From NCBI GenBank assembly GCA_017478725.1, contig JAFVDD010000042.1, positions 18,004 to 82,003 of the forward strand: a stretch of 64,000 nucleotides of DNA, read 5' to 3'. The first letter of the stretch is position 1; each line of letters opens with the position of its first letter. Origin of the DNA: Paludibacteraceae bacterium (GTDB lineage Bacteria > Bacteroidota > Bacteroidia > Bacteroidales > Paludibacteraceae). A program made the position numbers and the translations under genes. This document shows positions 1 to 64,000 of the stretch, in pieces. Below the pieces are notes generated by a model. It did no database searches. It was not told where the DNA came from and saw only the letters and a list, made by a program, of their open reading frames with translations.

Positions 1-87
1 AGGCAAACGCGCAAACCGCTCCTGCCCGTCGAATGGACATCGCTTACCATCCGCCGGAAAGGATATCCGGATATGACAATCAAATAA
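1..87 (+). CDS. C-terminal fragment of an unidentified gene (partial)
   Basis: The first frame is open from the window edge for 28 codons and ends with TAA at 85-87, seven bases before the next start codon. The visible tail is basic and ends in DMTIK. Its position directly upstream of, and on the same strand as, the oxidoreductase-phosphodiesterase-transporter-esterase series suggests that it is the preceding operon gene. Too little is present to assign a family. Confidence 0.55.
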   Translation, partial: RQTRKPLLPVEWTSLTIRRKGYPDMTIK

Positions 88-94
88 CTACTAT

Positions 95-1525
95 ATGGAA
101 CGACGTGATTTCTTAAAGAGTCTGGGTGTGGGCGCGGCTGCCATTGCACTGGAGTCTCTTCCGGGTGCTTCGCTGATGGATGCTGCGAATAATCCCCTGT
201 TAATCGATGATTCGGCCGAAAAGCCATTGCCCAAAAACACGGAAAAACTGGCATTCGGACTGCCTGACCAGGAAGCCGTAGTAAGCCGCCCCGTTACAGC
301 CATCGTCATCGGTGCCGGTTCACGCGGATCGGTGTATGCAGCCTATAGCGCGCAGTATAACAGGGCGTTGCGCATTGTAGGTGTGGCGGATCCTAATCCT
401 ATCCGGCGGCAGCAAATGGCGCAGGCATATGGTATCGCTCCGGAGCATCAATTTTCCGATTGGTCGGAGGTCTTCCGCCTTTCGCCTTTCGCCGATGCCG
501 TCATCATCGCCACACCGGATAACCTGCATTACCAACCCTGTATGAGAGCACTGGCAGCAGGCTATGATGTGCTCCTGGAGAAACCTATTGCGCAAACCGC
601 CAAAGAATGCACCGATATTCTCCGTCAGGCGCGCAAATACGGACGGATAGTCGGGGTTTGCCATGTGCTCAGGTATGCTCCCTATTTCCGCGCACTCAAA
701 CGAGTAATCGACGAGGGACGGGTGGGAAAAATACTTTCCGTCCAGCATCTCGAACCCGTCCGTTTCCATCATATGGCGCACTCCTATGTCCGCGGCAACT
801 GGCATTCGGCGAAAGACACTACACCTATTATCATTGCCAAAGCATGCCATGACCTGGATATCGTGCGCTGGCTCCTGGATAAACCCTGCAAGAAAGTATC
901 GGCTTTCGGTTCGCTGGATTTCTTCACCCGCGCCAACGAACCTCAGGGTGCTACGGACAGGTGCTTCGATTGTGCCGCGGAAAAACAATGCCCCTTCTCT
1001 GCATTGAAGATATACGAGCGGGAGCATAAATACCTCTACGTCTTTGACGCCCTCCCCAAAGAACGCGCCGCTAAAGACGCCAAAATCCGCGAATACCTCC
1101 GCACTACGGATTACGGACGCTGTGTCTTCCGGTGCAAGAACGACCAGTGCGACCATTACGTATGCAATCTGGAGTTTGAAGACCATGTCACCGCCTCATT
1201 GCAAGTGGAGGCGCTGACCTCTTATGGCGGACGCAAAACGCGTATCATGGGTTCTAAAGCCGACATCGTGGGAGATATGCAAACCTTTACGCTCACGGAT
1301 TTCCTGACCGGCAGAAAATATATCTGGGATGAAGATATATCCAAACTGCCGGGATACGAAGGACATGCCGGAGGAGATTGGGGCATCGTCAAGGATTTTG
1401 TATTGGCCGTCGCGAACCACGATGAGAAATACCTTTCCTCCACTATCGATGTGTCAGTGGAAAGCCACGTCATGGGATTCCGTGCGGAGGAGGCACGATT
1501 GAGAAACAAAATAGTCAAACTGTAA
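95..1525 (+). CDS. Tat-exported Gfo/Idh/MocA family oxidoreductase
   Basis: A 476-residue NAD(P)-dependent sugar or polyol dehydrogenase-like protein. The N-terminus MERRDFLKSLG followed by an Ala-rich stretch is a twin-arginine signal, so it is probably folded with cofactor and exported. A Rossmann motif GAGSRG lies near residue 73, and the family EKP motif (LLEKPIA) near residue 163. The C-terminal half carries two Cys groups, CFDCAAEKQC and CVFRCKNDQC, that could bind a metal; these are not universal in the family. Tat-signal Gfo/Idh/MocA proteins are common in Bacteroidota glycan loci, and some relatives are GH109-type glycosidases using NAD internally, so either a dehydrogenase or an NAD-dependent glycosidase is possible. 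The next gene begins five bases after its stop. Confidence 0.85.
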   Translation: MERRDFLKSLGVGAAAIALESLPGASLMDAANNPLLIDDSAEKPLPKNTEKLAFGLPDQEAVVSRPVTAIVIGAGSRGSVYAAYSAQYNRALRIVGVADPNPIRRQQMAQAYGIAPEHQFSDWSEVFRLSPFADAVIIATPDNLHYQPCMRALAAGYDVLLEKPIAQTAKECTDILRQARKYGRIVGVCHVLRYAPYFRALKRVIDEGRVGKILSVQHLEPVRFHHMAHSYVRGNWHSAKDTTPIIIAKACHDLDIVRWLLDKPCKKVSAFGSLDFFTRANEPQGATDRCFDCAAEKQCPFSALKIYEREHKYLYVFDALPKERAAKDAKIREYLRTTDYGRCVFRCKNDQCDHYVCNLEFEDHVTASLQVEALTSYGGRKTRIMGSKADIVGDMQTFTLTDFLTGRKYIWDEDISKLPGYEGHAGGDWGIVKDFVLAVANHDEKYLSSTIDVSVESHVMGFRAEEARLRNKIVKL

Positions 1526-1530
1526 CATCT

Positions 1531-2433
1531 ATGAAAAGACATGTGTTGTTTTTGATGTGCATAGGGATAGCACTTCTATCCTGCACGTCGCCTTCGCCCG
1601 AACTCTCTCGTGCCGAGCAGATTCGCGCAGACTTGCTCAATCCTGACTGCCGGCGTGTGCTGGTGGCTTCTCACCGCGCCGACTGGCGCGGATGGCCGGA
1701 GAACTCGCTACCGGCTGTTGAATCCGCCATCCGGATGGGAGTGGATATAGTAGAGCTCGACCTGCAATGTACGGCAGACAGCCAGCTCATCATTATGCAT
1801 GACTCCAAACTCAACCGCACCACTACCGGCAAAGGGGTGATTGCCGAGCTGACTCTCGATTCCATCCGTACTTTCCGCCTCAAAAACGGCGTGAATATCC
1901 GTACGCGCCATGAGATCCCTACTTTGCGGGAGGTGCTACTGCTGTGTAAAGGGCGTGTCCTGATCAACCTTGACAAAGCGGACCGCTATTTCGATCTCGT
2001 TATGCCTGTTCTGGAAGAAACAGGTACTACGCGCCAGATTATCATGAAAGGGCGTAAGCCTGCAGATGAAGTGCGTGAGCTGTACGGACAATACCTGGAC
2101 GAGGTGATTTATATGCCGATAGTGGATATGAACGATTCCGCCTCCGTGGGCAGGATCAATGCCCATCTGGCGGGCAGACCCTGCGCCTTCGAGTTATGCT
2201 GGCGCAATGACGACCGTTATGTGCGCGAAGCCTCCGCCCTCACCGCCGGCAAGGCATTGTTATGGGTCAACTGCCTGTGGGACACGCTCTGCGGCGGACA
2301 CGAGGACGACCAGGCCATGCTCGACCCCGATGCGCACTACGGCTATCTCATTGACTCGCTCGGAATGAATATCATACAGACCGACCGGCCCGAATACCTG
2401 ATCCGTTACCTCCAATCACGACACCTAAGATGA
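1531..2433 (+). CDS. Glycerophosphodiester phosphodiesterase family lipoprotein
   Basis: A 300-residue GDPD-type TIM-barrel enzyme, expected to hydrolyse glycerophosphodiesters to glycerol 3-phosphate and an alcohol. The N-terminus is a lipoprotein signal (MKRHVLFLMCIGIALLSC, Cys 18 as acylation site). Catalytic blocks are clear: SHRADWRGWPENS near residue 50 (His-Arg and the Glu-Asn pair), DIVELDLQ near 75, and MHDSKLNRTT near 92. It overlaps the following transporter gene by four bases, so the two are translationally coupled. A phosphodiesterase beside a GlpT-like transporter fits release and uptake of glycerol 3-phosphate, although some Bacteroidota GDPD homologues act on other phosphodiesters. 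Confidence 0.88.
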   Translation: MKRHVLFLMCIGIALLSCTSPSPELSRAEQIRADLLNPDCRRVLVASHRADWRGWPENSLPAVESAIRMGVDIVELDLQCTADSQLIIMHDSKLNRTTTGKGVIAELTLDSIRTFRLKNGVNIRTRHEIPTLREVLLLCKGRVLINLDKADRYFDLVMPVLEETGTTRQIIMKGRKPADEVRELYGQYLDEVIYMPIVDMNDSASVGRINAHLAGRPCAFELCWRNDDRYVREASALTAGKALLWVNCLWDTLCGGHEDDQAMLDPDAHYGYLIDSLGMNIIQTDRPEYLIRYLQSRHLR

Positions 2434-3815
2434 GTTTTTTCGCTAAATCACCGGCAGCCCCCCTCCGGAACGAAACAGAGCAGCAACGCAACCGGCGCTT
2501 CCGACGGATGCAGTGGGCTTCCTTCTTTGCCATTACCCTCGGCTATAGCATGTATTATGTCTGCCGCACTTCGCTCAATGTGGTCAAAAAACCCATTATC
2601 GATGCCGGTATTCTTGACGCGGCACAATTGGGAGTCATATCCTCCGCGCTGCTCTTTACGTACGCTGTCGGCAAATTCGTCAACGGGTTTCTGGCTGACC
2701 ATTCGAATATACGCCGCTTCATGGCTGCCGGACTGCTCGTCTCCACCGTGGCGAACATTACGGTAGGCTTGTTAGGATTCCTCTCCGTCCGGGGAATGGT
2801 GCTCTCGCAAACCGCGTTCTACATCCTCTTTGCGGGTCTTTGGGCTGTCAACGGATGGACTCAATCTATGGGGGCACCGCCCTGTGTCGTCTCCCTGTCG
2901 CGGTGGTATCCCCTTTCGAGAAGAGGCACGTTCTACGGCTTCTGGTCATTGTCTCATAATCTCGGCGAGTTCTTCTCTTTCCTGCTGGTAGGCGGACTCG
3001 TCAGCCTCTTCGGGTGGCAGTTCGGTTTCATCGGCGCGGCTGTCGCCGGTATGATAGGCTTCATCCTGATTGTTCTCCTCCTCCATGACTCGCCCGAAGC
3101 GGAAGGTATGCCTTCGGTCGCTGTCATGGCAGGCGAAGAAACCGATGAGCAGGCTAAGCACCACTCCGTCGGGATTTCCCAGAAAGAAGTACTCAAAAAT
3201 CCGTACGTGTGGATCCTCGCGTGTGCTTCCGCATGTATGTATGTTTCACGCTATGCCGTCAACGGATGGGGAGTCCTCTTTCTGCAGGAAGCCAAAGGCT
3301 TCTCGCTTGCTACCGCTACCCAAATCATATCCGTCAATGCCCTGCTTGGTATTATCGGAACGGTTTTCTCCGGATGGCTCTCCGATACCGCTTTCAAAGG
3401 CAACCGCTATATTCCTGCTGTAGCCGCAGGCGTGCTCGAGGTGCTGTCACTCATCCTCTTTGCCTTCGGAGGCTCCGCCCTCTGGCTGAACATACTCGCT
3501 ATGGTGCTCTTCGGCATCGCTATCGGTATTCTCATCTGTTTCCTGGGCGGACTCATGGCTGTGGATATCGTTCCGCGTGAAGCCTCCGGAGCGGCGCTGG
3601 GGGTTGTGGGTATCGCTTCTTATGCCGCCGCCGGACTCCAGGATATAGCGTCCGGCTTGCTCCTTGATAATCATAAAATACTGGTCGTCAATCCCGACGG
3701 AGTAGAGCAATATACCTATAATTTCACCCCTGCGCTGCTCTTTTGGATCATCGCGGCGGCGCTCTCCGTACTGCTCGTCTGCGTGGTGTGGCGCAAAAAA
3801 AAGAATAAATCATGA
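2430..3815 (+). CDS. MFS transporter of the GlpT/UhpT organophosphate:phosphate antiporter type
   Basis: A 461-residue inner-membrane transporter with about 12 hydrophobic segments. The first segment region GYSMYYVCRTSLNVVKKP matches the conserved start of the GlpT/UhpT/UhpC family (normally YxxRxxFNxxxP), and RRGTFYGFWSLSHNLG carries the usual cytoplasmic signature between helices 4 and 5. The family exchanges inorganic phosphate for glycerol 3-phosphate or hexose phosphates; the upstream phosphodiesterase favours glycerol 3-phosphate. The exact substrate cannot be read from sequence, and the UhpC-type sensor branch is an alternative, though no two-component genes are adjacent. Four-base overlaps occur on both sides, which places it firmly inside the operon. 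Confidence 0.87.
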   Translation: MSFFAKSPAAPLRNETEQQRNRRFRRMQWASFFAITLGYSMYYVCRTSLNVVKKPIIDAGILDAAQLGVISSALLFTYAVGKFVNGFLADHSNIRRFMAAGLLVSTVANITVGLLGFLSVRGMVLSQTAFYILFAGLWAVNGWTQSMGAPPCVVSLSRWYPLSRRGTFYGFWSLSHNLGEFFSFLLVGGLVSLFGWQFGFIGAAVAGMIGFILIVLLLHDSPEAEGMPSVAVMAGEETDEQAKHHSVGISQKEVLKNPYVWILACASACMYVSRYAVNGWGVLFLQEAKGFSLATATQIISVNALLGIIGTVFSGWLSDTAFKGNRYIPAVAAGVLEVLSLILFAFGGSALWLNILAMVLFGIAIGILICFLGGLMAVDIVPREASGAALGVVGIASYAAAGLQDIASGLLLDNHKILVVNPDGVEQYTYNFTPALLFWIIAAALSVLLVCVVWRKKKNKS

Positions 3816-5320
3816 AACATCTCGGTCTTATCCTGGCTTCCTTAGCGGCTTCGTCATGCCTGTGGGCACTGCAGCCTGCTATGACTATCCCCCTTTATCC
3901 CTCCGGCGCTCCTGACTCAAACGGCTATCTGCCCGCTGATGAATATGTGGGCAAGAATGGAGGCATATACCAGACTTCGGAACCCCGTATTGACTTCTAC
4001 CGTGCCGAACATCCCAAGGCTACGCTCCTTGTCTGCCCGGGAGGAGGCTATCGCTATACCTCGGTAGGCAACGAGGGAATCCGGGTGGCGGAGTTTTTCG
4101 TTCCGCGCGGATATAACATTGCTGTCCTGAAATACCGGCTGCCTAACGGACATGAGCATATCCCTCTTGAGGATGCCTCCCGCGCAATGGAACTGCTGCG
4201 CGACAGCATCGAGGCGTGGCATCTGCCTTCCGCTCAACTGGGCGTAATGGGCTTCTCGGCTGGCGGACACCTCGCCGCTTCCTTATTGACCAAATACCCC
4301 TCGCCCGAAGCGCGGCCTGACTACGGCATCCTGGTATATCCCGTTATATCGATGGATAGCACGATTACCCACCAAGGCTCTTGCCGGCAACTACTGGGCG
4401 AACACCCTGCCGATGAACAACGGCTCCTCTGGTCGGCGGAAAAACAGGTGACTGCGCATACACCCCCTTGCCTCATTGTGGCGTGTCAGGACGATCCTAC
4501 CGTGCAGGTGGAAAATAGTATCCGTTTCTATCAGTCGCTGACTGCGGCGCATGTGCCTGCTTCTATGATGTTCGTGCCTGTAGGCAAACACGGATGGGGA
4601 TTCTCACGTTCCTTCCCGCAACGCGAACTCATCGAGCGCGGGATGCTCAGTTTCCTGGCGCAGTTCCATCCGGTTGACGTGCTCGAACCCGAATACAAAA
4701 GGGATGCGCGGAGGAATGATTGGGCGAATTTCGGCAGGTACGCTAAAGACAATGAGCAAATCAAAGCCGCCCGTTCCAAAACCAAAGTGGTCTTTTACGG
4801 CAATAGTATCACACAAGGGTGGTATAAGATGCGGCCGGATTTCTTCCTGTCTAACGGCTTCGTCGGACGGGGAATAAGCGGGCAAACATCCTCCGAACTG
4901 CTGGTGCGTTTCCGTCAGGATGTCATTGACCTTCATCCGAAAACAGTGGTCATTTTGTGCGGCATCAACGACATCGCAGAGAACAACGGCACAATCTCTC
5001 TCGAGCATACCATGGGCAATATCATTTCCATGTGCGAATTGGCAAAGGCGAACAAGATCCGTCCTGTCCTGTGCTCCGTGCTGCCGGCGCGCACCTGCCG
5101 CTGGAATCCGTTTGTTATCGATGTCCCGCAACAGGTCATCGCACTCAATGCACTGATCAAAGCCTACGCGGACGCCAGTCATATACGCTACGTCGATTAT
5201 TACTCCGCTATGGCGGATAGCGACGGCGGACTCAAACAAGGCCTGAGCAACGACGATGTCCATCCTACTGTGTCCGGATACGAAATTATGGAGCCTATTG
5301 TCCTCAAAGCCTTGAAATAG
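3812..5320 (+). CDS. Secreted two-domain esterase: alpha/beta hydrolase fused to SGNH hydrolase
   Basis: A 502-residue exported enzyme with a Sec signal peptide (first about 19 residues). Residues about 25-285 form an alpha/beta hydrolase of the acetylxylan-esterase/BD-FAE type: oxyanion region CPGGGY near 75, nucleophile elbow GFSAGG near 150, acidic residue in CQDDPTV, and His in GKHGWGF. Residues about 310-502 form an SGNH/GDSL lipase-like domain: block I GNSIT with the catalytic Ser, block III GIND, and block V DDVHPT with the catalytic Asp and His. Both active sites look intact, so the protein probably removes two kinds of acyl group from glycans. It is the last gene of the operon, followed by short G-rich repeats. 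Confidence 0.88.
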   Translation: MKHLGLILASLAASSCLWALQPAMTIPLYPSGAPDSNGYLPADEYVGKNGGIYQTSEPRIDFYRAEHPKATLLVCPGGGYRYTSVGNEGIRVAEFFVPRGYNIAVLKYRLPNGHEHIPLEDASRAMELLRDSIEAWHLPSAQLGVMGFSAGGHLAASLLTKYPSPEARPDYGILVYPVISMDSTITHQGSCRQLLGEHPADEQRLLWSAEKQVTAHTPPCLIVACQDDPTVQVENSIRFYQSLTAAHVPASMMFVPVGKHGWGFSRSFPQRELIERGMLSFLAQFHPVDVLEPEYKRDARRNDWANFGRYAKDNEQIKAARSKTKVVFYGNSITQGWYKMRPDFFLSNGFVGRGISGQTSSELLVRFRQDVIDLHPKTVVILCGINDIAENNGTISLEHTMGNIISMCELAKANKIRPVLCSVLPARTCRWNPFVIDVPQQVIALNALIKAYADASHIRYVDYYSAMADSDGGLKQGLSNDDVHPTVSGYEIMEPIVLKALK

Positions 5321-5404
5321 TCGGGAGCATCTCGGGGGATTGTCGGGGGATTATCGGGGGATTGTCGTGTAGTCGGGAGCATCTCGGAAGCATCTCGGGA
5401 GCAA
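5321..5404. repeat. Degenerate short tandem repeats (TCGGGGGATTG / TCGGGAGCATC)
   Basis: Directly after the esterase stop codon, 11-base units alternate between TCGGGGGATTR and TCGGGAGCATC for about 84 bases. No gene is visible in 5321-5597; besides this array it holds only the promoter of the next gene. The array resembles the other short-period families found at gene boundaries in this window, but with its own unit. Confidence 0.75.
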
Positions 5405-5501
5405 GTCCTAATCAAATTTCAATATTCTGTCAGAAAAATCGTCTCACTGGGGCGTTTTTTTTGCATGCTTAATGTTCGTATGCTTTTTCATAACAAATGC
5501 G

Positions 5502-5533
5502 CTTGTGTACTTGACAAATTAGCAGTAATTTTG
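5502..5533 (+). promoter_or_regulatory. Bacteroidota sigma70-type promoter of the first giant gene
   Basis: The -33 element CTTG (5502-5505) and the -7 element TAATTTTG (5526-5533) are separated by 20 bases, the spacing seen in all good promoters of this window. The predicted transcription start is near 5538, giving a leader of about 60 bases before the ATG at 5598. The 19 bases at 5521-5539 are identical to those at 22907-22925, upstream of the SusC gene. Confidence 0.7.
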
Positions 5534-5597
5534 CACCCGATTAAAAATGCGCCTTTTTAGAGGCGAAAAACGGACGAATTTTAATAAAAATCTTAAT

Positions 5598-8500
5598 ATG
5601 AGAAAATTTTTGAATATCTCTACTGCTTATTCATTCGGCGCACTCTTTTGCGCCGTACTGCTAATGAATACCCTCTCCCTCTCTGCCCAGCAGGTCAGCA
5701 ATGCCAATTTCGAAGACTGGAGCGGAGCCGCTTTCAACGGTGAAGCGCAGCCCAAAGGCTGGAATGCCTCGAACGTGGAGCAGGTGGGTTTCAAATTCAA
5801 TTTTGCCCACAAGGAGACAGGCCATAACGGCGGATACTGTATGATGGTACAGGATCAGTCGGTAGGAGCATTCGGTATCACGGAGACCAGCCCGGGATAT
5901 TTCGCGCTGGGACAGCCCTGGTCCTACCTGGACGGCTTGAACGTGAACGGTGCCACCGCCGGTACGGCTGGCGGTATCAAATGGACATACCGCCCCGACA
6001 CCATGTCCGTATGGATCAAGCGTACGGGTGATAACTGGGACAAGGAAGATTTTTACCTTCTCTACTATGCTTGGAGCGGTCAGGCGCGAGGCGACAAATA
6101 CAAGGCGAAGAACCTGAGCTGTACGTCTGTGACCAAATACGACGAGGAGTCGGATATCCGTTTGGCGCTTAACGGCAACGAGTGCGGTACCGCTGTCAAA
6201 GTCACTCAGGTGGCGGAAGGTATGTGGCGCGAACGCAAGAACTACGGCCAATGGACCAACATCCGCGTGCCGATCTACTATATGAACAACACGGATCCGA
6301 CTACGATGAACATCATCTTCTCGGCATCCAACTACCCGAACTTCCGTGCCAACAGCGGTCTTTACGCCGGCAACTCGCTCTATGTGGACGATGTGGAAAT
6401 GATATATTCATCCAAGATCCACAAACTTTATATTGACGGCAAGGAGTGGAAAGGCTTCGATCCCAACAGCAGTGAGGTGCAGACTTACGCGCTGGGCGAG
6501 AACGCTACGGCTGTTCCGTCTATCGAGGCACTGCGTGGTGCCGGCTCTCTGACCAATGCCGCAGGAACAACCGTACAGTTTGCAGGCCGTACGCTGTCGG
6601 GCAGTGAAATAACCATTACCAAGGGCGACCTGAGCAGCAAACCGACCACTATTGTGGTGAAATCGGAGGACGGCAAATCCACTACGACCTACAAGATCCA
6701 GTTCACCAAAGCTGCCAGCTCGAATGCCAAACTGGCGTCTATCTCGGTCAACGGCGCGGTTATAGAGGGCTTCTCTCCTACCAAATACACCTACAACGTA
6801 ACGCTGCCGTACGGCACTACCGCAGTGCCGGTCGTAGCCGCTGAGGGACAGGAGGACGGCCAGACTATCGCTGTAACCCAGCCCACATCCACTGCCGGAA
6901 CGGCTGTCATCAAAGTGACGGCTGCCAACAAAACGGCTACGCAGACCTACACCCTCAATTTCTCGGTAGGTCAGCTGGCGGACAACACGCTCCGGGATAT
7001 CCGTGTCAACGGCAATTCGATACCGGGTTTCACGCCTTCGCAAGCAACCTACAAGGTGTCGCTGCCGGTGGGTACATCCAAACTGACTATCGAGCCGGTG
7101 TCGGCGTATGAGGCCGGTGCCCAGACGATCACCGTCACACCTGCCACGCTGCCGACAGGCGAGGCTATCAACGGCGCTACGGTGCAGATTTCTGTCACCA
7201 CGCCGGGCAATCAGACCCCCAAGGTATATAAACTCAATTTCCGTCTGGAAGCGTCTTCCTATACCTATCTCAAGGATCTGCAGGTGAGCGGCAGCCAGAT
7301 TCAGCAATGCAGTCCCGCCAAGGACGGCGATCTGCAGCAGATAGCCTTCACGCCGGAGAACATGACTTACTATGTCAACCTCCGCATGGGTACCAAGCAA
7401 CTGCCTCAGATCACTTATACCCCGGGCGATGAATACCAGACGGTGAAGATTGACACCGCAGGCATTGACGGTACTACGCGTATCACGGTGACCGCCGGCA
7501 ACAAGACTGACCAGTCGGTGTATAAAATCATCTTCTCTACTGAGAAATCCGAGATCTCAACCCTTGCCGGCATCAAAGTGGGCGGCGTGCTGATTGACGG
7601 CTTCCGGTCCGACAAAACCACGTATGACTATCCGTTGCCGGTAGGTACCACCGTGCTGCCGGAGATTGAGCCGGTAGCTGGCGACGAGTTCCAGAAGATT
7701 ACAGTGACTACCAACGGCGTCAACGGCGCTACGCGTATCACGGTGACGGCGGAGAACGGCAATACCACCGTCTATGTCATCAATTTCTCGGTTGCCGCCT
7801 ATACCGACAACACGCTCAAGGCGCTTTACGTGGACGGCGTACTGATTGACGGATGGAATCCTGAGGCCAACGACTATGCGGTCAATCTGCCGCAGGGCAC
7901 CACCGTGCTGCCGGCAGTGACTTACGAGTTGCAGAACGCAGACCTGCAGACAGTTACCGAGCGCAAACCTTCGGGTGTGACAGGCGATTACCGTATCACC
8001 GTCCGCCCGCAGAGCGGTGCCAGCCGTACCTATACCATCCGTTTCTCGGTGGCTACGTCGTCCAATACCGCCCTGGCGATGATATACGTGGACGGCGAGC
8101 CCTTGGAGAACTTCCAGCCGGAGGACACCCTTTATACCTACAACCTGCCCGAGGGCGTGACCACCATTCCTCCTGTCACCTTCGACAAGGCGGAGACTAC
8201 CCAGCGCGTGCTGAGCGTCCTGCGCGACACCGTACAGACACTCACCGTGACGGCGGAGAGCGGTGCCAAGAGAGTGTATAAAGTCAATTTCCATATCCAA
8301 CTCTCGGAGAACGCCTTCCTGGAGATGATTTACCTGGACGGCGACTCGCTGGAGGGCTTCGACCCGAGAACCTTTGACTACACGGTGGAGCTTGCCGGTG
8401 CAACTTCTCCGGCTATCACCGTGGCGAAAGTCCCCGGTCAGCAGACCACGATCACCCAGCCGCTTGGCGTAGGTACTGCCACTATCCTGGTAGCACCGGT

Positions 8501-11500
8501 GATTGGTGCTACCCAGCGCTACACCATCCATTTCGTGGCCAAGCCCGCGGAGACGGTTCAGCTGACCAATATCCTGATTGACGGTGTGGCTCTGGCAGGT
8601 TTTGATCCGGCTACTGAGCACTATGAGCAGACCTATTCGCGCACACTCCCTGTCGTGACCTACGAGGCTGAGGCTGGCCGGACGGTGCAGCTGCTCTGGC
8701 GCGGAGCCACAGCCTATCTGCATGTGAGCGACACTCTGGGCGCCAAAGCGGTGTACGACATCGTGTTCACCCGTCTTTTTGACTCCAACACCGCGCTGGC
8801 GTCTATCAAGGAGAACGGCGTGGAGATAGACGGCTTCGCGGCAGAGCGGAGACACTATGATTTCCTTCTCCCTGCCGGCAGCGCTTATCCCGTACTCGGC
8901 TATGAGAAGGGCGACTCGCTCCAGACGGTGGACTTCGGTCAGACAGGCGAGGGCGCATGGCAATGGATAGTCACCGCCGAGAACGGCACCGACACCGCCC
9001 GCTATAGCGTCAGCTATGCTGTCCAACTCTATACCGATTCGCTGCTCACAGACCTGCAGCTGCTGGATCTGCCGGAAGGTCAGACCTTCACCTTTGATCC
9101 TTCGCAGACCGCTTATTCGGGTATTCAGTTGGGCGAAGGTGCTCCGCTGCCCGACATGGCTATCACCGCCCGTCCCAAACAGCAGATACTGACTTATCAG
9201 GCGGACGAGAACACCCAGGTAGTGGTGGTGACTGCCGAGAACGGCGCACAGACTACCTATACCATACTATATACGCGTACGCGCAGCAGCAACGCCCTGC
9301 TGGCGAATATCTACGTGGACGGCGCACCGCTCTACGGCTTTGCGCCGGAGACACATACCTACACCTATCCGCTCCCCCACGGCGCTACATTCGTGCCGTC
9401 GGTCTTCCCGGTAGGACAGCAGGACAACCAGACCATCACCACATGGATCAGCCGCCCCAACGGCACAACCACTATCCGTGTGATGGCGCAGGACAGCACC
9501 ACGGCGGACTACACCATCGCTTTCCCCGTGACGCTATCTACCAACACCAAACTGGGGTCTCTCAAAATCAACAACGAGACCCGCAGCGTGGACACCACCG
9601 AGTATGTGTTCGACATGCCGTACGGCACTGTCTATCCCTACGAGTTACAGTTCGCCAAGGCGGAGCCCGAACAGTCCATCGAGTTCATTGAGGCACCCCT
9701 CAACGGTACTACCCGTATCATCGTCCGTGCGGAGAACGGAGACAGTCGTACCTATTCAATCCGCTACAACGTGGCGCAGCCCGAGGGCGAGAACCTGATC
9801 CGGCGTGTGGCATATACCTACAAGACCGCTACGAATGTTATCAAAAGGGACACTATCGTGCCAGTCATCGGCGATAACGTGATCAGCCTGCCGTACGGCG
9901 CCAAGAGCTTCGAGGTGACAGGGGTGGAGAAGAACTACCCCGAGCAGTCGGTAGTGTTCTACAATGGAGGTATCCGCCGTGGCGCTACGATCATAGCTGC
10001 GGCTAACCGCGAGGGAGTGGAGGATGTGACCTATACGATCACGCCGCAGATGCCCGCATTTGACACCGCCGGCAAACTCAAGGAACTGAAGTTCAAGGGA
10101 ACGGCCGTGCCCAACTTCCGCCCCGATGTATATAACTACATGATTAATGTAACCGCCCAGCCTACGGCAGCAGATTTTGTTGGCACCGCCTACGAAAGCG
10201 GCAAGTCTGTTACCAAATCGGCCATTGATGCCAAGAAGAAACAAATCACACTTACCGTTTCCGGCGGCGAGACCTATAGCATTTGCTGGTATTATGAGAA
10301 TGATGACCCTCAATTCGACTTTAGCAATAACTGGGTAGCAGCGGCTAAGGGACCGGGATACAAGCCTACGTCTGCATGGAAGGTACCGGCTGATTATGCT
10401 GATAAACATGAGTTTAATATAGATTTCATAGTACATGTCAATTTAATTTACCAAACAGGAAAAGAAGTTATTAAGGCAGGAGTAAATGGTGCTCTACTTT
10501 CCACGTTGCGCGGTGCTCCCTTAAATGGATCGGTGCCGGGAATGATGACCACAGGAACTATGGCCTTAACTTTGGCAAGTAGTGGTAATTCCACTTCAAG
10601 CATGTCAATGGATAAATCAACGGGTGTTGTCTTTAGAAATACTCCGGAGCAATTCACATTGGACTATAATCCTTTGACAACAACAAATGTTTCTAAGTGG
10701 TATTATGATATTTTGTTGTCAGATGGAACAAATACCAAGACGACTCACTATGATGGTAATTATAATACATTGAACTCATGGCAGGTATCTACTAAAACTC
10801 TTGATTATTCTGGACTGGGAACATTGCAACGTATGACTTTTGCAATAAACTCAGCGCATACAGCCAATGCTAAGGATATGGGTTCAGGAGCAACGGATCA
10901 GGCGATGTTTGAATCCCAATTGTTGGTTCAAAACCTTCGTTTTATCTACAACTCCGAGCTGACAGGTGTGACAGTGGATGGCGTGGCTGCTACCAAGAGC
11001 GGAAACACGTTTACCCGGACAGTGAGTGCGGACTACGTAGGCCTGCCGGCTCTGAAATTCACCGGCGCGGTGCATGATCAGATGCAGACCATCGAGTGGC
11101 TCAACAACGGCGAGTGGATGAATGGTGAGTTGCAGGCTAAGGTGGTCAACTATGGCGAGAACTCGACGGACAGCACCGTCTATACGGTGGTGCTCAAGCG
11201 TGCAGCAGTTACCACCACCGATTATGAGATATCCTTAGGTTCGGACTCCACTAAGACGGTAGGTGATACCACCTTCGTCTATCTGCCCTACGGCACCAAG
11301 TCTCTGCCGGATGTGGCTATTACACCTGCCAGCATCCACCAGCGTTTCGCTGTATCGAAGAGCGGCAATACCGTCAAGGTAACCGTCACTGCCGAGAACG
11401 GCACTGCCAAGACTACTGTCTATGCCTACCGCGATGCCAAGGCTGATGATCCGGGGCTGGAGACATTCGACCTGGAGGACACCAACGGAGCTTCTGTAGC

Positions 11501-14500
11501 CTACAGCACCGTGGATGCCGATGCGTTCATCTATTCGATGACCACCGCCAAAACGCCGCTCATTACCTACGAGAAGAAGAGCGACGGCCAGCGTGTCGAT
11601 CTCAAGTATCTGGCTGACGGTATCGTCATGACCGTAACAGCCGAGGACGGCACTACACAGCGCACCTATACGTTCAACCGCATTGACCCGGTAGTGGTCA
11701 CCAAAGGCAAGATAGAGTCCTTCGCTATAGCAGGAACAGGTCTGGACTATATAGGCGGCGACACGTATGAGGCGGAGCATACCAAGCCTGAAGGGATCAT
11801 CACGTTTGTCCGTGAGGCGGAGACCGACTCCGTAGTCTTTGTACAGACACCCGACTCGATGGCATGGCGTGTGTATGGCAACGAGACCCATACCTACCGT
11901 ATCACCTATCCTACGGAGGCTTCCTCCAATGCGCAGCTGGCGAACATCCTGGTGAACGGCAATCCGCTGGAGGATTATCTGCCTACCCTGGAGTCGTACG
12001 AGATAGCTTCGGACACCGCCGTGACGGTCAATGCCGTAGCCGCAGAAGCGGCACAGACGATAGCCGTTACCGCTACGCCTGCCGACGCCGGTATCAACTA
12101 CGAGGTAGCTGTTACCGCCGCTGACGGTGCTACGCACAAGACCTATACGCTCAGCGTCATCCGTCCGCTCAGCGACGACGCCTCGCTGGCGGCTATATGG
12201 CTGGATGGCGCGCCCCTGGCGGACTTCACGCCGGCAGAGACGGATTATACGGTGGTGCTGCCTTCGCCGGCAGTCAAGAAACAGCAGCCGCAGATGCCGT
12301 CTATCAGTTATGTGGCGGGACAAAGCGGACAGAAGATAGAGCTGGAGCCCGGCGAAATGAACAATGCGCCTACCCAGATCATTGTCACCAGCGAGAAGGG
12401 CAGCTACCGGACCTATAATGTGCAGGTATCCGCCGAACCGAGCCATAATACCGAACTGACCGGTATCATGGTGAACGGCAATCTGCTGGAAGGCTTCGAG
12501 TCAGGACGCCATTTCTATTCGGTTGAGCTGGCTACTGACGAGATAGAAATACTCACTACCGCCGAGGATTGCTTCCAGACGGTGGATGTTATCCGTGCCG
12601 CAACCGACAAGGATGCGGACACCGTGCGTGTAACGGCGGAGGACGGCGTGAATACAGCCAAGTATGCCGTCAAGATCTTTGTGCAGAAACCCAGCTCCGA
12701 TGCGCAGCTGGCGGCTATATTGCTGGATGGCGCACCGCTTACCGATTACCGCCGTGACATCAATCCTGCCCTTACCTTCAATCCCGGCAACAACCATTAT
12801 GACATCAATCTGCCTTCGGGCACGACGGTGCTGCCGGAGGTGAGCGCACAACTCAAGATGGACGGCCAGCAGGCGGATGTACAGAAAAACGGCATGGTGG
12901 TTACAATCACCGTGACGGCAGTGGACGGCACTGAGAATACCTATACGCTCAATTTCCTCACGCCCAAATCCCGCTACGCCGACCTCAGTATGATCTTTAT
13001 CGACGGCGACTCGCTGCCCGATTTCCGTCACGACGTGTATTTCTACAAGGTGGAACTGCCTGTAGGTACGCACGGTCTGCCGGAGACGATCGGTCAGGAG
13101 GGCGAGGCTACCCAGACGGTACACGCCGCTGAGATGGATAACGAGAAACAGCAGGCCACTATCCGTGTGGAGGCGGAGGACAATACCTATAGCAATACCT
13201 ACACCGTGCTTTATCAGTTCAACCAGTCGGCTGCCGATACCCTGCTGATGCTCTACGCGGACGGCGATTCGCTGACGGGCTTTGCGCCGCGCAAGTTCTT
13301 CTATACCGACTCGCTGGCGGTAGGTACGACTGCCTTCCCCGAACTGAACTGGGAGGAGGCCGACGAATGGCAGACGATAGCTCTCGACACGGTGCTGAGC
13401 GACGCTTCCAACCTCATCCGTACCGTCAAGGTAACGGCGGAGAACGGCAACAGCAATACCTACACGGTGTCCTACACAATCCGCCAGTCGGATATAGACA
13501 CGCTGCAGGCACTCTTTGTGGACAACAAAGTGCTGGAGGACTTCAACGCCCGTACGATGGAGTACTACTACCTGCTGACAGCCGAGCAGGCTGCCGAACA
13601 GAACGGCGCACTGCCTCAGATCACCTATACCGAGGGCGACAAATACCAAACTGTGCTCGTTTCGCAGGCTCCGGATTCGCTGAGCGGCAAGTCGTTGGGC
13701 TACAAATCGCTCATTACCGTTACCGCCGCTACCGGCGCGATGCGTACCTACACGATCCACTATCCGGTGGAGCGTTCAGCGGATGCTACGCTCAATATGA
13801 TCATGCTGGGTGGTCAGCCGCTGCCTGATTTCGATGCCGAGCGCTATACCTATAGTCCGGTCATCGAGGGACGCCAGCCGCTGCCGCTGGTTTCGGTAGT
13901 CAAGAAAGAGGAGGCGCAGACCTATGAGATATTCGTGGATACGGACACCGTACGTATCATGGTAACCGCCGAGAATGGCGACACCCAGGATTATACTCTG
14001 AAGTTCAACCGCCAGTTGTCCGACAATACCCGTCTGGCGAATATCCTCATCGACGGTCACCGCGAGTTCCGCTTCGATCCGGATGAGTTCGACTATCTGG
14101 TTGTTCTGCCTTACGGCGAGGACACTGTTCCTGCGATAGAGGTGGCGCTGCAGGATACCTTGCAGACCGTGCCCGAGTACCGCTACGATACGCTGGCTAA
14201 CGGGGATATCCAAGTCATCATCACTGTGATTGCCGCCGACGGCAGGAACGAAGGCACCTATACGCTGACCGTCCGTTTCACCCGTAACAATGATGCCCTT
14301 CTGACCGCTATCTATGTGAAGGATGAGTTGCTGGCAGGGTTCGACAGCCGTCTGACCGAGTATGAACTCTATCATCCGTACGGCACCGACACCGCCGCCT
14401 TCTATCAAGCGGAGGATATCCGTGTGGAGAAAAGCGATACGACGGCTACGGTAGCCGTCAGCCTGGCGGACGACGGTACGATCTCTATCAACGTGGTGGC

Positions 14501-15131
14501 AGCCGACGGCGTTACCGAGCAGACTTATCTCATCCGTCAGTTCGTCTCGGCGGATACGGATAACTACCTCTCGGCTATTTTGCTGGACGGCGACACAATC
14601 AAGGGTTTCGATCCCGAACTGACGTTCTATACCTATTTGTTGGTGGAAGGACAGCAACCGCCTGCCGTGGAGGCTGTATGCCGTTCTGTCAACGCCGAGG
14701 CTTCGTGGCGTACCGTATCGGCCGGCGATACCTGCCGTATAGCATGTACAGCTGCCGACGGAAGCGAACGGATATATTATGTATATTTCGCCATCTCTAC
14801 AATCAACGAGGCAGCCAACCCGACCTACAACGACGTGCTCTTGAAACGCATGCCGGGTGAGGCGAACATGCTGGCGGCTACGCTCCGCAAGGATGTGTCT
14901 ATCTGCCTCTACGACCAGACCGGGCATCTGGTATTCTACAGCAAGGTGCCGGTAGCCGATCCGAACGATGTGTCCGTATCCGACGATCCTGCTACGATAG
15001 AGCGCCTCAATGATGTAGCCAACGCTTCGTCAGGACTGCTGATACCGATTGTCCCGGGCCAGATATACCAGTACGCATTCATGGTATCGGATTCCAAGAT
15101 TATCAAGTCCGGCAAGTTCATCGCGCAATAA
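5598..15131 (+). CDS. Giant secreted cadherin-like beta-sandwich repeat protein
   Basis: A 3177-residue secreted protein. I chose the ATG at 5598 because a signal peptide (MRKFLNIS to LSLSA, cleavage before QQ) starts there; an upstream ATG at 5547 would add 17 residues and bury the signal. Residues about 30-280 resemble the PCMD module (putative carbohydrate metabolism domain), ending in YVDDVEMIY. About 30 repeats of 75-95 residues follow, each with LxxIxVDGxxLxGF near its start, YxVxLPxGTTxxP in the middle and ITVTAENG near its end; this is the pattern of bacterial cadherin-like/Ig-like sandwich domains. A second PCMD-like module (about residues 1540-1790) interrupts the array and is AT-rich. 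The last about 80 residues (CLYDQTGHLVFYSKVPV to IKSGKFIAQ) resemble a type IX secretion C-terminal sorting domain. I infer a cell-surface adhesin or glycan-binding fibre. Confidence 0.8.
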   Translation: MRKFLNISTAYSFGALFCAVLLMNTLSLSAQQVSNANFEDWSGAAFNGEAQPKGWNASNVEQVGFKFNFAHKETGHNGGYCMMVQDQSVGAFGITETSPGYFALGQPWSYLDGLNVNGATAGTAGGIKWTYRPDTMSVWIKRTGDNWDKEDFYLLYYAWSGQARGDKYKAKNLSCTSVTKYDEESDIRLALNGNECGTAVKVTQVAEGMWRERKNYGQWTNIRVPIYYMNNTDPTTMNIIFSASNYPNFRANSGLYAGNSLYVDDVEMIYSSKIHKLYIDGKEWKGFDPNSSEVQTYALGENATAVPSIEALRGAGSLTNAAGTTVQFAGRTLSGSEITITKGDLSSKPTTIVVKSEDGKSTTTYKIQFTKAASSNAKLASISVNGAVIEGFSPTKYTYNVTLPYGTTAVPVVAAEGQEDGQTIAVTQPTSTAGTAVIKVTAANKTATQTYTLNFSVGQLADNTLRDIRVNGNSIPGFTPSQATYKVSLPVGTSKLTIEPVSAYEAGAQTITVTPATLPTGEAINGATVQISVTTPGNQTPKVYKLNFRLEASSYTYLKDLQVSGSQIQQCSPAKDGDLQQIAFTPENMTYYVNLRMGTKQLPQITYTPGDEYQTVKIDTAGIDGTTRITVTAGNKTDQSVYKIIFSTEKSEISTLAGIKVGGVLIDGFRSDKTTYDYPLPVGTTVLPEIEPVAGDEFQKITVTTNGVNGATRITVTAENGNTTVYVINFSVAAYTDNTLKALYVDGVLIDGWNPEANDYAVNLPQGTTVLPAVTYELQNADLQTVTERKPSGVTGDYRITVRPQSGASRTYTIRFSVATSSNTALAMIYVDGEPLENFQPEDTLYTYNLPEGVTTIPPVTFDKAETTQRVLSVLRDTVQTLTVTAESGAKRVYKVNFHIQLSENAFLEMIYLDGDSLEGFDPRTFDYTVELAGATSPAITVAKVPGQQTTITQPLGVGTATILVAPVIGATQRYTIHFVAKPAETVQLTNILIDGVALAGFDPATEHYEQTYSRTLPVVTYEAEAGRTVQLLWRGATAYLHVSDTLGAKAVYDIVFTRLFDSNTALASIKENGVEIDGFAAERRHYDFLLPAGSAYPVLGYEKGDSLQTVDFGQTGEGAWQWIVTAENGTDTARYSVSYAVQLYTDSLLTDLQLLDLPEGQTFTFDPSQTAYSGIQLGEGAPLPDMAITARPKQQILTYQADENTQVVVVTAENGAQTTYTILYTRTRSSNALLANIYVDGAPLYGFAPETHTYTYPLPHGATFVPSVFPVGQQDNQTITTWISRPNGTTTIRVMAQDSTTADYTIAFPVTLSTNTKLGSLKINNETRSVDTTEYVFDMPYGTVYPYELQFAKAEPEQSIEFIEAPLNGTTRIIVRAENGDSRTYSIRYNVAQPEGENLIRRVAYTYKTATNVIKRDTIVPVIGDNVISLPYGAKSFEVTGVEKNYPEQSVVFYNGGIRRGATIIAAANREGVEDVTYTITPQMPAFDTAGKLKELKFKGTAVPNFRPDVYNYMINVTAQPTAADFVGTAYESGKSVTKSAIDAKKKQITLTVSGGETYSICWYYENDDPQFDFSNNWVAAAKGPGYKPTSAWKVPADYADKHEFNIDFIVHVNLIYQTGKEVIKAGVNGALLSTLRGAPLNGSVPGMMTTGTMALTLASSGNSTSSMSMDKSTGVVFRNTPEQFTLDYNPLTTTNVSKWYYDILLSDGTNTKTTHYDGNYNTLNSWQVSTKTLDYSGLGTLQRMTFAINSAHTANAKDMGSGATDQAMFESQLLVQNLRFIYNSELTGVTVDGVAATKSGNTFTRTVSADYVGLPALKFTGAVHDQMQTIEWLNNGEWMNGELQAKVVNYGENSTDSTVYTVVLKRAAVTTTDYEISLGSDSTKTVGDTTFVYLPYGTKSLPDVAITPASIHQRFAVSKSGNTVKVTVTAENGTAKTTVYAYRDAKADDPGLETFDLEDTNGASVAYSTVDADAFIYSMTTAKTPLITYEKKSDGQRVDLKYLADGIVMTVTAEDGTTQRTYTFNRIDPVVVTKGKIESFAIAGTGLDYIGGDTYEAEHTKPEGIITFVREAETDSVVFVQTPDSMAWRVYGNETHTYRITYPTEASSNAQLANILVNGNPLEDYLPTLESYEIASDTAVTVNAVAAEAAQTIAVTATPADAGINYEVAVTAADGATHKTYTLSVIRPLSDDASLAAIWLDGAPLADFTPAETDYTVVLPSPAVKKQQPQMPSISYVAGQSGQKIELEPGEMNNAPTQIIVTSEKGSYRTYNVQVSAEPSHNTELTGIMVNGNLLEGFESGRHFYSVELATDEIEILTTAEDCFQTVDVIRAATDKDADTVRVTAEDGVNTAKYAVKIFVQKPSSDAQLAAILLDGAPLTDYRRDINPALTFNPGNNHYDINLPSGTTVLPEVSAQLKMDGQQADVQKNGMVVTITVTAVDGTENTYTLNFLTPKSRYADLSMIFIDGDSLPDFRHDVYFYKVELPVGTHGLPETIGQEGEATQTVHAAEMDNEKQQATIRVEAEDNTYSNTYTVLYQFNQSAADTLLMLYADGDSLTGFAPRKFFYTDSLAVGTTAFPELNWEEADEWQTIALDTVLSDASNLIRTVKVTAENGNSNTYTVSYTIRQSDIDTLQALFVDNKVLEDFNARTMEYYYLLTAEQAAEQNGALPQITYTEGDKYQTVLVSQAPDSLSGKSLGYKSLITVTAATGAMRTYTIHYPVERSADATLNMIMLGGQPLPDFDAERYTYSPVIEGRQPLPLVSVVKKEEAQTYEIFVDTDTVRIMVTAENGDTQDYTLKFNRQLSDNTRLANILIDGHREFRFDPDEFDYLVVLPYGEDTVPAIEVALQDTLQTVPEYRYDTLANGDIQVIITVIAADGRNEGTYTLTVRFTRNNDALLTAIYVKDELLAGFDSRLTEYELYHPYGTDTAAFYQAEDIRVEKSDTTATVAVSLADDGTISINVVAADGVTEQTYLIRQFVSADTDNYLSAILLDGDTIKGFDPELTFYTYLLVEGQQPPAVEAVCRSVNAEASWRTVSAGDTCRIACTAADGSERIYYVYFAISTINEAANPTYNDVLLKRMPGEANMLAATLRKDVSICLYDQTGHLVFYSKVPVADPNDVSVSDDPATIERLNDVANASSGLLIPIVPGQIYQYAFMVSDSKIIKSGKFIAQ

Positions 15132-15153
15132 GCCGGACAGACATACCAAAACA

Positions 15154-15187
15154 AACAAGAGGAGACCGTGCGGTCTCCTCTTGTTTT
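15154..15187 (+). terminator. Rho-independent terminator after the first giant gene
   Basis: A perfect 15-bp inverted repeat (15154-15168 with 15171-15185) has a two-base spacer and ends in TTGTTTT. It begins 22 bases past the giant gene's stop codon. The A-rich left flank could make it work weakly on the opposite strand too. Confidence 0.88.
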
Positions 15188-15214
15188 GAATACCTGTGCA
15201 GCCCGTAGGCTGGC

Positions 15215-15264
15215 AATGTGTGTCGTACCGGTTTCCCCGAATGTGTGTCGTACCGGTTTCCCCG
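15215..15264. repeat. Perfect 25-bp tandem duplication
   Basis: Two identical 25-base units (15215-15239 and 15240-15264), each containing TGTGTCGTACCGGTTTCCCC, lie between the terminator of the giant gene and the 3' end of secG. No coding or regulatory role is evident. Confidence 0.85.
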
Positions 15265-15294
15265 TGTGTGCAGGAAGGCGGGCTGAAGTTTTTT

Positions 15295-15615
15295 TTATTC
15301 AGCGGCTTCTTCTACAGGAAACTCGGCAGCAGGTTGTGCGGGCGCAGCCTCTTCTACCTGGATAGCCGAGTGCTGCTCGGTGGTAGCCTGATGGCTTTTG
15401 CTGAATCCTACGGCAGCGATGCTGAAGGCTACGATGAGAGCCACCAGCGTCCATGTAGCTTTCTCCAGGAAATCAGCCGTCTTAGGCGCTCCCATGACCT
15501 GGTTGCCGCTTGCGAAACCGGCAGCCAGTCCGCCGCCCTTGCTGTTCTGTACCAGCACCAGAAGCGTCAGCAGGATTGCTGCAATGACGATAAGAATAGT
15601 TAGAAAAATGTACAT
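15295..15615 (-). CDS. secG: Preprotein translocase subunit SecG
   Basis: A 106-residue inner-membrane protein with the SecG layout: a first transmembrane helix (residues 2-22), the conserved cytoplasmic loop LVLVQNSKGGGLAAGFAS with the following MGAPKTADFLEKATW, and a second helix (about 52-72). The C-terminal tail is Ala/Glu/Pro-rich, typical for Bacteroidota SecG. It assists SecYE in protein export. It follows lptE on the same strand but has its own promoter, so it can be expressed separately. Confidence 0.95.
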   Translation of the reverse strand: MYIFLTILIVIAAILLTLLVLVQNSKGGGLAAGFASGNQVMGAPKTADFLEKATWTLVALIVAFSIAAVGFSKSHQATTEQHSAIQVEEAAPAQPAAEFPVEEAAE

Positions 15616-15688
15616 AAAGCTATTTACGATTTAAAGATTTACGATGTACGATTTGGTTATTTTGTATAAACAATCCGCAAATCGGGTG

Positions 15689-15720
15689 CAAATTTACAAC
15701 AATTTTTTGATATGAGCAAA
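15689..15720 (-). promoter_or_regulatory. Promoter of secG
   Basis: On the minus strand, TTTG (15717-15720) and TAAATTTG (15689-15696) are separated by exactly 20 bases. It lies downstream of the lptE stop, and the predicted leader of about 70 bases contains short repeats of the form TTTACGAT (about 15622-15653). Confidence 0.75.
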
Positions 15721-15767
15721 TTTTTGACGGTATTTTCATTCTTTTATAGCCGTCGGGGCTGTCGAAC

Positions 15768-16349
15768 CTACCATTTTGCTACGGTATCGTTGTAGATATT
15801 CTCTGCTATTTCGGTGATCATGGTGGCGCACAAATCGTCCTGCACATCCGTCAGCAGCCTGCTGGAATCGAAAGTCTGGTAGGCTGTGTAGGTCTTGTCG
15901 AACGACTCCTCGGGATGGACGTTGTTGGTGAAATGTACGGTCACGCGGATGGTGAGTTTGCTCTCGGATGCGTAGCTGTCGGCGGAGATGGCTCCCTGGC
16001 TGATGTCGTAGCCGACAATCTCGCCCTCCAGCTCCAGGTCGCCGCCGCGCTGGAGAATCTCCAGTCTGGTCTGCCGTTGGTAGAGGTCGCGTATGCCTTC
16101 GCTGAGGTTGTTGCTCAGGGTGGGGTTGACCATAGCCGCGTTGTTCGGGAAATCGGCAATGGAGATGCTGTGCGTAGTCTGGTAGTTGATGTTGGCTCCG
16201 TTCATCTTGAAGCTGATGGAACAGCCGGACAGGATGCAGATGATACCGATCAGGGTCGCATATGCCCTGCATCTGCTCCCGATTCGATTCTCTCTCGTTA
16301 GTGTCTCGCCAGTCTGATTTTGATAGTTATGTCCCATAACATTCGCCAT
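15768..16349 (-). CDS. lptE: LPS assembly lipoprotein LptE family
   Basis: A 193-residue lipoprotein: the hydrophobic stretch ATLIGIICILSGC ends in a lipobox with Cys 43. No start codon occurs nearer the signal, so an unusually long n-region of about 30 residues is predicted (ATG at 16349, or a second ATG at 16337). The mature part, starting SISFKMNGANINYQTTHSISI, fits the Bacteroidota LptE family, which plugs the LptD barrel in the outer membrane for lipopolysaccharide export. The order sigma54-type regulator, lptE, secG is one I associate with Bacteroidota genomes and supports the call. The gene begins 20 bases after the regulator's stop and is likely cotranscribed with it. Confidence 0.82.
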   Translation of the reverse strand: MANVMGHNYQNQTGETLTRENRIGSRCRAYATLIGIICILSGCSISFKMNGANINYQTTHSISIADFPNNAAMVNPTLSNNLSEGIRDLYQRQTRLEILQRGGDLELEGEIVGYDISQGAISADSYASESKLTIRVTVHFTNNVHPEESFDKTYTAYQTFDSSRLLTDVQDDLCATMITEIAENIYNDTVAKW

Positions 16350-16369
16350 TCGCCGTTAGCTATTAACCA

Positions 16370-17578
16370 TTACAATCCGTATTCTTTGATTTTGCGGTAG
16401 AGGGTGCGTTCGCTGATGCCGAGTTGCGCGGCAGCCGTTTTGCGGTTTCCTCCGCAGCGCTCCAGCGTCTGCATGATCATTTCGCGGTTGGCGTCCTCAA
16501 TCCTCCGGTTGCCTGTTTCCGGTGCGGCGGGTGTTGTAGTTCCGGGCATGGCGTTGAGCGGTGTGTCCGCCGAGAGCACTTCCGCTTCGGCGTCGATCAC
16601 TTCGTTCTGCTGCGCCGCGGGTGTGAGCGTAGAAGCGGTGCCGGATGCGCGGCCTTGTATCTGTTCGCGCAGTTCGCGCAGCTCTTTCTGGGTCTGCATG
16701 AGCATGTTGTACAGCAGCCCTATCTCCTGCGAGTAGTCTTTGCCTTCATCGGCATGCTGGCGGCTCAGTACCAGCCCTGACTGGTTCTCATCCTCCGGCA
16801 GATATTTGCTCAGAGTCTTGGCATCGATATGATGGTTCATCTCGATGACGGCAATCTGCTCTGCGGTGTTCTTGAGCTGGCGTATGTTGCCGCGCCAATA
16901 GGCGTTTTGCAGCATCCGTGTGGCTTCGTCGTTTAGCGTGAGCGAGGGCATGCGGTAGCGTGTGCAGAAATCCACGGCGAACTTGCGGAACAGCAAAGGG
17001 ATATCCTCTCTGCGTTCGCGCAACGCGGGCACGCGTATTTCTACGGTATTAAGGCGGAAATAGAGATCCTCGCGGAACCGCCCTTCGTCGATAGCCCGCC
17101 GCATGTTGAGGTTGGTGGCGGCTACTACGCGGACGTTGGTTTTCCTGACTTCGCTGGATCCCATACGCAGGTATTCGCCGGTTTCCAGCACACGGAGCAA
17201 GCGTACCTGGGTAGGCATAGGCAGTTCTCCTACTTCGTCGAGAAAGAGCGTTCCGCCATTGGCTATTTCGAAATAGCCTTTGTGTTCGCTCTTGGCATCC
17301 GTGAACGCGCCTTTCTCGTGGCCGAAAAGTTCGCTGTCGATAGTGCCCTCAGGTATAGCGCCGCAGTTGACGGCGAAATACGGCCCGTGTTTGCGTGCGG
17401 AGTAGGCGTGTATGATTTTCGGGAAATGCTCCTTGCCCACACCCGATTCGCCGGTAACCAATACACTCAAATCCGTAGGGGCTACCTGCACGGCAATTTC
17501 AATGCCTCTGTTCAGCAGCGGACTTTGTCCGATAATGCCGAAACGCTGTTTTATACTCAGTAATTCCTGGGGTGTCAT
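16370..17578 (-). CDS. Sigma54-type AAA+ transcriptional regulator with Fis-like DNA-binding domain
   Basis: A 402-residue regulator without an N-terminal receiver or sensor domain. The AAA+ core has Walker A GESGVGKE, the sigma54-contact loop as GAFTDA (canonical GAFTGA), Walker B GGTLFLDEVGEL, and sensor/arginine-finger region FREDLYFRLN. The C-terminus (NREMIMQTLERCGGNRKTAAAQLGISERTLYRKIKEYGL, read in parts) is a Fis-type helix-turn-helix. I prefer the ATG at 17578 over that at 17593 because the promoter at 17602-17633 predicts transcription starting near 17597. The Gly-to-Asp change in the loop raises doubt about normal sigma54 activation. It is divergent from the polysaccharide export genes and heads an operon with lptE. 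Confidence 0.85.
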   Translation of the reverse strand: MTPQELLSIKQRFGIIGQSPLLNRGIEIAVQVAPTDLSVLVTGESGVGKEHFPKIIHAYSARKHGPYFAVNCGAIPEGTIDSELFGHEKGAFTDAKSEHKGYFEIANGGTLFLDEVGELPMPTQVRLLRVLETGEYLRMGSSEVRKTNVRVVAATNLNMRRAIDEGRFREDLYFRLNTVEIRVPALRERREDIPLLFRKFAVDFCTRYRMPSLTLNDEATRMLQNAYWRGNIRQLKNTAEQIAVIEMNHHIDAKTLSKYLPEDENQSGLVLSRQHADEGKDYSQEIGLLYNMLMQTQKELRELREQIQGRASGTASTLTPAAQQNEVIDAEAEVLSADTPLNAMPGTTTPAAPETGNRRIEDANREMIMQTLERCGGNRKTAAAQLGISERTLYRKIKEYGL

Positions 17579-17601
17579 AATGATTTTTGACAAATGTCAT
17601 G

Positions 17602-17633
17602 CAAAAGTACAACAAAAAATCGAAATATGCAAA
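17602..17633 (-). promoter_or_regulatory. Promoter of the sigma54-type regulator gene
   Basis: Minus-strand TTTG (17630-17633) and TACTTTTG (17602-17609) with a 20-base spacer. The predicted start point, about four bases further, makes the ATG at 17593 almost leaderless and favours translation from 17578. It lies back to back with the promoter at 17659-17690. Confidence 0.75.
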
Positions 17634-17658
17634 TTTCCGCAAGAAAAAGTGCTTTCTA

Positions 17659-17690
17659 TTTGCGTATATCAAAAAAAAATCGTACCTTTG
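17659..17690 (+). promoter_or_regulatory. Promoter of the polysaccharide export genes
   Basis: TTTG (17659-17662) and TACCTTTG (17683-17690), a perfect match to the Bacteroidota consensus, with a 20-base spacer. The predicted start near 17695 leaves a leader of only about 12-18 bases before the ATG codons at 17707 and 17713. Confidence 0.8.
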
Positions 17691-17706
17691 CAGCCGCTTT
17701 ATAAAA

Positions 17707-18519
17707 ATGGATATGTCTAAAATACTGAAATCTCTTTTTCTGATTGTATCGGCCGGCGTCATCCTGACCGGCTGCGTGACACAAAAGCAGATGACTTATT
17801 TGCGGGAGGTAAATGAACAGTCTGCGGACTCTATCAACAAAACTTTTCATGCCGTTTCGGAGATTGTGATCAAACCCGGCGATGCATTGACCATATACAT
17901 CTCGGCGTTGGACAAAGAGGCAATCGAGCCGTATAACCTGCCTGCAGTGGCGTATAGCACGCCTAACAGCACCTCGCTGACCACAGTGGGTCAGTTGCAG
18001 AGTTTCCGCGTCAACGAGCAAGGCGATGTGGAGTTGCCGGTATTGGGCAAGCTGCACGTAGAGGGCTTGAAGCGCGACGAAGTGGCGGAGCTGATCAAGC
18101 AGGCTCTGGCTACCCAGGTGGTGGATCCGCTGGTGCAGGTCAACATGGTGGGCGCGAAAGCCACTATCATGGGTGAGGTTACCAAACCCGGTCAGGTGGA
18201 GATTACCAACGGCCGTCTGACGCTGCTGGATGCGCTGGCAGCCGCCGGCGATCTGACGCCCTACGGCCGTCGCGACAATGTGCTGATTACCCGTGAGCAG
18301 GACGGCAAACTGGAGTTTGCACGAGTCAATCTGACCAGTCAGGACTTGTTCGCTTCGCCGTATTACTATCTGCAGCAGAACGATGTGGTGTATGTTTCGC
18401 CCAACAAAGTGCGTGTAGTCAACAGTGCCAATGCCAGCCTCTGGCTGAGTACGGTATCTACACTGGCCAGCACGGCTACGGTGATTGTGACGGTGCTCCG
18501 TTATAGTACAGGCAAATAA
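17707..18519 (+). CDS. Wza-like polysaccharide biosynthesis/export lipoprotein
   Basis: A 270-residue outer-membrane export protein. The start at 17707 (or 17713) is chosen because the promoter ends just upstream and the lipoprotein signal MSKILKSLFLIVSAGVILTGC follows directly; in-frame ATGs further upstream would precede transcription. The polysaccharide export domain begins at IVIKPGDALTIYISALD, followed by a SLBB-like segment (GAKATIMGEVTKPGQVEI, LLDALAAAGDLTPYGRRDNVLITR). The C-terminus has a hydrophobic helix (ANASLWLSTVSTLASTATVIVTVL) that could cross the outer membrane. Together with the next gene it forms the Wza-Wzc export pair of capsule or exopolysaccharide systems, but no glycosyltransferases or flippase lie nearby. 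Confidence 0.9.
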   Translation: MDMSKILKSLFLIVSAGVILTGCVTQKQMTYLREVNEQSADSINKTFHAVSEIVIKPGDALTIYISALDKEAIEPYNLPAVAYSTPNSTSLTTVGQLQSFRVNEQGDVELPVLGKLHVEGLKRDEVAELIKQALATQVVDPLVQVNMVGAKATIMGEVTKPGQVEITNGRLTLLDALAAAGDLTPYGRRDNVLITREQDGKLEFARVNLTSQDLFASPYYYLQQNDVVYVSPNKVRVVNSANASLWLSTVSTLASTATVIVTVLRYSTGK

Positions 18520-18552
18520 GTGACGAAAGCTGAAATTTGACAAATCAAGATT

Positions 18553-20883
18553 ATGGAACAACAAAACAATAATACCAACAACGAGATCGATATCAAGAAA
18601 CTGGTACGGGTAGTGCTGGAGCACTGGTGGTGGTTTGCCGCCGGAGTAGTGTGCTTCGTGGTATTGGGCATGGCCTACTATCTGCGCAAAGCGCCTAACT
18701 GGACTACCGATGCCGCCATCATGATCCGCCAGAAAGACGGCGGTCTGGGCGACCAACTGGGAGCACTCAGTATGCTGGGTCTGGGCGGCAATACCACGGT
18801 GGAAGACGAAGTGGTAGTGCTGTCCTCTCGCGGACTGCTCTATCAGGCGGTGGATGCCTTGGATCTGTGGGAGGCTACGTATGTCAAGGACGGTTTCCGC
18901 TGGCAGGGCGAGTTCGGCCAGCATGCAGTCAAGGTGGATTATCTGGAGCTGACCGAGGACGCGCAAATGCGTCCGTTCATCATCAAGATTAAACCTACCA
19001 AATCCGGTTATAAGATCAAGACTAAGATGGGCTTTTTCAACCGTTCCACCCGGCGCGTCAAGACACTGGACGAGCCTATCGAAACGGGTATCGGTACCAT
19101 CCGCATCCATGCCAACCGCGTGTTGAGCAGCGATACTACCTATCGTGTGGTTCACTCGCGTCCGGAGTTGGTGGTGGCCGGCTATCGCAAGCAACTCAAG
19201 ATAGCCCAGAACAAGAAGGAATCGAACATCATCAAACTGTCGATGCAGTCGCCTATGCCCCAGCGCGACAAGGCGCTGATCACTCAGGTGATTGAGCAAT
19301 ACAACCTCAATGCTATCGTGGACAAGAACATGATGGCATCCAATACCGCAGCGTTTATCGACGAACGTCTGGCGGTGATTACCAAGGAGTTGTCGGAAGC
19401 GGAAGAGGCTGTATCCAGCTACAAGGAGAGCAACAACATCGCCGATCTGGAAACCCAGGCGCAGTTGTTCATTCAGGCCAGCAGCGCCGAGCAAAAAGCG
19501 TTGGTGGAACTGGAGACCCAGCTGACATTGGTGGACTACGTGGATGATTTCCTGCGTGACGATACCAAACGCAGCAGCCTGATTCCGGCTAACATCGGTA
19601 TTCAGGATGCATCGCTGGCATCCAGCATATCCGAATACAACACTATATTGCTCCAGCGCATGCGCATCATGCGTACGGCTACCGAGAAAAACCCGGTGAT
19701 CGACCAGATAGACTCGCAGCTGAACTCCATGCGCCAGAATATCATAGCTACCATCGGTTCCGTGCGCGAGAGCCTGCAAATCCAGAAACGCAGCCTGCAG
19801 GCGCAGGACAACAAATACAACAGGCAGATCAAAGAGGCTCCGGAGAAACAGTTGGAGTACGAGCGTGCGATTCGTAACCAGTTGATCCGTGAGAAATTGT
19901 ATATCTTCCTCTACGAGAAACGCGAGGAGAACGCATTGGTGCTGGCGTCGTCGGCTATGCCCGCCAAGATCATCGATACTCCCCAGCGTGATGTGGAGAG
20001 CAAGACGCCCAAACTCACCAAACTGCTGATAATCTGTATCTTCCTCGGACTGATGTTCCCTGCCGGATTGCTGTATGTATATATGCTGTTCAACGACCGC
20101 ATTGATGATCCCAAGGATTATGAGCGCCGTGTCAAAGCACCGCTGTTGGGCAAGATCGCCGAGAACTCGCGCCATGAGCATATCGCTATCCGCGAGAGCG
20201 AATCTACGGTGTCCGCCGAGCTGTTCCGTTTGCTGCGTACCAACCTGCGCTATATGATTCCTTCGTCTATCAAATCACCGGTGGTATTGGTTACCTCCTG
20301 TGTCAACGGCGAGGGTAAATCCTATGTGTCCAGCAACCTGGCCTTGTCGCTGGCTATACTGGGCAAGAAAGTGGTGCTGGTAGGTCTGGACATCCGCAAA
20401 CCGATGCTGGCGGAGTATTTCAAGTTGCCTGACAAAGGCCAGCTGTCGAATTATCTGGCAGACGACGATGTGCAGCTGGAGGACATCATCATTCCTTCCG
20501 GCGAGAACGGCAATCTGGATATCATTCCTTGCGGAATGGTGCCGCCCAACCCTGCCGAGTTGCTGCAGACCCAGCGTTTGGACGATCTGTTCGAGGAATT
20601 GCGCAAACGGTACGACTATGTGATTGTGGATACCGCACCGGTTGCTCTGGTCAGCGATACTTATCTGCTGGGACGTATAGCCGATATCACCATCTTCGTC
20701 AGCCGCTTCAAATATACGCCGACCGAGATGATTGAGTATATCAACCAGGTGGTTGAGGACGGCCGTATGAAACGTATCGCTTGTGTGCTGAACGGCCTCA
20801 AGGGCTCACGCGGCGGCTACGGTTATGGCTATGGCTACGGTTACGGCTATGGCTATGGCAACGACAACAAAAAGAAAAAATAA
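18553..20883 (+). CDS. Wzc-like polysaccharide copolymerase / tyrosine autokinase
   Basis: A 776-residue inner-membrane protein. An N-terminal Wzz domain has a first transmembrane helix (WWWFAAGVVCFVVLGMAYYL, about residues 24-43), then a long periplasmic coiled-coil region, then a second helix (LTKLLIICIFLGLMFPAGLLYV in parts, about 490-515). The cytoplasmic BY-kinase domain has Walker A-like CVNGEGKSYVSSN, Walker A' VVLVGLDIRKPML, and Walker B YVIVDTAPVALV. The tail contains seven consecutive Gly-Tyr pairs followed by a Lys-rich end, the tyrosine cluster that BY-kinases autophosphorylate. Its stop codon overlaps the start of the topoisomerase gene (TAATG). Confidence 0.92.
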   Translation: MEQQNNNTNNEIDIKKLVRVVLEHWWWFAAGVVCFVVLGMAYYLRKAPNWTTDAAIMIRQKDGGLGDQLGALSMLGLGGNTTVEDEVVVLSSRGLLYQAVDALDLWEATYVKDGFRWQGEFGQHAVKVDYLELTEDAQMRPFIIKIKPTKSGYKIKTKMGFFNRSTRRVKTLDEPIETGIGTIRIHANRVLSSDTTYRVVHSRPELVVAGYRKQLKIAQNKKESNIIKLSMQSPMPQRDKALITQVIEQYNLNAIVDKNMMASNTAAFIDERLAVITKELSEAEEAVSSYKESNNIADLETQAQLFIQASSAEQKALVELETQLTLVDYVDDFLRDDTKRSSLIPANIGIQDASLASSISEYNTILLQRMRIMRTATEKNPVIDQIDSQLNSMRQNIIATIGSVRESLQIQKRSLQAQDNKYNRQIKEAPEKQLEYERAIRNQLIREKLYIFLYEKREENALVLASSAMPAKIIDTPQRDVESKTPKLTKLLIICIFLGLMFPAGLLYVYMLFNDRIDDPKDYERRVKAPLLGKIAENSRHEHIAIRESESTVSAELFRLLRTNLRYMIPSSIKSPVVLVTSCVNGEGKSYVSSNLALSLAILGKKVVLVGLDIRKPMLAEYFKLPDKGQLSNYLADDDVQLEDIIIPSGENGNLDIIPCGMVPPNPAELLQTQRLDDLFEELRKRYDYVIVDTAPVALVSDTYLLGRIADITIFVSRFKYTPTEMIEYINQVVEDGRMKRIACVLNGLKGSRGGYGYGYGYGYGYGYGNDNKKKK
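20815..20859 (+). repeat. In-frame hexanucleotide repeat (GGYTAY)7 encoding Gly-Tyr pairs
   Basis: Seven consecutive six-base units GGYTAY at 20815-20856, followed by GGC, encode the tyrosine cluster of the kinase tail. The repeat is imperfect at third positions, which should slow but not prevent slippage. Confidence 0.85.
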
Positions 20884-22835
20884 TGACAGTATGCGTAGCA
20901 GAGAAACCGTCGGTGGGTGAGTATATCGCCCGTGTGTTAGGTGCCAACCAACGCAAGAACGGTTATTTCGAGGGCAATGGCTATCAGGTCACATGGACCT
21001 TCGGGCATCTCTGCGCGCTACTGGATCCCCAGGAATATACCGATCAATGGAAGGGCTGGAATCTGAGCACATTGCCGATGATTCCCGCCCGTTTCTCTAT
21101 CAAGGTGCATGGCGATGAAGGCGTGCACCGTCAGTTCAATATCATCAAGAGTCTGATTGAGCAAGCCGACGAGGTGATCAACTGCGGCGATGCCGGTCAG
21201 GAGGGTGAACTCATCCAGCGCTGGGTCTATCAGAAGGCCGGATGCAAGTGTCCGGTCAAACGTCTCTGGGTCAGTTCGCTGACTGAGGATGCTATCCGCG
21301 AGGGATTTCAGGCGCTCAAGGACCAGTCCGCCTACCAGCATCTCTACGAAGCAGGGCTGATGCGGGCTATAGGCGACTGGCTGTTGGGTATGAATGCTAC
21401 GCGCGCATATACTATTAGGTACGCGCGCGGAACAGGACGCGACCGTCAGGTGCTGTCGGTCGGACGCGTCCAGACACCTACGCTCGCGTTGGTGGTCAAG
21501 CGGCAGGCGGAGATAGAGCACTTTGTACCGAAGACCTATTGGGAACTGAAAACCACCTATCGCGATACCCTTTTTAGTGCGCAGATACCTGTCGAAGACG
21601 GCGAGTATGCCATCACATCGGAGCAGCAGGGCGAGGAGCTGGTGAACAGTATCAAGGATCTGCCGCTCACAATCACATCCGTCGAGAAAAAGAAAGCCTC
21701 CGAGTATGCCCCCAAACTCTACGACCTGACGTCGCTTCAGGTGGATTGCAACCGGAAATATTCTTTCTCAGCCGAACAAACTCTGCAACTCATCCAGTCG
21801 CTCTATGAGAAACGTGTGACCACCTATCCGCGTGTGGACACCACTTATTTGAGCGATGATATCTACCCCAAAGTACCTGCCACGCTGGCGGGTATCAAGG
21901 ATTATTTCCCGCAGGTGGAGCCTCTGTTGCCGCTCAAGGCGGACGGAGGGAAAGGGGCAGGCTCGCTGCCTAAGTCCAAGAAAGTGTTTGACAACAAGAA
22001 GGTGACCGACCACCATGCTATCATCCCCACGGGTGTCCGTCCGGATAATATCACAGCCGACGAGCGTAAGGTGTATGATCTGGTGGCGCTGCATTTCATC
22101 GCGGCGTTCTATCCGGAGTGCGAGGTGAGCAACACCACCGTGCTGGCCAAGGCGGGAGAGATAGATTTCAAGGTGACAGGCCGCGAGGTGCTCAAGCCCG
22201 GCTGGAGGTCGGTGTTTGAGAAAGACCAAGAGCTGCCGGATAATCCGGAGGGACAGGAAAATCAGGAGCCTCAGGAGAACGCCAAATCCCTGCCGGCTTT
22301 CACCAAAGGGGAATCCGGGCCTCATACGCCGCTGCTGAAAGAGAAAACGACTACACCGCCCAAGTATTACACGGAGGCGACGCTGCTGCGTGCCATGGAG
22401 ACCGCCGGCAAGACGGTGGACAACGACGAACTCAGAGAAGCGATGAAGGAGAACGGTATCGGCCGTCCCTCCACGCGTGCGGCAATCATTGAGAAACTCT
22501 ACCAGCGCAAGTATATCCAGAAACAGGGCAAATCCATCCGGGCTACGGATGTGGGGATAGACTTGATTCACACCATTATCTCGCCGCTCCTCAAATCGGC
22601 GGAGCTGACGGGTCTATGGGAGAAAAAACTGCGCGAGATAGAGCGCGGCGAATATACGGCGCAGCAGTTCCTGGACGAACTCAAAGAGATGACCGCCGGC
22701 GTGGTGTATGATGTCAAGGCGAACAAGGCCGGCATGCTCTGCCCCGTGTGCCGCCAGGGTACTGTTATCCGCGGCAACACCCGTTACGGATGTTCACGCT
22801 GGCGCGAAGGTTGTACCTATGCAGAGCCGTTTTGA
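20883..22835 (+). CDS. topB: DNA topoisomerase III (type IA)
   Basis: A 650-residue type IA topoisomerase. I chose the ATG at 20883, which overlaps the kinase stop, because the toprim fold begins at once (TVCVAEKPSVGEYIARVLG); an earlier in-frame start would run inside the kinase gene. Toprim acidic motif: NCGDAGQEGELIQR near residue 100. The active-site tyrosine lies in TTYPRVDTTYLS near residue 316. GRPSTRAAIIEKL matches the conserved type IA segment near 525, and one C4 zinc ribbon (CPVCRQG to CSRWREGC) ends the protein. The enzyme decatenates and relaxes negatively supercoiled DNA. Its coupling to a capsule-type kinase gene looks incidental but is unusual. Confidence 0.92.
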   Translation: MTVCVAEKPSVGEYIARVLGANQRKNGYFEGNGYQVTWTFGHLCALLDPQEYTDQWKGWNLSTLPMIPARFSIKVHGDEGVHRQFNIIKSLIEQADEVINCGDAGQEGELIQRWVYQKAGCKCPVKRLWVSSLTEDAIREGFQALKDQSAYQHLYEAGLMRAIGDWLLGMNATRAYTIRYARGTGRDRQVLSVGRVQTPTLALVVKRQAEIEHFVPKTYWELKTTYRDTLFSAQIPVEDGEYAITSEQQGEELVNSIKDLPLTITSVEKKKASEYAPKLYDLTSLQVDCNRKYSFSAEQTLQLIQSLYEKRVTTYPRVDTTYLSDDIYPKVPATLAGIKDYFPQVEPLLPLKADGGKGAGSLPKSKKVFDNKKVTDHHAIIPTGVRPDNITADERKVYDLVALHFIAAFYPECEVSNTTVLAKAGEIDFKVTGREVLKPGWRSVFEKDQELPDNPEGQENQEPQENAKSLPAFTKGESGPHTPLLKEKTTTPPKYYTEATLLRAMETAGKTVDNDELREAMKENGIGRPSTRAAIIEKLYQRKYIQKQGKSIRATDVGIDLIHTIISPLLKSAELTGLWEKKLREIERGEYTAQQFLDELKEMTAGVVYDVKANKAGMLCPVCRQGTVIRGNTRYGCSRWREGCTYAEPF

Positions 22836-22906
22836 CAACTCAAATTGGCAAAAAACCGTATAGGTGTATAAAAAGTGTCAATTATTACACATATAATCCG
22901 ATAAAA

Positions 22907-22925
22907 AGCAGTAATTTTGCACCCG
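22907..22925 (+). promoter_or_regulatory. Core promoter element of the SusC/SusD pectin operon
   Basis: TAATTTTG (22912-22919) lies in a 19-base block identical to 5521-5539. No good -33 element is present 20 bases upstream (CACA instead of TTTG), which would suit a promoter dependent on an activator or an ECF sigma factor. The leader to the SusC start is about 100 bases. Confidence 0.55.
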
Positions 22926-23023
22926 TTGTTATCTCGCCCGCGTACTCGCGTGCTCGTGTGGGAGACAAAATCAGAAAAACGCTATCAATTATTTAACTTT
23001 AAACAATACAAACAATTCTCTTT

Positions 23024-26000
23024 ATGAAACTGAATGTCAGTGTATTCCGTACCATGATTTTGTCAGCTTTGCTTTTTGTGGGCATGGCTGCTCAGGCTCG
23101 TGTGATTAGCGGAACAGTCAAAGACCAGACAGGCGAGACGATTATCTCCGCCTCGGTGGTTGTGAAGGGTACCACATTGGGTACGGTGACGGATTTTGAT
23201 GGTAATTATTCCATCGATGTGCCGGCAGACGCCAAGGTACTTGTATTCTCTTACATCGGTATGGTGACTCAGGAAATTGATATCACCGGTGATGTGATCA
23301 ACGTAGTACTGAGCGAGAACTCCGAGGTGCTGGAAGAAGTGGTTGTAACCGGTTACGGTACCACCAAGAAACGCGACTTGGTGACCTCGGTAGCTTCGGT
23401 TAATGCAGACCAGTTGAAGGATATTCCTGTGGCTTCGGCAAGTGAGGCTCTGCAAGGTAAATTGGCGGGTGTATCGGTTACTACTACCGAAGGTAGTCCT
23501 GACGCAGATGTCAAAATCCGTGTCCGCGGCGGAACCTCTCTGACCCAGTCGAGTGATCCTTTGTATATCGTCGATGGATTCCAGGTTAGTTCGATTTCGG
23601 ATATCTCACCGAGTGATATCCAGTCGATGGACGTATTGAAAGACGCGGCTGCTACTGCTATTTACGGTGCTCAGGGTGCCAACGGTGTAATTATCATCAC
23701 CACCAAGGATGCGGATAACAACGTGGACGACAAGATGCAAATCCATTTCGATTATACCGGTTATATGGGATGGAAGCAGATGGCTAAGAAATACGATATG
23801 CTGGATGTGGATGATTTCATCCTGCTGCAATACGAATATGCACATTACCGTGCGAAAGGCAATACGGCGAATATCCCGAGCAATTTCAACCAGTATTTTG
23901 ATAACCGCTATGTGCGTTCCGGCAATGACAAGGATTCTGTACAGACAATATCTGAGATTCAGGATTATTGGCATGGCCAGAAAGTGACGGATTGGCAAGA
24001 CGAAACCTTTGGCCGTCACGGCCTGAACAGCAACCACAGTTTTACGGTAAGCGGTGGTAACAAGGTGGCCAATTTCTCACTCTCCTACAACCGTATTGAT
24101 GACAAGGGAATCATGTACGGCTCCGACTATGCACGTAACAACCTGAGTTTCAAGACTAAATTCAAACCCGTTAAGGACTTGACTATTAGTTTTACAGCCC
24201 GTTACTCGAACACCAATGTGCTGGGCTCCGGAACCAATACGGCGCAAGATGCCGGTTCTAAGACCGAGAGCCGCGTGCGTAACGCAATCGCTTATTCGCC
24301 GATCGAGCTGTTTGCCAAGGATAATGTAGCCGGTCTGGATGACTACGATTCCTTCGGATCACTCTATGACCCGATCACGACCATTGATCATAACTACCGC
24401 AAGAAAGTGGACGATAAGTTCAACCTTCAGGGCTACGTTAGTTATAAGTTTGCGAAGATGTTTACGTGGAAAACAGAGGTGGGTTACGAAGGACGCTATC
24501 AGAAACAAGACCGCTACTATGGTCCTACCACCTATTTCTCCCGTGCCGGTGACGGATTTACCTATGCCGGAGGTGCCGGTTACGGTCATATCGTAGCTAC
24601 TGATGAAAAGACCAGCCGTTTCAAAAACACCAACACCCTTGAGTTTAAGAAGAACTGGGGAAATGAGCATGATCTGGGTATCTTGATTGGTGAGGAGATG
24701 CAGATCCTTCATGGCGAGCTTCGAACCTATAATGGTTATGGCTACGACGCCAGCCTGACGGGTGACCAGGTCTTCAACTATATCGGTTCGGCTAAAGCTT
24801 ATACCAGCAAGTCGTATGTCAATCCGACGGACAACATGCTGTCTTTCTTCGCTCGTGCGAACTATATTTTATTCAACCGCTATTACATTACGGCTACGTT
24901 CCGTGCGGATGCTTCTACTCGTTTTACCAAGGGCAACCAATGGGGCTACTTCCCGTCAGCTGCTGTAGCATGGCGTATCATTGATGAGGAGTGGATGGCT
25001 CCGGCTCAGGATGTAATGTCCAACTTCAAGCTGCGCCTCTCCTACGGTTCGGTAGGTAACAACAACGTGGATCTGGGTTATCTCCGTCCGGAGTATCTGG
25101 CTTCTTCTACAGCATACAGCGAGGTGTTCTCCACCAAGTTGGCTGATGGCGGATCGGATGTGATAGCTGCCAACAACAAACTCAAATGGGAGACTACCAT
25201 CACCCGTGACCTGGGTATCGACTTCGGCTTCTGGAACGAGCGCTTGAGCGGTACTATCGACCTCTATTGGAATACCACCAAAGACCTGATCCTGAAATAC
25301 AAGATGGCTATCGGCGGTTATAACTACCAGTACCGCAATATTGGTTCTACGGATAACAAAGGTGTGGAACTCTCCTTAAATGGCGTTATTCTGGACAAGC
25401 GCGCCAAGAGCCTGAGTTATGGTTTGAGCGTCAATGCGAATATCGCGCATAACTACAACAAGGTGGTTGACCTCGGTGGTATGCAAGAGTACCTCGTTTC
25501 ATCGGCTTGCTTCTCCTCCAACTACAACAACACCGACTACGAGTTCAAGCTCCGTCCGGGTGACAAAGTGGGTAATATCTGGGGTTACCAGACTAATGGT
25601 TGGTACACCACTGACGATTTCGTTTCCTACAATCCGTCTAACGGACGCTGGTATGCTTGGAATGATGCCAATGAAGACGGCGTGATGCAATCTTCTGAGC
25701 AGAAGGCTGTCAATACAATCCTCGGCGAGGCTCGTCCGGGCATGACCAAGATTGTTGACCAGAACGGTGATGGTGTCATCAATGATGACGACCGTGTCAT
25801 CCTGGGCAATACCCAGGCTATTGTCCAAGGCGGTTTCGGCTTGAACTTCAATATAGGAGGTGATAAATGGGGTAAGGTGGATCTGAGTGCGCAGTTTACC
25901 TACAGCGTAGGCAACAAGGTGCTCAATCTCTCGGCTCTGGATTACGGAACTATCTTCGACAAATCCAAACTGCGTAACAACACTGCAGATGTGGCTTATG

Positions 26001-26437
26001 GCGTGCGCTACTCGCTCTTCCGTCAGGACGGTACGTTCATCCCGTCTCAACATGTTGGTGCCAGTGGCAAGGTGGAGGGTGACGACTATGCGGCAATGTC
26101 CGCTGTGTTGGCTGCTAACAATGCCAATGCCAGAACAGCCAACCCGATTAGCGACAATATCGCGCTGACCGACAAGTATGTTGAGGACGCTTCGTTCCTC
26201 CGTCTCTCCTCTCTCACTGTAGGATATTCGCTGCCCGACCGCTGGATCAACAAAGCGTATATTAAAACGGCTCGTATATTCTTCACGGCTTCCAACCTCT
26301 TCTGTGTAACTCCCTATTCGGGTGCAGATCCTGAGGTGGATACCCGCTCGAAAATCAATCCTCTGGCTACAGGCGTTGATTTCTCGGCGTTCCCCAAGAG
26401 CCGCGCGTTCAACTTTGGTATCAACCTTTCTTTCTAA
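23024..26437 (+). CDS. SusC/RagA-type TonB-dependent outer-membrane transporter
   Basis: A 1137-residue outer-membrane receptor. After a signal peptide ending at AQA, a carboxypeptidase-D-like domain (VISGTVKDQTGETIISASVVVKG, about residues 27-105) leads to the motif EEVVVTGYGT, then the plug domain (residues about 120-240, with DPLYIVDGFQV and LKDAAATAIYGAQGANGVIIITT, the SusC signature). The rest is the beta-barrel, ending in a C-terminal aromatic residue (FGINLSF). It has no N-terminal sigma-regulator-interacting domain. With the adjacent SusD protein it should import oligosaccharides, here probably from pectin given the pectate lyase and polygalacturonase nearby. Confidence 0.95.
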   Translation: MKLNVSVFRTMILSALLFVGMAAQARVISGTVKDQTGETIISASVVVKGTTLGTVTDFDGNYSIDVPADAKVLVFSYIGMVTQEIDITGDVINVVLSENSEVLEEVVVTGYGTTKKRDLVTSVASVNADQLKDIPVASASEALQGKLAGVSVTTTEGSPDADVKIRVRGGTSLTQSSDPLYIVDGFQVSSISDISPSDIQSMDVLKDAAATAIYGAQGANGVIIITTKDADNNVDDKMQIHFDYTGYMGWKQMAKKYDMLDVDDFILLQYEYAHYRAKGNTANIPSNFNQYFDNRYVRSGNDKDSVQTISEIQDYWHGQKVTDWQDETFGRHGLNSNHSFTVSGGNKVANFSLSYNRIDDKGIMYGSDYARNNLSFKTKFKPVKDLTISFTARYSNTNVLGSGTNTAQDAGSKTESRVRNAIAYSPIELFAKDNVAGLDDYDSFGSLYDPITTIDHNYRKKVDDKFNLQGYVSYKFAKMFTWKTEVGYEGRYQKQDRYYGPTTYFSRAGDGFTYAGGAGYGHIVATDEKTSRFKNTNTLEFKKNWGNEHDLGILIGEEMQILHGELRTYNGYGYDASLTGDQVFNYIGSAKAYTSKSYVNPTDNMLSFFARANYILFNRYYITATFRADASTRFTKGNQWGYFPSAAVAWRIIDEEWMAPAQDVMSNFKLRLSYGSVGNNNVDLGYLRPEYLASSTAYSEVFSTKLADGGSDVIAANNKLKWETTITRDLGIDFGFWNERLSGTIDLYWNTTKDLILKYKMAIGGYNYQYRNIGSTDNKGVELSLNGVILDKRAKSLSYGLSVNANIAHNYNKVVDLGGMQEYLVSSACFSSNYNNTDYEFKLRPGDKVGNIWGYQTNGWYTTDDFVSYNPSNGRWYAWNDANEDGVMQSSEQKAVNTILGEARPGMTKIVDQNGDGVINDDDRVILGNTQAIVQGGFGLNFNIGGDKWGKVDLSAQFTYSVGNKVLNLSALDYGTIFDKSKLRNNTADVAYGVRYSLFRQDGTFIPSQHVGASGKVEGDDYAAMSAVLAANNANARTANPISDNIALTDKYVEDASFLRLSSLTVGYSLPDRWINKAYIKTARIFFTASNLFCVTPYSGADPEVDTRSKINPLATGVDFSAFPKSRAFNFGINLSF

Positions 26438-26466
26438 TACTCTAAATACTTAAAAGCAAACAGAAT

Positions 26467-28443
26467 ATGAAAACGTTTAAATATATAGCGATTGCAGCAG
26501 TAGCTATGGCGTTCACCGCTTGCGATTTCTTTGATTCGAAATCGCCCTCGGCAATGGATGCTGCTCAGGTGTTCTCCAATCCTAACAGTACGGAGCAAGT
26601 GATTGCCGGTGTATATGAGCAGTTCGGTCAGGACAAGTCTTTCCGTAACCGTCTCGCTTGTGGTTATCAGGGTATGAACACGGATGTGGAGTTTGGTAAC
26701 AAGAACTCCGGTCGTGCCGAGTGGAATATTTATGCTATGACTCCTACCAGTGGCGACCTCTCAACGGCCAACGGTAAGGATCCCTGGGGTTATCTGAATT
26801 CAGCTATCGAGCGCTGCAATAATATCATCGAGGGTATCGAGGAGTTCGGAGATACCGTCCTGACTGATGATGCCAAAAAGAAAGAGGAGGTCCTCAAAAT
26901 GAGATATATGCTCGGTGAGGCTTATTTCCTCCGCTCGTTCTGCTACCTCCAGATGGTGCAGTTGTGGGGTGATGTTCCTGCCCGTTTCACATCGATTGCC
27001 AAGGATGAAGCCGGTATGAAAACCAAGAAATCCGACCGCACCAATGTTCTCGCACAATTGCGCATTGACCTTAAGAAGGCAGCAGAACTGATGCCTTGGT
27101 CCAGCGAGTGCCCCGGTACTGCTGCCAACTACACCGGACGTCCTTCCAAGGCGGCTGCCTATGCGCTCCTCGCACGCGTGGACCTGATGTATGCCGGCAA
27201 AGGTGTACGTCCCGAGTCTTGGAAAAACGGTCCTGTATTCTTGGTAGATGATGCATCCCTCCGTCAGGAACTCAATACCGAGGTGATGTGGGCATGCTCG
27301 CAAATCCTGAATAAGAGTGATGAAACGGCTAAATTCCAGACCAAGTACGAAGATATCTTCAAGAAGATTTGTGCCGATGAGACTAATTACTACAACTCGG
27401 AGGTGTTCTGGGAGATCGCTTTTGCGGATGGCAGCCGCGGACAAGTGCTGCAATACAACTGCACCAAGATGGACAAAGCGATTGGCGGTTTGAAGAACAA
27501 TGTAGGTGGTTCCAGCAACTCGTCAGTAGGTATCGTTCCTACTCTCTATTATGATTTTGAAGCCGCCGATGCACGTCGCGATGTAACGATGGCTCGTTAT
27601 ATCTGGGTGTATGATGATGGTTCGGAGTTCAACTCGGATCCCGCAAAAGTAAAGCAGGCATTCCCGCAGGTGGATGTGGCTAACAAGGAGAAGTTCCTCT
27701 ATCAGAAACAAAATATGATCGGTAGCTGGTATGGCAACAAATACCGTGTGGAGTGGATGAAACGCGACCGTACGGGTAATGATGACGGTGTCAACTTCCC
27801 GATTATCCGTTATGCCGACGTGCTTCTGATGGCTGCCGAGGCTTCTATCGGCGGTATAGGCGGAGATGTGCCTGCCAACCTCTACGGCGTGGACGGCAAA
27901 GCTTGCTTTGATAAGGTACGCACGCGTGCAGGTGTATCCACCAAGCCGCTGACCATGGCGAATATCCAGGAGGAGCGCAAATTGGAGTTCACAGGCGAGT
28001 ATCTCCGCAAATATGACCTTATGCGCTGGGGTATTCTCAAAGAGACTTTGGAGAATGCTCATGAGCGCTTGGCGAACATGCGTGCGCATACAGGCGAATT
28101 TGCCGGACTCCAAGATACCCTTTACATTAAATATAAATATGTAGGGGATGAGTATAGTTCTTCTGCAAGTATCAAAGGGTTTGTGATCGACTCTGTTTAT
28201 GGCCTCAATAAGGATGAATTGGGACAACCGTCCTATTATGATCCTGATAACGGCTGGAGAAAAGGCAATCTCTATAAAGGCTCGTCAGGCGAGCAACTTG
28301 CCCCGGACAACTATATGCTTTTCGATCGCGAATATCCTGAACGCCTCAACGGACGTCAGTATTGGCCGATCTTCTCGGTGAACGTAGGACAGTCCGAGGG
28401 TGCCCTCTGGAATGATTACGACTACACCGATACCGGCGAATAA
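26467..28443 (+). CDS. SusD/RagB-type glycan-binding lipoprotein
   Basis: A 658-residue surface lipoprotein partnering the SusC transporter. The lipobox is AFTAC (Cys 20). SusD features include the helical TPR-like N-terminal half (AMDAAQVFSNPNSTEQVIAGVYEQF; YMLGEAYFLRSFCYLQMVQLWGDVPA, read in parts) and the C-terminal ILMAAEA-type helix here as YADVLLMAAEASI, with ERKLEFTGEYLRKYDLMRWG, both strongly diagnostic. It is longer than the usual 500-600 residues, mainly through insertions near the C-terminus. It begins 29 bases after susC and is in the same operon. Confidence 0.95.
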   Translation: MKTFKYIAIAAVAMAFTACDFFDSKSPSAMDAAQVFSNPNSTEQVIAGVYEQFGQDKSFRNRLACGYQGMNTDVEFGNKNSGRAEWNIYAMTPTSGDLSTANGKDPWGYLNSAIERCNNIIEGIEEFGDTVLTDDAKKKEEVLKMRYMLGEAYFLRSFCYLQMVQLWGDVPARFTSIAKDEAGMKTKKSDRTNVLAQLRIDLKKAAELMPWSSECPGTAANYTGRPSKAAAYALLARVDLMYAGKGVRPESWKNGPVFLVDDASLRQELNTEVMWACSQILNKSDETAKFQTKYEDIFKKICADETNYYNSEVFWEIAFADGSRGQVLQYNCTKMDKAIGGLKNNVGGSSNSSVGIVPTLYYDFEAADARRDVTMARYIWVYDDGSEFNSDPAKVKQAFPQVDVANKEKFLYQKQNMIGSWYGNKYRVEWMKRDRTGNDDGVNFPIIRYADVLLMAAEASIGGIGGDVPANLYGVDGKACFDKVRTRAGVSTKPLTMANIQEERKLEFTGEYLRKYDLMRWGILKETLENAHERLANMRAHTGEFAGLQDTLYIKYKYVGDEYSSSASIKGFVIDSVYGLNKDELGQPSYYDPDNGWRKGNLYKGSSGEQLAPDNYMLFDREYPERLNGRQYWPIFSVNVGQSEGALWNDYDYTDTGE

Positions 28444-28451
28444 TCTGCTTT

Positions 28452-29933
28452 ATGAAATCGCAGTTACTGCATATGGGTTTAGGAGTGTTGTGTGCCATCG
28501 CTTGTGTGGCATGCAACACTCCTGCTAATCCGGAAGAACCCACAATAGATACCAATCCGGAGCTGGTCGCAGCTTGCAATCATATTGAGGGAGGCGGTGT
28601 TGTTGCTACCGGAGGCGACGGAGGAGTTGTCTATCAGGTCAGTCGTCTTGACGACGCAATCAATCCCGGTACGGGATTGCCTATGCCCGGAACGCTCCGT
28701 TATGCCGTTTCACAGGTTGGAGCAAGGCGGGTTATCTTCACAACATCGGGTACCATCCACCTCAATAGCGAGCTGTGCATCAAATCGGGACGTATCACTA
28801 TTGACGGCCAGTCAGCCCCGGGGGATGGTATATGTATCGCTGACTATCCGCTGGTTATCAATGCCAGCAATGTAATCGTGCGTTTCTTACGCGTCCGCCT
28901 TGGCGATGTCAGCAATACCGAGAGTGATGCAGTTTCAGTGAATAATACTACGGGTGTTGTCCTTGACCACCTCTCATGCTCTTGGTCGGTGGATGAATGT
29001 GTCAGCTGTTATGGTAACATGGATTTCACCATGCAGTATTGTATTGTTTCCGAATCGCTGAAGAACTCAATTCACGATAAAGGAAGCCATGGCTACGGAG
29101 GCATATGGGGCGGCTCTAACGCTTCCTTCCATCATAATCTCTTGGCGCACCACGACAGCCGCAATCCCCGCTTTGATCATGACTATGTGAATAGCAAGCA
29201 GGCGGGACCTATTGACTTTGTCAATAATGTGGTTTATAACTGGGGCGGCAACTCTGCATATGGCGGTGAAGGAAGTACCAAAGGCGCAGGCGGACGGCAT
29301 ATCAACTTTGTCAACAATTACTACAAGCCCGGGCCTGCCACCAAGTCGGGTGTCAAAGCGCGCCTGCTCAATCCCACCACCAAGTGCGGCAACTGCGCCG
29401 ACCATCCGGGAGGGACAGTGGAACCCGGCAAGTTCTATTTGATAGGTAATTACATGTCCGGCTCAACCGAGGTTACGGCGGATAACTGGAAGGGCGTCCA
29501 TCCCGATGAGTCTTCCAAACTTGCGCAATGCAAGGCCTCTGCCCGCTGGACAAACGGACTCACTGCTCTCAAGAATGAGCAGACTGCCGAAGAGGCCTAT
29601 GAGACCGTTCTGGCTAAAGCAGGCTGCTCACTCGTTCGGGATGCGGTGGACATGCGTATCGTTGATGAGGTACGCAAAGGAACTTATACCTACAAAGGCT
29701 CCAACGGTTCCACCAACGGACTCATTGATACACAGTCCGATGTGGGTGGTTGGCCCGAACTGAATAGTGCTGCGCGTCCGGTGGATTCTGACTACGACGG
29801 TATTCCCGATGAGTGGGAAGAGCAGTTCGGACTTAATCCGAAAGACCCGAATGATGCACGCGCTATTACGCTCGTTACCGGGCATACCAACCTGGATGTG
29901 TATATGTGTTATCTGGTTCGTAACTTGTATTAA
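28452..29933 (+). CDS. Pectate lyase, polysaccharide lyase family 1-like lipoprotein
   Basis: A 493-residue secreted enzyme with lipobox IACVAC (Cys about 22-24). The parallel beta-helix carries the PL1 features LDHLSCSWSVDECVS near residue 175 (Ca-binding Asp/Glu), TMQYCIVSESL, GGIWGGSNASFHHNLLAHH near 215, and SRNPRF near 237 with the catalytic Arg. The C-terminus (DSDYDGIPDEWEEQFGLNP) is a calcium-binding loop of the TSP3/dockerin-like kind often found in these lyases. It should cleave polygalacturonan by beta-elimination. It starts eight bases after the SusD stop, at the end of the SusCD operon. Confidence 0.9.
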   Translation: MKSQLLHMGLGVLCAIACVACNTPANPEEPTIDTNPELVAACNHIEGGGVVATGGDGGVVYQVSRLDDAINPGTGLPMPGTLRYAVSQVGARRVIFTTSGTIHLNSELCIKSGRITIDGQSAPGDGICIADYPLVINASNVIVRFLRVRLGDVSNTESDAVSVNNTTGVVLDHLSCSWSVDECVSCYGNMDFTMQYCIVSESLKNSIHDKGSHGYGGIWGGSNASFHHNLLAHHDSRNPRFDHDYVNSKQAGPIDFVNNVVYNWGGNSAYGGEGSTKGAGGRHINFVNNYYKPGPATKSGVKARLLNPTTKCGNCADHPGGTVEPGKFYLIGNYMSGSTEVTADNWKGVHPDESSKLAQCKASARWTNGLTALKNEQTAEEAYETVLAKAGCSLVRDAVDMRIVDEVRKGTYTYKGSNGSTNGLIDTQSDVGGWPELNSAARPVDSDYDGIPDEWEEQFGLNPKDPNDARAITLVTGHTNLDVYMCYLVRNLY

Positions 29934-29976
29934 ATCCCCATAAAAGCAAAAAATCTACATTTTTCGGCAGTCTATA

Positions 29977-30008
29977 CTTGCATATTCCCGAAAAAAGTAG
30001 TAACTTTG
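29977..30008 (+). promoter_or_regulatory. Promoter of the small secreted protein gene
   Basis: CTTG (29977-29980) and TAACTTTG (30001-30008), 20-base spacer. The leader of about 90 bases contains degenerate TGACG repeats (30033-30059). This makes the next gene a separate transcript from the lyase. Confidence 0.65.
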
Positions 30009-30104
30009 CACCGATTTTAAACCCTTCGTTATGACGATGTGACGTTGTGACAAGATGACGACTATCAATTAACACTAATATTAACTTTTAAAACTCAACA
30101 AATT

Positions 30105-30776
30105 ATGAAGAAAGTTTTCCTTTTTGCAGCTGCTGTTGTTGCAGCTATGACCATTAACGCTGAGCAAATCACCTTTTCTGAGGTCGCTGCCAAAGGTTCG
30201 TTAGATGGAGAAATTTTTGCTGATGGTGATTTTTCCTTAACTATCACTGACACAGATGCTGCCAAACTTGAGATTGATGCAAACAACTGCTGGTTTGGAG
30301 ATGCAACTGACCAAGTTAAATTTGAGTATCGCCTTAAAACGGGTGGCAAGTCTTCTGCCAAAAATGCTCTTACTCTGACGGTTCCTGCTGCAGGCAAATT
30401 GTATATCTACGCCCGTACTGGTTCCAATTCTGATGCTACAAGAACTGTTGTTCTTACTCAGGATGGAAAAGAATTGTATAATAATGTAGTAAAAGAGGAT
30501 GATGCAATCAAAGTTGCCGGCTTGGATAATAAAGAGCCGGAGAAGGAAACCAATGTCTATCCTGCAATCGTAGTTGATGTAGAAGAAGGTGACATTGATG
30601 TTGCTTATCCTGTAAATGCTGTCAACTTCTATGCGTTTGCTTTCGGTGCACCGGCTGCTCCTCAGGCTATCGACAATGTAAAGGATGCTGTTAAGGCTGA
30701 GAAGATTTATCGTGACGGCCAGCTCATCATCCGCAAGAATGGTGTAGAGTACAACGCTCTTGGCGCACAGCTCTAA
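30105..30776 (+). CDS. Small secreted protein with glycan-locus C-terminal motif, unknown function
   Basis: A 223-residue secreted protein with a clear signal peptide (MKKVFLFAAAVVAAMTINA). The body looks all-beta, with alternating strands such as KLYIYARTGSN, RTVVLTQDGKELY and NAVNFYAFAFG, and resembles the carbohydrate-binding sandwich modules attached to Bacteroidota pectate lyases, but here standing alone. The last residues (IYRDGQLIIRKNGVEYNALG) match a short C-terminal motif common on Bacteroidales secreted proteins; a related form ends the second giant protein. Base composition is more AT-rich than in the flanking SusCD genes. A pectin-binding role is inference from context. Confidence 0.6.
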   Translation: MKKVFLFAAAVVAAMTINAEQITFSEVAAKGSLDGEIFADGDFSLTITDTDAAKLEIDANNCWFGDATDQVKFEYRLKTGGKSSAKNALTLTVPAAGKLYIYARTGSNSDATRTVVLTQDGKELYNNVVKEDDAIKVAGLDNKEPEKETNVYPAIVVDVEEGDIDVAYPVNAVNFYAFAFGAPAAPQAIDNVKDAVKAEKIYRDGQLIIRKNGVEYNALGAQL

Positions 30777-30805
30777 TCCTAAAGCATCAGCCAATTTTGG
30801 CTTAC

Positions 30806-30845
30806 AATAAATGCAGACTCATCCGAGCCTGCATTTATTATTTTA
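30806..30845 (+). terminator. Terminator after the small secreted protein gene
   Basis: An 11-bp perfect inverted repeat (30806-30816 with 30829-30839; AATAAATGCAG) with extra pairing in the loop is followed by ATTTT. It begins 29 bases after the stop codon. Confidence 0.8.
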
Positions 30846-30863
30846 CATGTATTGTTTTCATTT

Positions 30864-31139
30864 CACTACTGTCCCATGAAGCTCGGAGCCATTCTCTGTA
30901 ACCTATTGAATCTTAATTTGTTATAAAGATGCTTGTGCCGCACCGATTTGATTCAGCAATGTTTTTTAGGTTTATTTCTTTGGAGTGCTTTACTCGTCAG
31001 AGTTCGGAATTTGGTAGCAGAAACTATCTAAAAACTCACTTTTTAGGAGTTTTTAGTGGCAAATTTCGATAGAAGCACAGCTTTAAAGCACTTCAAAGGG
31101 TTTTGTGGGTTTTTGTTAAATTTTTATGGGACACTAGTG
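30864..31139. mobile_element. MITE-like element or IS relic with terminal inverted repeats
   Basis: Terminal sequences 30864-30877 (CACTACTGTCCCAT) and 31126-31139 (ATGGGACACTAGTG) are inverted repeats matching at 13 of 14 positions. The copies of TTTTCAT at 30855-30861 and 31141-31147 could be a target duplication, offset by one or two bases. The interior is AT-rich, has no open frame of note, and holds a perfect 10-bp hairpin (31028-31037 with 31047-31056). This is consistent with a non-autonomous transposable element, 276 bases long. Most of the gene-free stretch 30777-31380 is this element plus a short 11-bp tandem repeat (ACCTAGACCAT, about 31170-31201). Confidence 0.55.
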
Positions 31140-31218
31140 TTTTTCATCTATTTTTTTTACATCTATATGCTAGACAATACCTAGACCATACCTAGACCAT
31201 ATAAATGCTGTCCAGCCT

Positions 31219-31320
31219 CTATACATACCCTCGTCTTTGTTCGATGTAGTCGATGGTCGCCTGCGGAATTTCGGAGTGCTCTCTGGCGAGGGGCGGCCAC
31301 TGCGCAACGGCATCAACCAG
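31219..31320 (-). pseudogene. Possible gene remnant (C-terminal coding fragment)
   Basis: Between the AT-rich element and the GH28 terminator lies a GC-richer patch whose minus-strand frame reads LVDAVAQWPPLAREHSEI, continuing PQATIDYIEQRRGYV and a stop at 31219-31221. It has protein-like composition and no start codon of its own. The pattern weakly recalls the C-terminal helices of HipA-type kinases, but I cannot confirm that. It may simply be a chance open stretch. Confidence 0.3.
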
Positions 31321-31352
31321 AAAAAGAAAAGGCTCGCCATTTAGCGAGCCTT
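31321..31352 (-). terminator. Terminator of the GH28 gene
   Basis: A perfect 9-bp stem (31329-31337 with 31344-31352, AAGGCTCGC) with a six-base loop is followed on the minus strand by TTTTCTTTTT. A second perfect 9-bp hairpin (31360-31368 with 31371-31379) lies between it and the GH28 stop. Confidence 0.85.
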
Positions 31353-31380
31353 AATTTGCATCGTGCATTCATGCACGATC

Positions 31381-32871
31381 TTACTCCAGCGGTTTGCCGT
31401 TCCAAAGGATGTTCTTCGTGTGTTTGAGTGTCGGCTCTTTCGCCGGACTCATTGTGCAGTTGGTGAACTTGATGTCCTCGGCATAGTCCATCTTTATACC
31501 CTCTCTGACGCCGTAGAAGCTCACGCCGTCGAACAGGAGGTTATGTACCGGCAGACCCTTCAGGCCGGTGATATCCACCGCTGTTTGCGGGTTCACGCAG
31601 GTGATGTTGCGGAACGTGAAATTGCTCCAATGGGGGTAGAACTTCGTCTTGTCGTCGCTGTCCGTTGCGCCGCGACCTCCGGCTGAACGGTCAGCATAAC
31701 CCGACTGGAAGAAGACCGCCGCCTCGCGGATGTTTTTCATCACGATGTTGTAGCAATAGATATCCTCGCACCAGCCGCCGCGACCAGGAGCCGATTTGAA
31801 GCGGCAACCGATATCCGTGCCGTCGAACATACAATCCTTCACTATAATACGCTGCATACCTCCGCAGAACTCCGAACCGATGACAAAACCGCCGTGTGCG
31901 CGATAAACGGTGTCGTTGGTGATGAGGAAATCGCGTTGTGGACCGGCCTCAACGCCTTTTTCGCCCACGCCGCCTTTCATACAGATGCCGTCATCGCCGG
32001 CGCTCACATGACATCCGGCTATCAGCGCTACCTGTACGTTGCCTGGGTCCATCGCGTCGCCGTTCTGGGCCCACCATGGGCAGTCGATCGTTACGTTCTC
32101 GATGATGAGGTTCTGAATACGCGTAGGCACAAGGTGGAATTTCGGACTATTGCGAAGAGTCACACCCTCTACCACGACGTTCTTCGAGTCGGTGATGTTC
32201 ACCAGGTGCGGACGCATCTTCTCCTGTATCTCAGGCGTAGCGGCGATATTTGGAATGCCTAACTCCGGGTTGAGATTGAAGGGGTACCATAGGCTGTAGG
32301 TCTTGTCGTCCGGCTTGATCGTTCCGCCTAGCGCCAGTGCCTCGTCCCAGTACTCACCGGCTCCGCCGCGTTTGAGTTTCTTCTCTTTGATCGGACGCCA
32401 TATGAATCCCTGTCCGTCTATCACACCCTTGCCGGTGATGCCTATGTTCTCGCACTTGCTGGCGCGGATGAGCGCGTTGCATTTCTTGCTGCCGTCGCGC
32501 GGATCATCTTTCTGCACGTAGAGCTCTTTGTTCTCGCTGAAAAGCAGTGTGGCGCCTTTCGAGAGATGGAGATCAATGTTGCTGCGCAGCACGATCGGAC
32601 CGGTTTTCCATACGCCGCGAGGCACAATGACATGTCCGCCGCCTTGCTTGCTCAGCTCCTGGATGGCTTTGTTGATAGCCTCGCCGCAATCGGTCTTGCC
32701 GTCCGGCACTGCGCCGTATTGGGCGATGTTGACTGAAGTGGAGGGGAACTTCACTTCTTGCACGCGCTCGATCTCAATCGGCAGATCCGTGTAGTAGTGG
32801 TCGTACTTGCTTTGTGCGCTGAGACTCAGCGTCGCGCCCAGTATGAGGGCGGAAAGAAACAGTTTCTTCAT
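31381..32871 (-). CDS. Glycoside hydrolase family 28 (polygalacturonase-like)
   Basis: A 496-residue secreted beta-helix enzyme with a signal peptide ending at LSLSA. GH28 features: NIAQYGAVPDGKTDCGEAINKA near residue 50, WAQNGDAMDPGNVQV near 265, the catalytic SAGDDGICMKGG near 285, AHGGFVIGSE near 320, and GCRFKSAPGRGG with the substrate-binding Arg-Lys pair near 347. The first catalytic motif (usually NTDG) reads NGDAMDPG, as in the exo-acting Bacteroidota group. It should hydrolyse galacturonan or rhamnogalacturonan and completes the pectin locus, although it is transcribed convergently to the SusCD operon. Confidence 0.92.
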   Translation of the reverse strand: MKKLFLSALILGATLSLSAQSKYDHYYTDLPIEIERVQEVKFPSTSVNIAQYGAVPDGKTDCGEAINKAIQELSKQGGGHVIVPRGVWKTGPIVLRSNIDLHLSKGATLLFSENKELYVQKDDPRDGSKKCNALIRASKCENIGITGKGVIDGQGFIWRPIKEKKLKRGGAGEYWDEALALGGTIKPDDKTYSLWYPFNLNPELGIPNIAATPEIQEKMRPHLVNITDSKNVVVEGVTLRNSPKFHLVPTRIQNLIIENVTIDCPWWAQNGDAMDPGNVQVALIAGCHVSAGDDGICMKGGVGEKGVEAGPQRDFLITNDTVYRAHGGFVIGSEFCGGMQRIIVKDCMFDGTDIGCRFKSAPGRGGWCEDIYCYNIVMKNIREAAVFFQSGYADRSAGGRGATDSDDKTKFYPHWSNFTFRNITCVNPQTAVDITGLKGLPVHNLLFDGVSFYGVREGIKMDYAEDIKFTNCTMSPAKEPTLKHTKNILWNGKPLE

Positions 32872-32890
32872 GACATTATATTTTTTATTC

Positions 32891-32940
32891 GTTATGTCGT
32901 TATGTCGTCATGTCGTTATGTCGTCATGTCGTCATGCCGA
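32891..32940. repeat. ATGTCGTC-family short tandem repeats
   Basis: About six degenerate 8-10 base units of the form ATGTCGTY fill the 83-base gap between the FAD oxidoreductase stop and the GH28 start. The same family occurs at 33641-33677 (inside the oxidoreductase gene), 35610-35648 and 36316-36352. No clear promoter for the GH28 gene is visible in this gap. Confidence 0.85.
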
Positions 32941-32954
32941 TGTTTAAATAACAA

Positions 32955-34490
32955 TTATTGTGCCAACTCTGCAATCTTCTTCGCCGCATTGATGCCGTCC
33001 AGAGCGGAGGAAGTGATGCCGCCGGCATAGCCGGCGCCTTCGCCGCAGGGGTAGAGCAGGGGGGTGCTCACCGATTGCAGCGTCTCCGGGTCGCGTACTA
33101 TCCGCACAGCGCTGCTGCTGCGGCTCTCTACGCCTAAAATGACGGCGTCGTTGGTCAGAAAACCATGGTATTTCTTGTCAAAATCCCGAAAACCCTGCTG
33201 CAGCCTTTTGCCTATATGTGCCGGCAACCACTCATCCAGACGGCTCGGTACGATGCCCGGCAGATAGCTGCACGCCGGCAGGCTCTTGCTTGCCTTGCCT
33301 TCTACGAAATCCTTCATCCGCTGCGCCGGAGCGGCTGACGGCTGACTGCTGATGGCTGACTGCTTCCAAGCCTCGCGTTCCAGCGCTTCCTGGTACTCAA
33401 GGCCGCGGAGTGGATCATCGCCGGGGATGTCCTCGGGGTTGATCTGCACTACCATGCCGCTGTTGGCGTACGGCGAGTTGCGGTGGCTGGCACTCATGCC
33501 GTTCACTACGCACTCGTCCGGCGAACTGCCTGCCGGCACGATGTGGCCGCCCGGACACATGCAGAACGAATAGACGCCCCGCCCGTCCACCTGCGTCACA
33601 AGGGAGTAAGAAGCGTTGCCGATATACTGGATTATGTTTTCGGCATGTCGGGATGTCGAGTTGTCGAGATGTCGATTTTTGAAATAAAAAATAGTATTGA
33701 TCAATTCCTGCGGATGTTCAATCCGGACACCCATCGCAAATCCTTTGGTTTCTATCTTCACGCCCTCGGCGGCTAACATCCGGTAGGTGTCATGCGCCGA
33801 GTGCCCGATAGCCAGAATAACAGGAGTCTGGCTGACGGCTGATGGCTGATGGCTGATATCTTTGAGGCTTGTGATGCAAGTCTCAAAGTGTATTTCTCCG
33901 CCGTGCTCCAGAATACATTTGCGCATCCTCTTGATAATTGTCGGCAGTTTGTCTGAACCGATGTGGGCGTGTGCTTCGTAGAGCACCGTGTCCGGCGCAC
34001 CGAAATAGTGGAACAGCTCCATCACCCGTTGCATGTCGCCGCGTTTCTTCGAGCGGGAGAACAGTTTGCCGTCGCTGAACGTGCCGGCGCCGCCTTCGCC
34101 GAAACAGTAGTTCGACTCGGGGTTCAGCCCTTCGTTCCTGTTCAGCAGAGCTATATCTTTCTTCCTCTCGCTGACGTCCTTGCCCCTCTCGTAGATAACC
34201 GGTTTGATGCCGTGCTCGATGAGTGTCAGCGCGGCGAACAACCCTGCCGGTCCGGCACCGATGATGATAACCTGCCGCTTCGCCTCATGCACATCCTGAA
34301 ACACCGGAGCTTCGTACTTCGTATATCGTACATCGTCCTTCTCAACAGGCCGGCCTTCCTCGTCGGTCAAAACAGTTAGATGCACCTTCAGCTCGCGCTG
34401 ACGTGCATCTACACTCCGTTTCACAATCCGCCACTGCTGCTCGGCAGCATGCGCCTCACGCGGAGATAATATATACTGTTTGGTGTCCAA
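32955..34490 (-). CDS. FAD-dependent oxidoreductase (COG2509-like) with in-frame repeat insertions
   Basis: A 511-residue flavoprotein of the widespread uncharacterised FAD-dependent dehydrogenase family. The N-terminal about 65 residues precede the dinucleotide motif IIIGAGPAGLFAALTLIEHG (about 75-94); further landmarks are EGGAGTFSDGKLFSRSKKRG, LAIGHSAHDTYRML and the C-terminal FAD segment PCGEGAGYAGGITSSALDG. Three stretches of low-complexity sequence coded by dispersed DNA repeats interrupt it in frame: about residues 211-221 (ISHQPSAVSQT), 272-284 (RHLDNSTSRHAEN) and 376-388 (KQSAISSQPSAAP). The frame stays open, so the enzyme is probably functional. Its redox substrate is unknown. It lies 33 bases downstream of recA. 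Confidence 0.85.
   Translation of the reverse strand: MDTKQYILSPREAHAAEQQWRIVKRSVDARQRELKVHLTVLTDEEGRPVEKDDVRYTKYEAPVFQDVHEAKRQVIIIGAGPAGLFAALTLIEHGIKPVIYERGKDVSERKKDIALLNRNEGLNPESNYCFGEGGAGTFSDGKLFSRSKKRGDMQRVMELFHYFGAPDTVLYEAHAHIGSDKLPTIIKRMRKCILEHGGEIHFETCITSLKDISHQPSAVSQTPVILAIGHSAHDTYRMLAAEGVKIETKGFAMGVRIEHPQELINTIFYFKNRHLDNSTSRHAENIIQYIGNASYSLVTQVDGRGVYSFCMCPGGHIVPAGSSPDECVVNGMSASHRNSPYANSGMVVQINPEDIPGDDPLRGLEYQEALEREAWKQSAISSQPSAAPAQRMKDFVEGKASKSLPACSYLPGIVPSRLDEWLPAHIGKRLQQGFRDFDKKYHGFLTNDAVILGVESRSSSAVRIVRDPETLQSVSTPLLYPCGEGAGYAGGITSSALDGINAAKKIAELAQ
33331..33364. repeat. TGACGGC/TGATGGC repeats inside the FAD oxidoreductase gene
   Basis: Units TGACGGC, TGACTGC, TGATGGC and TGACTGC follow each other and encode, on the minus strand, the peptide KQSAISSQPSA. 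A second such cluster is at 33828-33860, encoding ISHQPSAVSQ. Both keep the frame open. Confidence 0.8.
33641..33677. repeat. ATGTCG-type repeats inside the FAD oxidoreductase gene
   Basis: Units CATGTCG, GGATGTCG, AGTTGTCG and AGATGTCG encode on the minus strand HLDNSTSRHA. The family is the same as that in the intergenic gap at 32891-32940. Confidence 0.75.
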
Positions 34491-34523
34491 TTATCTGAAA
34501 TCTGACGGCTGAAATCTGACGGC

Positions 34524-35564
34524 TTATTTCCCTATCTTGTCCAGTATAGCTTCCAGCCCTTTCTCCTTCACCGCTTCGTTGATTTTGGCCTCCAACTCGT
34601 CGCACAGGTCGGGATTGTCCTTGAGAACGGCTTTCACGTTGTCGCGGCCCTGGCCGAGTTTGGTGTCGCCGTACGAGAAGAACGAACCGCTCTTCTTGAT
34701 AATTTCGCAAGCTACCGCGAAATCCAGTATCTCGCCTACCTTCGAGATCCCTTCGTTGAACATCAGGTCAAACTCCGCTTTCTTGAACGGAGGAGCCACT
34801 TTGTTCTTCACCACCTTCACGCGTACCTGGTTGCCTTTGATGGTGTCGCCGTCCTTGATCTGGCCCGTCTTGCGGATGTCCAGACGTACCGAGGCGTAGA
34901 ACTTGAGGGCGTTACCGCCGGTGGTGGTCTCCGGGTTGCCGAACATCACGCCTATTTTCTCGCGCAGCTGATTGATAAAGATGACTGTGGTGCCGGTTTT
35001 GTTCACCGACGCCGTCATCTTTCTGAGGGCCTGCGACATCAGTCGTGCCTGCAATCCCACTTTGTTGTCACCCATCTCGCCGGCAATCTCCGCTTTGGGA
35101 GTCAGGGCGGCTACCGAGTCGATAACAATCAGGTCCACTGCCGCCGAACGGATCAGCTCGTCCGCTATATCCAGTCCCTGCTCGCCGCTGTCCGGCTGCG
35201 CTATCAGCAGTTCGTTGTTGTTCACGCCTAATTTCTCGGCATAGAAACGGTCGAATGCATGCTCGGCATCGATGATAGCGGCTATGCCGCCGGCTTTCTG
35301 CACCTCCGCCATCGCGTGGATTGCCAATGTGGTCTTACCGGACGACTCAGGACCGTAGATCTCGATGACCCTGCCACGCGGATAACCGCCTACGCCCAGC
35401 GCTAGGTTCAGACCCAGACTGCCCGTCGGGATAACAGGGACGTTCTCTATCTTCTCGTCGCCTAATTTCATGATGGCACCTTTGCCAAACTCTTTGTCGA
35501 TTTTAGCCATCGCAGCCTGTAACGCTTTCAGCTTGTCTGCCGATGGTCCTTGTTTCTCTGCCAT
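34524..35564 (-). CDS. recA: Recombinase RecA
   Basis: A 346-residue RecA with the full set of motifs: Walker A GPESSGKT near residue 70, the catalytic Glu in IIDAEHAF, Walker [12 protein letters not shown] near 145, loop L1 [21 protein letters not shown] (read in parts) and loop L2 [21 protein letters not shown] near 200. It catalyses strand exchange and stimulates LexA-type self-cleavage. The protein is of normal length and unbroken. It has its own promoter just past the nth stop, with a leader of about 80 bases filled by ATGTCGTC repeats; no SOS box can be asserted. Confidence 0.98.
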
Positions 35565-35609
35565 AATATATAGTCTTTTAATGTTTCGTTCTGTCGAGTT
35601 ATCTTCTTA

Positions 35610-35648
35610 TCGACATGTCGTCATGTCGTCATAACGGCATTTCGACGA
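35610..35648. repeat. ATGTCGTC-family repeats in the recA leader
   Basis: Degenerate units CGACATGTCGTC, ATGTCGTC, ATAACGGC and ATTTCGACGAC lie between the recA promoter and its start codon and would be transcribed as the 5' leader of recA. Confidence 0.75.
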
Positions 35649-35680
35649 CAAAATTACAAAAAAAAAACGACATACGCAAG
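35649..35680 (-). promoter_or_regulatory. Promoter of recA
   Basis: Minus-strand CTTG (35677-35680) and TAATTTTG (35649-35656) with a 20-base spacer made mostly of T. The element lies just downstream of the nth stop codon (35687). The leader contains the repeat array 35610-35648. Confidence 0.7.
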
Positions 35681-35686
35681 CGCATG

Positions 35687-36322
35687 TCAATTTTTTTTGT
35701 AATAACGGCAATATTGTGCAATCCCGCATTCCTCGCAGCGGGGTTTGCGTGCCTGGCAGACATACCTGCCGTGCAGCAGCAGCCAGTGATGCGCTTGGGG
35801 AATAATGTCCGCAGGGATGTATTTGACTAGCGCTTTCTCTGTCTGTAGCGGATTCTTGCTGCCGGTGGTCAGACCTATCCGTTCGCTCACGCGGAAGATA
35901 TGGGTATCGACTGCCATCGTCGGTTGCTGCCAGATCACGGCGCAGACTACATTCGCGGTTTTCCGCCCTACGCCTTGCAGCGTCTGCAGCTCGTCTATGT
36001 TATCCGGCACTTCGCCGTGATAAACCTCTACCAGCCGCTTCGCCATCGCCACCAGATGTTCCGCTTTGCTCCGCGGATAACTGACGCTTTTCACATACTC
36101 GAACACTTCGTCGCTCGTCGCACCGGCTAAGGCTTCGGGAGTCGGGTATGCTTCAAACAATGCCGGCGTCACCATGTTCACCCGTTTGTCCGTGCATTGC
36201 GCCGAGAGCATTACCGCCACCAATAACTCGTACGGGTTGCTGTATTGCAGCTCGCTCTCCGCTACCGGCATGTTGTCGGCAAACCATGCTAATATATATT
36301 TGAAGCGATCTTTTGTTGTCAT
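35687..36322 (-). CDS. nth: Endonuclease III (base-excision DNA glycosylase/AP lyase)
   Basis: A 211-residue Nth homologue for removal of oxidised pyrimidines. The helix-hairpin-helix motif ELQTLQGVGRKTANVV contains the catalytic Lys (about residue 118), and AVDTHIFRVSERIGL the catalytic Asp about 18 residues on. The C-terminal iron-sulfur loop is intact: C-x6-C-x2-C-x5-C in CQARKPRCEECGIAQYC. Its first codons (MTTKDR) lie at the edge of an ATGTCGTC repeat cluster shared with the end of the upstream gene. Confidence 0.96.
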   Translation of the reverse strand: MTTKDRFKYILAWFADNMPVAESELQYSNPYELLVAVMLSAQCTDKRVNMVTPALFEAYPTPEALAGATSDEVFEYVKSVSYPRSKAEHLVAMAKRLVEVYHGEVPDNIDELQTLQGVGRKTANVVCAVIWQQPTMAVDTHIFRVSERIGLTTGSKNPLQTEKALVKYIPADIIPQAHHWLLLHGRYVCQARKPRCEECGIAQYCRYYKKN

Positions 36323-36352
36323 GTCGTTATGTCGTCATGTCGTCATGCCGAT
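36316..36352. repeat. ATGTCGTC-family repeats spanning the nth start and the DUF4924 end
   Basis: Four units of the family (TCATGTCGT, TATGTCG, TCATGTCG, TCATGCCG) cover the last codons of the DUF4924 gene and the first of nth. The C-terminal residues RHDDMTT of the upstream protein are repeat-encoded. Confidence 0.8.
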
Positions 36353-36788
36353 AATTCTGACTCAGGAATCGCAGCAGATTGGTGGCTTGTGTCTGAGTCT
36401 GGCTCGTCTGAGGGCTGATCTCTTTTTTCTGCAACCGCAGCAGCATGATCTGGTAGAGCAGGGTCAGGCATGCCTCTATATCGCTCATCGTCGGGCGGTC
36501 GGTCTTGGCTTTCAGCAGGTTCAGCCCGGGCTGCAGACGGATGACAGCCGCGCGGTACATGGCGTCTTCGTCCAGCAGTTGTGCGTGCAGTTCCTCCATC
36601 TCCGTGAGGGCGTTCTGCGCCAGCTGCAAATGACCCTTCTCCGTGATGCCCTCGCGGTGCATCATCTCGTTCAGTTCATGCAGCTCGGCCGTAGTGTCCG
36701 CCTGTTGGGGAAAAGCCCGCAGATAATCCTCTATCTGCCAAAGATAGAGGATATATTCCGCTATATTGTCTTTCTTGGATTTCAGCAT
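36327..36788 (-). CDS. DUF4924 family protein
   Basis: A 153-residue cytoplasmic, mainly helical protein. The start MLKSKKDNIAEYILYLWQIED is characteristic of the Bacteroidota-restricted DUF4924 family, of unknown function. It has no signal peptide or membrane segment. Its last seven residues (RHDDMTT) are encoded by the ATGTCGTC repeat, so the natural C-terminus may have been replaced or extended. It is codirectional with nth (four-base gap) and with the S4 protein gene upstream. Confidence 0.8.
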   Translation of the reverse strand: MLKSKKDNIAEYILYLWQIEDYLRAFPQQADTTAELHELNEMMHREGITEKGHLQLAQNALTEMEELHAQLLDEDAMYRAAVIRLQPGLNLLKAKTDRPTMSDIEACLTLLYQIMLLRLQKKEISPQTSQTQTQATNLLRFLSQNYRHDDMTT

Positions 36789-36793
36789 TCAAT

Positions 36794-36848
36794 TTTCAGA
36801 TTTCTGACGGCTGACGGCTGATGGCTTTCAGCTTTCAGCTGATAGCTC
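36794..36848. repeat. TGACGGC/TTTCAGC-family repeats at the end of the S4 gene
   Basis: Units TCTGACGGC, TGACGGC, TGATGGC, then TTTCAGC twice and TGATAGC. The array overlaps the last codons of the S4-domain gene, supplying its terminal LSAES. Confidence 0.8.
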
Positions 36849-37214
36849 ATCAAAGAATACCTCTATCTCGCGCCGGTCTTTTTTGGTAGGCCGTCCCATA
36901 CCGCGGTCGCGGCTGCCGTTGCCTGCCATCCGGGCGAGCTCCAACAGTTCCAACTGTTTGGGGTCGGTGCAGTCGCGCAGGTATTCCGGCACCAGTTTGG
37001 CGCCCAGCCTGTTCTCGCTCAGCTGCAAAACCTTGTAACTGTAGGTGATTGGCCCCTTGCGCACGCTGAACGTGTCGCCTACCTTGAACGTCCTGCTGGG
37101 TTTCATCTGCACGCCGCCCATTGTGATACGCCCGTTCTTGCACGCGTCAGCCGCGATGCTCCGCGTCTTGTAGATACGCATCGCCCAGAGGTATTTATCT
37201 ACTCTAACTTCCAT
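36828..37214 (-). CDS. S4-domain RNA-binding protein, Hsp15-like
   Basis: A 128-residue protein with an N-terminal S4 domain: VDKYLWAMRIYKTRSIAADACKNGRI (read in parts) is the RNA-binding helix pair, followed by VQMKPSRTFKVGDTFSV. The basic C-terminal segment (RDRGMGRPTKKDRREIEVFF) matches the Hsp15/HslR family, which binds blocked 50S subunits carrying peptidyl-tRNA. Its position between pth and the DUF4924 gene, downstream of rplY, fits a translation-related role. The last residues LSAES are encoded by the dispersed repeat family. Confidence 0.88.
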   Translation of the reverse strand: MEVRVDKYLWAMRIYKTRSIAADACKNGRITMGGVQMKPSRTFKVGDTFSVRKGPITYSYKVLQLSENRLGAKLVPEYLRDCTDPKQLELLELARMAGNGSRDRGMGRPTKKDRREIEVFFDELSAES

Positions 37215-37223
37215 ATCTTAGAC

Positions 37224-37280
37224 TTTCAGCATGGTCAGACCTGTTTCTGATGGCTGACAGCTGACGGCTGACGGCTATTA
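37224..37280. repeat. TTTCAGC / TGAYGGC repeats at the end of pth
   Basis: Begins with a 23-base block (37224-37246, containing CAGCATGGTCAGACCTG) that recurs exactly at 50795-50817, followed by TGATGGC, TGACAGC, TGACGGC and TGACGGC. The repeat covers the pth stop and encodes its last about 13 residues. Confidence 0.85.
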
Positions 37281-37831
37281 TACATATTCATCGTCCTGTC
37301 AATGCCCTGAAGGCAGAAACTCGGAATGATCTCCGTTGTCACTTTGAGCCGCTCGTCAATCGTATTCTTCTCTTCGTCCGTCCATTCGCCGAGCACGAAG
37401 TTGATCTGTGCGCCTCGGGTAAACTCGTTGCCTATACCGAACCGCACACGCGCGTACGCATCCGTTCCTAATACCGATTGTATGTTGCCCAGCCCGTTGT
37501 GACCGCCGTTGGAGCCTTGCTTGCGGATACGGATAGTGCCGAACGGCAGGTTCAGGTCGTCCACCAGCACCAGCATGTTCTCCATGGGAATTTTTTCCTG
37601 CTGCAGCCAGTACCGCACGGCGTTGCCGCTCAGGTTCATGTAGGTGCTGGGTTTCAGCAACACCATCTCCGCGCTCTTCACACGGCATTTGGCGACAAAC
37701 CCGTACCGCTTGTCTTCCCACTTGGCATTGACCGACGCCGCAAACGCGTCTATCATCATAAAACCGATATTATGCCGCGTACCGGCATACTCGTCGCCGA
37801 TATTTCCGAGTCCAACGATGAGGAATTTCAT
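37235..37831 (-). CDS. pth: Peptidyl-tRNA hydrolase
   Basis: A 198-residue Pth that frees tRNA from prematurely released peptidyl-tRNA. The start [24 protein letters not shown] carries the signature with catalytic His 20; Asn in [10 protein letters not shown] and the Asp in [11 protein letters not shown] are conserved, and GSNGGHNGL is the second His motif. The enzymatic domain ends near residue 185; the last part ([12 protein letters not shown]) is encoded by the dispersed TGACGGC repeat and is not family-like. It lies just downstream of rplY, the common bacterial order. Confidence 0.96.
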
Positions 37832-37887
37832 AATTGTGAGGCTTTCAGCATTGAGCTTTCAGCATTCAGATTATTTTCTTAAAATTA

Positions 37888-37911
37888 GAGGCGAGACTTA
37901 CGCCTCGCCTC
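37888..37911 (-). terminator. Terminator after rplY
   Basis: An 8-bp stem GAGGCGAG (37888-37895) with CTCGCCTC (37904-37911), eight-base loop, followed on the minus strand by CTAATTTTAAG. The T-tract is weak, so read-through into pth is possible. Confidence 0.55.
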
Positions 37912-37918
37912 GTAGTTC

Positions 37919-37970
37919 TCAGCATTCAGCTTCTGACGGCTGATGGCTGATGGCTGACGGCTGATAGCCA
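37919..37970. repeat. TGACGGC/TGATGGC repeats downstream of rplY
   Basis: TTCAGC, TGACGGC, TGATGGC, TGATGGC, TGACGGC and TGATAGCC in series, ending two bases before the rplY stop. A related TTTCAGC-type stretch lies at about 37846-37872, upstream of pth. Confidence 0.8.
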
Positions 37971-37971
37971 A

Positions 37972-38529
37972 TTAAGCTTGTTTGCTCTGGCGGGTGGCCT
38001 TAACCTCTGCTACGCAAGCGTCTGCAGGGTTAACGAAGCTCAGTCCCTCTACTTTGACGTCAGCCACGGCAATCTTCTTGCCAAGACCGAGCTCGGTTAC
38101 ATCAATATTGATGCGGTCAGGGAATGCGGTGTAGATACCGCAGGCTTTCAGCTTGCGCATGTTCTGTACCAGCTTGCCACCGGCTTTCACACCTTCTGCC
38201 AAACCGTTCAGCTGGATAGGGATCTCAACCACTACCGGCTTCTTCTCATCTACTGCCAGAAAATCGATGTGCAGCGTCTTGCCGTCAATCGGGTGGAACT
38301 GCAACTCTTTGACAACCGCCTTGGTCTTCAGTTCGCCAACGGTCAGGTCAACAATCTGGGTGTCAGGGCTGTAAATCAGTTTGCGAACATCTGCCGCTGC
38401 TACTGTAAAGGTGGTGCTCAAACCGCAGCCGTACAGGTTGCAGGGAATCAGTTCTTCTGCGCGAAGTGCCTTTGCGGCTTTCTTGCCGTACTCACTACGA
38501 GGAGTACCTGCTAATGCAAATTCTTTCAT
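37972..38529 (-). CDS. rplY: 50S ribosomal protein L25 (general stress protein Ctc type)
   Basis: A 185-residue two-domain L25: the 5S rRNA-binding N-terminal domain (MKEFALAGTPRSEYGKKAAK, then ELIPCNLYG) and the TL5/Ctc-type C-terminal beta domain (VVEIPIQLNGLAEGVKAGGKL). I chose the ATG at 38529; the frame is open 28 codons further, but that part is repeat-derived (SHQKSAIRHQKSE) and not L25-like. Synteny with pth supports it. The C-terminal TRQSKQA is somewhat atypical. Confidence 0.95.
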   Translation of the reverse strand: MKEFALAGTPRSEYGKKAAKALRAEELIPCNLYGCGLSTTFTVAAADVRKLIYSPDTQIVDLTVGELKTKAVVKELQFHPIDGKTLHIDFLAVDEKKPVVVEIPIQLNGLAEGVKAGGKLVQNMRKLKACGIYTAFPDRINIDVTELGLGKKIAVADVKVEGLSFVNPADACVAEVKATRQSKQA

Positions 38530-38538
38530 AATTGTTTT

Positions 38539-38615
38539 GGGGCTTTCAGCCTTCGGCTTTCTGCTTTCAGACTTTTGATGCCTGATAGCTGACTTCTGAT
38601 GGCTGACGGCCAATT
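38539..38615. repeat. TTTCAGC/TGAYGGC repeats upstream of rplY
   Basis: The array (TTTCAGCCTTCGGC, TTTCTGC, TTTCAGAC, TGATGCC, TGATAGC, TGACTTC, TGATGGC, TGACGGCC) makes up the DNA immediately upstream of the rplY start. The remaining sequence 38616-38795 holds AATTAACAATTGCC-type repeats (38680-38716) and a possible -7 element TATGTTTG (38739-38746, minus) without a good -33 partner. Confidence 0.75.
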
Positions 38616-38795
38616 AAAATTAGTGTTACTCAATGTGGGGCAGTTAAATGTTGTTGTGACGCTGCCCGTATCCCATCACACGTAGGCTAATTAACAATTG
38701 CCAATTAACAATTATCAAGGCATTCTAAAAGTTCGGTACAAACATAATAGATAGTACGTATCTTAAAAACGTTGTACCAAACTCCTAAAGCCCTT

Positions 38796-38826
38796 TGTAC
38801 ATTGTAAATTGTACATTGTACATTGC
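38796..38826. repeat. TTGTACATTG short tandem repeats
   Basis: Overlapping 9-10 base units TTGTACATTG and TTGTAAATTG repeat about three times immediately 3' of the tRNA-Gln gene. Confidence 0.75.
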
Positions 38827-38830
38827 CTTG

Positions 38831-38901
38831 TTGTCCACCGAGGAGTCGAACCTCGCTTCTCGGAACCAAAATCCGGTGTAATACCGATATACGAGTGGAC
38901 A
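38831..38901 (-). tRNA. tRNA-Gln (anticodon UUG)
   Basis: Read on the minus strand the gene starts TGTCCAC and ends GTGGACA plus discriminator A, a 7-bp acceptor stem with the weak U1-A72 pair usual for glutamine tRNAs. The anticodon loop TTTTGGT gives UUG; the T arm is CGAGG-TTCGACT-CCTCG. The D stem is GTA/TAC, and one terminal anticodon-stem pair (C-A) is mismatched. CCA is not encoded (the next bases are CAA). Confidence 0.92.
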
Positions 38902-38918
38902 GTTGTGTTCTTTTTTAC

Positions 38919-38952
38919 TCAATAAAAACGCGTATATGCGCGTTTTTATTGA
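38919..38952 (-). terminator. Strong hairpin terminator between candidate ncRNA and tRNA-Gln
   Basis: A perfect 14-bp inverted repeat (38919-38932 with 39939-style partner 38939-38952) whose GC core ACGCG is followed by T5 in the same arm, the form of a bidirectional terminator. It lies 17 bases upstream of the tRNA-Gln 5' end. Confidence 0.7.
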
Positions 38953-39016
38953 AGAGGAGATTTCCCGATAATTACACGAGTTGCAGAGCAACGATGTCAT
39001 TAATCGGCGAAATCGA
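38930..39016 (-). ncRNA. Candidate small structured RNA upstream of tRNA-Gln
   Basis: A consensus promoter (39020-39051) is followed by about 60 bases that fold into one long hairpin: GATTTC with GAAATC, CCGAT with ATCGG, and a top stem GTTGC-TCT-GCAAC, then by the 14-bp terminator hairpin. No open frame of protein-like character lies within. Either it is an independent small RNA or a processed leader of the tRNA-Gln transcript, since no other tRNA promoter is visible. Confidence 0.45.
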
Positions 39017-39019
39017 CGA

Positions 39020-39051
39020 CAAAATTACTGCTTTTTTTTGACATGTGCAAA
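39020..39051 (-). promoter_or_regulatory. Promoter of the candidate ncRNA / tRNA-Gln transcript
   Basis: Minus-strand TTTG (39048-39051), 20-base spacer, TAATTTTG (39020-39027). The predicted start is near 39016. It lies about 60 bases past the hepT stop. Confidence 0.75.
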
Positions 39052-39113
39052 TAAAACAGCACTTTTTTTGAAAAAAACAGTGTTTTGCCTCTTATTGCGG
39101 TATAGGTGGCGCG

Positions 39114-39467
39114 TTATTCCGTGCTCTCTTCCTGAATATAACGCTCAATTTGCGGTCTCAATGCAGGAAGGTCGTTATGGATAACATTCCATACTTTAGT
39201 AGGAGAAATCATATAGTAGCCATGTACTAAAACATGTCTCATGCCTTCCATTTTGTTCCAAGGAGTTTCAGGATGTTCCTCGCGGAATTCGTTGGTTAAC
39301 TTATACGTGGCCTCTCCTATTATTTCTAATTGTTTGATAAATCCGAAAAATATAATGGTGTCTTTTTCGGCCTGTTCAATGGTATAGCGTTTGCTGCCAT
39401 CCTGCAAATTATCGATGGCTGTAAGTATGTGAATCAAACGTTCCTTGTCTCTAATACGCTCTCTCAT
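39114..39467 (-). CDS. hepT: HepT-like HEPN-domain ribonuclease toxin (DUF86)
   Basis: A 117-residue helical HEPN protein. The catalytic motif R-x4-H-x-Y is present as RHVLVHGY near residue 75, so RNase activity is expected. In HepT/MntA systems the toxin cuts tRNA or other RNA and is silenced by adenylylation of the motif tyrosine by MntA. Its start overlaps the end of the mntA gene by 17 bases, the classic coupled order antitoxin then toxin. No own terminator is seen before the candidate ncRNA promoter. Confidence 0.88.
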   Translation of the reverse strand: MRERIRDKERLIHILTAIDNLQDGSKRYTIEQAEKDTIIFFGFIKQLEIIGEATYKLTNEFREEHPETPWNKMEGMRHVLVHGYYMISPTKVWNVIHNDLPALRPQIERYIQEESTE

Positions 39468-39759
39468 ATATCTTTATTTTGTCATGGTCAGCCGATTGAC
39501 GTGCAAATGGCATTAAATAGTCATCTTCTATTAAATCTACCGGGCGATGAACAATCTTTCGTAGATCACTCACCATTCCCCCTATATCCATCAGCGATAT
39601 TTTGTCGCTGTCGGTATAAGTCACCAGCAAATCCACATCGCTGTCCGGCGTCTCTTCTCCGCGCGAACAGGAACCGAACAAGTAGGCTCGCTCGACCGGC
39701 TGGGTGGCAAGATACGCTTGTATCTGCGGGATCAACTTTTGTACTTCGGCACTTGGCAT
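39451..39759 (-). CDS. mntA: MntA-like nucleotidyltransferase antitoxin
   Basis: A 102-residue minimal nucleotidyltransferase. The signature G-S-x10-D-x-D is present as GSCSRGEETPDSDVDLL, with a further acidic residue in PVDLIEDDYL. It is expected to transfer AMP to its partner HepT. I place the start at 39759 (MPSAEVQKLIPQIQ) because a consensus promoter at 39786-39817 predicts transcription beginning near 39782, excluding the in-frame ATG at 39816. It lies between tyrS and tRNA-Gln with no integrase or other island genes. Confidence 0.87.
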   Translation of the reverse strand: MPSAEVQKLIPQIQAYLATQPVERAYLFGSCSRGEETPDSDVDLLVTYTDSDKISLMDIGGMVSDLRKIVHRPVDLIEDDYLMPFARQSADHDKIKIYERAY

Positions 39760-39785
39760 AGGAGTGTTGATTTTATTTTGCACTG

Positions 39786-39817
39786 CAAAATTACAACTTT
39801 TTTCTGATATATGCAAA
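39786..39817 (-). promoter_or_regulatory. Promoter of the mntA-hepT operon
   Basis: TTTG (39814-39817) and TAATTTTG (39786-39793) on the minus strand with a 20-base spacer. The -33 element abuts the tyrS terminator, leaving a leader of about 22 bases. Confidence 0.78.
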
Positions 39818-39819
39818 CA

Positions 39820-39843
39820 AAAAACGCTCCGAAGAGCGTTTTT
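39820..39843 (-). terminator. Terminator of tyrS
   Basis: Perfect 10-bp stem AAAAACGCTC (39820-39829) with GAGCGTTTTT (39834-39843), loop CGAA. It overlaps the last codons of tyrS by hairpin edge only (stop at 39846) and has T5 on either strand. Confidence 0.85.
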
Positions 39844-39845
39844 CC

Positions 39846-41141
39846 TTATTTTGCAACCACCAAATAATAATTCTTTTTCCCTTTTTGGAACAGCAGGTAC
39901 TTGCCGTTGAGCAGGGTGGCGTCGGTGAGCGGCGTCTGCGGGTCAGTCAGTTTCTCTTTGTTCATGCTGAATCCGTTCGCCTGGATCATCTTGCGTGCCT
40001 CGCCCTTGCTTGGGAAGATGTTCGTTTTCTCCGCCAGCAGATCCAGCGGCGCGATACCGGCTTTGAGTTCGTCCAGACTGATCTCAAAACGCTCTACACC
40101 CTCAAACACCTGCAGAAACGTCTCTTCATCCAGCGCGCGCAGCGCGTCCGTACTCGCGTTGCCGAACAATATATTGCTGGCCTCGACCGCCTTGTTGTAG
40201 TCCTCTTCGCTGTGAACCATCGTGGTCACTTCCTTTGCCAGCCGTTTCTGCAGCACACGCAGGTGCGGTGCCTCTTCGTGCTCTTTGATAAGGGCTTCGA
40301 TCTCCTCGCGGCTGAGACTGGTGAAGATCTTGATATACCGTTTGGCATCCTCGTCGCTCACGTTCATCCAGAACTGGAAGAACTTGTACGGGCTGGTGTA
40401 TTTTTTGCTCAGCCATACGTTGCCGCTCTCGGTCTTGCCGAACTTGCCGCCGTCGGCTTTCGTAATCAACGGACAGGTGAGCGCAAAAGCCGTCTTGCCG
40501 TTCATCTTGCGCATGAGCTCGATACCCGTGGTGATGTTGCCCCATTGGTCCGAACCGCCCATCTGCATGAGGCAGTTCTTGTGCTCGTTCAGATAAACGA
40601 AATCGTAGCCCTGCAGCAGCTGGTAGGTGAACTCGGTGAACGACATGCCTTGCGAGAACTCGCCGTTGAAGCGTTTCTTCACGCTGTCCTTCGCCATCAT
40701 ATAGTTGACGGTGATCAGTTTGCCTACGTTGCGCGCAAAATCGAGGAAGGTGTAGTCCTTCATCCAGTCGTAGTTATTCACCAGCTCCGCCGCATTGGGC
40801 TCATTGCTGTTGAAATCGAGGAAGTGCTCCAGCTGCTCGCGGATGCACTGTACGTTATGCCTGAGCGTCTCTTCGGTCAGCAGATTGCGCTCCGCGCTCT
40901 TGCCGCTCGGGTCGCCTATCATCCCTGTCGCACCGCCCAGCAGGGCAATCGGCTTGTGACCGCACGCCTGCAGGTGGCGCAGCATCATGATGCCGCACAG
41001 GTGGCCTATATGCAGACTGTCCGCCGTCGGGTCGATACCCACGTAGGCGGTTGTCATCTCTTTCATCAACTGTTCTTCTGTTCCCGGCATGATATCCTGG
41101 AGCATGCCTCTCCAACGCAGTTCTTCAACAAAATTCTTCAT
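39846..41141 (-). CDS. tyrS: Tyrosyl-tRNA synthetase
   Basis: A 431-residue class I synthetase that charges tRNA-Tyr. The HIGH motif is HIGHLCGI near residue 43, tyrosine recognition includes [24 protein letters not shown] near 185, and the KMSKS-like loop is KFGKTESG near 240. The C-terminal about 70 residues form an S4 domain ([14 protein letters not shown]). Length and motifs are typical of the TyrRS bacterial form. A leader of about 165 bases with an inverted repeat precedes it. Confidence 0.97.
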
Positions 41142-41181
41142 ATAATTTTATGTGTATTTTTTAACCTTTCGGGGTCCACAG

Positions 41182-41229
41182 AGTAAAATAATTGACCGAG
41201 CATAGCGAGGGAGAACCAATTATTTTACT
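41182..41229 (-). promoter_or_regulatory. Inverted repeat in the tyrS leader
   Basis: A perfect 13-bp inverted repeat AGTAAAATAATTG (41182-41194) and CAATTATTTTACT (41217-41229) encloses 22 bases within the transcribed leader. The rest of the leader (41230-41305) is GC-rich. No T-box consensus is present. The structure could influence tyrS expression or be a small mobile-repeat relic; the sequence does not decide. Confidence 0.45.
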
Positions 41230-41309
41230 ATGGGGAGAGCGTAGCGTAAGGCGAGTTTCCATGGAGCGGCAGAGCCGCGAGTCGTAACGAGCCCTAACGT
41301 AAGCGACGA

Positions 41310-41341
41310 CAAAGGTACTGCTTTTTTGCGATATATGCAAA
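41310..41341 (-). promoter_or_regulatory. Promoter of tyrS
   Basis: Minus-strand TTTG (41338-41341) and TACCTTTG (41310-41317), a perfect consensus with a 20-base spacer. The predicted start near 41305 gives an unusually long leader for this window. Confidence 0.8.
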
Positions 41342-41458
41342 TTCTTTGCAAAAAAAGCGCCCATACAAGCGATTTTTCTTTTTTTTTCGCTTCTCTCCTC
41401 CGACCCATTCGCCGCATAGACCCAACTCCTCTGTCATCTTCCTCATGCCCGACAAAAT

Positions 41459-41484
41459 AGCGCCCCGCATTTCTGCGAGGCGCT
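41459..41484 (-). terminator. Terminator of the second giant gene
   Basis: An 11-bp stem with one mismatch (41459-41469 with 41474-41484; core AGCGCC) is followed on the minus strand by ATTTTGTC. It lies 65 bases past the stop codon. The gap 41342-41548 holds nothing else recognisable. Confidence 0.7.
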
Positions 41485-41548
41485 CTCAACATGGAAAAGC
41501 CGCTATGAACGCAAGCCTTGCTTGCTCTCAACGCTGCTTAGCATCTCC

Positions 41549-44500
41549 TTACTTCACTTCCTGTCCGGTAACGGTATAGATCTTCTCCCCGCGGAGAATG
41601 TAGATGATATTATCTATCATGATCTTACGCGGAGCGGAGGACGCGTCAGTGCGGATATCTTCGATGCCTTCGGTTATAGGTGTATCACAGTCGATTACAT
41701 CTGCAGCGAAGGGATATACACTCTCGTCCAAACGGTAGCAAGTAGAGGAAGTTACGCCAATAATATCTACCGTCTGATAGCCGTTTCCATTCCAGATGAT
41801 GTTGACATCTTGGATGCTCTTGTCGAAGGAATAGCTCCACCATCCCTCTGTATCTTTAGCAACAGCAGTGCCGGGCCATGCGCCGCAGGGTTGCGTCGTT
41901 CCATTACCTGTCCATGCGTAGAGATAAACATTGCTCTGTATGTTCTCGCTTATCGGATAGAGGCGAACAGTGATGGGGTCTTGCTCTGGAGGAACTGCGC
42001 CGGCACACTCGGCTACAAAGTGAAGATCCTTAATCTCCCATGTGGCGTACGCCGAAGCCGTACTCATGTATCGGAAGGCAAAGACGGTGTTGGCGCCAAC
42101 CATCGAAACAGGTACGGTGATGGTCACGCTGACGAAGGTCCAGTTGGTATTGGATGCATACGGCGAGATGGTCAGTTGCTGCCATGTGGAAGCTGCATAA
42201 CTGCCTTTGTAATCCGCTGTAACCCAAAGGGTCAGTTCATTGGCAGGCGTGCCGGCAAACTTATGCGTATGCTGGAACGACAGCGTCACGGTCTCCATGC
42301 CGCTCAAGTCCTTGGCGGGTGTCATGAGGTGACCTGTATAACCGCCTTGCTTGGTCGCTTTAGCACCGTATTGGGCATCGTATTTCCAGATGGAAGCATC
42401 ATCTGTCGTCATTTCTCCCAAACCGCTTCCGCCGGTTTGCAACCAAGTCACATTAATGTCGTTGCATTCGGTTACCGGTGGTTGTTGTGTGTTGTTTCGA
42501 TCTACTATATTGGATCTTCCTATAAGAGCGGTCTTCACTGCGGCAGGTGCGCGGTGGGCTGGCGCCGCTGCGGAAGTACCAGAAAGCACGTATTCCACTA
42601 CGTAGTACGGCTCGGCGTCAAGCGGCGCTTGATCTGTGTAAGAGGTAGCGGAAGCGGCTACAGAACCAATCTGCGCAAGTGCAGAAACAGATGAACCGCG
42701 GAGGATGTTGTAGGTCACCACGTCGGCACCCTCGTAGGCATTCCAGATGAGGTTATAAGTGCCCTCTTGCACACCGCGGTTGATAGTGGCATGCACGGTC
42801 TTATGCGCTTCGCTCTCATTGCTATACGAGCCATTGACCATGATACCTTGTACTTTGTATCGGTCGGGTTGTTGCGCGGCATCGGACTGCGTGTCGGTAT
42901 ATACTCCTTGCTCTGCAGGCACTACGGCTATCTCTGCAAACTGATTGAGCACATTGGTCTCTTTGAGAATGCGCACTGACGGGAAATTGGTGGCATCTGC
43001 CTCGAAATGAATCACATTCTGCGCATTCGCATCGACCGTAACGAGTGAGATTGCAGGCAGTGTCGTATTGGCGATAACCGTTATAGGGGAATAGAACCAT
43101 GCGTCGCAGCCATTTGAGTTGACGACATAGAGGTAAATAACCACATCTTCCTGCGTCAGCGAGGTCTTGTCTGGTACTTCGTGTGCCGTTATTTGCAGTC
43201 CATCAACGGTAAGTCGTTTGTCTCGAATCGTCCTGCCATACGCATCCATATAGATACCGTTTGAGAGTATCTGACGCCTCTCGTCATTGCCGATTTGCAC
43301 ATACCACTCGTAGCGGATTACTTCGGCAGGAATAGTTGCCGTAGCCGGATGTTCCATCAGCAGCATTGTAGGCAGGGTAACAGCCATGTCGTAGGGATTG
43401 TCTATTGTGATAGTGTGCGTGTAGGTCATGCCGTCCACCGTTACGGCGATAGTCTTCTGTCCTGCGGAACCCCAATGCACGGTGTACGGACCATAACCCG
43501 AACCGCTGACGATTGTTCCTCCGTCAAAGTCCCATATCGGCTCGCTCGCGCTTGTCTCTCCACGATAACTGATTAGGACATCGGTTAAGGCACATGCTTG
43601 CGTTACTGCTTCTACCGGGTTGGTACGCGAATAGGTGACAGTGAGCGCAGGCGTGAAGTCCGAGAAGTGCTGCTGCATATCAAGCGCTTGTATCTTTATC
43701 TCATACACGCTTGATGACAGAGCAGATGTCGGGATAAGGAACTGCGTGGCGTTGATATAGGTGTAGTCGGACAGCGGCATCGTGCCGTTGTTGCCGCCGT
43801 TGAGCGGCGAGATGATGTAGGTGCTGCTGCCTTGCAACCTAATCGAGAGGTTGTAGCGCATCAGCGCAGCAGGCGTATGGTCATCCACGGCAGGAGTCCA
43901 TGTAATGAGTAGTCCTTCGTCCGTCGCCGTGGCTGTTAAGTCGGTAGGAATAGCGGGGGCGGTGTCCGCAAGGTTATATATACGATAGGAACTCTCGGAT
44001 GTAAAGTATTGTTCGTTTCCTGATAAATAAGTAGTCGTGTAAGCACTTTGATTATCCATCAGCCACCCGTAGTTCTCTATACCACTTGCACCCATGAACC
44101 ATACATATAAACCTACGCGATAAGGATAAGCGGAATTTCCACTATTCGGATATTTCACATTTTGCCCTGCGAAAAGGATGTCCGGATACCCATTGGCATC
44201 TATATCACGAACAAAACAGGGGTTTGCACTGCGTGTATTATCCATATATCTTTCACGCAATTCTTCACTGGGCAACTCCTCCGGTGCAGAGAAAGACAGA
44301 TTGCGATTATTCCACATCATATGGAGTGTGCGGGTACTGCCAAGGTTGAGGCAGATGTCTATGTAACCATCACCGTTGAAATCAGCAAGATATACATCTC
44401 CATCACTCCACTGCACAGATTGCGCAAACGGGATGGTTTTCATTTCGAAGTTCCCTTCGCCGCGGCTATAGGCTATTTTGAGTGCCGAACCGCTCATCTG

Positions 44501-47500
44501 CGCCATGTCCACAAAGCCGTCATGGTCAAAGTCCGCCATAAAACCATTGTTCTTTGCACTGCTCACATAATCGCCGATAATGCTGCTAACCGATTGCGCG
44601 AGATATGAACCGTCTTCTTGTTCAACCATCAGTTGATAACCATCGGCAGAGCCATAAAAGACATCGTAACGACCATTGTGCGTAAAGTCTTGCGCAAGGT
44701 TGTAGTAAGTGCCCACAGTTGTGTTTCCCTCTTTTTCGTTGTAACCAAAGAGATACGCCACATTGTCGTCATCCACACGGTCGGAGAGGGTGTTCGCATC
44801 GGCTGCGTGCGGCAAGTAGGAATAGAGTTTGTTACTACTACCATATTCTTCTTGCAAGAGCAGGTCTGCATGTCCATCGCGGTTGTAGTCATACCATTGA
44901 TTGCCGGTCACTCTCCAACCTGAGGTCAGGAAATTGGTATTCCACAGTCCTTCTGCCTGTTGGGACATGTCGCCGGTCGTTGTGCCGACTAATACCGCCT
45001 TGTTGCCTAAGACATCGGCGCGTCCGTCGTAGTTGAAATCCGCAGTAGGTTGATTGAGGAAATACCTATTGACGACTGTTTCAAGCGGTGTTACACCGGC
45101 GGGCAGAACGCGTACTATCTGCGAAGCACTTGCCTCTCTTCCGTCCGGGGCAGTGATGGTATGTGTGATGGTCTTGAGCCCTCCTACCGGGAAGGTAACT
45201 TCTCTCTGCGAAGCACTGATGCTGTCTGTCACGCCGTCAGTCACTGACCATTCGTGCACATATCCTTCCGACATGGGCGTAAAGGTGATGAGCAGTTTCT
45301 CGTTGAGACGCAATAAAGTGCTATTGAGTGTAAAGTCCGCCGACAGTTTCTCATGACGGATAGTGGCTTCTGCCGACCAAGCCGAACCGGCATGCTGAGC
45401 ATCGATAGCCTGTACGGCTACATAGATATCGCCCGGCGCATAGGAGTTCAGGTCAATCGTATAGGAGTGTGCACGACCGGCATGCCCGTCAAGGAAGTTA
45501 CGCCGAGAGCCATCCGCATTAGCGTGTGGACGAAGGATATCCATTGCGCCGCTGGAGGTACCTATACGTAGCGCATAAGTGAGGTCACACGGCATCGTAT
45601 GGTCGTCTGAACCGTCGCCCCATGTGATGGTCAATACGCCTTCGTTGTATTGCAAAGCAGGAGCCACAGGAGCCGTCGGTGCTGCATTGACTTGCGCAGA
45701 AGGATAACTGTAGTGTTGCGGTAGCATAGCGGCAGCGGTCGTTCCTACGCCACTTAACCATATATCTATCTTGCCGTCGTTATCCAAATCTTCCGCTTGG
45801 AGACACGACAATGCGGTTACTTCCGTGCGTAAACCTTTTGGTATCACGAAAAGTGAGTCAGGTTGTGCAAACCGCAGATTGGCTTGCCCTTGCAACCATA
45901 CGACTTGCGACGAGTCGGGGATATTATAGTATTTGTACCCAAGGCTGGAGGAAGTGGATATGTTGCTTCCACGGAAGGCAAGCAAGTCATAATAGCCGTC
46001 ACCATCAATGTCTTGCATATTGCCGAAGAGGAGATTATTGGTGCCGTAACTTTGTTCCGCTTGGCGGGTGAAAGTACCATTGCCGTCGTTCTTGAAGAAA
46101 CAAGTATAAGCCGTCTTTGTGGTATTGTTCACTGCGGTGAAAGTTGCTAGCAGGTCAATATCTCCGTCGCGGTCGAAGTCCTGTGCATAGACGATGTCGT
46201 CCACCGCCGCGTTGGTGTAAAGCGTGGTAGTGGTAAAGGCATTGGTCGTTTTGCTATAGACCGATACATAGAGTTTCGTGCCCGGGAAGATAAAGTCTGT
46301 GATACCGTCGCCGTTCAGATCGGCAGGAATGACGATACCGTTGGTGGCAGTCATCACCCATTTGCCATTGCCCATGTTGGTGTAGATGACGCCGTTCTTC
46401 TCGTCAATCAAGTCCGCCAGTCCGTCACCGTTCATATCGATTGCTTTGCTCGGCGCAGGGAGTGTGTAACCTACGCTTTGTGCTCTGCGAGGAGATACGC
46501 GTTTCGGCGCACGCGCCAGGGCAGCACCACTCAAGTCCGACAAACCAAACGTATAGGTATATCTCGACACATCGCCCAAAGAGTAGTTCTGCGGGTTGTT
46601 GATTTGGTCTAACTCTTCGGATGTGGCTTGCGCAACAAACTCACTCCATGTCATCACACGCATCAACTCCGAATGGAACGAACCGTCGGGTTGTTGGTAA
46701 CCGATTGAGCCATAATTGATTGTTGACGAACTACTGATGGCTTGTTTTTGGTTTATGAAGATATAGTCTTGTCGTCCGTCTCGGTTGATGTCGAAATTGG
46801 TTATCACGGTCATACTGTCATATCTCGTGTAGCCATCTTCGTCACTAACCATGGTGCGGTTATAGGGCAGATAATCATTATTCCACAAGGTTATATCCGG
46901 TTGCCCGTCACCATTGATGTCTTGTAGGAATTTCAGTTCATAATCTTTGCTGCTATAGTCGTAGTTAAAGAGTATCTTCTTCGAGATGTATTTGCCCATG
47001 GAGTTTCGCTCCTTTAAGAAGTATGCGTAACTATCTGTCTCTTTGTCGATATACTCTTTGATACCATCTCCATTGAAGTCGTATAGCAGGTCTGCTGTTG
47101 CCGATGGAAAATAGTTGCGATTGTTGATGATTGCCTCGACAGAGCCGTCGCGCATTGTATTTTCACTGCCGTTACGATAGAGGTAGGCATACACAATGAC
47201 GGTATCGCCTTCTTGTAGGTCGGATTTCACAACCACAGGACCTGTTACATTCGTTACATACATTTCCTTACCGCCATACGATTTCATGTAGAACGAGATA
47301 GTCCGGTCCTCATTGATGTATACGATGGAAGAGTTCTTTTGATAAACCGCACCTTTCACCAAATACATATCCTCCGATTGGGTATTAGGGCTGAGTTGCG
47401 AGCAGATGGTGTTGGCTTGAACGACCGTGATAGGTGTTGCGTGCTCTAAGTCTAATTCGTAGGCGGCGGTATAGGTGATGTCTGCCGTAACAGGTATTGT

Positions 47501-50500
47501 GGTAATTTGTTCTGCGCTGAGGACAATCGAACTGCCTTCTGCTTGCCAACCCACGAAGCGGAAGTTATCCACAGTAGGTGCAGTAGGAGGTGTGGCGAAG
47601 TGATTATCCTCGATATAGAGGCTCTCTATCGTATTGCCTTTGCGGTCTACGAAAGTGACAGTGTGATAGCCTTCCGCAATGGTGTATTGGGCGGTGCAGG
47701 TGAGGAAATCGGTGATAGGCATTGCCTCAAACTCTTCGATGCTCACCAGTTCGCCGTTTATCAGCCACCCTGCAAGCGCTGTGCCTTCCGGCAGTGTAAA
47801 CTCAGGAGATATAGGGCTCTCGCCTTTCGCTACTTTCTGTGTGGTGATTAGGTTGCCGTCCGGATCAAGGAACGTGACGGTAAAAGTATGATATTCGTAT
47901 TTCGCCACGCATAACATATTATCCATAATCGGCATTACCGCAAAATCTTCCAGACTCACAAATGTGGTATCTATCATCCATCCCGTTTGCTTCATGTCTT
48001 CTATCTCCGGCACTGCAGGAGAGGTGGTCGGCTTTCCCACTTCCACTTCCTGCGTTGTGATCTGTCGCCCTTCGGCATCGCGGAAGTCCACCGTTACGTA
48101 ATGAGGTGTAGAGAGTACTTGAATGGAAGACAAATAATAGATACCCGATTCTGACCTTTTGAAGGTCACTTCGTTGGCTACGCCATACCATAATGTTCCA
48201 TCGAATACTCCAGTAGATGCCTTCCATCTAGAAAGTTTGCCATTGATCATAATCCTCCGAATAGGTTCATCAACCGTGGAGACCACTTTGACAGAGTCTA
48301 CCATTAATCCGTCAGAATAGTTATATGTTGACCCTTTGAAGAATATCTGCGCCCTATTTTGTGTCAGAGAATAGGAGTAGCCGTCGCTGGCAGAAACAGC
48401 ATTATTGCTGAGATATTCGCTGGTGGCGTCAAGATGGATAATGGGCTCTTCTTTCATCGTATAGGTAACATCTTCTGTCGCGCGGGCGATAGTCTTATTC
48501 CAAACATACTGCATTCCCGTCTCGGAGTGAGCAGGCAAGGCAGGAGCCGTTACTTTGGCATTCAAAGCGACCTCTTGCTGCTGTATGATTTGTCCATCTA
48601 TACCAACGAAAGTAACGGTAGCCGTTGTCTTGTTCGTGTCGGAGAGGATAGTGATGGTTTTTAGATAAAAACTGCCGCTTGGAGAAGTGGTGCAAGTAAC
48701 TGTAAAATCAGATGAACTGCCTTCCCAAATCATCTGATTACCGCTGACAGAGAGTTTGCCCGAGGTAACAGAACTATAGGTCGAACTGATTGTTGAGGAG
48801 AAAGTGAAAGTGACCTTATGCATCATGTTGTTCGACCTGATGCGAATCGTGTTTCCTTTCGTGAACGAGAAATATGCGTCTGAGTTGGACTTGTTCCAAT
48901 ACATATTGGAACTGGTGCCTTTGTTGAAGAATACCGATTTGTCATTCTTCGTGAAGTCAAGTGACTCAAAGGTGAAACCTCCCCACGATGTGGTGCCATT
49001 GTCCACTAACACTTCATATGCCGTGATAGTAGTGGTCTCGTTGAGTACAGAAGCATCATACTCATACGCGGCATAATAACTGACATCTGCTCGCACGGCA
49101 GTAGCGGCTATTTCTGTGGGTGTAAGTATCGTCGTAGAAGTTGCGCTTCCGCTTCGCCAACCGATGAAGTTCTTATCGGGCACAGTCGGAGGTGTAGGAG
49201 GATTAACGGTGGAACCAAAGCGCACTTTCTGTGTCTCAATTAAGTTGCGATCTGCGTCATAAAAAGAGACAAAGTAATTCTGATTAATGTCTGTATAATA
49301 GACCCTCAGCGAAGTAATTGCTACTACATTATTGACTGTAACACTAACATCTTGAGCACTTCCCGTCCATATCACTTGTTTGTCCGTCGTGGAGGTGGTG
49401 GCAGTAGCCGTTCCTGAAGACCATGTGCCGTTGACTAAATAAGTCTTTTGGCTATAGACATTTGTGTAGAGATGGATAACTGTGATGACATACCCTTCTG
49501 GGACGCTAAAGGAGAGCATATTGCCTGCCCGCATGTTGAAATAACCGCCTGAGGCATATGTCACAGCCGAACCGGTGCCTGCGTTGAATGCAAAAGTGAC
49601 GCCGTCTTTCGTGAGAGGTTCAGGACTGTCGCCTATCTCTAACTCCTGTGCTGTCGCCCAGTCGGTGGCAGAGATGGTAGCAGAAGTGGTTTGCGGTTTC
49701 ACATAAACAGCCACCGTGTCGGAGTTAATCACCTTATTATCATCCACGCGAATACGCGCATACACACTATAGGTTCCTGTGGAACCCAAGAATGCGATCT
49801 CCGGCTCTGTGACAGTAGTCCATTCGGTAGCCGACGATAGTCTGTAGTTCAAATCCACCAACTCGTGGCTCTCTGTGTTTTCTGTCGTGTAAGAGAAATG
49901 CACGGTGTCACCTTTATTGATACTATCAGCATCGGCGGTCAGCGTAGCCGTCGGCGTGGGAGGCACATAGACATGTTCGAAATATTCCACTTTGCTTACT
50001 TGCACAAGGCCATTAGCTGAACCGGAAGCGCAATCAAACTGGATCTGGTAGTAGAGGTTGGCTTGGCGCACATTTTCAGGGATTGTTGCTGTCTGTGAGC
50101 CTTTCGCAATCGTAAATGAAGCGCGCTCGGTGAAGGTCGTGCCATCGGAAGAGGTCAAGAGTTTGATACCGTTAATGCTGCTTGCCGTCACTGCATCAAT
50201 GGTTACCGTCACACGGTCTAACACTTCTTCCATGGGATTGGCTGTGGTAATAGTACCTACCGAGGCATTGCCCTTTCGTCCGAACTTGACATACTCCCAG
50301 CCGTTGTTATTGTTGTTGCCATTCGCAATAGTCGTTTGGAATCCGTCGGTAGTGTTTGTCCAAGTCGCAGTATAACTAGTGATGCCACTACTGTTATTGG
50401 ACGAATTGAAGATGGTTTGGTAGAGCGCTTCGTCTGCCCAAACTTGTATTGCTCCCGCCATCAGCAGGGTCAATACAGAGAATAGTAAATGTTTTGTTTT

Positions 50501-50503
50501 CAT
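41549..50503 (-). CDS. Giant modular secreted protein (InlB-like, FG-GAP/VCBS, Fn3, PKD, starch-binding-like modules)
   Basis: A 2984-residue secreted protein with signal peptide MKTKHLLFSVLTLLMAGAIQVWA. Approximate order: beta-sandwich domain (25-170) and Ig-like domain; five InlB/Flg_new-type repeats between about 405 and 1020 (for example TVTFLDPDGNLITTQKVAKG, with a GW near the end), interspersed with jelly-roll segments; an OB-like segment (about 1030-1130); eight FG-GAP/VCBS repeats with Ca-binding D-x-N/D-x-D-G loops (about 1135-1590); Fn3 and PKD-like domains; six more VCBS repeats (about 1815-2115); further Fn3/PKD domains; a jelly-roll (about 2660-2830); a CBM26-like starch-binding module (about 2845-2940, VYLYAWTGNGTTQPCGAWPG); and the short C-terminal motif IIYILRGEKIYTVTGQEVK. 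No catalytic domain is recognisable. I infer a surface adhesin or glycan-binding protein exported by a type IX-like route. Confidence 0.82.
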   Translation of the reverse strand: MKTKHLLFSVLTLLMAGAIQVWADEALYQTIFNSSNNSSGITSYTATWTNTTDGFQTTIANGNNNNNGWEYVKFGRKGNASVGTITTANPMEEVLDRVTVTIDAVTASSINGIKLLTSSDGTTFTERASFTIAKGSQTATIPENVRQANLYYQIQFDCASGSANGLVQVSKVEYFEHVYVPPTPTATLTADADSINKGDTVHFSYTTENTESHELVDLNYRLSSATEWTTVTEPEIAFLGSTGTYSVYARIRVDDNKVINSDTVAVYVKPQTTSATISATDWATAQELEIGDSPEPLTKDGVTFAFNAGTGSAVTYASGGYFNMRAGNMLSFSVPEGYVITVIHLYTNVYSQKTYLVNGTWSSGTATATTSTTDKQVIWTGSAQDVSVTVNNVVAITSLRVYYTDINQNYFVSFYDADRNLIETQKVRFGSTVNPPTPPTVPDKNFIGWRSGSATSTTILTPTEIAATAVRADVSYYAAYEYDASVLNETTTITAYEVLVDNGTTSWGGFTFESLDFTKNDKSVFFNKGTSSNMYWNKSNSDAYFSFTKGNTIRIRSNNMMHKVTFTFSSTISSTYSSVTSGKLSVSGNQMIWEGSSSDFTVTCTTSPSGSFYLKTITILSDTNKTTATVTFVGIDGQIIQQQEVALNAKVTAPALPAHSETGMQYVWNKTIARATEDVTYTMKEEPIIHLDATSEYLSNNAVSASDGYSYSLTQNRAQIFFKGSTYNYSDGLMVDSVKVVSTVDEPIRRIMINGKLSRWKASTGVFDGTLWYGVANEVTFKRSESGIYYLSSIQVLSTPHYVTVDFRDAEGRQITTQEVEVGKPTTSPAVPEIEDMKQTGWMIDTTFVSLEDFAVMPIMDNMLCVAKYEYHTFTVTFLDPDGNLITTQKVAKGESPISPEFTLPEGTALAGWLINGELVSIEEFEAMPITDFLTCTAQYTIAEGYHTVTFVDRKGNTIESLYIEDNHFATPPTAPTVDNFRFVGWQAEGSSIVLSAEQITTIPVTADITYTAAYELDLEHATPITVVQANTICSQLSPNTQSEDMYLVKGAVYQKNSSIVYINEDRTISFYMKSYGGKEMYVTNVTGPVVVKSDLQEGDTVIVYAYLYRNGSENTMRDGSVEAIINNRNYFPSATADLLYDFNGDGIKEYIDKETDSYAYFLKERNSMGKYISKKILFNYDYSSKDYELKFLQDINGDGQPDITLWNNDYLPYNRTMVSDEDGYTRYDSMTVITNFDINRDGRQDYIFINQKQAISSSSTINYGSIGYQQPDGSFHSELMRVMTWSEFVAQATSEELDQINNPQNYSLGDVSRYTYTFGLSDLSGAALARAPKRVSPRRAQSVGYTLPAPSKAIDMNGDGLADLIDEKNGVIYTNMGNGKWVMTATNGIVIPADLNGDGITDFIFPGTKLYVSVYSKTTNAFTTTTLYTNAAVDDIVYAQDFDRDGDIDLLATFTAVNNTTKTAYTCFFKNDGNGTFTRQAEQSYGTNNLLFGNMQDIDGDGYYDLLAFRGSNISTSSSLGYKYYNIPDSSQVVWLQGQANLRFAQPDSLFVIPKGLRTEVTALSCLQAEDLDNDGKIDIWLSGVGTTAAAMLPQHYSYPSAQVNAAPTAPVAPALQYNEGVLTITWGDGSDDHTMPCDLTYALRIGTSSGAMDILRPHANADGSRRNFLDGHAGRAHSYTIDLNSYAPGDIYVAVQAIDAQHAGSAWSAEATIRHEKLSADFTLNSTLLRLNEKLLITFTPMSEGYVHEWSVTDGVTDSISASQREVTFPVGGLKTITHTITAPDGREASASQIVRVLPAGVTPLETVVNRYFLNQPTADFNYDGRADVLGNKAVLVGTTTGDMSQQAEGLWNTNFLTSGWRVTGNQWYDYNRDGHADLLLQEEYGSSNKLYSYLPHAADANTLSDRVDDDNVAYLFGYNEKEGNTTVGTYYNLAQDFTHNGRYDVFYGSADGYQLMVEQEDGSYLAQSVSSIIGDYVSSAKNNGFMADFDHDGFVDMAQMSGSALKIAYSRGEGNFEMKTIPFAQSVQWSDGDVYLADFNGDGYIDICLNLGSTRTLHMMWNNRNLSFSAPEELPSEELRERYMDNTRSANPCFVRDIDANGYPDILFAGQNVKYPNSGNSAYPYRVGLYVWFMGASGIENYGWLMDNQSAYTTTYLSGNEQYFTSESSYRIYNLADTAPAIPTDLTATATDEGLLITWTPAVDDHTPAALMRYNLSIRLQGSSTYIISPLNGGNNGTMPLSDYTYINATQFLIPTSALSSSVYEIKIQALDMQQHFSDFTPALTVTYSRTNPVEAVTQACALTDVLISYRGETSASEPIWDFDGGTIVSGSGYGPYTVHWGSAGQKTIAVTVDGMTYTHTITIDNPYDMAVTLPTMLLMEHPATATIPAEVIRYEWYVQIGNDERRQILSNGIYMDAYGRTIRDKRLTVDGLQITAHEVPDKTSLTQEDVVIYLYVVNSNGCDAWFYSPITVIANTTLPAISLVTVDANAQNVIHFEADATNFPSVRILKETNVLNQFAEIAVVPAEQGVYTDTQSDAAQQPDRYKVQGIMVNGSYSNESEAHKTVHATINRGVQEGTYNLIWNAYEGADVVTYNILRGSSVSALAQIGSVAASATSYTDQAPLDAEPYYVVEYVLSGTSAAAPAHRAPAAVKTALIGRSNIVDRNNTQQPPVTECNDINVTWLQTGGSGLGEMTTDDASIWKYDAQYGAKATKQGGYTGHLMTPAKDLSGMETVTLSFQHTHKFAGTPANELTLWVTADYKGSYAASTWQQLTISPYASNTNWTFVSVTITVPVSMVGANTVFAFRYMSTASAYATWEIKDLHFVAECAGAVPPEQDPITVRLYPISENIQSNVYLYAWTGNGTTQPCGAWPGTAVAKDTEGWWSYSFDKSIQDVNIIWNGNGYQTVDIIGVTSSTCYRLDESVYPFAADVIDCDTPITEGIEDIRTDASSAPRKIMIDNIIYILRGEKIYTVTGQEVK

Positions 50504-50581
50504 TGTGAATATTTTTTTAAGTGGGTATTATCTTTGAGTATATACATACAACAAAAAAACGTGAACTTTTGTCCGCTTTAT

Positions 50582-50720
50582 TTGATTACTTGAGGTCTTC
50601 GACTACCTATGATGCTCAAATTCTACGCAAAAGCTCACGCCGCAGGCGCGAGCGTCGAGTAGCTTTTGCTTGAACATCATGTGATTTACTTAAAAAGTGT
50701 CGAAGTTTCCAAGTAATCAA
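50582..50720 (-). promoter_or_regulatory. Long imperfect hairpin in the leader of the second giant gene
   Basis: Nested complementary segments: 50582-50592 with 50710-50720 (11 bp), 50598-50603 with 50699-50704 (6 bp), 50610-50614 with 50675-50679, 50616-50619 with 50670-50673, and 50627-50635 with 50661-50669 (9 bp). The loop is GC-rich. Another perfect hairpin (50745-50750 with 50755-50760) lies beside it. Transcription from the promoter at 50874-50905 would place both in the 5' leader. The stretch 50504-50873 contains no gene; it also holds the repeat array 50778-50857. Confidence 0.55.
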
Positions 50721-50777
50721 GTTTGGCTATTAACGCTGTTTGTCCGGCGCACACCTGCGCCTTGTATGTCTTTATTG

Positions 50778-50857
50778 GGCTTTCAGCTATCAGCTTTCAG
50801 CATGGTCAGACCTGTTTTTTCTTTCTGATGGCTGACTTCTGATTTCTGATGGCTGTT
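50778..50857. repeat. TTTCAGC/TGATGGC repeats in the second giant gene's leader
   Basis: GGCTTTCAGC, TATCAGC, TTTCAGC, then the 23-base block shared with 37224-37246, then TGATGGC, TGACTTC, TGATTTC and TGATGGC. Same family as the arrays between 33 and 38 kb. Confidence 0.8.
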
Positions 50858-50873
50858 TTTACTTTTTCGGCTG

Positions 50874-50905
50874 CAAAGGTACAACTTTTTTTTGAGATAT
50901 GCAAA
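50874..50905 (-). promoter_or_regulatory. Promoter of the second giant gene
   Basis: Minus-strand TTTG (50902-50905) and TACCTTTG (50874-50881), perfect consensus with a 20-base spacer. The predicted transcript begins near 50869, giving a leader of about 365 bases. Confidence 0.75.
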
Positions 50906-50935
50906 AAAAATATTTTTTTTATCTGCAAAAAGAGT

Positions 50936-50952
50936 TTGGCACGGGTTTTGCA
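50936..50952 (+). promoter_or_regulatory. Sigma54-type (-24/-12) promoter
   Basis: TTGGCACG (50936-50943), four bases, TTGCA (50948-50952): an exact match to the sigma54 consensus, with GG and GC ten bases apart. It points away from the second giant gene toward a terminator 75 bases on, with no protein gene between. The predicted start is near 50964. Bacteroidales encode RpoN, and a sigma54-type regulator gene lies at 16370-17578 in this window, but no link between them is shown. Confidence 0.55.
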
Positions 50953-50963
50953 ATAGTTGGTTC

Positions 50964-51056
50964 AGAAAGAGTAAGCTTGATTAAAGCAAGTGATAAAATA
51001 GAGATTGTTTGTTATACCTTATTAGTAAAAGAGGCCGTCGTGAGACGACCTCTTTT
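50964..51056 (+). ncRNA. Candidate sigma54-dependent small RNA
   Basis: The interval from the predicted sigma54 start point to the end of the bidirectional terminator is about 93 bases. It contains a small CTTG/CAAG hairpin and no ATG-initiated frame of note. It is supported only by the promoter-terminator pair. Confidence 0.35.
51027..51056 (-). terminator. Bidirectional terminator at the end of the 14-gene operon
   Basis: AAAAGAGG-C-CGTC (51027-51039) pairs with GACG-A-CCTCTTTT (51044-51056), one mismatch, loop GTGA. It lies 35 bases past the last gene of the operon, and both arms end in A4/T4, so it can stop transcription from either side. Confidence 0.85.
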
Positions 51057-51091
51057 GGTGTTTTGGGGTATAGCGACCCGGTAGCTGCCTG

Positions 51092-52120
51092 TTATTTAAA
51101 CCATTTGCCTTTGACCTGATAGGCGGGTTTTGCAGGTTGGGAGGTTGTGGCAGCGGTGTTCCATTTCTCGGAGTGCTCGGAAGCACTGTTGGCGGCAGCG
51201 GGGGCGGATTGTACGATCTGTTGCCGTGCGGCAGGCGAGTCGGCGGCTGCGATGCGCTGCTGTTGAGCTTCGAGTTGGTCTTCGTACTGCTGCATCTTGA
51301 ACTCCCATTCCTGCCGCTCTTTGGCATCGAGTTTGGCTGCTATTTCTTTTTGCAGCGCTTTGGCTTCGGGCAGGCAGGCTCCGTCGGTAGGAATGAGCGT
51401 CAGTGCTTCGGCGGCGGCAGCGGCATCGTGTTTGGCCCAGGCGGCCTGTGCCTGTTGGAGTGCCATGAGACAAACCTCGTCGCGCCATGCCTGATAGGCA
51501 GCGAGCGACTCGTCCTGTGCGCGCCGGTAGCATTCCTCGCAGACGGCAGGTATGCCGGCGAGGAGGTCGAGCGCCTCGGTGTATTGGTGGCGTGCCACTT
51601 GGTTGCGTGCATCGGCGATGATGATATCGCAATAGGTGTTGTAATAGGCGACGATCTCCTGTTTACCTTTGTCGATCATGGCTTTGAAAGCAGGGTCGTT
51701 GACGCGTACGTTTTTGAGCGCATTGATATAGGCTTTCTCGGGCGACGGTCCTACTCCCTTGGTCTCGACAGTGTGTGAGGAAAAGAGTCGTCCCTCGATG
51801 CCGTCTCCCACGAAGAAAGTGAGCGCGATGGTGTAGGCGTGCATAGGCGGCGCGGTAGGTGTGATATCCTTGGTGAGGATGTCGGCGGAGCAGGTGATGA
51901 CAAAGCGGCTGTTGGAGACAGCTGCGCATCCGTTTTTGGCGGCCATCTGCGTCATTTTGTTGACGAGCTGTTTGTGCGCTCCGGCAGGTATGGCCTCATC
52001 GAGCACAACGGGCGTGAGTGCCACCCGCTGTTGGTCGTTGAGGCGGTTGTCGGAGTCTTGCGCGCAGATGAAACCGGCAGAAAAGAGGAGGGTAAGAATG
52101 AGGGAAGTTATCTTTTTCAT
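51092..52120 (-). CDS. Secreted protein of the envelope operon, CsgG/TolB-N-like N-terminal half, unknown function
   Basis: A 342-residue secreted protein with signal peptide MKKITSLILTLLFSAGFICA. Residues about 35-150 (VVLDEAIPAGAHKQLVNKMTQ, CAAVSNSRFVITCSADIL, HTVETKGVGPSPEKAYINAL, read in parts) have the look of a CsgG/FlgT/TolB-N alpha/beta domain. Residues about 170-245 form a helical TPR-like hairpin region (YTEALDLLAGIPAVCEECYRRAQ); the rest is Gln/Ala-rich coiled coil ending in a short basic tail KGKWFK. It is the last gene of the operon and begins one base after the upstream stop. No catalytic motif is seen. Confidence 0.65.
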   Translation of the reverse strand: MKKITSLILTLLFSAGFICAQDSDNRLNDQQRVALTPVVLDEAIPAGAHKQLVNKMTQMAAKNGCAAVSNSRFVITCSADILTKDITPTAPPMHAYTIALTFFVGDGIEGRLFSSHTVETKGVGPSPEKAYINALKNVRVNDPAFKAMIDKGKQEIVAYYNTYCDIIIADARNQVARHQYTEALDLLAGIPAVCEECYRRAQDESLAAYQAWRDEVCLMALQQAQAAWAKHDAAAAAEALTLIPTDGACLPEAKALQKEIAAKLDAKERQEWEFKMQQYEDQLEAQQQRIAAADSPAARQQIVQSAPAAANSASEHSEKWNTAATTSQPAKPAYQVKGKWFK

Positions 52121-52121
52121 A

Positions 52122-53537
52122 TTATTTGTCTCCTATGATAAGTTGTATTTGTCCGAGCCCTTTGGCAGAGAGGTTGGAATCGATATTGTATTTGTTGCGT
52201 AGCATTTTCTGGAGCGGTCTTGCCCAGGCTCTGGCGTCAAGGTCCCGGCCTTTCTCGTTGGTGAGGGGTATATGTACCTGCTCGATGGTCATGCGGTTGC
52301 CTGAGGGACTGAGATCGACGGCACCGAACTTGGAGTTGACGGTGTTGTCGGCGACCCAGTCGGTGATGATCTCATGCAGCTCATCGCCGTCGAGTTCGGT
52401 CATCAGTCCGTCCTCGAAGGAGTCCCATGAGAGGATGCGCATTTTGATCGGCCTGCCCTGTTGTGCCAGTTTGGTGAAATAATCCTGCATCGTGTTGCAG
52501 AAGGGGTCGAACTGTCCCTGAATAGCCGATTCCATCATGATAGGCAGCTGGAAGGAGGAGGTATAGACGGCTTGTCCGGTGGTAGGCGGTACGCCGGCAA
52601 CGACGAAATCGGTGTAGGCGTCGATAGCGCGCATGGAGTAGGTGAGCCGTGTGACGGAGCCGCCTTTCTCCTGCGTAGTGTACCAGTCAATCTCAATCCA
52701 GATATCGGCCTTGGCTGTACGGCGCAGGATGTCGATAGGCGTCTCTGCAATAGCGTCACCGGACTTGGAGGTGATCATTGCGTCTTCGGCGGACTCGGAT
52801 TTGAGTGTTTTGAGTGCCGCCTCAAGGTCCTTGATGGGGAATCCCCGTTTGGTCATGCGTGCGTTGATTGTATTGATAGCGACGGTGAGGTCAGTACTGC
52901 TGAGTAGCGCTTTGTTGTAGTCGGGTACTTCTTCTGTGACGCCCTGGTTGTCGAACGTCTGTGTGAAGCCGTTGCGGTGGCACCACGCGGCAGCGGGTAC
53001 GACCATGATGGTCGGCATTTTGCCCTGGATTTGGTCCATAGGCTTGAGAATACCGTCTTCCTCCAGCCGTTTGCGCAACTGGTCGATGAGCACCACGACG
53101 GTGACCGCCACTTTGTACTCTTTGCCGACTTTGAGTATCTGGTCAGGCACACCGTTGCCGATATAGGAAACATAGCGTTGGTAAGCGCCGCCGGTTTTGA
53201 AGAACTCGGTGAAATAGTCCTGATATTTTTGCTCGGTATCAGGATCGTTGATGAGCGGGTCTCGTCCGACGATCCGTGTGCCGTCGTTGCTGGCCGGGAA
53301 ACCCTTGAAGATAATACCGTGCACGGCGTTTTTGCCGGCCTGCCCTTCCGCTATATTCGGCTTGGTGGAATAAGTCCAGACGCGGACGAGTGTGGCGCCT
53401 TCGACAGCCTGTCCTACGGCAGCCTGCAGTTCGTAGCGCCATTGTGCAGTTTGTGTGTCGGCTTTGCGTTGCGTCTGCGCGCAGAGGGAGGCAGCCATAC
53501 CGACGCAAGCCATTAGGAGTGATACAAATCGTTTCAT
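52122..53537 (-). CDS. Secreted protein of the envelope operon, DUF6175-like
   Basis: A 471-residue secreted protein with signal peptide MKRFVSLLMACVGMAASLCA. The segments KMPTIMVVPAAAWCHRNGF (about 190), AINTINARMTKRGFPIKDLEAAL and RRTAKADIWIEIDW resemble the Bacteroidota DUF6175 family, which to my reading has a CsgG-like fold; that assignment is from memory and tentative. A helical C-terminal portion follows (PLQKMLRNKYNIDSNLSAKG). It lies 18 bases after its neighbour in the operon. Function unknown; no enzyme motif. Confidence 0.65.
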   Translation of the reverse strand: MKRFVSLLMACVGMAASLCAQTQRKADTQTAQWRYELQAAVGQAVEGATLVRVWTYSTKPNIAEGQAGKNAVHGIIFKGFPASNDGTRIVGRDPLINDPDTEQKYQDYFTEFFKTGGAYQRYVSYIGNGVPDQILKVGKEYKVAVTVVVLIDQLRKRLEEDGILKPMDQIQGKMPTIMVVPAAAWCHRNGFTQTFDNQGVTEEVPDYNKALLSSTDLTVAINTINARMTKRGFPIKDLEAALKTLKSESAEDAMITSKSGDAIAETPIDILRRTAKADIWIEIDWYTTQEKGGSVTRLTYSMRAIDAYTDFVVAGVPPTTGQAVYTSSFQLPIMMESAIQGQFDPFCNTMQDYFTKLAQQGRPIKMRILSWDSFEDGLMTELDGDELHEIITDWVADNTVNSKFGAVDLSPSGNRMTIEQVHIPLTNEKGRDLDARAWARPLQKMLRNKYNIDSNLSAKGLGQIQLIIGDK

Positions 53538-53555
53538 ATGAATAGTGAATAATAT

Positions 53556-54884
53556 TTATCCTTTGATTTGCCGGATGAGCATACCCGGCAGGATGTCGGC
53601 AGGATTGCCGGAATCGAGTTTGAAGAGTGTGCCTTGGATCTCTCCGTCGGAGTCGTTCTCGATAAGTGCATTGAACCGGTTGTCCCATATACGGTTTTTA
53701 ACCGGCACCAGTTTGGCGACGGGGCGGTAGCTCAGTTTGCCTTTGACCAGTTTGCATTCCAGTACTTCGAATTTCAGGTTGTCTTCCACTCCTTCTTTCT
53801 CGCCGATAGGCGCCCTGAAACCGATGATTTTGCCTTTTTTGTTGTACTCGATGGCGGTGATAGGCGCTTTCACGCGGAAAGCCTCGAAGCGTTTCTGCAG
53901 TTTTGCGACATTCTTGTCGATCGAGCGTACGGTAATCATTTGCAGGAGATCCTCCCGGCTGTATTTGCCTACCACTTTGGTTTGCTCGGCGTTAGCCGAT
54001 TCGGTACCGAGATAGACGATGCGGAAGGATGTCTCGTCTTTGAGGAAAGCGGTTAGTTTTTCCGGGTTCGGCTCGGTAGTGTAATAATTGGTGTAGAAGA
54101 GGTTGGCTATACTGTCGTTCCATACCAGTTGGAACAGATAGGAGTGCGTCATGACCTTGAATCCGGTGAACTGGTCGGAGATGTCTCCTACATCTTCTGC
54201 CATACGTCTTCCCGAGTTGCCTCCGGTGAAGACATCCAGCACGCCTCCTAAGACGGCAAACGTGGTTTTGGCTGCCGTGGCGCGGTTTTCGGCAGTGATG
54301 TACGTCATGTCGCTGACGAGTACAAAGGAGTGGCTGATCAGTTCCTCGGATATGTTTCGCAAGGCAGCCGTGCCTTCCACCGTAAACCGTGCTTTCTCGA
54401 CATCCGCAACGGAGGCATTGTAGTCGCTCCGTTCCTCAATCAGGTTGGTATTGAAACAAGCGTCCTGGAGTGTCTGACCGTGTAAGCCGAACCATTTGGC
54501 CACGATCCGTTTGCCTACCTCGGCATCGTTGAGCAGTTGTAGCAGCGCGTCGGCGTTAGCCTGTTTCTCGTCGGTTGTGAGTACCATGCTGCTGCCGTAA
54601 GTCTGGCGGTGCAGTCCGTTGCCTTTGTGCTTGCTGACGCCTGTGATAAGGGCGTTGTCCAGAACCCGCAAATCGATATCGTGCGTGTCGTATTTGTCAG
54701 CAGGCGGCAGGTCTTTAAAAATCTGATAAACATCATACCCGAACTCATCCTCGGCATGATAGACCATCATGTTGGTCAGCGCATTGCGGTAATACGGGCT
54801 GAACGTGCGCTTTTCGGCTTTCTGCGCCTGTGCCATAGCAGCACCTATCAGTGCTGCGGTTAGTATCAGAAGAGTCTTTTTCAT
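53556..54884 (-). CDS. Secreted protein of the envelope operon, unknown function
   Basis: A 442-residue protein with signal peptide MKKTLLILTAALIGAAMAQA. I do not recognise a family. Visible features: a short N-terminal segment with FSPYYRNALTNMMVYHAEDEFG, a Gly-rich stretch TTFAVLGGVLDVFTGGNSGRR near residue 225 that could associate with membrane, repeated aromatic-rich strands (HSYLFQLVWNDSIANLFYTNYY, read in parts), and a beta-rich C-terminal third (SYRPVAKLVPVKNRIWDNR; IQGTLFKLDSG). It sits between the collagen-like gene and the DUF6175-like gene with 11- and 18-base gaps. Confidence 0.6.
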   Translation of the reverse strand: MKKTLLILTAALIGAAMAQAQKAEKRTFSPYYRNALTNMMVYHAEDEFGYDVYQIFKDLPPADKYDTHDIDLRVLDNALITGVSKHKGNGLHRQTYGSSMVLTTDEKQANADALLQLLNDAEVGKRIVAKWFGLHGQTLQDACFNTNLIEERSDYNASVADVEKARFTVEGTAALRNISEELISHSFVLVSDMTYITAENRATAAKTTFAVLGGVLDVFTGGNSGRRMAEDVGDISDQFTGFKVMTHSYLFQLVWNDSIANLFYTNYYTTEPNPEKLTAFLKDETSFRIVYLGTESANAEQTKVVGKYSREDLLQMITVRSIDKNVAKLQKRFEAFRVKAPITAIEYNKKGKIIGFRAPIGEKEGVEDNLKFEVLECKLVKGKLSYRPVAKLVPVKNRIWDNRFNALIENDSDGEIQGTLFKLDSGNPADILPGMLIRQIKG

Positions 54885-54895
54885 TGCATGCCTCC

Positions 54896-56092
54896 TTATT
54901 TGAAAATCTGACCTATAAACGCATCCACATCTGCGGCTACGTAAAGGAAATCGCCTCTCTGTCCGTCTCGGCCGTCTTTGCCGTCTTTGCCGTCATTGGC
55001 TTTGCCGGAGCATCCGCTGCCCTTGCCGTGGATGCCTCCTTCGCCTCCTTTGCCTCCTTTGCCGCCTATACCGGCATCAATCGTGGCAATGAGTCCGTCA
55101 ATGCCGTAGGTCTCTATGAAATCCGGGCTGAGGCAGAAGAGGAAATGTCCTCCGTCGGTGCCGTCTTTTCCGTCGGTGCCGTCCTCGCCGGGCTTGCCGC
55201 AAGTGCCGGCAATAGAATGTGTGTTGCCGTCTTTGTCTTTGTAAGAGCTCTGGTTGGTACCGTTAGCGCCGTAGCGTCCTTTCTTGCCGTTGGCACCGTC
55301 TTTGCCGTCGCCGTTGATAACCAGCGGCAGTTCCACGATACGCATGACGTGTGAATCAAGGTCGCAGAGCACGCCTGTATTGTCCGCGGCTTGGCTCTTG
55401 AGACGGCATAGAGCCAGTGCGTGTGTCTCGCCGGAGAGATTGAGCTGCTTGTCCCAGTACATCAGCAGGTCAAACGTGTAGGAGGCTCCGGAGAGGAGGT
55501 GGGTACATTCGATCTTGTGCTGCAACGGGTAGTAGCCTGCGGCGATGAGGACCGTAGGCACTTTGAGCTCGATCTTGTTGCCGTTCATGGCAATAGCCTC
55601 GCTTTCGGTGGTGAGCTTGAACTCGCTCATATCCACGGCTTTGTGGCTTTTGTTGATGATGCGGATCTCGTTGCCGTTGCTGATGACGGCATAAGAGATA
55701 CGGTCTTTCTTGACATTGAATTTGCCTCCGTCGCCTTTGACGGCCTCACGTCCGTGAGAGGTGTTCAGCAGGCGGTAATTGGGGATGTGCATCTGGTATT
55801 TGTCCGAAGGGTTGTACCGGATGGCAAACGCTTGGTTGTCCCCGGAGATGATATATTGCTCTTTCTTGGCCCTCACCGTTGCCCCCACAGCCGCCTTTGT
55901 ATCGGTGACAGGGGTGAGAAACTTGTTGTGCCGCTCGGTGCGCGTGCGCTCGTATTTGGCAGCCATCTCCTCAGGCATGGGAGCTTCCGCCATCACTGCC
56001 GGCGGAAGAGGGCGGCTCAGTTCGGTCAGCCGTTGGGCATAGCCGGTGCCTGCCAGCAGCAATATACTTATCAGGAGGTTGATTCGTTTCAT
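54896..56092 (-). CDS. Secreted protein with collagen-like Gly-X-Y tracts
   Basis: A 398-residue secreted protein; the ATG at 56092 (MKRINLLISILLLAGTGYA) gives a standard signal peptide, better than the ATG at 56104. Residues about 30-265 form a beta-rich domain. Then come Gly-rich tracts with G-x-x periodicity: GDGKDGANGKKGRYGANG near 270, GKPGEDGTDGKDGTDGG near 305, and GGKGGKGGEGGIHGKGSG plus GKDGKDGRDGQRGD near 350-385. Tracts are short and broken by an apparently folded stretch (HFLFCLSPDFIETYGIDGLI). A collagen-like triple helix is plausible and would imply a trimer. The C-terminus (VAADVDAFIGQIFK) is helical. Function unknown. Confidence 0.65.
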   Translation of the reverse strand: MKRINLLISILLLAGTGYAQRLTELSRPLPPAVMAEAPMPEEMAAKYERTRTERHNKFLTPVTDTKAAVGATVRAKKEQYIISGDNQAFAIRYNPSDKYQMHIPNYRLLNTSHGREAVKGDGGKFNVKKDRISYAVISNGNEIRIINKSHKAVDMSEFKLTTESEAIAMNGNKIELKVPTVLIAAGYYPLQHKIECTHLLSGASYTFDLLMYWDKQLNLSGETHALALCRLKSQAADNTGVLCDLDSHVMRIVELPLVINGDGKDGANGKKGRYGANGTNQSSYKDKDGNTHSIAGTCGKPGEDGTDGKDGTDGGHFLFCLSPDFIETYGIDGLIATIDAGIGGKGGKGGEGGIHGKGSGCSGKANDGKDGKDGRDGQRGDFLYVAADVDAFIGQIFK

Positions 56093-56114
56093 AGGAGTGT
56101 TCAATCAAGGTGGT

Positions 56115-57041
56115 TTAGCGGATGTAGCACCGTGTGGTTATTTTCTTGCCCAGAACGGTGTATTGCACATCCAGCCAGTTTTGGTCTTCGTCGTAGCAGC
56201 CGGTTAAGAAATCGTAGGTGAACACGGCTGTGTTGCGGGTGATTTTTGTCTCGACAGCGGTGAGACAGTTGCTTTTGGTTTTGGGCTTGAGTGTGTTCTC
56301 CAGTTGTGTGTCGCCATAGAACAGCGCCACGGTAGTCCGTTGCCGGTCGGAGTCCAGCACAGCGATGCGGAGGTTCCGGCTGAGCATCTGTTCGTAGTTG
56401 CGCCGGATGGCTGAACAAATATCCTGCCGCGGGTCATCCTCGCGGAGCGAAGCGGCAAACTGTTTGAGTCGGGAATGGCGGAGCAGCATCCGGTCCAAGT
56501 TGTCGTAGTCCGCCATGTCGGTTGAGGCGAATGCCTGCAAAGAGTCGTTCAGGACTATTTGCTGTTTCTCGTAGTCCTCCACCAGCAATCGGAGTTTGGA
56601 GTTGGATAGCGGGTATTTGATGTGATAGATATAATAGGTGGATTTGTCCGCCCTGCGTATCTTCGCCCAGTAGTAGGCTTCGGCGTGCGAGGGCGATATA
56701 TTGGCCAGATAGGGTATATCCGCAGCCTGGACACTCAGCCGGCTGTCCAGTTCCTTGTGGAAATCAATACTGCCGTTGTCGGTCACCTCATGCATGGTGA
56801 TAGTGGTGGCAGAATGCAGGCGCGTAGCCACGGCCGAAACAATCTGTTCGCGCAGCTGTGTCATGGCTTTCTCCTGTGCATCACTGAGCGTGGCGGCTTG
56901 GGCAGACACAATGAAGTAACCGTCCTCCATGCCGCCTATCCACTTAGGTGTACGCCGTGCGGAGGATTGCACTACTCTGTCAGCGGCAACTGCCGCTCCG
57001 ATGAGCAGCAGTGCCGTTGCAAAGCAAATCAGTCTTTTCAT
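56115..57041 (-). CDS. Secreted LPP20-like protein of the envelope operon
   Basis: A 308-residue secreted protein with signal peptide MKRLICFATALLLIGAAVAA. The region PKWIGGMEDGYFIVSAQAAT followed by SDAQEKAMTQLREQIVSAV (residues about 33-75) has the LPP20 pattern: a Trp-containing strand, then a helix starting with conserved Ala residues. YYWAKIRRADKSTYYIYHIKYPL is the second half of that domain. The C-terminal about 100 residues look all-beta (NLRIAVLDSDRQRTTVALFYG). LPP20-type proteins are poorly understood envelope proteins often found with CsgG homologues. No lipobox Cys is present, so it is periplasmic or secreted. Confidence 0.65.
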   Translation of the reverse strand: MKRLICFATALLLIGAAVAADRVVQSSARRTPKWIGGMEDGYFIVSAQAATLSDAQEKAMTQLREQIVSAVATRLHSATTITMHEVTDNGSIDFHKELDSRLSVQAADIPYLANISPSHAEAYYWAKIRRADKSTYYIYHIKYPLSNSKLRLLVEDYEKQQIVLNDSLQAFASTDMADYDNLDRMLLRHSRLKQFAASLREDDPRQDICSAIRRNYEQMLSRNLRIAVLDSDRQRTTVALFYGDTQLENTLKPKTKSNCLTAVETKITRNTAVFTYDFLTGCYDEDQNWLDVQYTVLGKKITTRCYIR

Positions 57042-57062
57042 CTTGATTGGGTGATAGAGGAT

Positions 57063-57743
57063 TTAGAAACCCAGTGCGCTATCCAGTTGCTCGTGCAGCT
57101 TGTTGCCTTTTTTCTCCAGCTCGTCGCGGACAGCTTTGCGTGCAGCCTGTTTGGCCATTTCGCCGTTGTAAGCGATACGAACCAGCACTTCCTTGTTGCC
57201 GCCTTTCTTCACCTCGCGATAGCACTCTACCACGGGGATGGTCTTGCCGATAGATTGTGAGATGAGGTTTTTGCTGGCCATCACGGTCTCAACGATAGAT
57301 GCGGCATCACCTGCTTCCATCTGTTTGTTGGCTACGGTGTTCTCGATGAGAGCGCTTACCTCGGTCTGGATCTGACCGGCCAAATTGGTGATAGCCAGGC
57401 TCGTAGCGGATGTCTTGGCTGCATCGTAGTTCTCGCCTATCGACTGAGCGTCAGCCATAATGTATTTGGGGAAGAGGTTCTCGTCATACTCCATCTGCAT
57501 GCGATACGAACGATCCAGCTGTTTCTCCAGCGGCAGCTGACCCGGGCTGACGATCCAACCTTCTTTTTTCAGGCGTTTGGCCTCTTTGCGTGCATCCTTA
57601 ACGGCGCGCTCGTTCAGCTCTTTCTTGGTCTGTTTGCGGATCTCCTGACGCTCTTTGCGCAGTTGTTTAGATTCGGACTGGTCGGCCCAGCTCGTGCCAC
57701 AGGCTATTACTACAGCCATCATGACAAATAATAACTTTTTCAT
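57063..57743 (-). CDS. Second LPP20-like exported protein with charged coiled coil
   Basis: A 226-residue protein; signal peptide MKKLLFVMMAVVIACGTSWA. Residues 22-65 are a highly charged helix (KQLRKERQEIRKQTKKEL). The remainder (YDENLFPKYIMADAQSIGENYDAAKTSA, TNLAGQIQTEVSALIENTV, NKEVLVRIAYNGEMAKQAARKA, read in parts) again has the LPP20-type order. It probably pairs with its neighbour. A 68-base gap upstream, containing TTAGTAGTT-type repeats, is the longest in the operon but shows no promoter. Confidence 0.65.
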   Translation of the reverse strand: MKKLLFVMMAVVIACGTSWADQSESKQLRKERQEIRKQTKKELNERAVKDARKEAKRLKKEGWIVSPGQLPLEKQLDRSYRMQMEYDENLFPKYIMADAQSIGENYDAAKTSATSLAITNLAGQIQTEVSALIENTVANKQMEAGDAASIVETVMASKNLISQSIGKTIPVVECYREVKKGGNKEVLVRIAYNGEMAKQAARKAVRDELEKKGNKLHEQLDSALGF

Positions 57744-57811
57744 AACTGTAAAAATTTGAGATTAGAGTTAGTGATTAGTTGGTAATTAATTAGTAGTTCG
57801 TTAGTAGTTTC

Positions 57812-58168
57812 TCACCCGTTGCTCTTGGGTCTGCCCAAGGCGTAGGCCGCCATCAGCCAGATGAGTGTGACAACACCAGTGGTGAGAATATAGGTGGGTT
57901 TGGAAACGGCGGTCGTCAGCGCAAATACAAACTGCATCACGGTGACGATGCCGGCAAAAATACCGTTGAACACCTTGAAATTGATATTTCGTCTCTGGTC
58001 TTCCACACTCACCGCCATAGTGCCGGCCCAGGTCAGGAAGATACTGACGCCTCCGAGGATGGTGATAATCCATTGCAACTCCTCGTTATGGCAGTAGGAA
58101 TATAGTGCGTAAGCTACCAGTGCTGCCAGTGCCAGCGACAGGACAGTCATAATAGGATTGATTTTCAT
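57812..58168 (-). CDS. Small four-helix inner-membrane protein
   Basis: A 118-residue protein with four hydrophobic segments (MTVLSLALAALVAYALYSY; LQWIITILGGVSIFLTWAG; NGIFAGIVTVMQFVFALTT; ILTTGVVTLIWLMAAYALG). I chose the ATG at 58168, just before the first helix; the ATG at 58201 would overlap the upstream gene. No family is recognised. Its place next to GYF_2/SPFH genes suggests a membrane anchor for that complex. Confidence 0.65.
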   Translation of the reverse strand: MKINPIMTVLSLALAALVAYALYSYCHNEELQWIITILGGVSIFLTWAGTMAVSVEDQRRNINFKVFNGIFAGIVTVMQFVFALTTAVSKPTYILTTGVVTLIWLMAAYALGRPKSNG

Positions 58169-58197
58169 TGTAGTTGAATGTGTTTGGGGGTGATACA

Positions 58198-58509
58198 TCA
58201 TACCGGAAACAGCGGTGCCAATTCAGCCACGGTTGCCGCTTGTTGCCATGCCGGCATACCCTGACACCATACCAGTGTCTCTTTGGCAATCTGACCGGTC
58301 GGAACGAACGGACGCAACTGGTCTGCTGTGTACGGGCCGTATTGCTTGCCTCCGATGGCAAGAAAATAGGCATTCGCTTTGGGGAGCGGAGGAGGCACTG
58401 GTTGGGTGGCGCTTGCATTCGCAGTGTTCATCATCTGCGGAATCTGTTGCATCATAGCCATGCCCATACCGAATTCCACCACTTTGTCAAACATACCTGA
58501 ATCAGTCAT
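58198..58509 (-). CDS. Small GYF_2 (DUF4339) domain protein
   Basis: A 103-residue cytoplasmic protein. Residues about 48-100 form a GYF_2 domain: YFLAIGGKQYGPYTADQL, then a segment with LVWCQGMPAWQQAA. GYF_2 domains usually bind proline-rich or membrane-protein peptides and are often fused to SPFH or membrane proteins. The N-terminal half is Met-rich (MGMAMMQQIPQMMN) and probably helical. It is the shortest of three GYF_2 proteins encoded in a row here. Confidence 0.85.
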   Translation of the reverse strand: MTDSGMFDKVVEFGMGMAMMQQIPQMMNTANASATQPVPPPLPKANAYFLAIGGKQYGPYTADQLRPFVPTGQIAKETLVWCQGMPAWQQAATVAELAPLFPV

Positions 58510-58528
58510 AGCAGTAATGTTTTTAGGG

Positions 58529-58927
58529 TTAGTTCAAATTAGCGAGACAATTCTTCAGATCCGTCCACTCGGGAGTTCCCTGACGCCATACTTGTGTGTT
58601 CTCATCTATTACATCCACTATAGCCAGACCTTTCAACTGCTCCAACGAGATAGGACCCTTTTGAGCGCCGTTGATAAGTACAAAAAATTGAAGCTGCTCT
58701 GTTGCTGCCTCGCCGGCTGCGGCACGCCGCTCTTGGTCAATACGGTCAAAAACAGGCGAAGAAACTGCTTGCGGTACATTGCCGAAAGGAGGCGGGGTCT
58801 GCATAGCCTGAACATTCTGTATGGCCTGCTGGGACATCTGTGTGACTGCACCGGAGTTGACCATCTGGTTCTGTGTGAAGAAACCGGTGCCGGCACTAAC
58901 TAGTGCGTCAAAATCTTGGGGATTCAT
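58529..58927 (-). CDS. GYF_2 (DUF4339) domain protein
   Basis: A 132-residue cytoplasmic protein. The GYF_2 domain lies in residues about 80-132 (FFVLINGAQKGPISLEQLKG and TQVWRQGTPEWTDLKNCLA). The N-terminal part (SAGTGFFTQNQMVNSGAVTQMSQQ, read in parts) resembles the equivalent segment of the neighbouring GYF_2 protein, suggesting duplication. Gap to the next gene is 19 bases. Confidence 0.85.
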   Translation of the reverse strand: MNPQDFDALVSAGTGFFTQNQMVNSGAVTQMSQQAIQNVQAMQTPPPFGNVPQAVSSPVFDRIDQERRAAAGEAATEQLQFFVLINGAQKGPISLEQLKGLAIVDVIDENTQVWRQGTPEWTDLKNCLANLN

Positions 58928-58971
58928 AACGATATTTGCAATTTAATCAGTTTTATCATTTGCCATTTCTT

Positions 58972-60579
58972 TTACCTCACAGGAGGCGGGGGCGGTACAC
59001 TACCGGGAATAGGCGGTGTGGGCGGAGTGGGGGGAGCCGGCGGTGTCTGGAGCAGCTGTGCAAGTGCGGGAATCGTTCCTGCGGCTGCCCATTGAGGCAT
59101 CCCTTGTGCCCATACCATCGTCTGCAGGTTGATTTGCCCTGCTGCAGCCATCTGACGCAGGGTGTTCGCGTCAAACGGACCGGCCTGCTGGTTGTTGACC
59201 AGTACAAAATAGGCTGTAGCATTGGGTGTGGGGGGAGCTGGGGGCGTCTGACCCGGCATAGGCGGTGGTGTCGGGGCACTGCCTTGGGTAACCTGATTAT
59301 TGAATGCGTTACCCATATTGCCCATCATCTGACCCATCTGACCGGCCATGCCTGAAGCCATACCCATACCCATCATCATACCCGCAGGATTCATGCCGCC
59401 TCCGTTGCCGAAGTCCATCATTCCCATGTTGCCGATGTTCTCCATGCCGGTGCGCATGACATCGCCTTGTACATTCACGGTGTGTGCACCCAAATTGGAC
59501 TGTTCGGACGACAGGGCTGTACGGTGCATTGTGGCATCGGTCTGCATATGCTGTGCGTATTGTGATTCTTCGCGCATGCGATCCATCATATCCTCCATGT
59601 GATCCATCTGAATATTGGCCTGACGGATAACCATGCCGTTGCGAACAGCGGCGTCGGTAGCCAACTGTTCCAGAAGATTCTTCTGGTTCTGCATGGAAAT
59701 ATTGTAAGCCTGCCTTGATACAAGATCCTTGAGCTGTTGGTAGTCTTCGCTGTTCTCCTTGAACCGGATGTCTGTTATATCCAGACGGGTAGGCCACAGC
59801 CCCAGCGTATTGCATAGGTCTGTGTTTATTTTCTGGTAGATAACTTTCTGCCATTCCTCAATCATTTCATTGGCTTGCAGAACAAACACGCCTTGCGGAA
59901 TCTTGGAGAATGTACCTTTGATACTACTGGTCACCATCGCTAAAATCTTGTCTTGCACATCTTCCATCGTGGTGTCCTTGCCGCCCCACATACGGAATAC
60001 CTTACGTGCCGCCTCTTTCAAAGTCTCAATGCGGAAATCCTCGTACTCCAGAGAGGTCATGTTGTTTTGTCTCCGATACATGTACATGCCCTCCATTTGC
60101 ATGTCAGTCGGTGCTGCAGCAAAAGTCAGTGTGCCGTCCACTGCCATCTCTATATTGTACATGGAGAACTCTTTCTGCGAGGGACGGACGGTGAAATACG
60201 GGACGGTGAAATGTACCTGCATTCCGCCCTCATAGAGGGTTATGAAATATACCTGTGCCTGAAACGGTGTTCCTCCATCATAGGCTTTGCCGATGATATT
60301 GGCTAATACAGGCATGTTCCCTGTCTCAATAGTGCCGTTGAAATAACCTAAACGAACATCCGATTTGCCACCGCTATTAGGATAAATAAAGATGGCGGCT
60401 TGACCCTCGTTCACCAGCAGGCTGCTACCCGTACGGATCGCATTCTCCTTGTTGGTTGAGTTGGCTCCTTGCCCTTTCGGACGCCATTTCCAAATCAGGT
60501 AATTTTTTACATCTCCGATGTTAATGGCGTCCATCAGACCGCCTTCGTTTGTTTTCTTACCTAAACCGAAAAGTCCCAT
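58972..60579 (-). CDS. SPFH-domain protein (YdjI/virion-core-like) with C-terminal GYF_2 domain
   Basis: A 535-residue cytoplasmic scaffold. Residues about 15-60 (NLIWKWRPKG-type segment reads YLIWKWRPKG; GSSLLVNEGQAAIFIYPNSG) and up to about 300 match the YdjI-type SPFH family, also annotated as virion core protein; such proteins form large membrane-associated oligomers. A helical stretch (about 280-355, including MDHMEDMMDRMREESQ) follows, then a Met/Gly-rich linker (MGMASGMAGQMGQMMGNMG), a GYF_2 domain (about 455-515; YFVLVNNQQAGPFDANTLRQ, VWAQGMPQW) and a proline-rich tail ending PPPPPVR. The Pro-rich parts could be ligands for the GYF_2 domains of its neighbours. Confidence 0.88.
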   Translation of the reverse strand: MGLFGLGKKTNEGGLMDAINIGDVKNYLIWKWRPKGQGANSTNKENAIRTGSSLLVNEGQAAIFIYPNSGGKSDVRLGYFNGTIETGNMPVLANIIGKAYDGGTPFQAQVYFITLYEGGMQVHFTVPYFTVRPSQKEFSMYNIEMAVDGTLTFAAAPTDMQMEGMYMYRRQNNMTSLEYEDFRIETLKEAARKVFRMWGGKDTTMEDVQDKILAMVTSSIKGTFSKIPQGVFVLQANEMIEEWQKVIYQKINTDLCNTLGLWPTRLDITDIRFKENSEDYQQLKDLVSRQAYNISMQNQKNLLEQLATDAAVRNGMVIRQANIQMDHMEDMMDRMREESQYAQHMQTDATMHRTALSSEQSNLGAHTVNVQGDVMRTGMENIGNMGMMDFGNGGGMNPAGMMMGMGMASGMAGQMGQMMGNMGNAFNNQVTQGSAPTPPPMPGQTPPAPPTPNATAYFVLVNNQQAGPFDANTLRQMAAAGQINLQTMVWAQGMPQWAAAGTIPALAQLLQTPPAPPTPPTPPIPGSVPPPPPVR

Positions 60580-60616
60580 AATTGTATAGATTTATTGGTG
60601 AGTATTTGTCTTCTGT

Positions 60617-61636
60617 TTATTGGTATGCGGCTACTATCTTGTTCAGCTTCTCCTCTACTTTCGCTTTGCTGTAGCGGCTGGTGCTGCGGTTGGAAGCGAA
60701 ATGCAATGCCTTCTTGGCAATAAACTGTTGCGCAGGACTGATCATTCCCGCCTCGCACATCAGCTTGACGCACTCTTCCATGTAGTCGTAGTATTCCTTG
60801 TCCGTAGGCTTGGCTTCCACGTTGATATAGGCCTCTGCTTGCTCGTAATCGCCTACGGAGAGCAGGTAGTTGTACAATCCGTGGTTCAGCGGTTGGGTAT
60901 AGGCTCCCTGACCGTAGTATTCCACCAGCGCCTTGGCATCTTCCCACATACCTTCGTCCATATATTTGCTCAGCAGCGTGACGTAGCCTTCAATCACTTC
61001 GTCCTTGTCGTTCTTGTATCCTACTACGTAATTGCGTGCCTGCTTCAGGTTGTCTTTATCCACAGCCGTGGTTACTGCGGCTACACAGCGGTCGGCATTG
61101 TTGGCTGCCGTGTCGCGGAATGCAATCAGCACTCCCCCTGCTACCAGCAATGCAATCACTACGCAGGCGGCAACCACTATTGTTTTTATGTTTGCGCTCA
61201 GCCAGTTCTTGCGACCGCTTTTATCCTTTTGCGCTTGAATGGAGGCGTACAACCCGTCAAACTCATCCGCAAACGGCTTCAGCTGTCTGTCGTTCGGAAA
61301 GGAGACTTTAATCTTCTCAATAATCTCCTGGTATTTCACCATATAGGCGTCGGCCAGAGGGCTGTCTATTTTCTGAATACGCGGCTTGAGTGCTGTCACA
61401 AACTCCAACAAGTCTGCTTTGGAATTAGGCAACGGAAAGGTCTCTATAGCCTGACATTTGTCTTTGTCAGACTCGCATTGAGCCAGCAATGCGGCTAATA
61501 TCATCGAACTGCTGTTGGCGGCTATCTCGCTGAACTCATAGCCGCATTTGGGGCATACCGATGCCGATTCAGGCACTACTGCTCCGCAATTGGGGCAATG
61601 CTGCACTTCTCCGCCTTTGGTCTTATATTCACTCAT
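60617..61636 (-). CDS. Zinc-ribbon membrane protein with extracytoplasmic helical domain
   Basis: A 339-residue protein. An N-terminal zinc ribbon CPNCGAVVPESASVCPKCG (residues 14-32) is followed by a helical cytoplasmic region (about 40-135) and one membrane helix (TIVVAACVVIALLVAGGVLIA, about 150-170). The remainder is a periplasmic helical, TPR-like domain (EDAKALVEYYGQGAY; DYEQAEAYINVEAKP). The zinc ribbon-helix-periplasmic domain layout beside an SPFH gene parallels YdjG of the Bacillus subtilis YdjFGHI PspA system. I infer an anchor or sensor linking the SPFH scaffold to the periplasm. Confidence 0.82.
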   Translation of the reverse strand: MSEYKTKGGEVQHCPNCGAVVPESASVCPKCGYEFSEIAANSSSMILAALLAQCESDKDKCQAIETFPLPNSKADLLEFVTALKPRIQKIDSPLADAYMVKYQEIIEKIKVSFPNDRQLKPFADEFDGLYASIQAQKDKSGRKNWLSANIKTIVVAACVVIALLVAGGVLIAFRDTAANNADRCVAAVTTAVDKDNLKQARNYVVGYKNDKDEVIEGYVTLLSKYMDEGMWEDAKALVEYYGQGAYTQPLNHGLYNYLLSVGDYEQAEAYINVEAKPTDKEYYDYMEECVKLMCEAGMISPAQQFIAKKALHFASNRSTSRYSKAKVEEKLNKIVAAYQ

Positions 61637-61653
61637 GATAAATATAGTATAAT

Positions 61654-62229
61654 TTAGTTTTTACTCTTCTTTTTGTTTGTATCTACTCGCAATATTACAC
61701 TTTTGGGAAAACACTCCAAAGAAATTAAGTTATATTGAATATCGTTGATGTATCCATATATTGGGAATGAATAATATGTGGCAATTGTGTGATAGCGGTC
61801 GCCCTTTTCGTTTAAATGTAAGTTTTGCAACTCAAATCCATATGATCGTAGGTCTTCTAAAATCTGGTAGGCTAACGAATAGGCGTTCTCCCAATCAGAA
61901 GCTGAGAAATGATAACGAGTCCAGTTGTATTTGCAGTTGAAAGTTGAAACAGTTATCGTGCTCTGATAGCATTTCCCAATCTTGCAATTTATCTCATCTT
62001 TATTATATTTGTCAAAACAATCCTCACCATAAACAGCAACTATTTTCTTTTTCTGTTTGGCAGCAGATTCTGACCACTTCACATCTTTCATCCCTAACGG
62101 ATAGCGCAGCAAGTCATGAATGGGAATAATTCTTTCTTCGGGGGTATCATTTGCCTTAGATGTCTGGGCAAACAGACACCCCGTTCCAATTACTATACAA
62201 CACAATATACCTATTAGTCGTTTCATCAT
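61654..62229 (-). CDS. Secreted protein of unknown function
   Basis: A 191-residue protein with signal peptide MMKRLIGILCCIVIGTGCLFA; the Cys residues in the hydrophobic stretch do not form a good lipobox. The mature part is Lys/Tyr-rich with a central pair of Cys residues (EDCFDKYNKDEINCKIGKC), a helix (DWENAYSLAYQILEDLRSYGF) and a beta C-terminus. Codon usage looks more AT-rich than the neighbours. No family is recognised. Gaps of 8 and 17 bases place it inside the operon. Confidence 0.6.
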   Translation of the reverse strand: MMKRLIGILCCIVIGTGCLFAQTSKANDTPEERIIPIHDLLRYPLGMKDVKWSESAAKQKKKIVAVYGEDCFDKYNKDEINCKIGKCYQSTITVSTFNCKYNWTRYHFSASDWENAYSLAYQILEDLRSYGFELQNLHLNEKGDRYHTIATYYSFPIYGYINDIQYNLISLECFPKSVILRVDTNKKKSKN

Positions 62230-62237
62230 CGCAATAA

Positions 62238-63311
62238 TTATTGTTTAGTAATAGGGATATTCTTGATTTCAAGGCTGGCTCCCCCATATGGACGGTCTGA
62301 CATACCTCGGAAACTACATGTGAAAGATGTGATTTTAGTTGCTTCTTCGTCAAAATTGCTAATCTCAACTTGCATTTTTACAGATGTCTCAGTCGGCATG
62401 TCAAAGTGGGTACCATATTCATCAAATCGATTGCCTGCAATCATTCCCGTGGTTTTATGCTTATTGTAGTTGTTTCCTGCATTGTCAAAGACTTGAAACG
62501 GCTTTGTACCCAAGTTCGGCTCTCTTTCTAAACTACTGCTCAAACTGTTCTTGGAATTGTTGGTTATGAGTATTGTCATTTGCAGACGTCCCGTGGAATA
62601 GACACATTTGGTAACTCGAAATGACACACCGGCATATCCATCCCAATATACTTTGTATGCCGTTTGAGGCCTGGGAGTCGATGTGGATTGATTAGACTGT
62701 GTGTTGCTTCCGGGAGCAGGAGGCGCTGTAACCTGTTTGGGAGGGTTGGCTGCGGGGTTTGTACTAACAGGTGCAGACGATGCTGCCGACGAAGTAATCC
62801 CTGTCTTCAGTTCCACGTCCAACAGATTGCCTGCCATGGTAGTACAACCTATTTGAATATCTTGAGGTGTCGCTTTCATCAGTTGGTTCTCTGCGCGTAA
62901 GGTTCTGGCTGTCTCCACATCTATAATTTTAGCAGTGCAAAAAATCATGGTGGAATCTACTTTCACGGCTTCTGCCACCAGCACATATTGTGCTCCGGTC
63001 AGTTTTCCCAACTCCTTGATCTGTTCGTCACTCACCAAACCGGTGCGCTGGAAGTTTTGTTCTCCTAACAGCGACTCCAGGTCCGTGCGGTCATAGCCTT
63101 CATAGCCTTCCGCCTCGGTGATGGCTTTGGCAAGGCTGGTGCGCAGCATCAGCTTGTGGGCGTATGAAATCGTACCCATTTTGTCAACGGTTTCCAGAAT
63201 AGCCACTTTCTTAACTTGTGGCTGTTGTGGCTCTGCCTTTTTGATGTCTCGTCCGAACATCGGCAAGAAAGTCATACCCAGGACGAGGAATAAAGAAATT
63301 ATTTTTTTCAT
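62238..63311 (-). CDS. CsgG/LpoB-family exported protein
   Basis: A 357-residue exported protein; the signal (MKKIISLFLVLGMTFLPMFG) has no lipobox, unlike E. coli CsgG or LpoB. Residues about 30-165 form the CsgG-type domain: KKVAILETVDK, HKLMLRTSLAKAITEAEGYEGYDRTDLESLLGEQ (in parts), GLVSDEQIKELGKLTGAQYVLVAEA and FCTAKIIDVETARTLRAE. A Ser/Pro-rich linker (about 175-210) precedes a C-terminal beta domain (YAGVSFRVTKCVYSTGRLQM) that resembles DUF-type beta sandwiches. CsgG itself forms a secretion pore, whereas related proteins act in signalling or wall-synthase activation; which applies here is open. It overlaps the preceding gene by four bases (ATGA). Confidence 0.8.
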   Translation of the reverse strand: MKKIISLFLVLGMTFLPMFGRDIKKAEPQQPQVKKVAILETVDKMGTISYAHKLMLRTSLAKAITEAEGYEGYDRTDLESLLGEQNFQRTGLVSDEQIKELGKLTGAQYVLVAEAVKVDSTMIFCTAKIIDVETARTLRAENQLMKATPQDIQIGCTTMAGNLLDVELKTGITSSAASSAPVSTNPAANPPKQVTAPPAPGSNTQSNQSTSTPRPQTAYKVYWDGYAGVSFRVTKCVYSTGRLQMTILITNNSKNSLSSSLEREPNLGTKPFQVFDNAGNNYNKHKTTGMIAGNRFDEYGTHFDMPTETSVKMQVEISNFDEEATKITSFTCSFRGMSDRPYGGASLEIKNIPITKQ

Positions 63312-63799
63312 TCTGTCAAGTATTGTTTGATGGTTGCTTGGATTTGCGGAATCATTTTATCATATGCCTCTGTAGCTGCTTCGTCAAAACCCGCTGTATG
63401 ACGGCCTTTTTCGGTTAGCACACCTTCATATCGCCTCTGCCTGAAATTGCCACGGTCTATCAGAATCGTAACTTCTACTTTGACAGCGTAATAACTGATG
63501 CTCCCAAAGTCCGTTTGCTGCATATCCAGTGTCTGGCCTGTTACACTTACTGCCCAATCGGCGTCTGTGGGGGTGTGTACGACGAGGTAGCCGGCATCAT
63601 ACAATGTATTCGCTATCTGTGTACGGACGCCTGTGTAGGTGTACCCACCGGCTATGGTGTTACACTCTATATATACACGTTCTTGAACTGCAGGCTTTTG
63701 CTTGGTGGCTTTCTTTCCACCTGCCGACAAGTCTGTGCAGGGTATGCACAACAGCACCAGTGCAATAACAAAGCTTATATGCGGATATTTTATTACCAT
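63308..63799 (-). CDS. First gene of the envelope operon: small exported protein, unknown function
   Basis: A 163-residue exported protein. I chose the ATG at 63799 (MVIKYPHISFVIALVLLCIPCTDLSA, signal read in parts); the in-frame ATG at 63817 lies within the promoter. The mature part (VYIECNTIAGGYTYTGVRTQIANTL; VVHTPTDADWAVSVTG; YYAVKVEVTILIDRG; in parts) looks like an alpha/beta domain of the CsgG/LptE kind, with two strands after a helix. With the promoter's predicted start near 63803, the mRNA would be leaderless or nearly so. It leads an operon of 14 genes. Confidence 0.65.
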   Translation of the reverse strand: MVIKYPHISFVIALVLLCIPCTDLSAGGKKATKQKPAVQERVYIECNTIAGGYTYTGVRTQIANTLYDAGYLVVHTPTDADWAVSVTGQTLDMQQTDFGSISYYAVKVEVTILIDRGNFRQRRYEGVLTEKGRHTAGFDEAATEAYDKMIPQIQATIKQYLTE

Positions 63800-63806
63800 T
63801 CGGGCG

Positions 63807-63838
63807 CAAAGGTACAAAAAATATTTTGCATATGCAAA
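63807..63838 (-). promoter_or_regulatory. Promoter of the 14-gene envelope operon
   Basis: Minus-strand TTTG (63835-63838) and TACCTTTG (63807-63814), a perfect consensus with a 20-base spacer. No other promoter of this quality is found within the following 12.7 kb. Confidence 0.8.
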
Positions 63839-63863
63839 TTTTTCTGTACTTTTTTATATTTTA

Positions 63864-64000
63864 ACCCGTTGGCGGAATTACCCCAGCGCATATTTAATTC
63901 TTCCAATCGGTTTGTTGTTGATAAAGTTAATATATTGTAGGACAGTGATTGCGCTGATTTTGCTGATAATACGAGCAAAAAGTCCTACTTGTTGTTTGGC
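63864..64000 (-). mobile_element. End of an IS982-like insertion sequence (truncated by window)
   Basis: The transposase 3' end (63878-64000) is followed by ACCCGTTGGCGG, starting at 63864, which suits an IS982 family terminus (ACC ends). The inferred IS end lies 25 bases upstream of the -33 element of the envelope operon. The other end is outside the window, so the inverted repeat cannot be verified. Confidence 0.55.
63878..64000 (-). CDS. IS982-like transposase, C-terminal fragment (partial)
   Basis: A minus-strand frame open from the window edge for 40 codons ends with TAA at 63878. The peptide includes LFARIISKISAITVLQYINF and NNKPIGRIKYALG, which closely resembles the C-terminus of Bacteroides IS982-family transposases as I remember them. 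It is the fragment only; the DDE catalytic residues lie beyond the window. Confidence 0.65.
   Translation of the reverse strand, partial: AKQQVGLFARIISKISAITVLQYINFINNKPIGRIKYALG

Follow-up and report, generated by a model that had tools for sequence, protein, structure and literature searches.

SPFH proteins are widespread, and to our knowledge their links to the rest of the cell envelope are poorly known. In Vibrio, the LPP20-type and CsgG-like periplasmic proteins FlgO, FlgP and FlgT form the outer rings of the flagellum, and in Myxococcus the gliding protein GltJ, part of a complex that spans the envelope, carries a zinc ribbon and a GYF domain facing the cytoplasm. The pspA-ydjGHI operon of Bacillus subtilis is closer to the locus reported here. 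Membrane proteins encoded next to its SPFH protein position that protein at the membrane (PMC8581546), YdjG combines zinc ribbons with a membrane segment (PMC11237479), and this SPFH-zinc-ribbon operon is a stress operon (PMC8581546, PMC11237479). Here, we describe a locus of a Paludibacteraceae bacterium in which an SPFH protein is encoded alongside a set of exported proteins. The locus lies in a 64-kb window, meaning the whole stretch of DNA that was analysed, whose upstream edge is the end of the contig. Searches of the open-access literature found no description of such a system.

Organization and conservation of the locus

Fourteen open frames (g01 to g14), all with clean stops, occupy the minus strand from 51092 to 63799 with intergenic gaps of -4 to 68 bases. 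The initial annotation had described a single-strand run of this kind, flanked by a promoter and a terminator and transcribed as one unit, and the frames, the gaps and both signals were found again. A promoter of the Bacteroidota type, TTTG-N20-TACCTTTG, is located ahead of g01 (63838-63807, minus strand), and an intrinsic terminator hairpin follows g14 (51020-51064, minus strand; -19.7 kcal/mol, z -6.7). Such promoter pairs occur twice on the minus strand of the region, compared with a mean of 0.01 in 200 shuffles of its bases, the second being ahead of the next downstream gene (50905-50874, minus strand). Scanning for TTTG/TACCTTTG within the operon detected no additional -7 box with a -33 partner; one clear promoter and one strong terminator support a single unit. 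A generic sigma-70 scan of both strands from 48000 to 64000 returned 27 sites where 16.3 (sd 4.1) were expected, and a terminator scan returned 23 where the expectation was 18.8 (sd 4.3). Of these, seven sigma-70 sites and three terminator calls fall on the minus strand within the operon; because the promoters of this organism are of another type, we take these matches as weak. Transcription may start inside the operon as well.

Protein families were called with Pfam models above cut-off for all 14 proteins, and helices in g04-g08 were counted by hydropathy. By inspection, Sec-like signals are present at the N-terminus of nine products (g01-g03 and g09-g14), the same number as first proposed. 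The initial annotation had asked whether the gene set is conserved as a unit. When presence was tabulated by tblastn, a core was kept in relatives, but the unit consists of 11 genes, g04-g14, and not 14. This unit is seen in all seven close relatives with some gaps: g04-g10, g12 and g13 are present in 7/7, g14 is present in six, the contig of the seventh ending before it, and g11 is a variable member found in three. None of g01-g03 was found by tblastn at the loci of these seven relatives, where a promoter of the same type precedes g04 by ~50-60 bases (six TACCTTTG, one TATCTTTG), and a fourteen-gene conserved unit was rejected on these grounds. The genes outside the core encode exported proteins of 163 aa (g01, 63308..63799, minus strand; no family above cut-off), 357 aa (g02, 62238..63311, minus strand; CsgG-like) and 191 aa (g03, 61654..62229, minus strand; no family).

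The SPFH, GYF and zinc-ribbon proteins

The first five genes of the core, all on the minus strand, make up what we refer to as module B: a zinc-ribbon membrane protein, an SPFH-GYF protein, two GYF adaptors and a four-helix membrane protein, a composition read from the sequence at the outset and confirmed by domains and hydropathy. The first of them, g04 (60617..61636), has a zinc ribbon above the Pfam cut-off and one central helix by hydropathy (residues 153-171) followed by 168 residues, and is a candidate bridge across the inner membrane. Next, g05 (58972..60579) combines an SPFH domain (Band_7_1, E 5.3e-12 in Pfam), a Met/Gly-rich segment, a GYF_2 domain and a Pro-rich tail; YdjI itself presumably belongs to Band_7_1. 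Both g06 (58529..58927) and g07 (58198..58509) are GYF_2 adaptors above the Pfam cut-off, hydropathy gives zero helices for g05-g07, and g08 (57812..58201) is a small membrane protein with about four.

As in pspA-ydjGHI, g05 is an SPFH protein encoded beside membrane proteins, and the adjacent zinc-ribbon membrane protein g04 is comparable to YdjG. However, where YdjI-type SPFH proteins have a C-terminal zinc ribbon, g05 has a GYF_2 domain and is accompanied by GYF adaptors, and here a large exported module follows. Also in contrast to the Bacillus operon, PspA was not found: PspA/IM30 had 0 matches in the organism's own genome (84% complete), and none above cut-off in the 12 genomes searched in which the two modules described below are linked, one of which gave a sub-threshold match (G765). 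Since no PspA was found in its own genome, membership of a phage-shock (Psp) system was rejected. Elsewhere, at locus L092, the SPFH protein carries zinc-ribbon-like CxxC pairs.

The model for GltJ aligns to g05 as well (E 7.6e-6, 25.3 bits against a cut-off of 450), the likeness being confined to the GYF_2/proline region, and a literature search found no relevant paper on this parallel. In 36 other genomes of the genus, matches to g05 are limited to its GYF part or to a weak SPFH part (31-34%). Searches with the SPFH protein gave two partial matches among plasmid records and no relative among viral contigs, and carriage by plasmid or virus was rejected.

The exported proteins

The exported proteins of the core are likewise encoded on the minus strand, and five of them constitute module A. 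These are g09 (57063..57743, 226 aa), the LPP20-type g10 (56115..57041, 308 aa), g12 (53556..54884, 442 aa, no convincing Pfam family), g13 (52122..53537), in which a domain of ~170 aa is fused to DUF6175 (above cut-off), and g14 (51092..52120, 342 aa), which has an N-terminal domain and a TPR-like part. The two halves of g13 are separate genes in many relatives, and relatives of either half are present in 81/393 genomes sampled from the order; a literature search for DUF6175 found nothing. The sixth, g11 (54896..56092), contains collagen-like GXY runs; its most probable start is the ATG at 56092, giving 398 aa. A tRNA-Thr predicted inside g14 has no Rfam match and was rejected.

Five to six exported proteins had been thought to adopt CsgG/TolB or LPP20 folds, and these assignments were tested by Pfam, NCBIfam, PDB-sequence searches and hhalign. 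Sequence support is limited to two of the nine. The first is g02, the only one of the 14 proteins with a CsgG domain above the Pfam cut-off (E 3.4e-5, 23.7 bits, cut-off 20.8), which is outside the conserved core. The second is g10, which aligns by hhalign to a profile of 15 LPP20 proteins (96.4%, E 1.1e-9, 190 columns); the LPP20 Pfam domain has no match in g10 of the window and matches weakly in 2/16 members of its family (best E 0.018). Against the same profile g09, g12, g13 and g14 reach 7.5% or less, and the N-terminal part of g14 11.5%, values to be read in light of the LPP20 and CsgG profiles themselves being unlinked (0.6%) when compared with each other, so that profile comparison is blind to such distant likeness. 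Profiles of g13, g14 and g09 gave weak matches to PDB sequences (best E 0.33 or more), the 12 aligned sequences of the g09 family provided no fold support by sequence comparison, and between-family hhalign matches under a near-global alignment setting were mainly signal peptides. Elsewhere, the gene heading the unit at L125 matches LpoB (22.6 against a cut-off of 22.3 bits), and linked loci have their own CsgG/LpoB-like (L125) or weakly LPP20-like genes (L094 and L116). Resemblance to the CsgG/LpoB and LPP20 families is carried by g02, g10 and the head gene of L125, whereas the remaining exported proteins are not recognizable as such by sequence; there are no curli genes among the 14 and, unlike the Vibrio FlgO/FlgP/FlgT system, no flagellar genes.

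A system for export or for outer-membrane assembly that includes a CsgG-like pore would fit g02, the LpoB/CsgG-like gene of L125 and the LPP20-type g10, and could have the collagen-like g11 as its substrate. Nevertheless, g02 is not found at the loci of the seven relatives, g11 is missing from four of them, and among the 14 proteins none matches a model of an ATPase, a translocase or an outer-membrane barrel above the Pfam cut-off. For this last reason the secretion system suggested in the initial annotation is unlikely, and we regard the export reading as a whole as improbable.

Linkage of the two modules across genomes

Modules A and B are each also found without the other. In a six-frame rescan of 86 SPFH loci, 12 were linked and 73 were without any module A gene; at L150, counted apart from the 12, module A is about 5 kb away on the opposite strand. 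The expectation that the SPFH/GYF/zinc-ribbon part would accompany exported proteins held at five further loci, where the modules adjoin on one strand, in three other arrangements and in distantly related bacteria. At L089, L123 and L125, module A genes are followed by g04, g05, GYF and g08. At L116 the order is g04, three LPP20-like genes, DUF6175, g14, a gene of 154 aa, g05, two GYF genes and g08, and at L094 it is g13, g14, g04, g05 and g10. By six-frame rescan, g12 was undetected in L116, L125 and L094. Scattering of homologues without a shared neighbourhood, named at the outset as a refutation, applies in part: of the loci seen for either module, the majority stand alone.

On the SPFH tree (85 rows, 13 linked; L119 and L173, with no SPFH call of 300 residues, were left out), the linkage label needs six changes, which may be gains or losses and at least four of which are forced by well supported branches; the g14 tree is also compatible with one origin of linkage. 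Rechecking the labels on six-frame translations of the SPFH loci left them unchanged. Outside the clade of the window, the modules are adjacent in 5/17 genomes holding both, for which a simple placement model gives about 4e-9. That they are joined in several orders argues for functional coupling, and judging from gene content and order the two modules probably work together as a cell-envelope structure.

Neighbours without a common function, carried together by chance as cassettes, would account for the movement of pieces, as at L112-L114, where a divergent version of g12 and g13 accompanies g04-g10 that are 55-80% identical, and for the genes flanking the unit, which vary in part among relatives. 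Set against the five further linked loci with their varied order, this explanation is highly improbable. An anti-phage or conflict system would suit the patchy distribution, this SPFH subfamily being present in 7/393 genomes of the order, but PADLOC, run on 10 of the 14 proteins (g02-g05, g08-g10 and g12-g14), gave no convincing defence match, its sole match being a weak one of Cas12f to the zinc ribbon of g04 (E 0.011), and no toxin or enzyme domain is above cut-off in the 14 proteins; we give this idea hardly any credence.

A stronger competitor holds that these are two envelope-stress modules, a YdjG/H/I-like SPFH module and a separate periplasmic set, which share one promoter because they respond to a common signal, with no contact between them. 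Either module is common alone, and the Bacillus counterpart is a stress operon (PMC8581546, PMC11237479). The several arrangements in which the modules are joined weigh against it, as does the outer part of g04. At all 12 linked loci that have a g04-like protein directly upstream of the SPFH gene, at least 80 residues follow its last helix, compared with 16/55 at unlinked loci (Fisher 5e-6, a value overstated because 8/12 linked loci are one clade). Such an outer domain is not exclusive to the company of module A, an idea rejected because L120 and L167 carry it and their genomes show no DUF6175. On balance, two modules without contact seem rather unlikely.

Proposed model

The reading that we prefer, which we judge to stand about an even chance of being correct, is that g04-g14 encode a PspA-independent SPFH scaffold and that g04 couples it to TPR and LPP20-type proteins assembled in the periplasm or at the outer membrane. 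The SPFH-GYF protein g05 would oligomerize at the inner membrane, held there by the four-helix g08, and the GYF_2 domains of g05, g06 and g07 would cross-link the scaffold by binding proline-rich stretches such as the tail of g05. The zinc ribbon of g04 would lie inside and some 168 of its residues outside, and g04 would carry the connection across the membrane to module A (g09, g10, g12, g13 and g14) as the oligomeric partner, and the resulting complex would span the envelope. Its role would probably be structural, sensing or stabilizing the envelope as YdjI-type SPFH proteins do at the inner membrane, with an extension into the periplasm. More tentatively, the locus could represent an undescribed envelope-spanning machine of Bacteroidota, with an SPFH cage, GYF adaptors, a zinc-ribbon transmembrane link and an assembly of DUF6175, TPR and LPP20/CsgG-type proteins, in which the same two modules would have been put together more than once and g01-g03 and the collagen-like g11 would be exchangeable accessories.

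One SPFH subfamily adjoins, in several gene orders, a distinct group of exported proteins with no assigned role, and this provides a concrete, testable set of partners for both. For DUF6175, the proposed coupling would be a first functional hypothesis.

Organization of the operon

The window forms the final 64 kb of an 82,003-base contig from a genome that is 84% complete. As initially annotated, fourteen genes (g01 to g14) lie on the minus strand from 63799 to 51092 with intergenic gaps of -4 to 68 bases, preceded by a TTTG-N20-TACCTTTG promoter (63838-63807, minus strand) and closed by a strong hairpin terminator. Bacteroidota promoters take this form; two such pairs were found compared with a mean of 0.01 in base-shuffled sequence, the second (50905-50874, minus strand) located before the next gene downstream of the operon. 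The proposal of a single transcript is favored by the clear promoter and terminator, but a generic sigma-70 scan placed seven minus-strand sites within the operon (27 compared with 16.3 expected for the whole region) and a terminator scan placed three, so further transcription may start internally. An ARAGORN tRNA-Thr call within and antisense to g14 (51836-51931, plus strand) is most likely false, as the sole tRNA that Rfam detects lies at 38831-38901. Immediately downstream of the terminator-closed unit, 41549-50503 (minus strand) encodes a protein of 2984 residues that matches FG-GAP, the Listeria-Bacteroides repeat and CBM26. Elsewhere, a 3194-residue open frame (5547-15131, plus strand) has cadherin-like sandwich matches at E 1e-5 only, and a SusC/SusD-type pair with an opposite-strand family 28 glycoside hydrolase (23024-32871) might be a pectin utilisation locus.

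Pfam assigns CsgG to g02, a zinc ribbon to g04, Band_7_1 and GYF_2 to g05, GYF_2 to each of g06 and g07, and DUF6175 to g13. Hydropathy indicates a single central helix in g04 (153-171) followed by 168 residues, approximately four helices in g08 and no membrane helix in g05, g06 or g07. The anticipated SPFH-GYF_2 protein, two further GYF_2 proteins, and zinc-ribbon and four-helix membrane proteins are all present, and inspection likewise supports the nine predicted Sec signals, with Sec-like N-termini in nine proteins. Five to six CsgG/TolB-N or LPP20-type folds had also been proposed, a claim that gains sequence support for g02 and for g10 only; g10 matches, at 96.4% (E 1.1e-9), a profile built from 15 LPP20 proteins that other genomes of the order encode. 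The same profile comparison found no likeness to LPP20 in g09, g12, g13 or g14, although LPP20 against CsgG itself gave just 0.6%, so these negatives barely inform on fold. A TPR-type model was matched by 15 of 24 g14 family members at E <=0.1 (best 4.1e-7; window's g14, E 0.035 only). Among 25 g12 family members, every Pfam family found hit at most one member, and searches of PDB sequences with g13, g14 and g09 profiles gave no match below E 0.33.

A conserved core in close relatives

An alignment of seven SPFH proteins served to scan genome contigs, and the best 80 of 435 relatives were retained, among which the unit recurs in seven loci (L109-L114 and L121). The closest loci, on contigs titled uncultured Bacteroidales, encode a g05 that is 83% identical to that of the window, which suggests that the organism belongs to Bacteroidales, the order meant throughout. 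By tblastn, g04-g10 and g13 are found in all seven, g12 in six (seven by profile), g14 in six (the L113 contig stops before it), g11 in three and g01-g03 in none. A promoter of the window's type lies approximately 50-60 bases ahead of g04 in all seven, within the 300 bases scanned. Because g01-g03 are missing and the promoter precedes g04 in every relative, the conserved core is, on sequence comparison, g04-g14 and not the fourteen genes first proposed, with g01-g03 a local insertion separating promoter from core. In L112-L114, divergent g12 (23-25%) and g13 (42-44%, in two pieces) sit beside g04-g10 that are 55-80% identical, suggesting that the g12/g13 cassette seems to have been exchanged. 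By eye, a gene for a small outer-membrane-type protein 5' of g04 is common to L110-L114 and absent from L109 and L121. Genes downstream of the unit are the same in L114 and L121, and different in L111.

Separate and joined modules

Of 393 genomes of the order, 81 hold relatives of either half of g13. In the phylum sample, 13 of 296 genomes have DUF6175, and both counts include the window's own genome. The exported set, module A (g12; g13 as at least one gene; g14; often g10 and g09), occurs without SPFH at many fetched loci. Module B (g04-g08) is solitary in many Bacteroidota, and its SPFH protein extends to Spirochaetota and Bacillota, in many cases accompanied by a g04-like gene. The window's SPFH subfamily is present in seven of the 393 genomes; a single-sequence search detected g13 relatives in four (G000, G203, G221, G414) and none in G048 or G188, and a profile detected one in G369. 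Three of these genomes, G000, G369 and G414, have the two modules side by side. The g13 gene is fused in the window and several relatives and forms separate genes elsewhere (window 52122-53537; L089, L102-L108); L102 and L106-L108 carry a duplication of its N-terminal part, which by eye resembles a lipoprotein in places. Contig C4 of the same genome carries a second, smaller SPFH-GYF locus (L233:6115-8263), encoding an SPFH-GYF protein of 367 aa, a membrane protein of 116 aa and a pair of small proteins with zinc ribbons; module A profiles found no module A gene in the 14 kb covered.

Outside the window's clade, the modules adjoin on one strand in L089, L094, L116, L123 and L125, in three arrangements all unlike that of the window, as rechecked in six-frame translations of 86 SPFH loci; g12 is not detectable in L094, L116 or L125. 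Scattering of homologues, which the initial annotation had named as counter-evidence, is seen at the 73 of these 86 loci that are without any module A gene, but 12 are linked, comprising the clade and the five further loci. The remaining locus, L150, has module A approximately 5 kb off on the opposite strand and was scored as unlinked. A maximum-likelihood tree was built from 85 SPFH proteins, those of the window and of 84 loci (all but L119 and L173). The linked proteins number 13, and the linkage label requires six changes, at least four of them forced by well supported branches; the changes may be gains or losses. L094 lies on a long branch and its placement is unsure. In the g14 tree, L089 and L123 cluster, and this tree may be compatible with a single origin of linkage. 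Outside the clade, both modules were found in 17 genomes, counting from SPFH loci: the order sample supplied 4, and a search of the 44 genomes to which 44 of the 80 contig loci belong supplied 13, two sets that may overlap. The modules are adjacent in 5 of the 17, for which a placement model assuming 9 kb and genomes of 2.5 Mb gives a chance of 3.6e-9.

Other CsgG/LPP20-type genes accompany the modules at linked loci outside the clade, with weak LPP20 matches in three L116 genes and one L094 gene, and LpoB just above and CsgG below cut-off in L125. Those of L116 belong to exported genes with related starts (2354-6877, three called) between a g04-like gene and DUF6175. The SPFH protein of L168, an Erysipelothrix-titled contig, clusters with Bacteroidota rows, and the contig is possibly mislabelled or contaminating.

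The g04 protein as a candidate bridge

Each locus was inspected for a g04-like gene directly upstream of the SPFH gene, which was found in 12 of 13 linked loci, that of L116 lying at the operon head instead, and in 55 of 72 unlinked loci. At least 80 residues follow the last predicted helix in 12/12 of the linked proteins versus 16/55 of the unlinked (Fisher, 5e-6, which is overstated, as 8 of the 12 represent one clade). Several g04-like proteins, including that of L094, have more than one helix, and therefore the side on which the C-terminus lies is uncertain. The outer domain is homologous among the clade, L089 and L123, and also L120 and L167. As DUF6175 was not found in the genomes of the latter two, a tie to module A alone is ruled out, and this domain, judged by homology, is not specific to module A.

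Relation to known systems

A known parallel to the window's SPFH protein is YdjI of B. subtilis, itself an SPFH protein, which according to PMC8581546 is required, together with YdjG and YdjH, for recruiting PspA to the membrane. PMC11237479 associates band-7 proteins with PspA and presents YdjG as a zinc-ribbon protein; the term GYF does not occur in it. PspA was absent from a search of the window's own genome (84% complete) and above cut-off in 5 of 40 genomes searched (L164 outside the 40), none of them linked, with sub-threshold matches in G765 (L125) and G725 (L118). A phage-shock system is rejected given no PspA in the own genome and none above cut-off in the linked genomes searched.

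Within the open-access literature, a scope that leaves subscription papers and preprints outside, we found no paper on DUF6175 and none combining any two of SPFH, LPP20, CsgG, GYF_2 and DUF6175. Of two open-access papers that pair SPFH with a GYF domain, neither appears to concern such a system; in one of them, PMC7159879, the mention of SPFH stands in the reference list. The finding is real, coupling of modules A and B is well supported by comparison, and the best reading, an inference, is an envelope-spanning mechanism.
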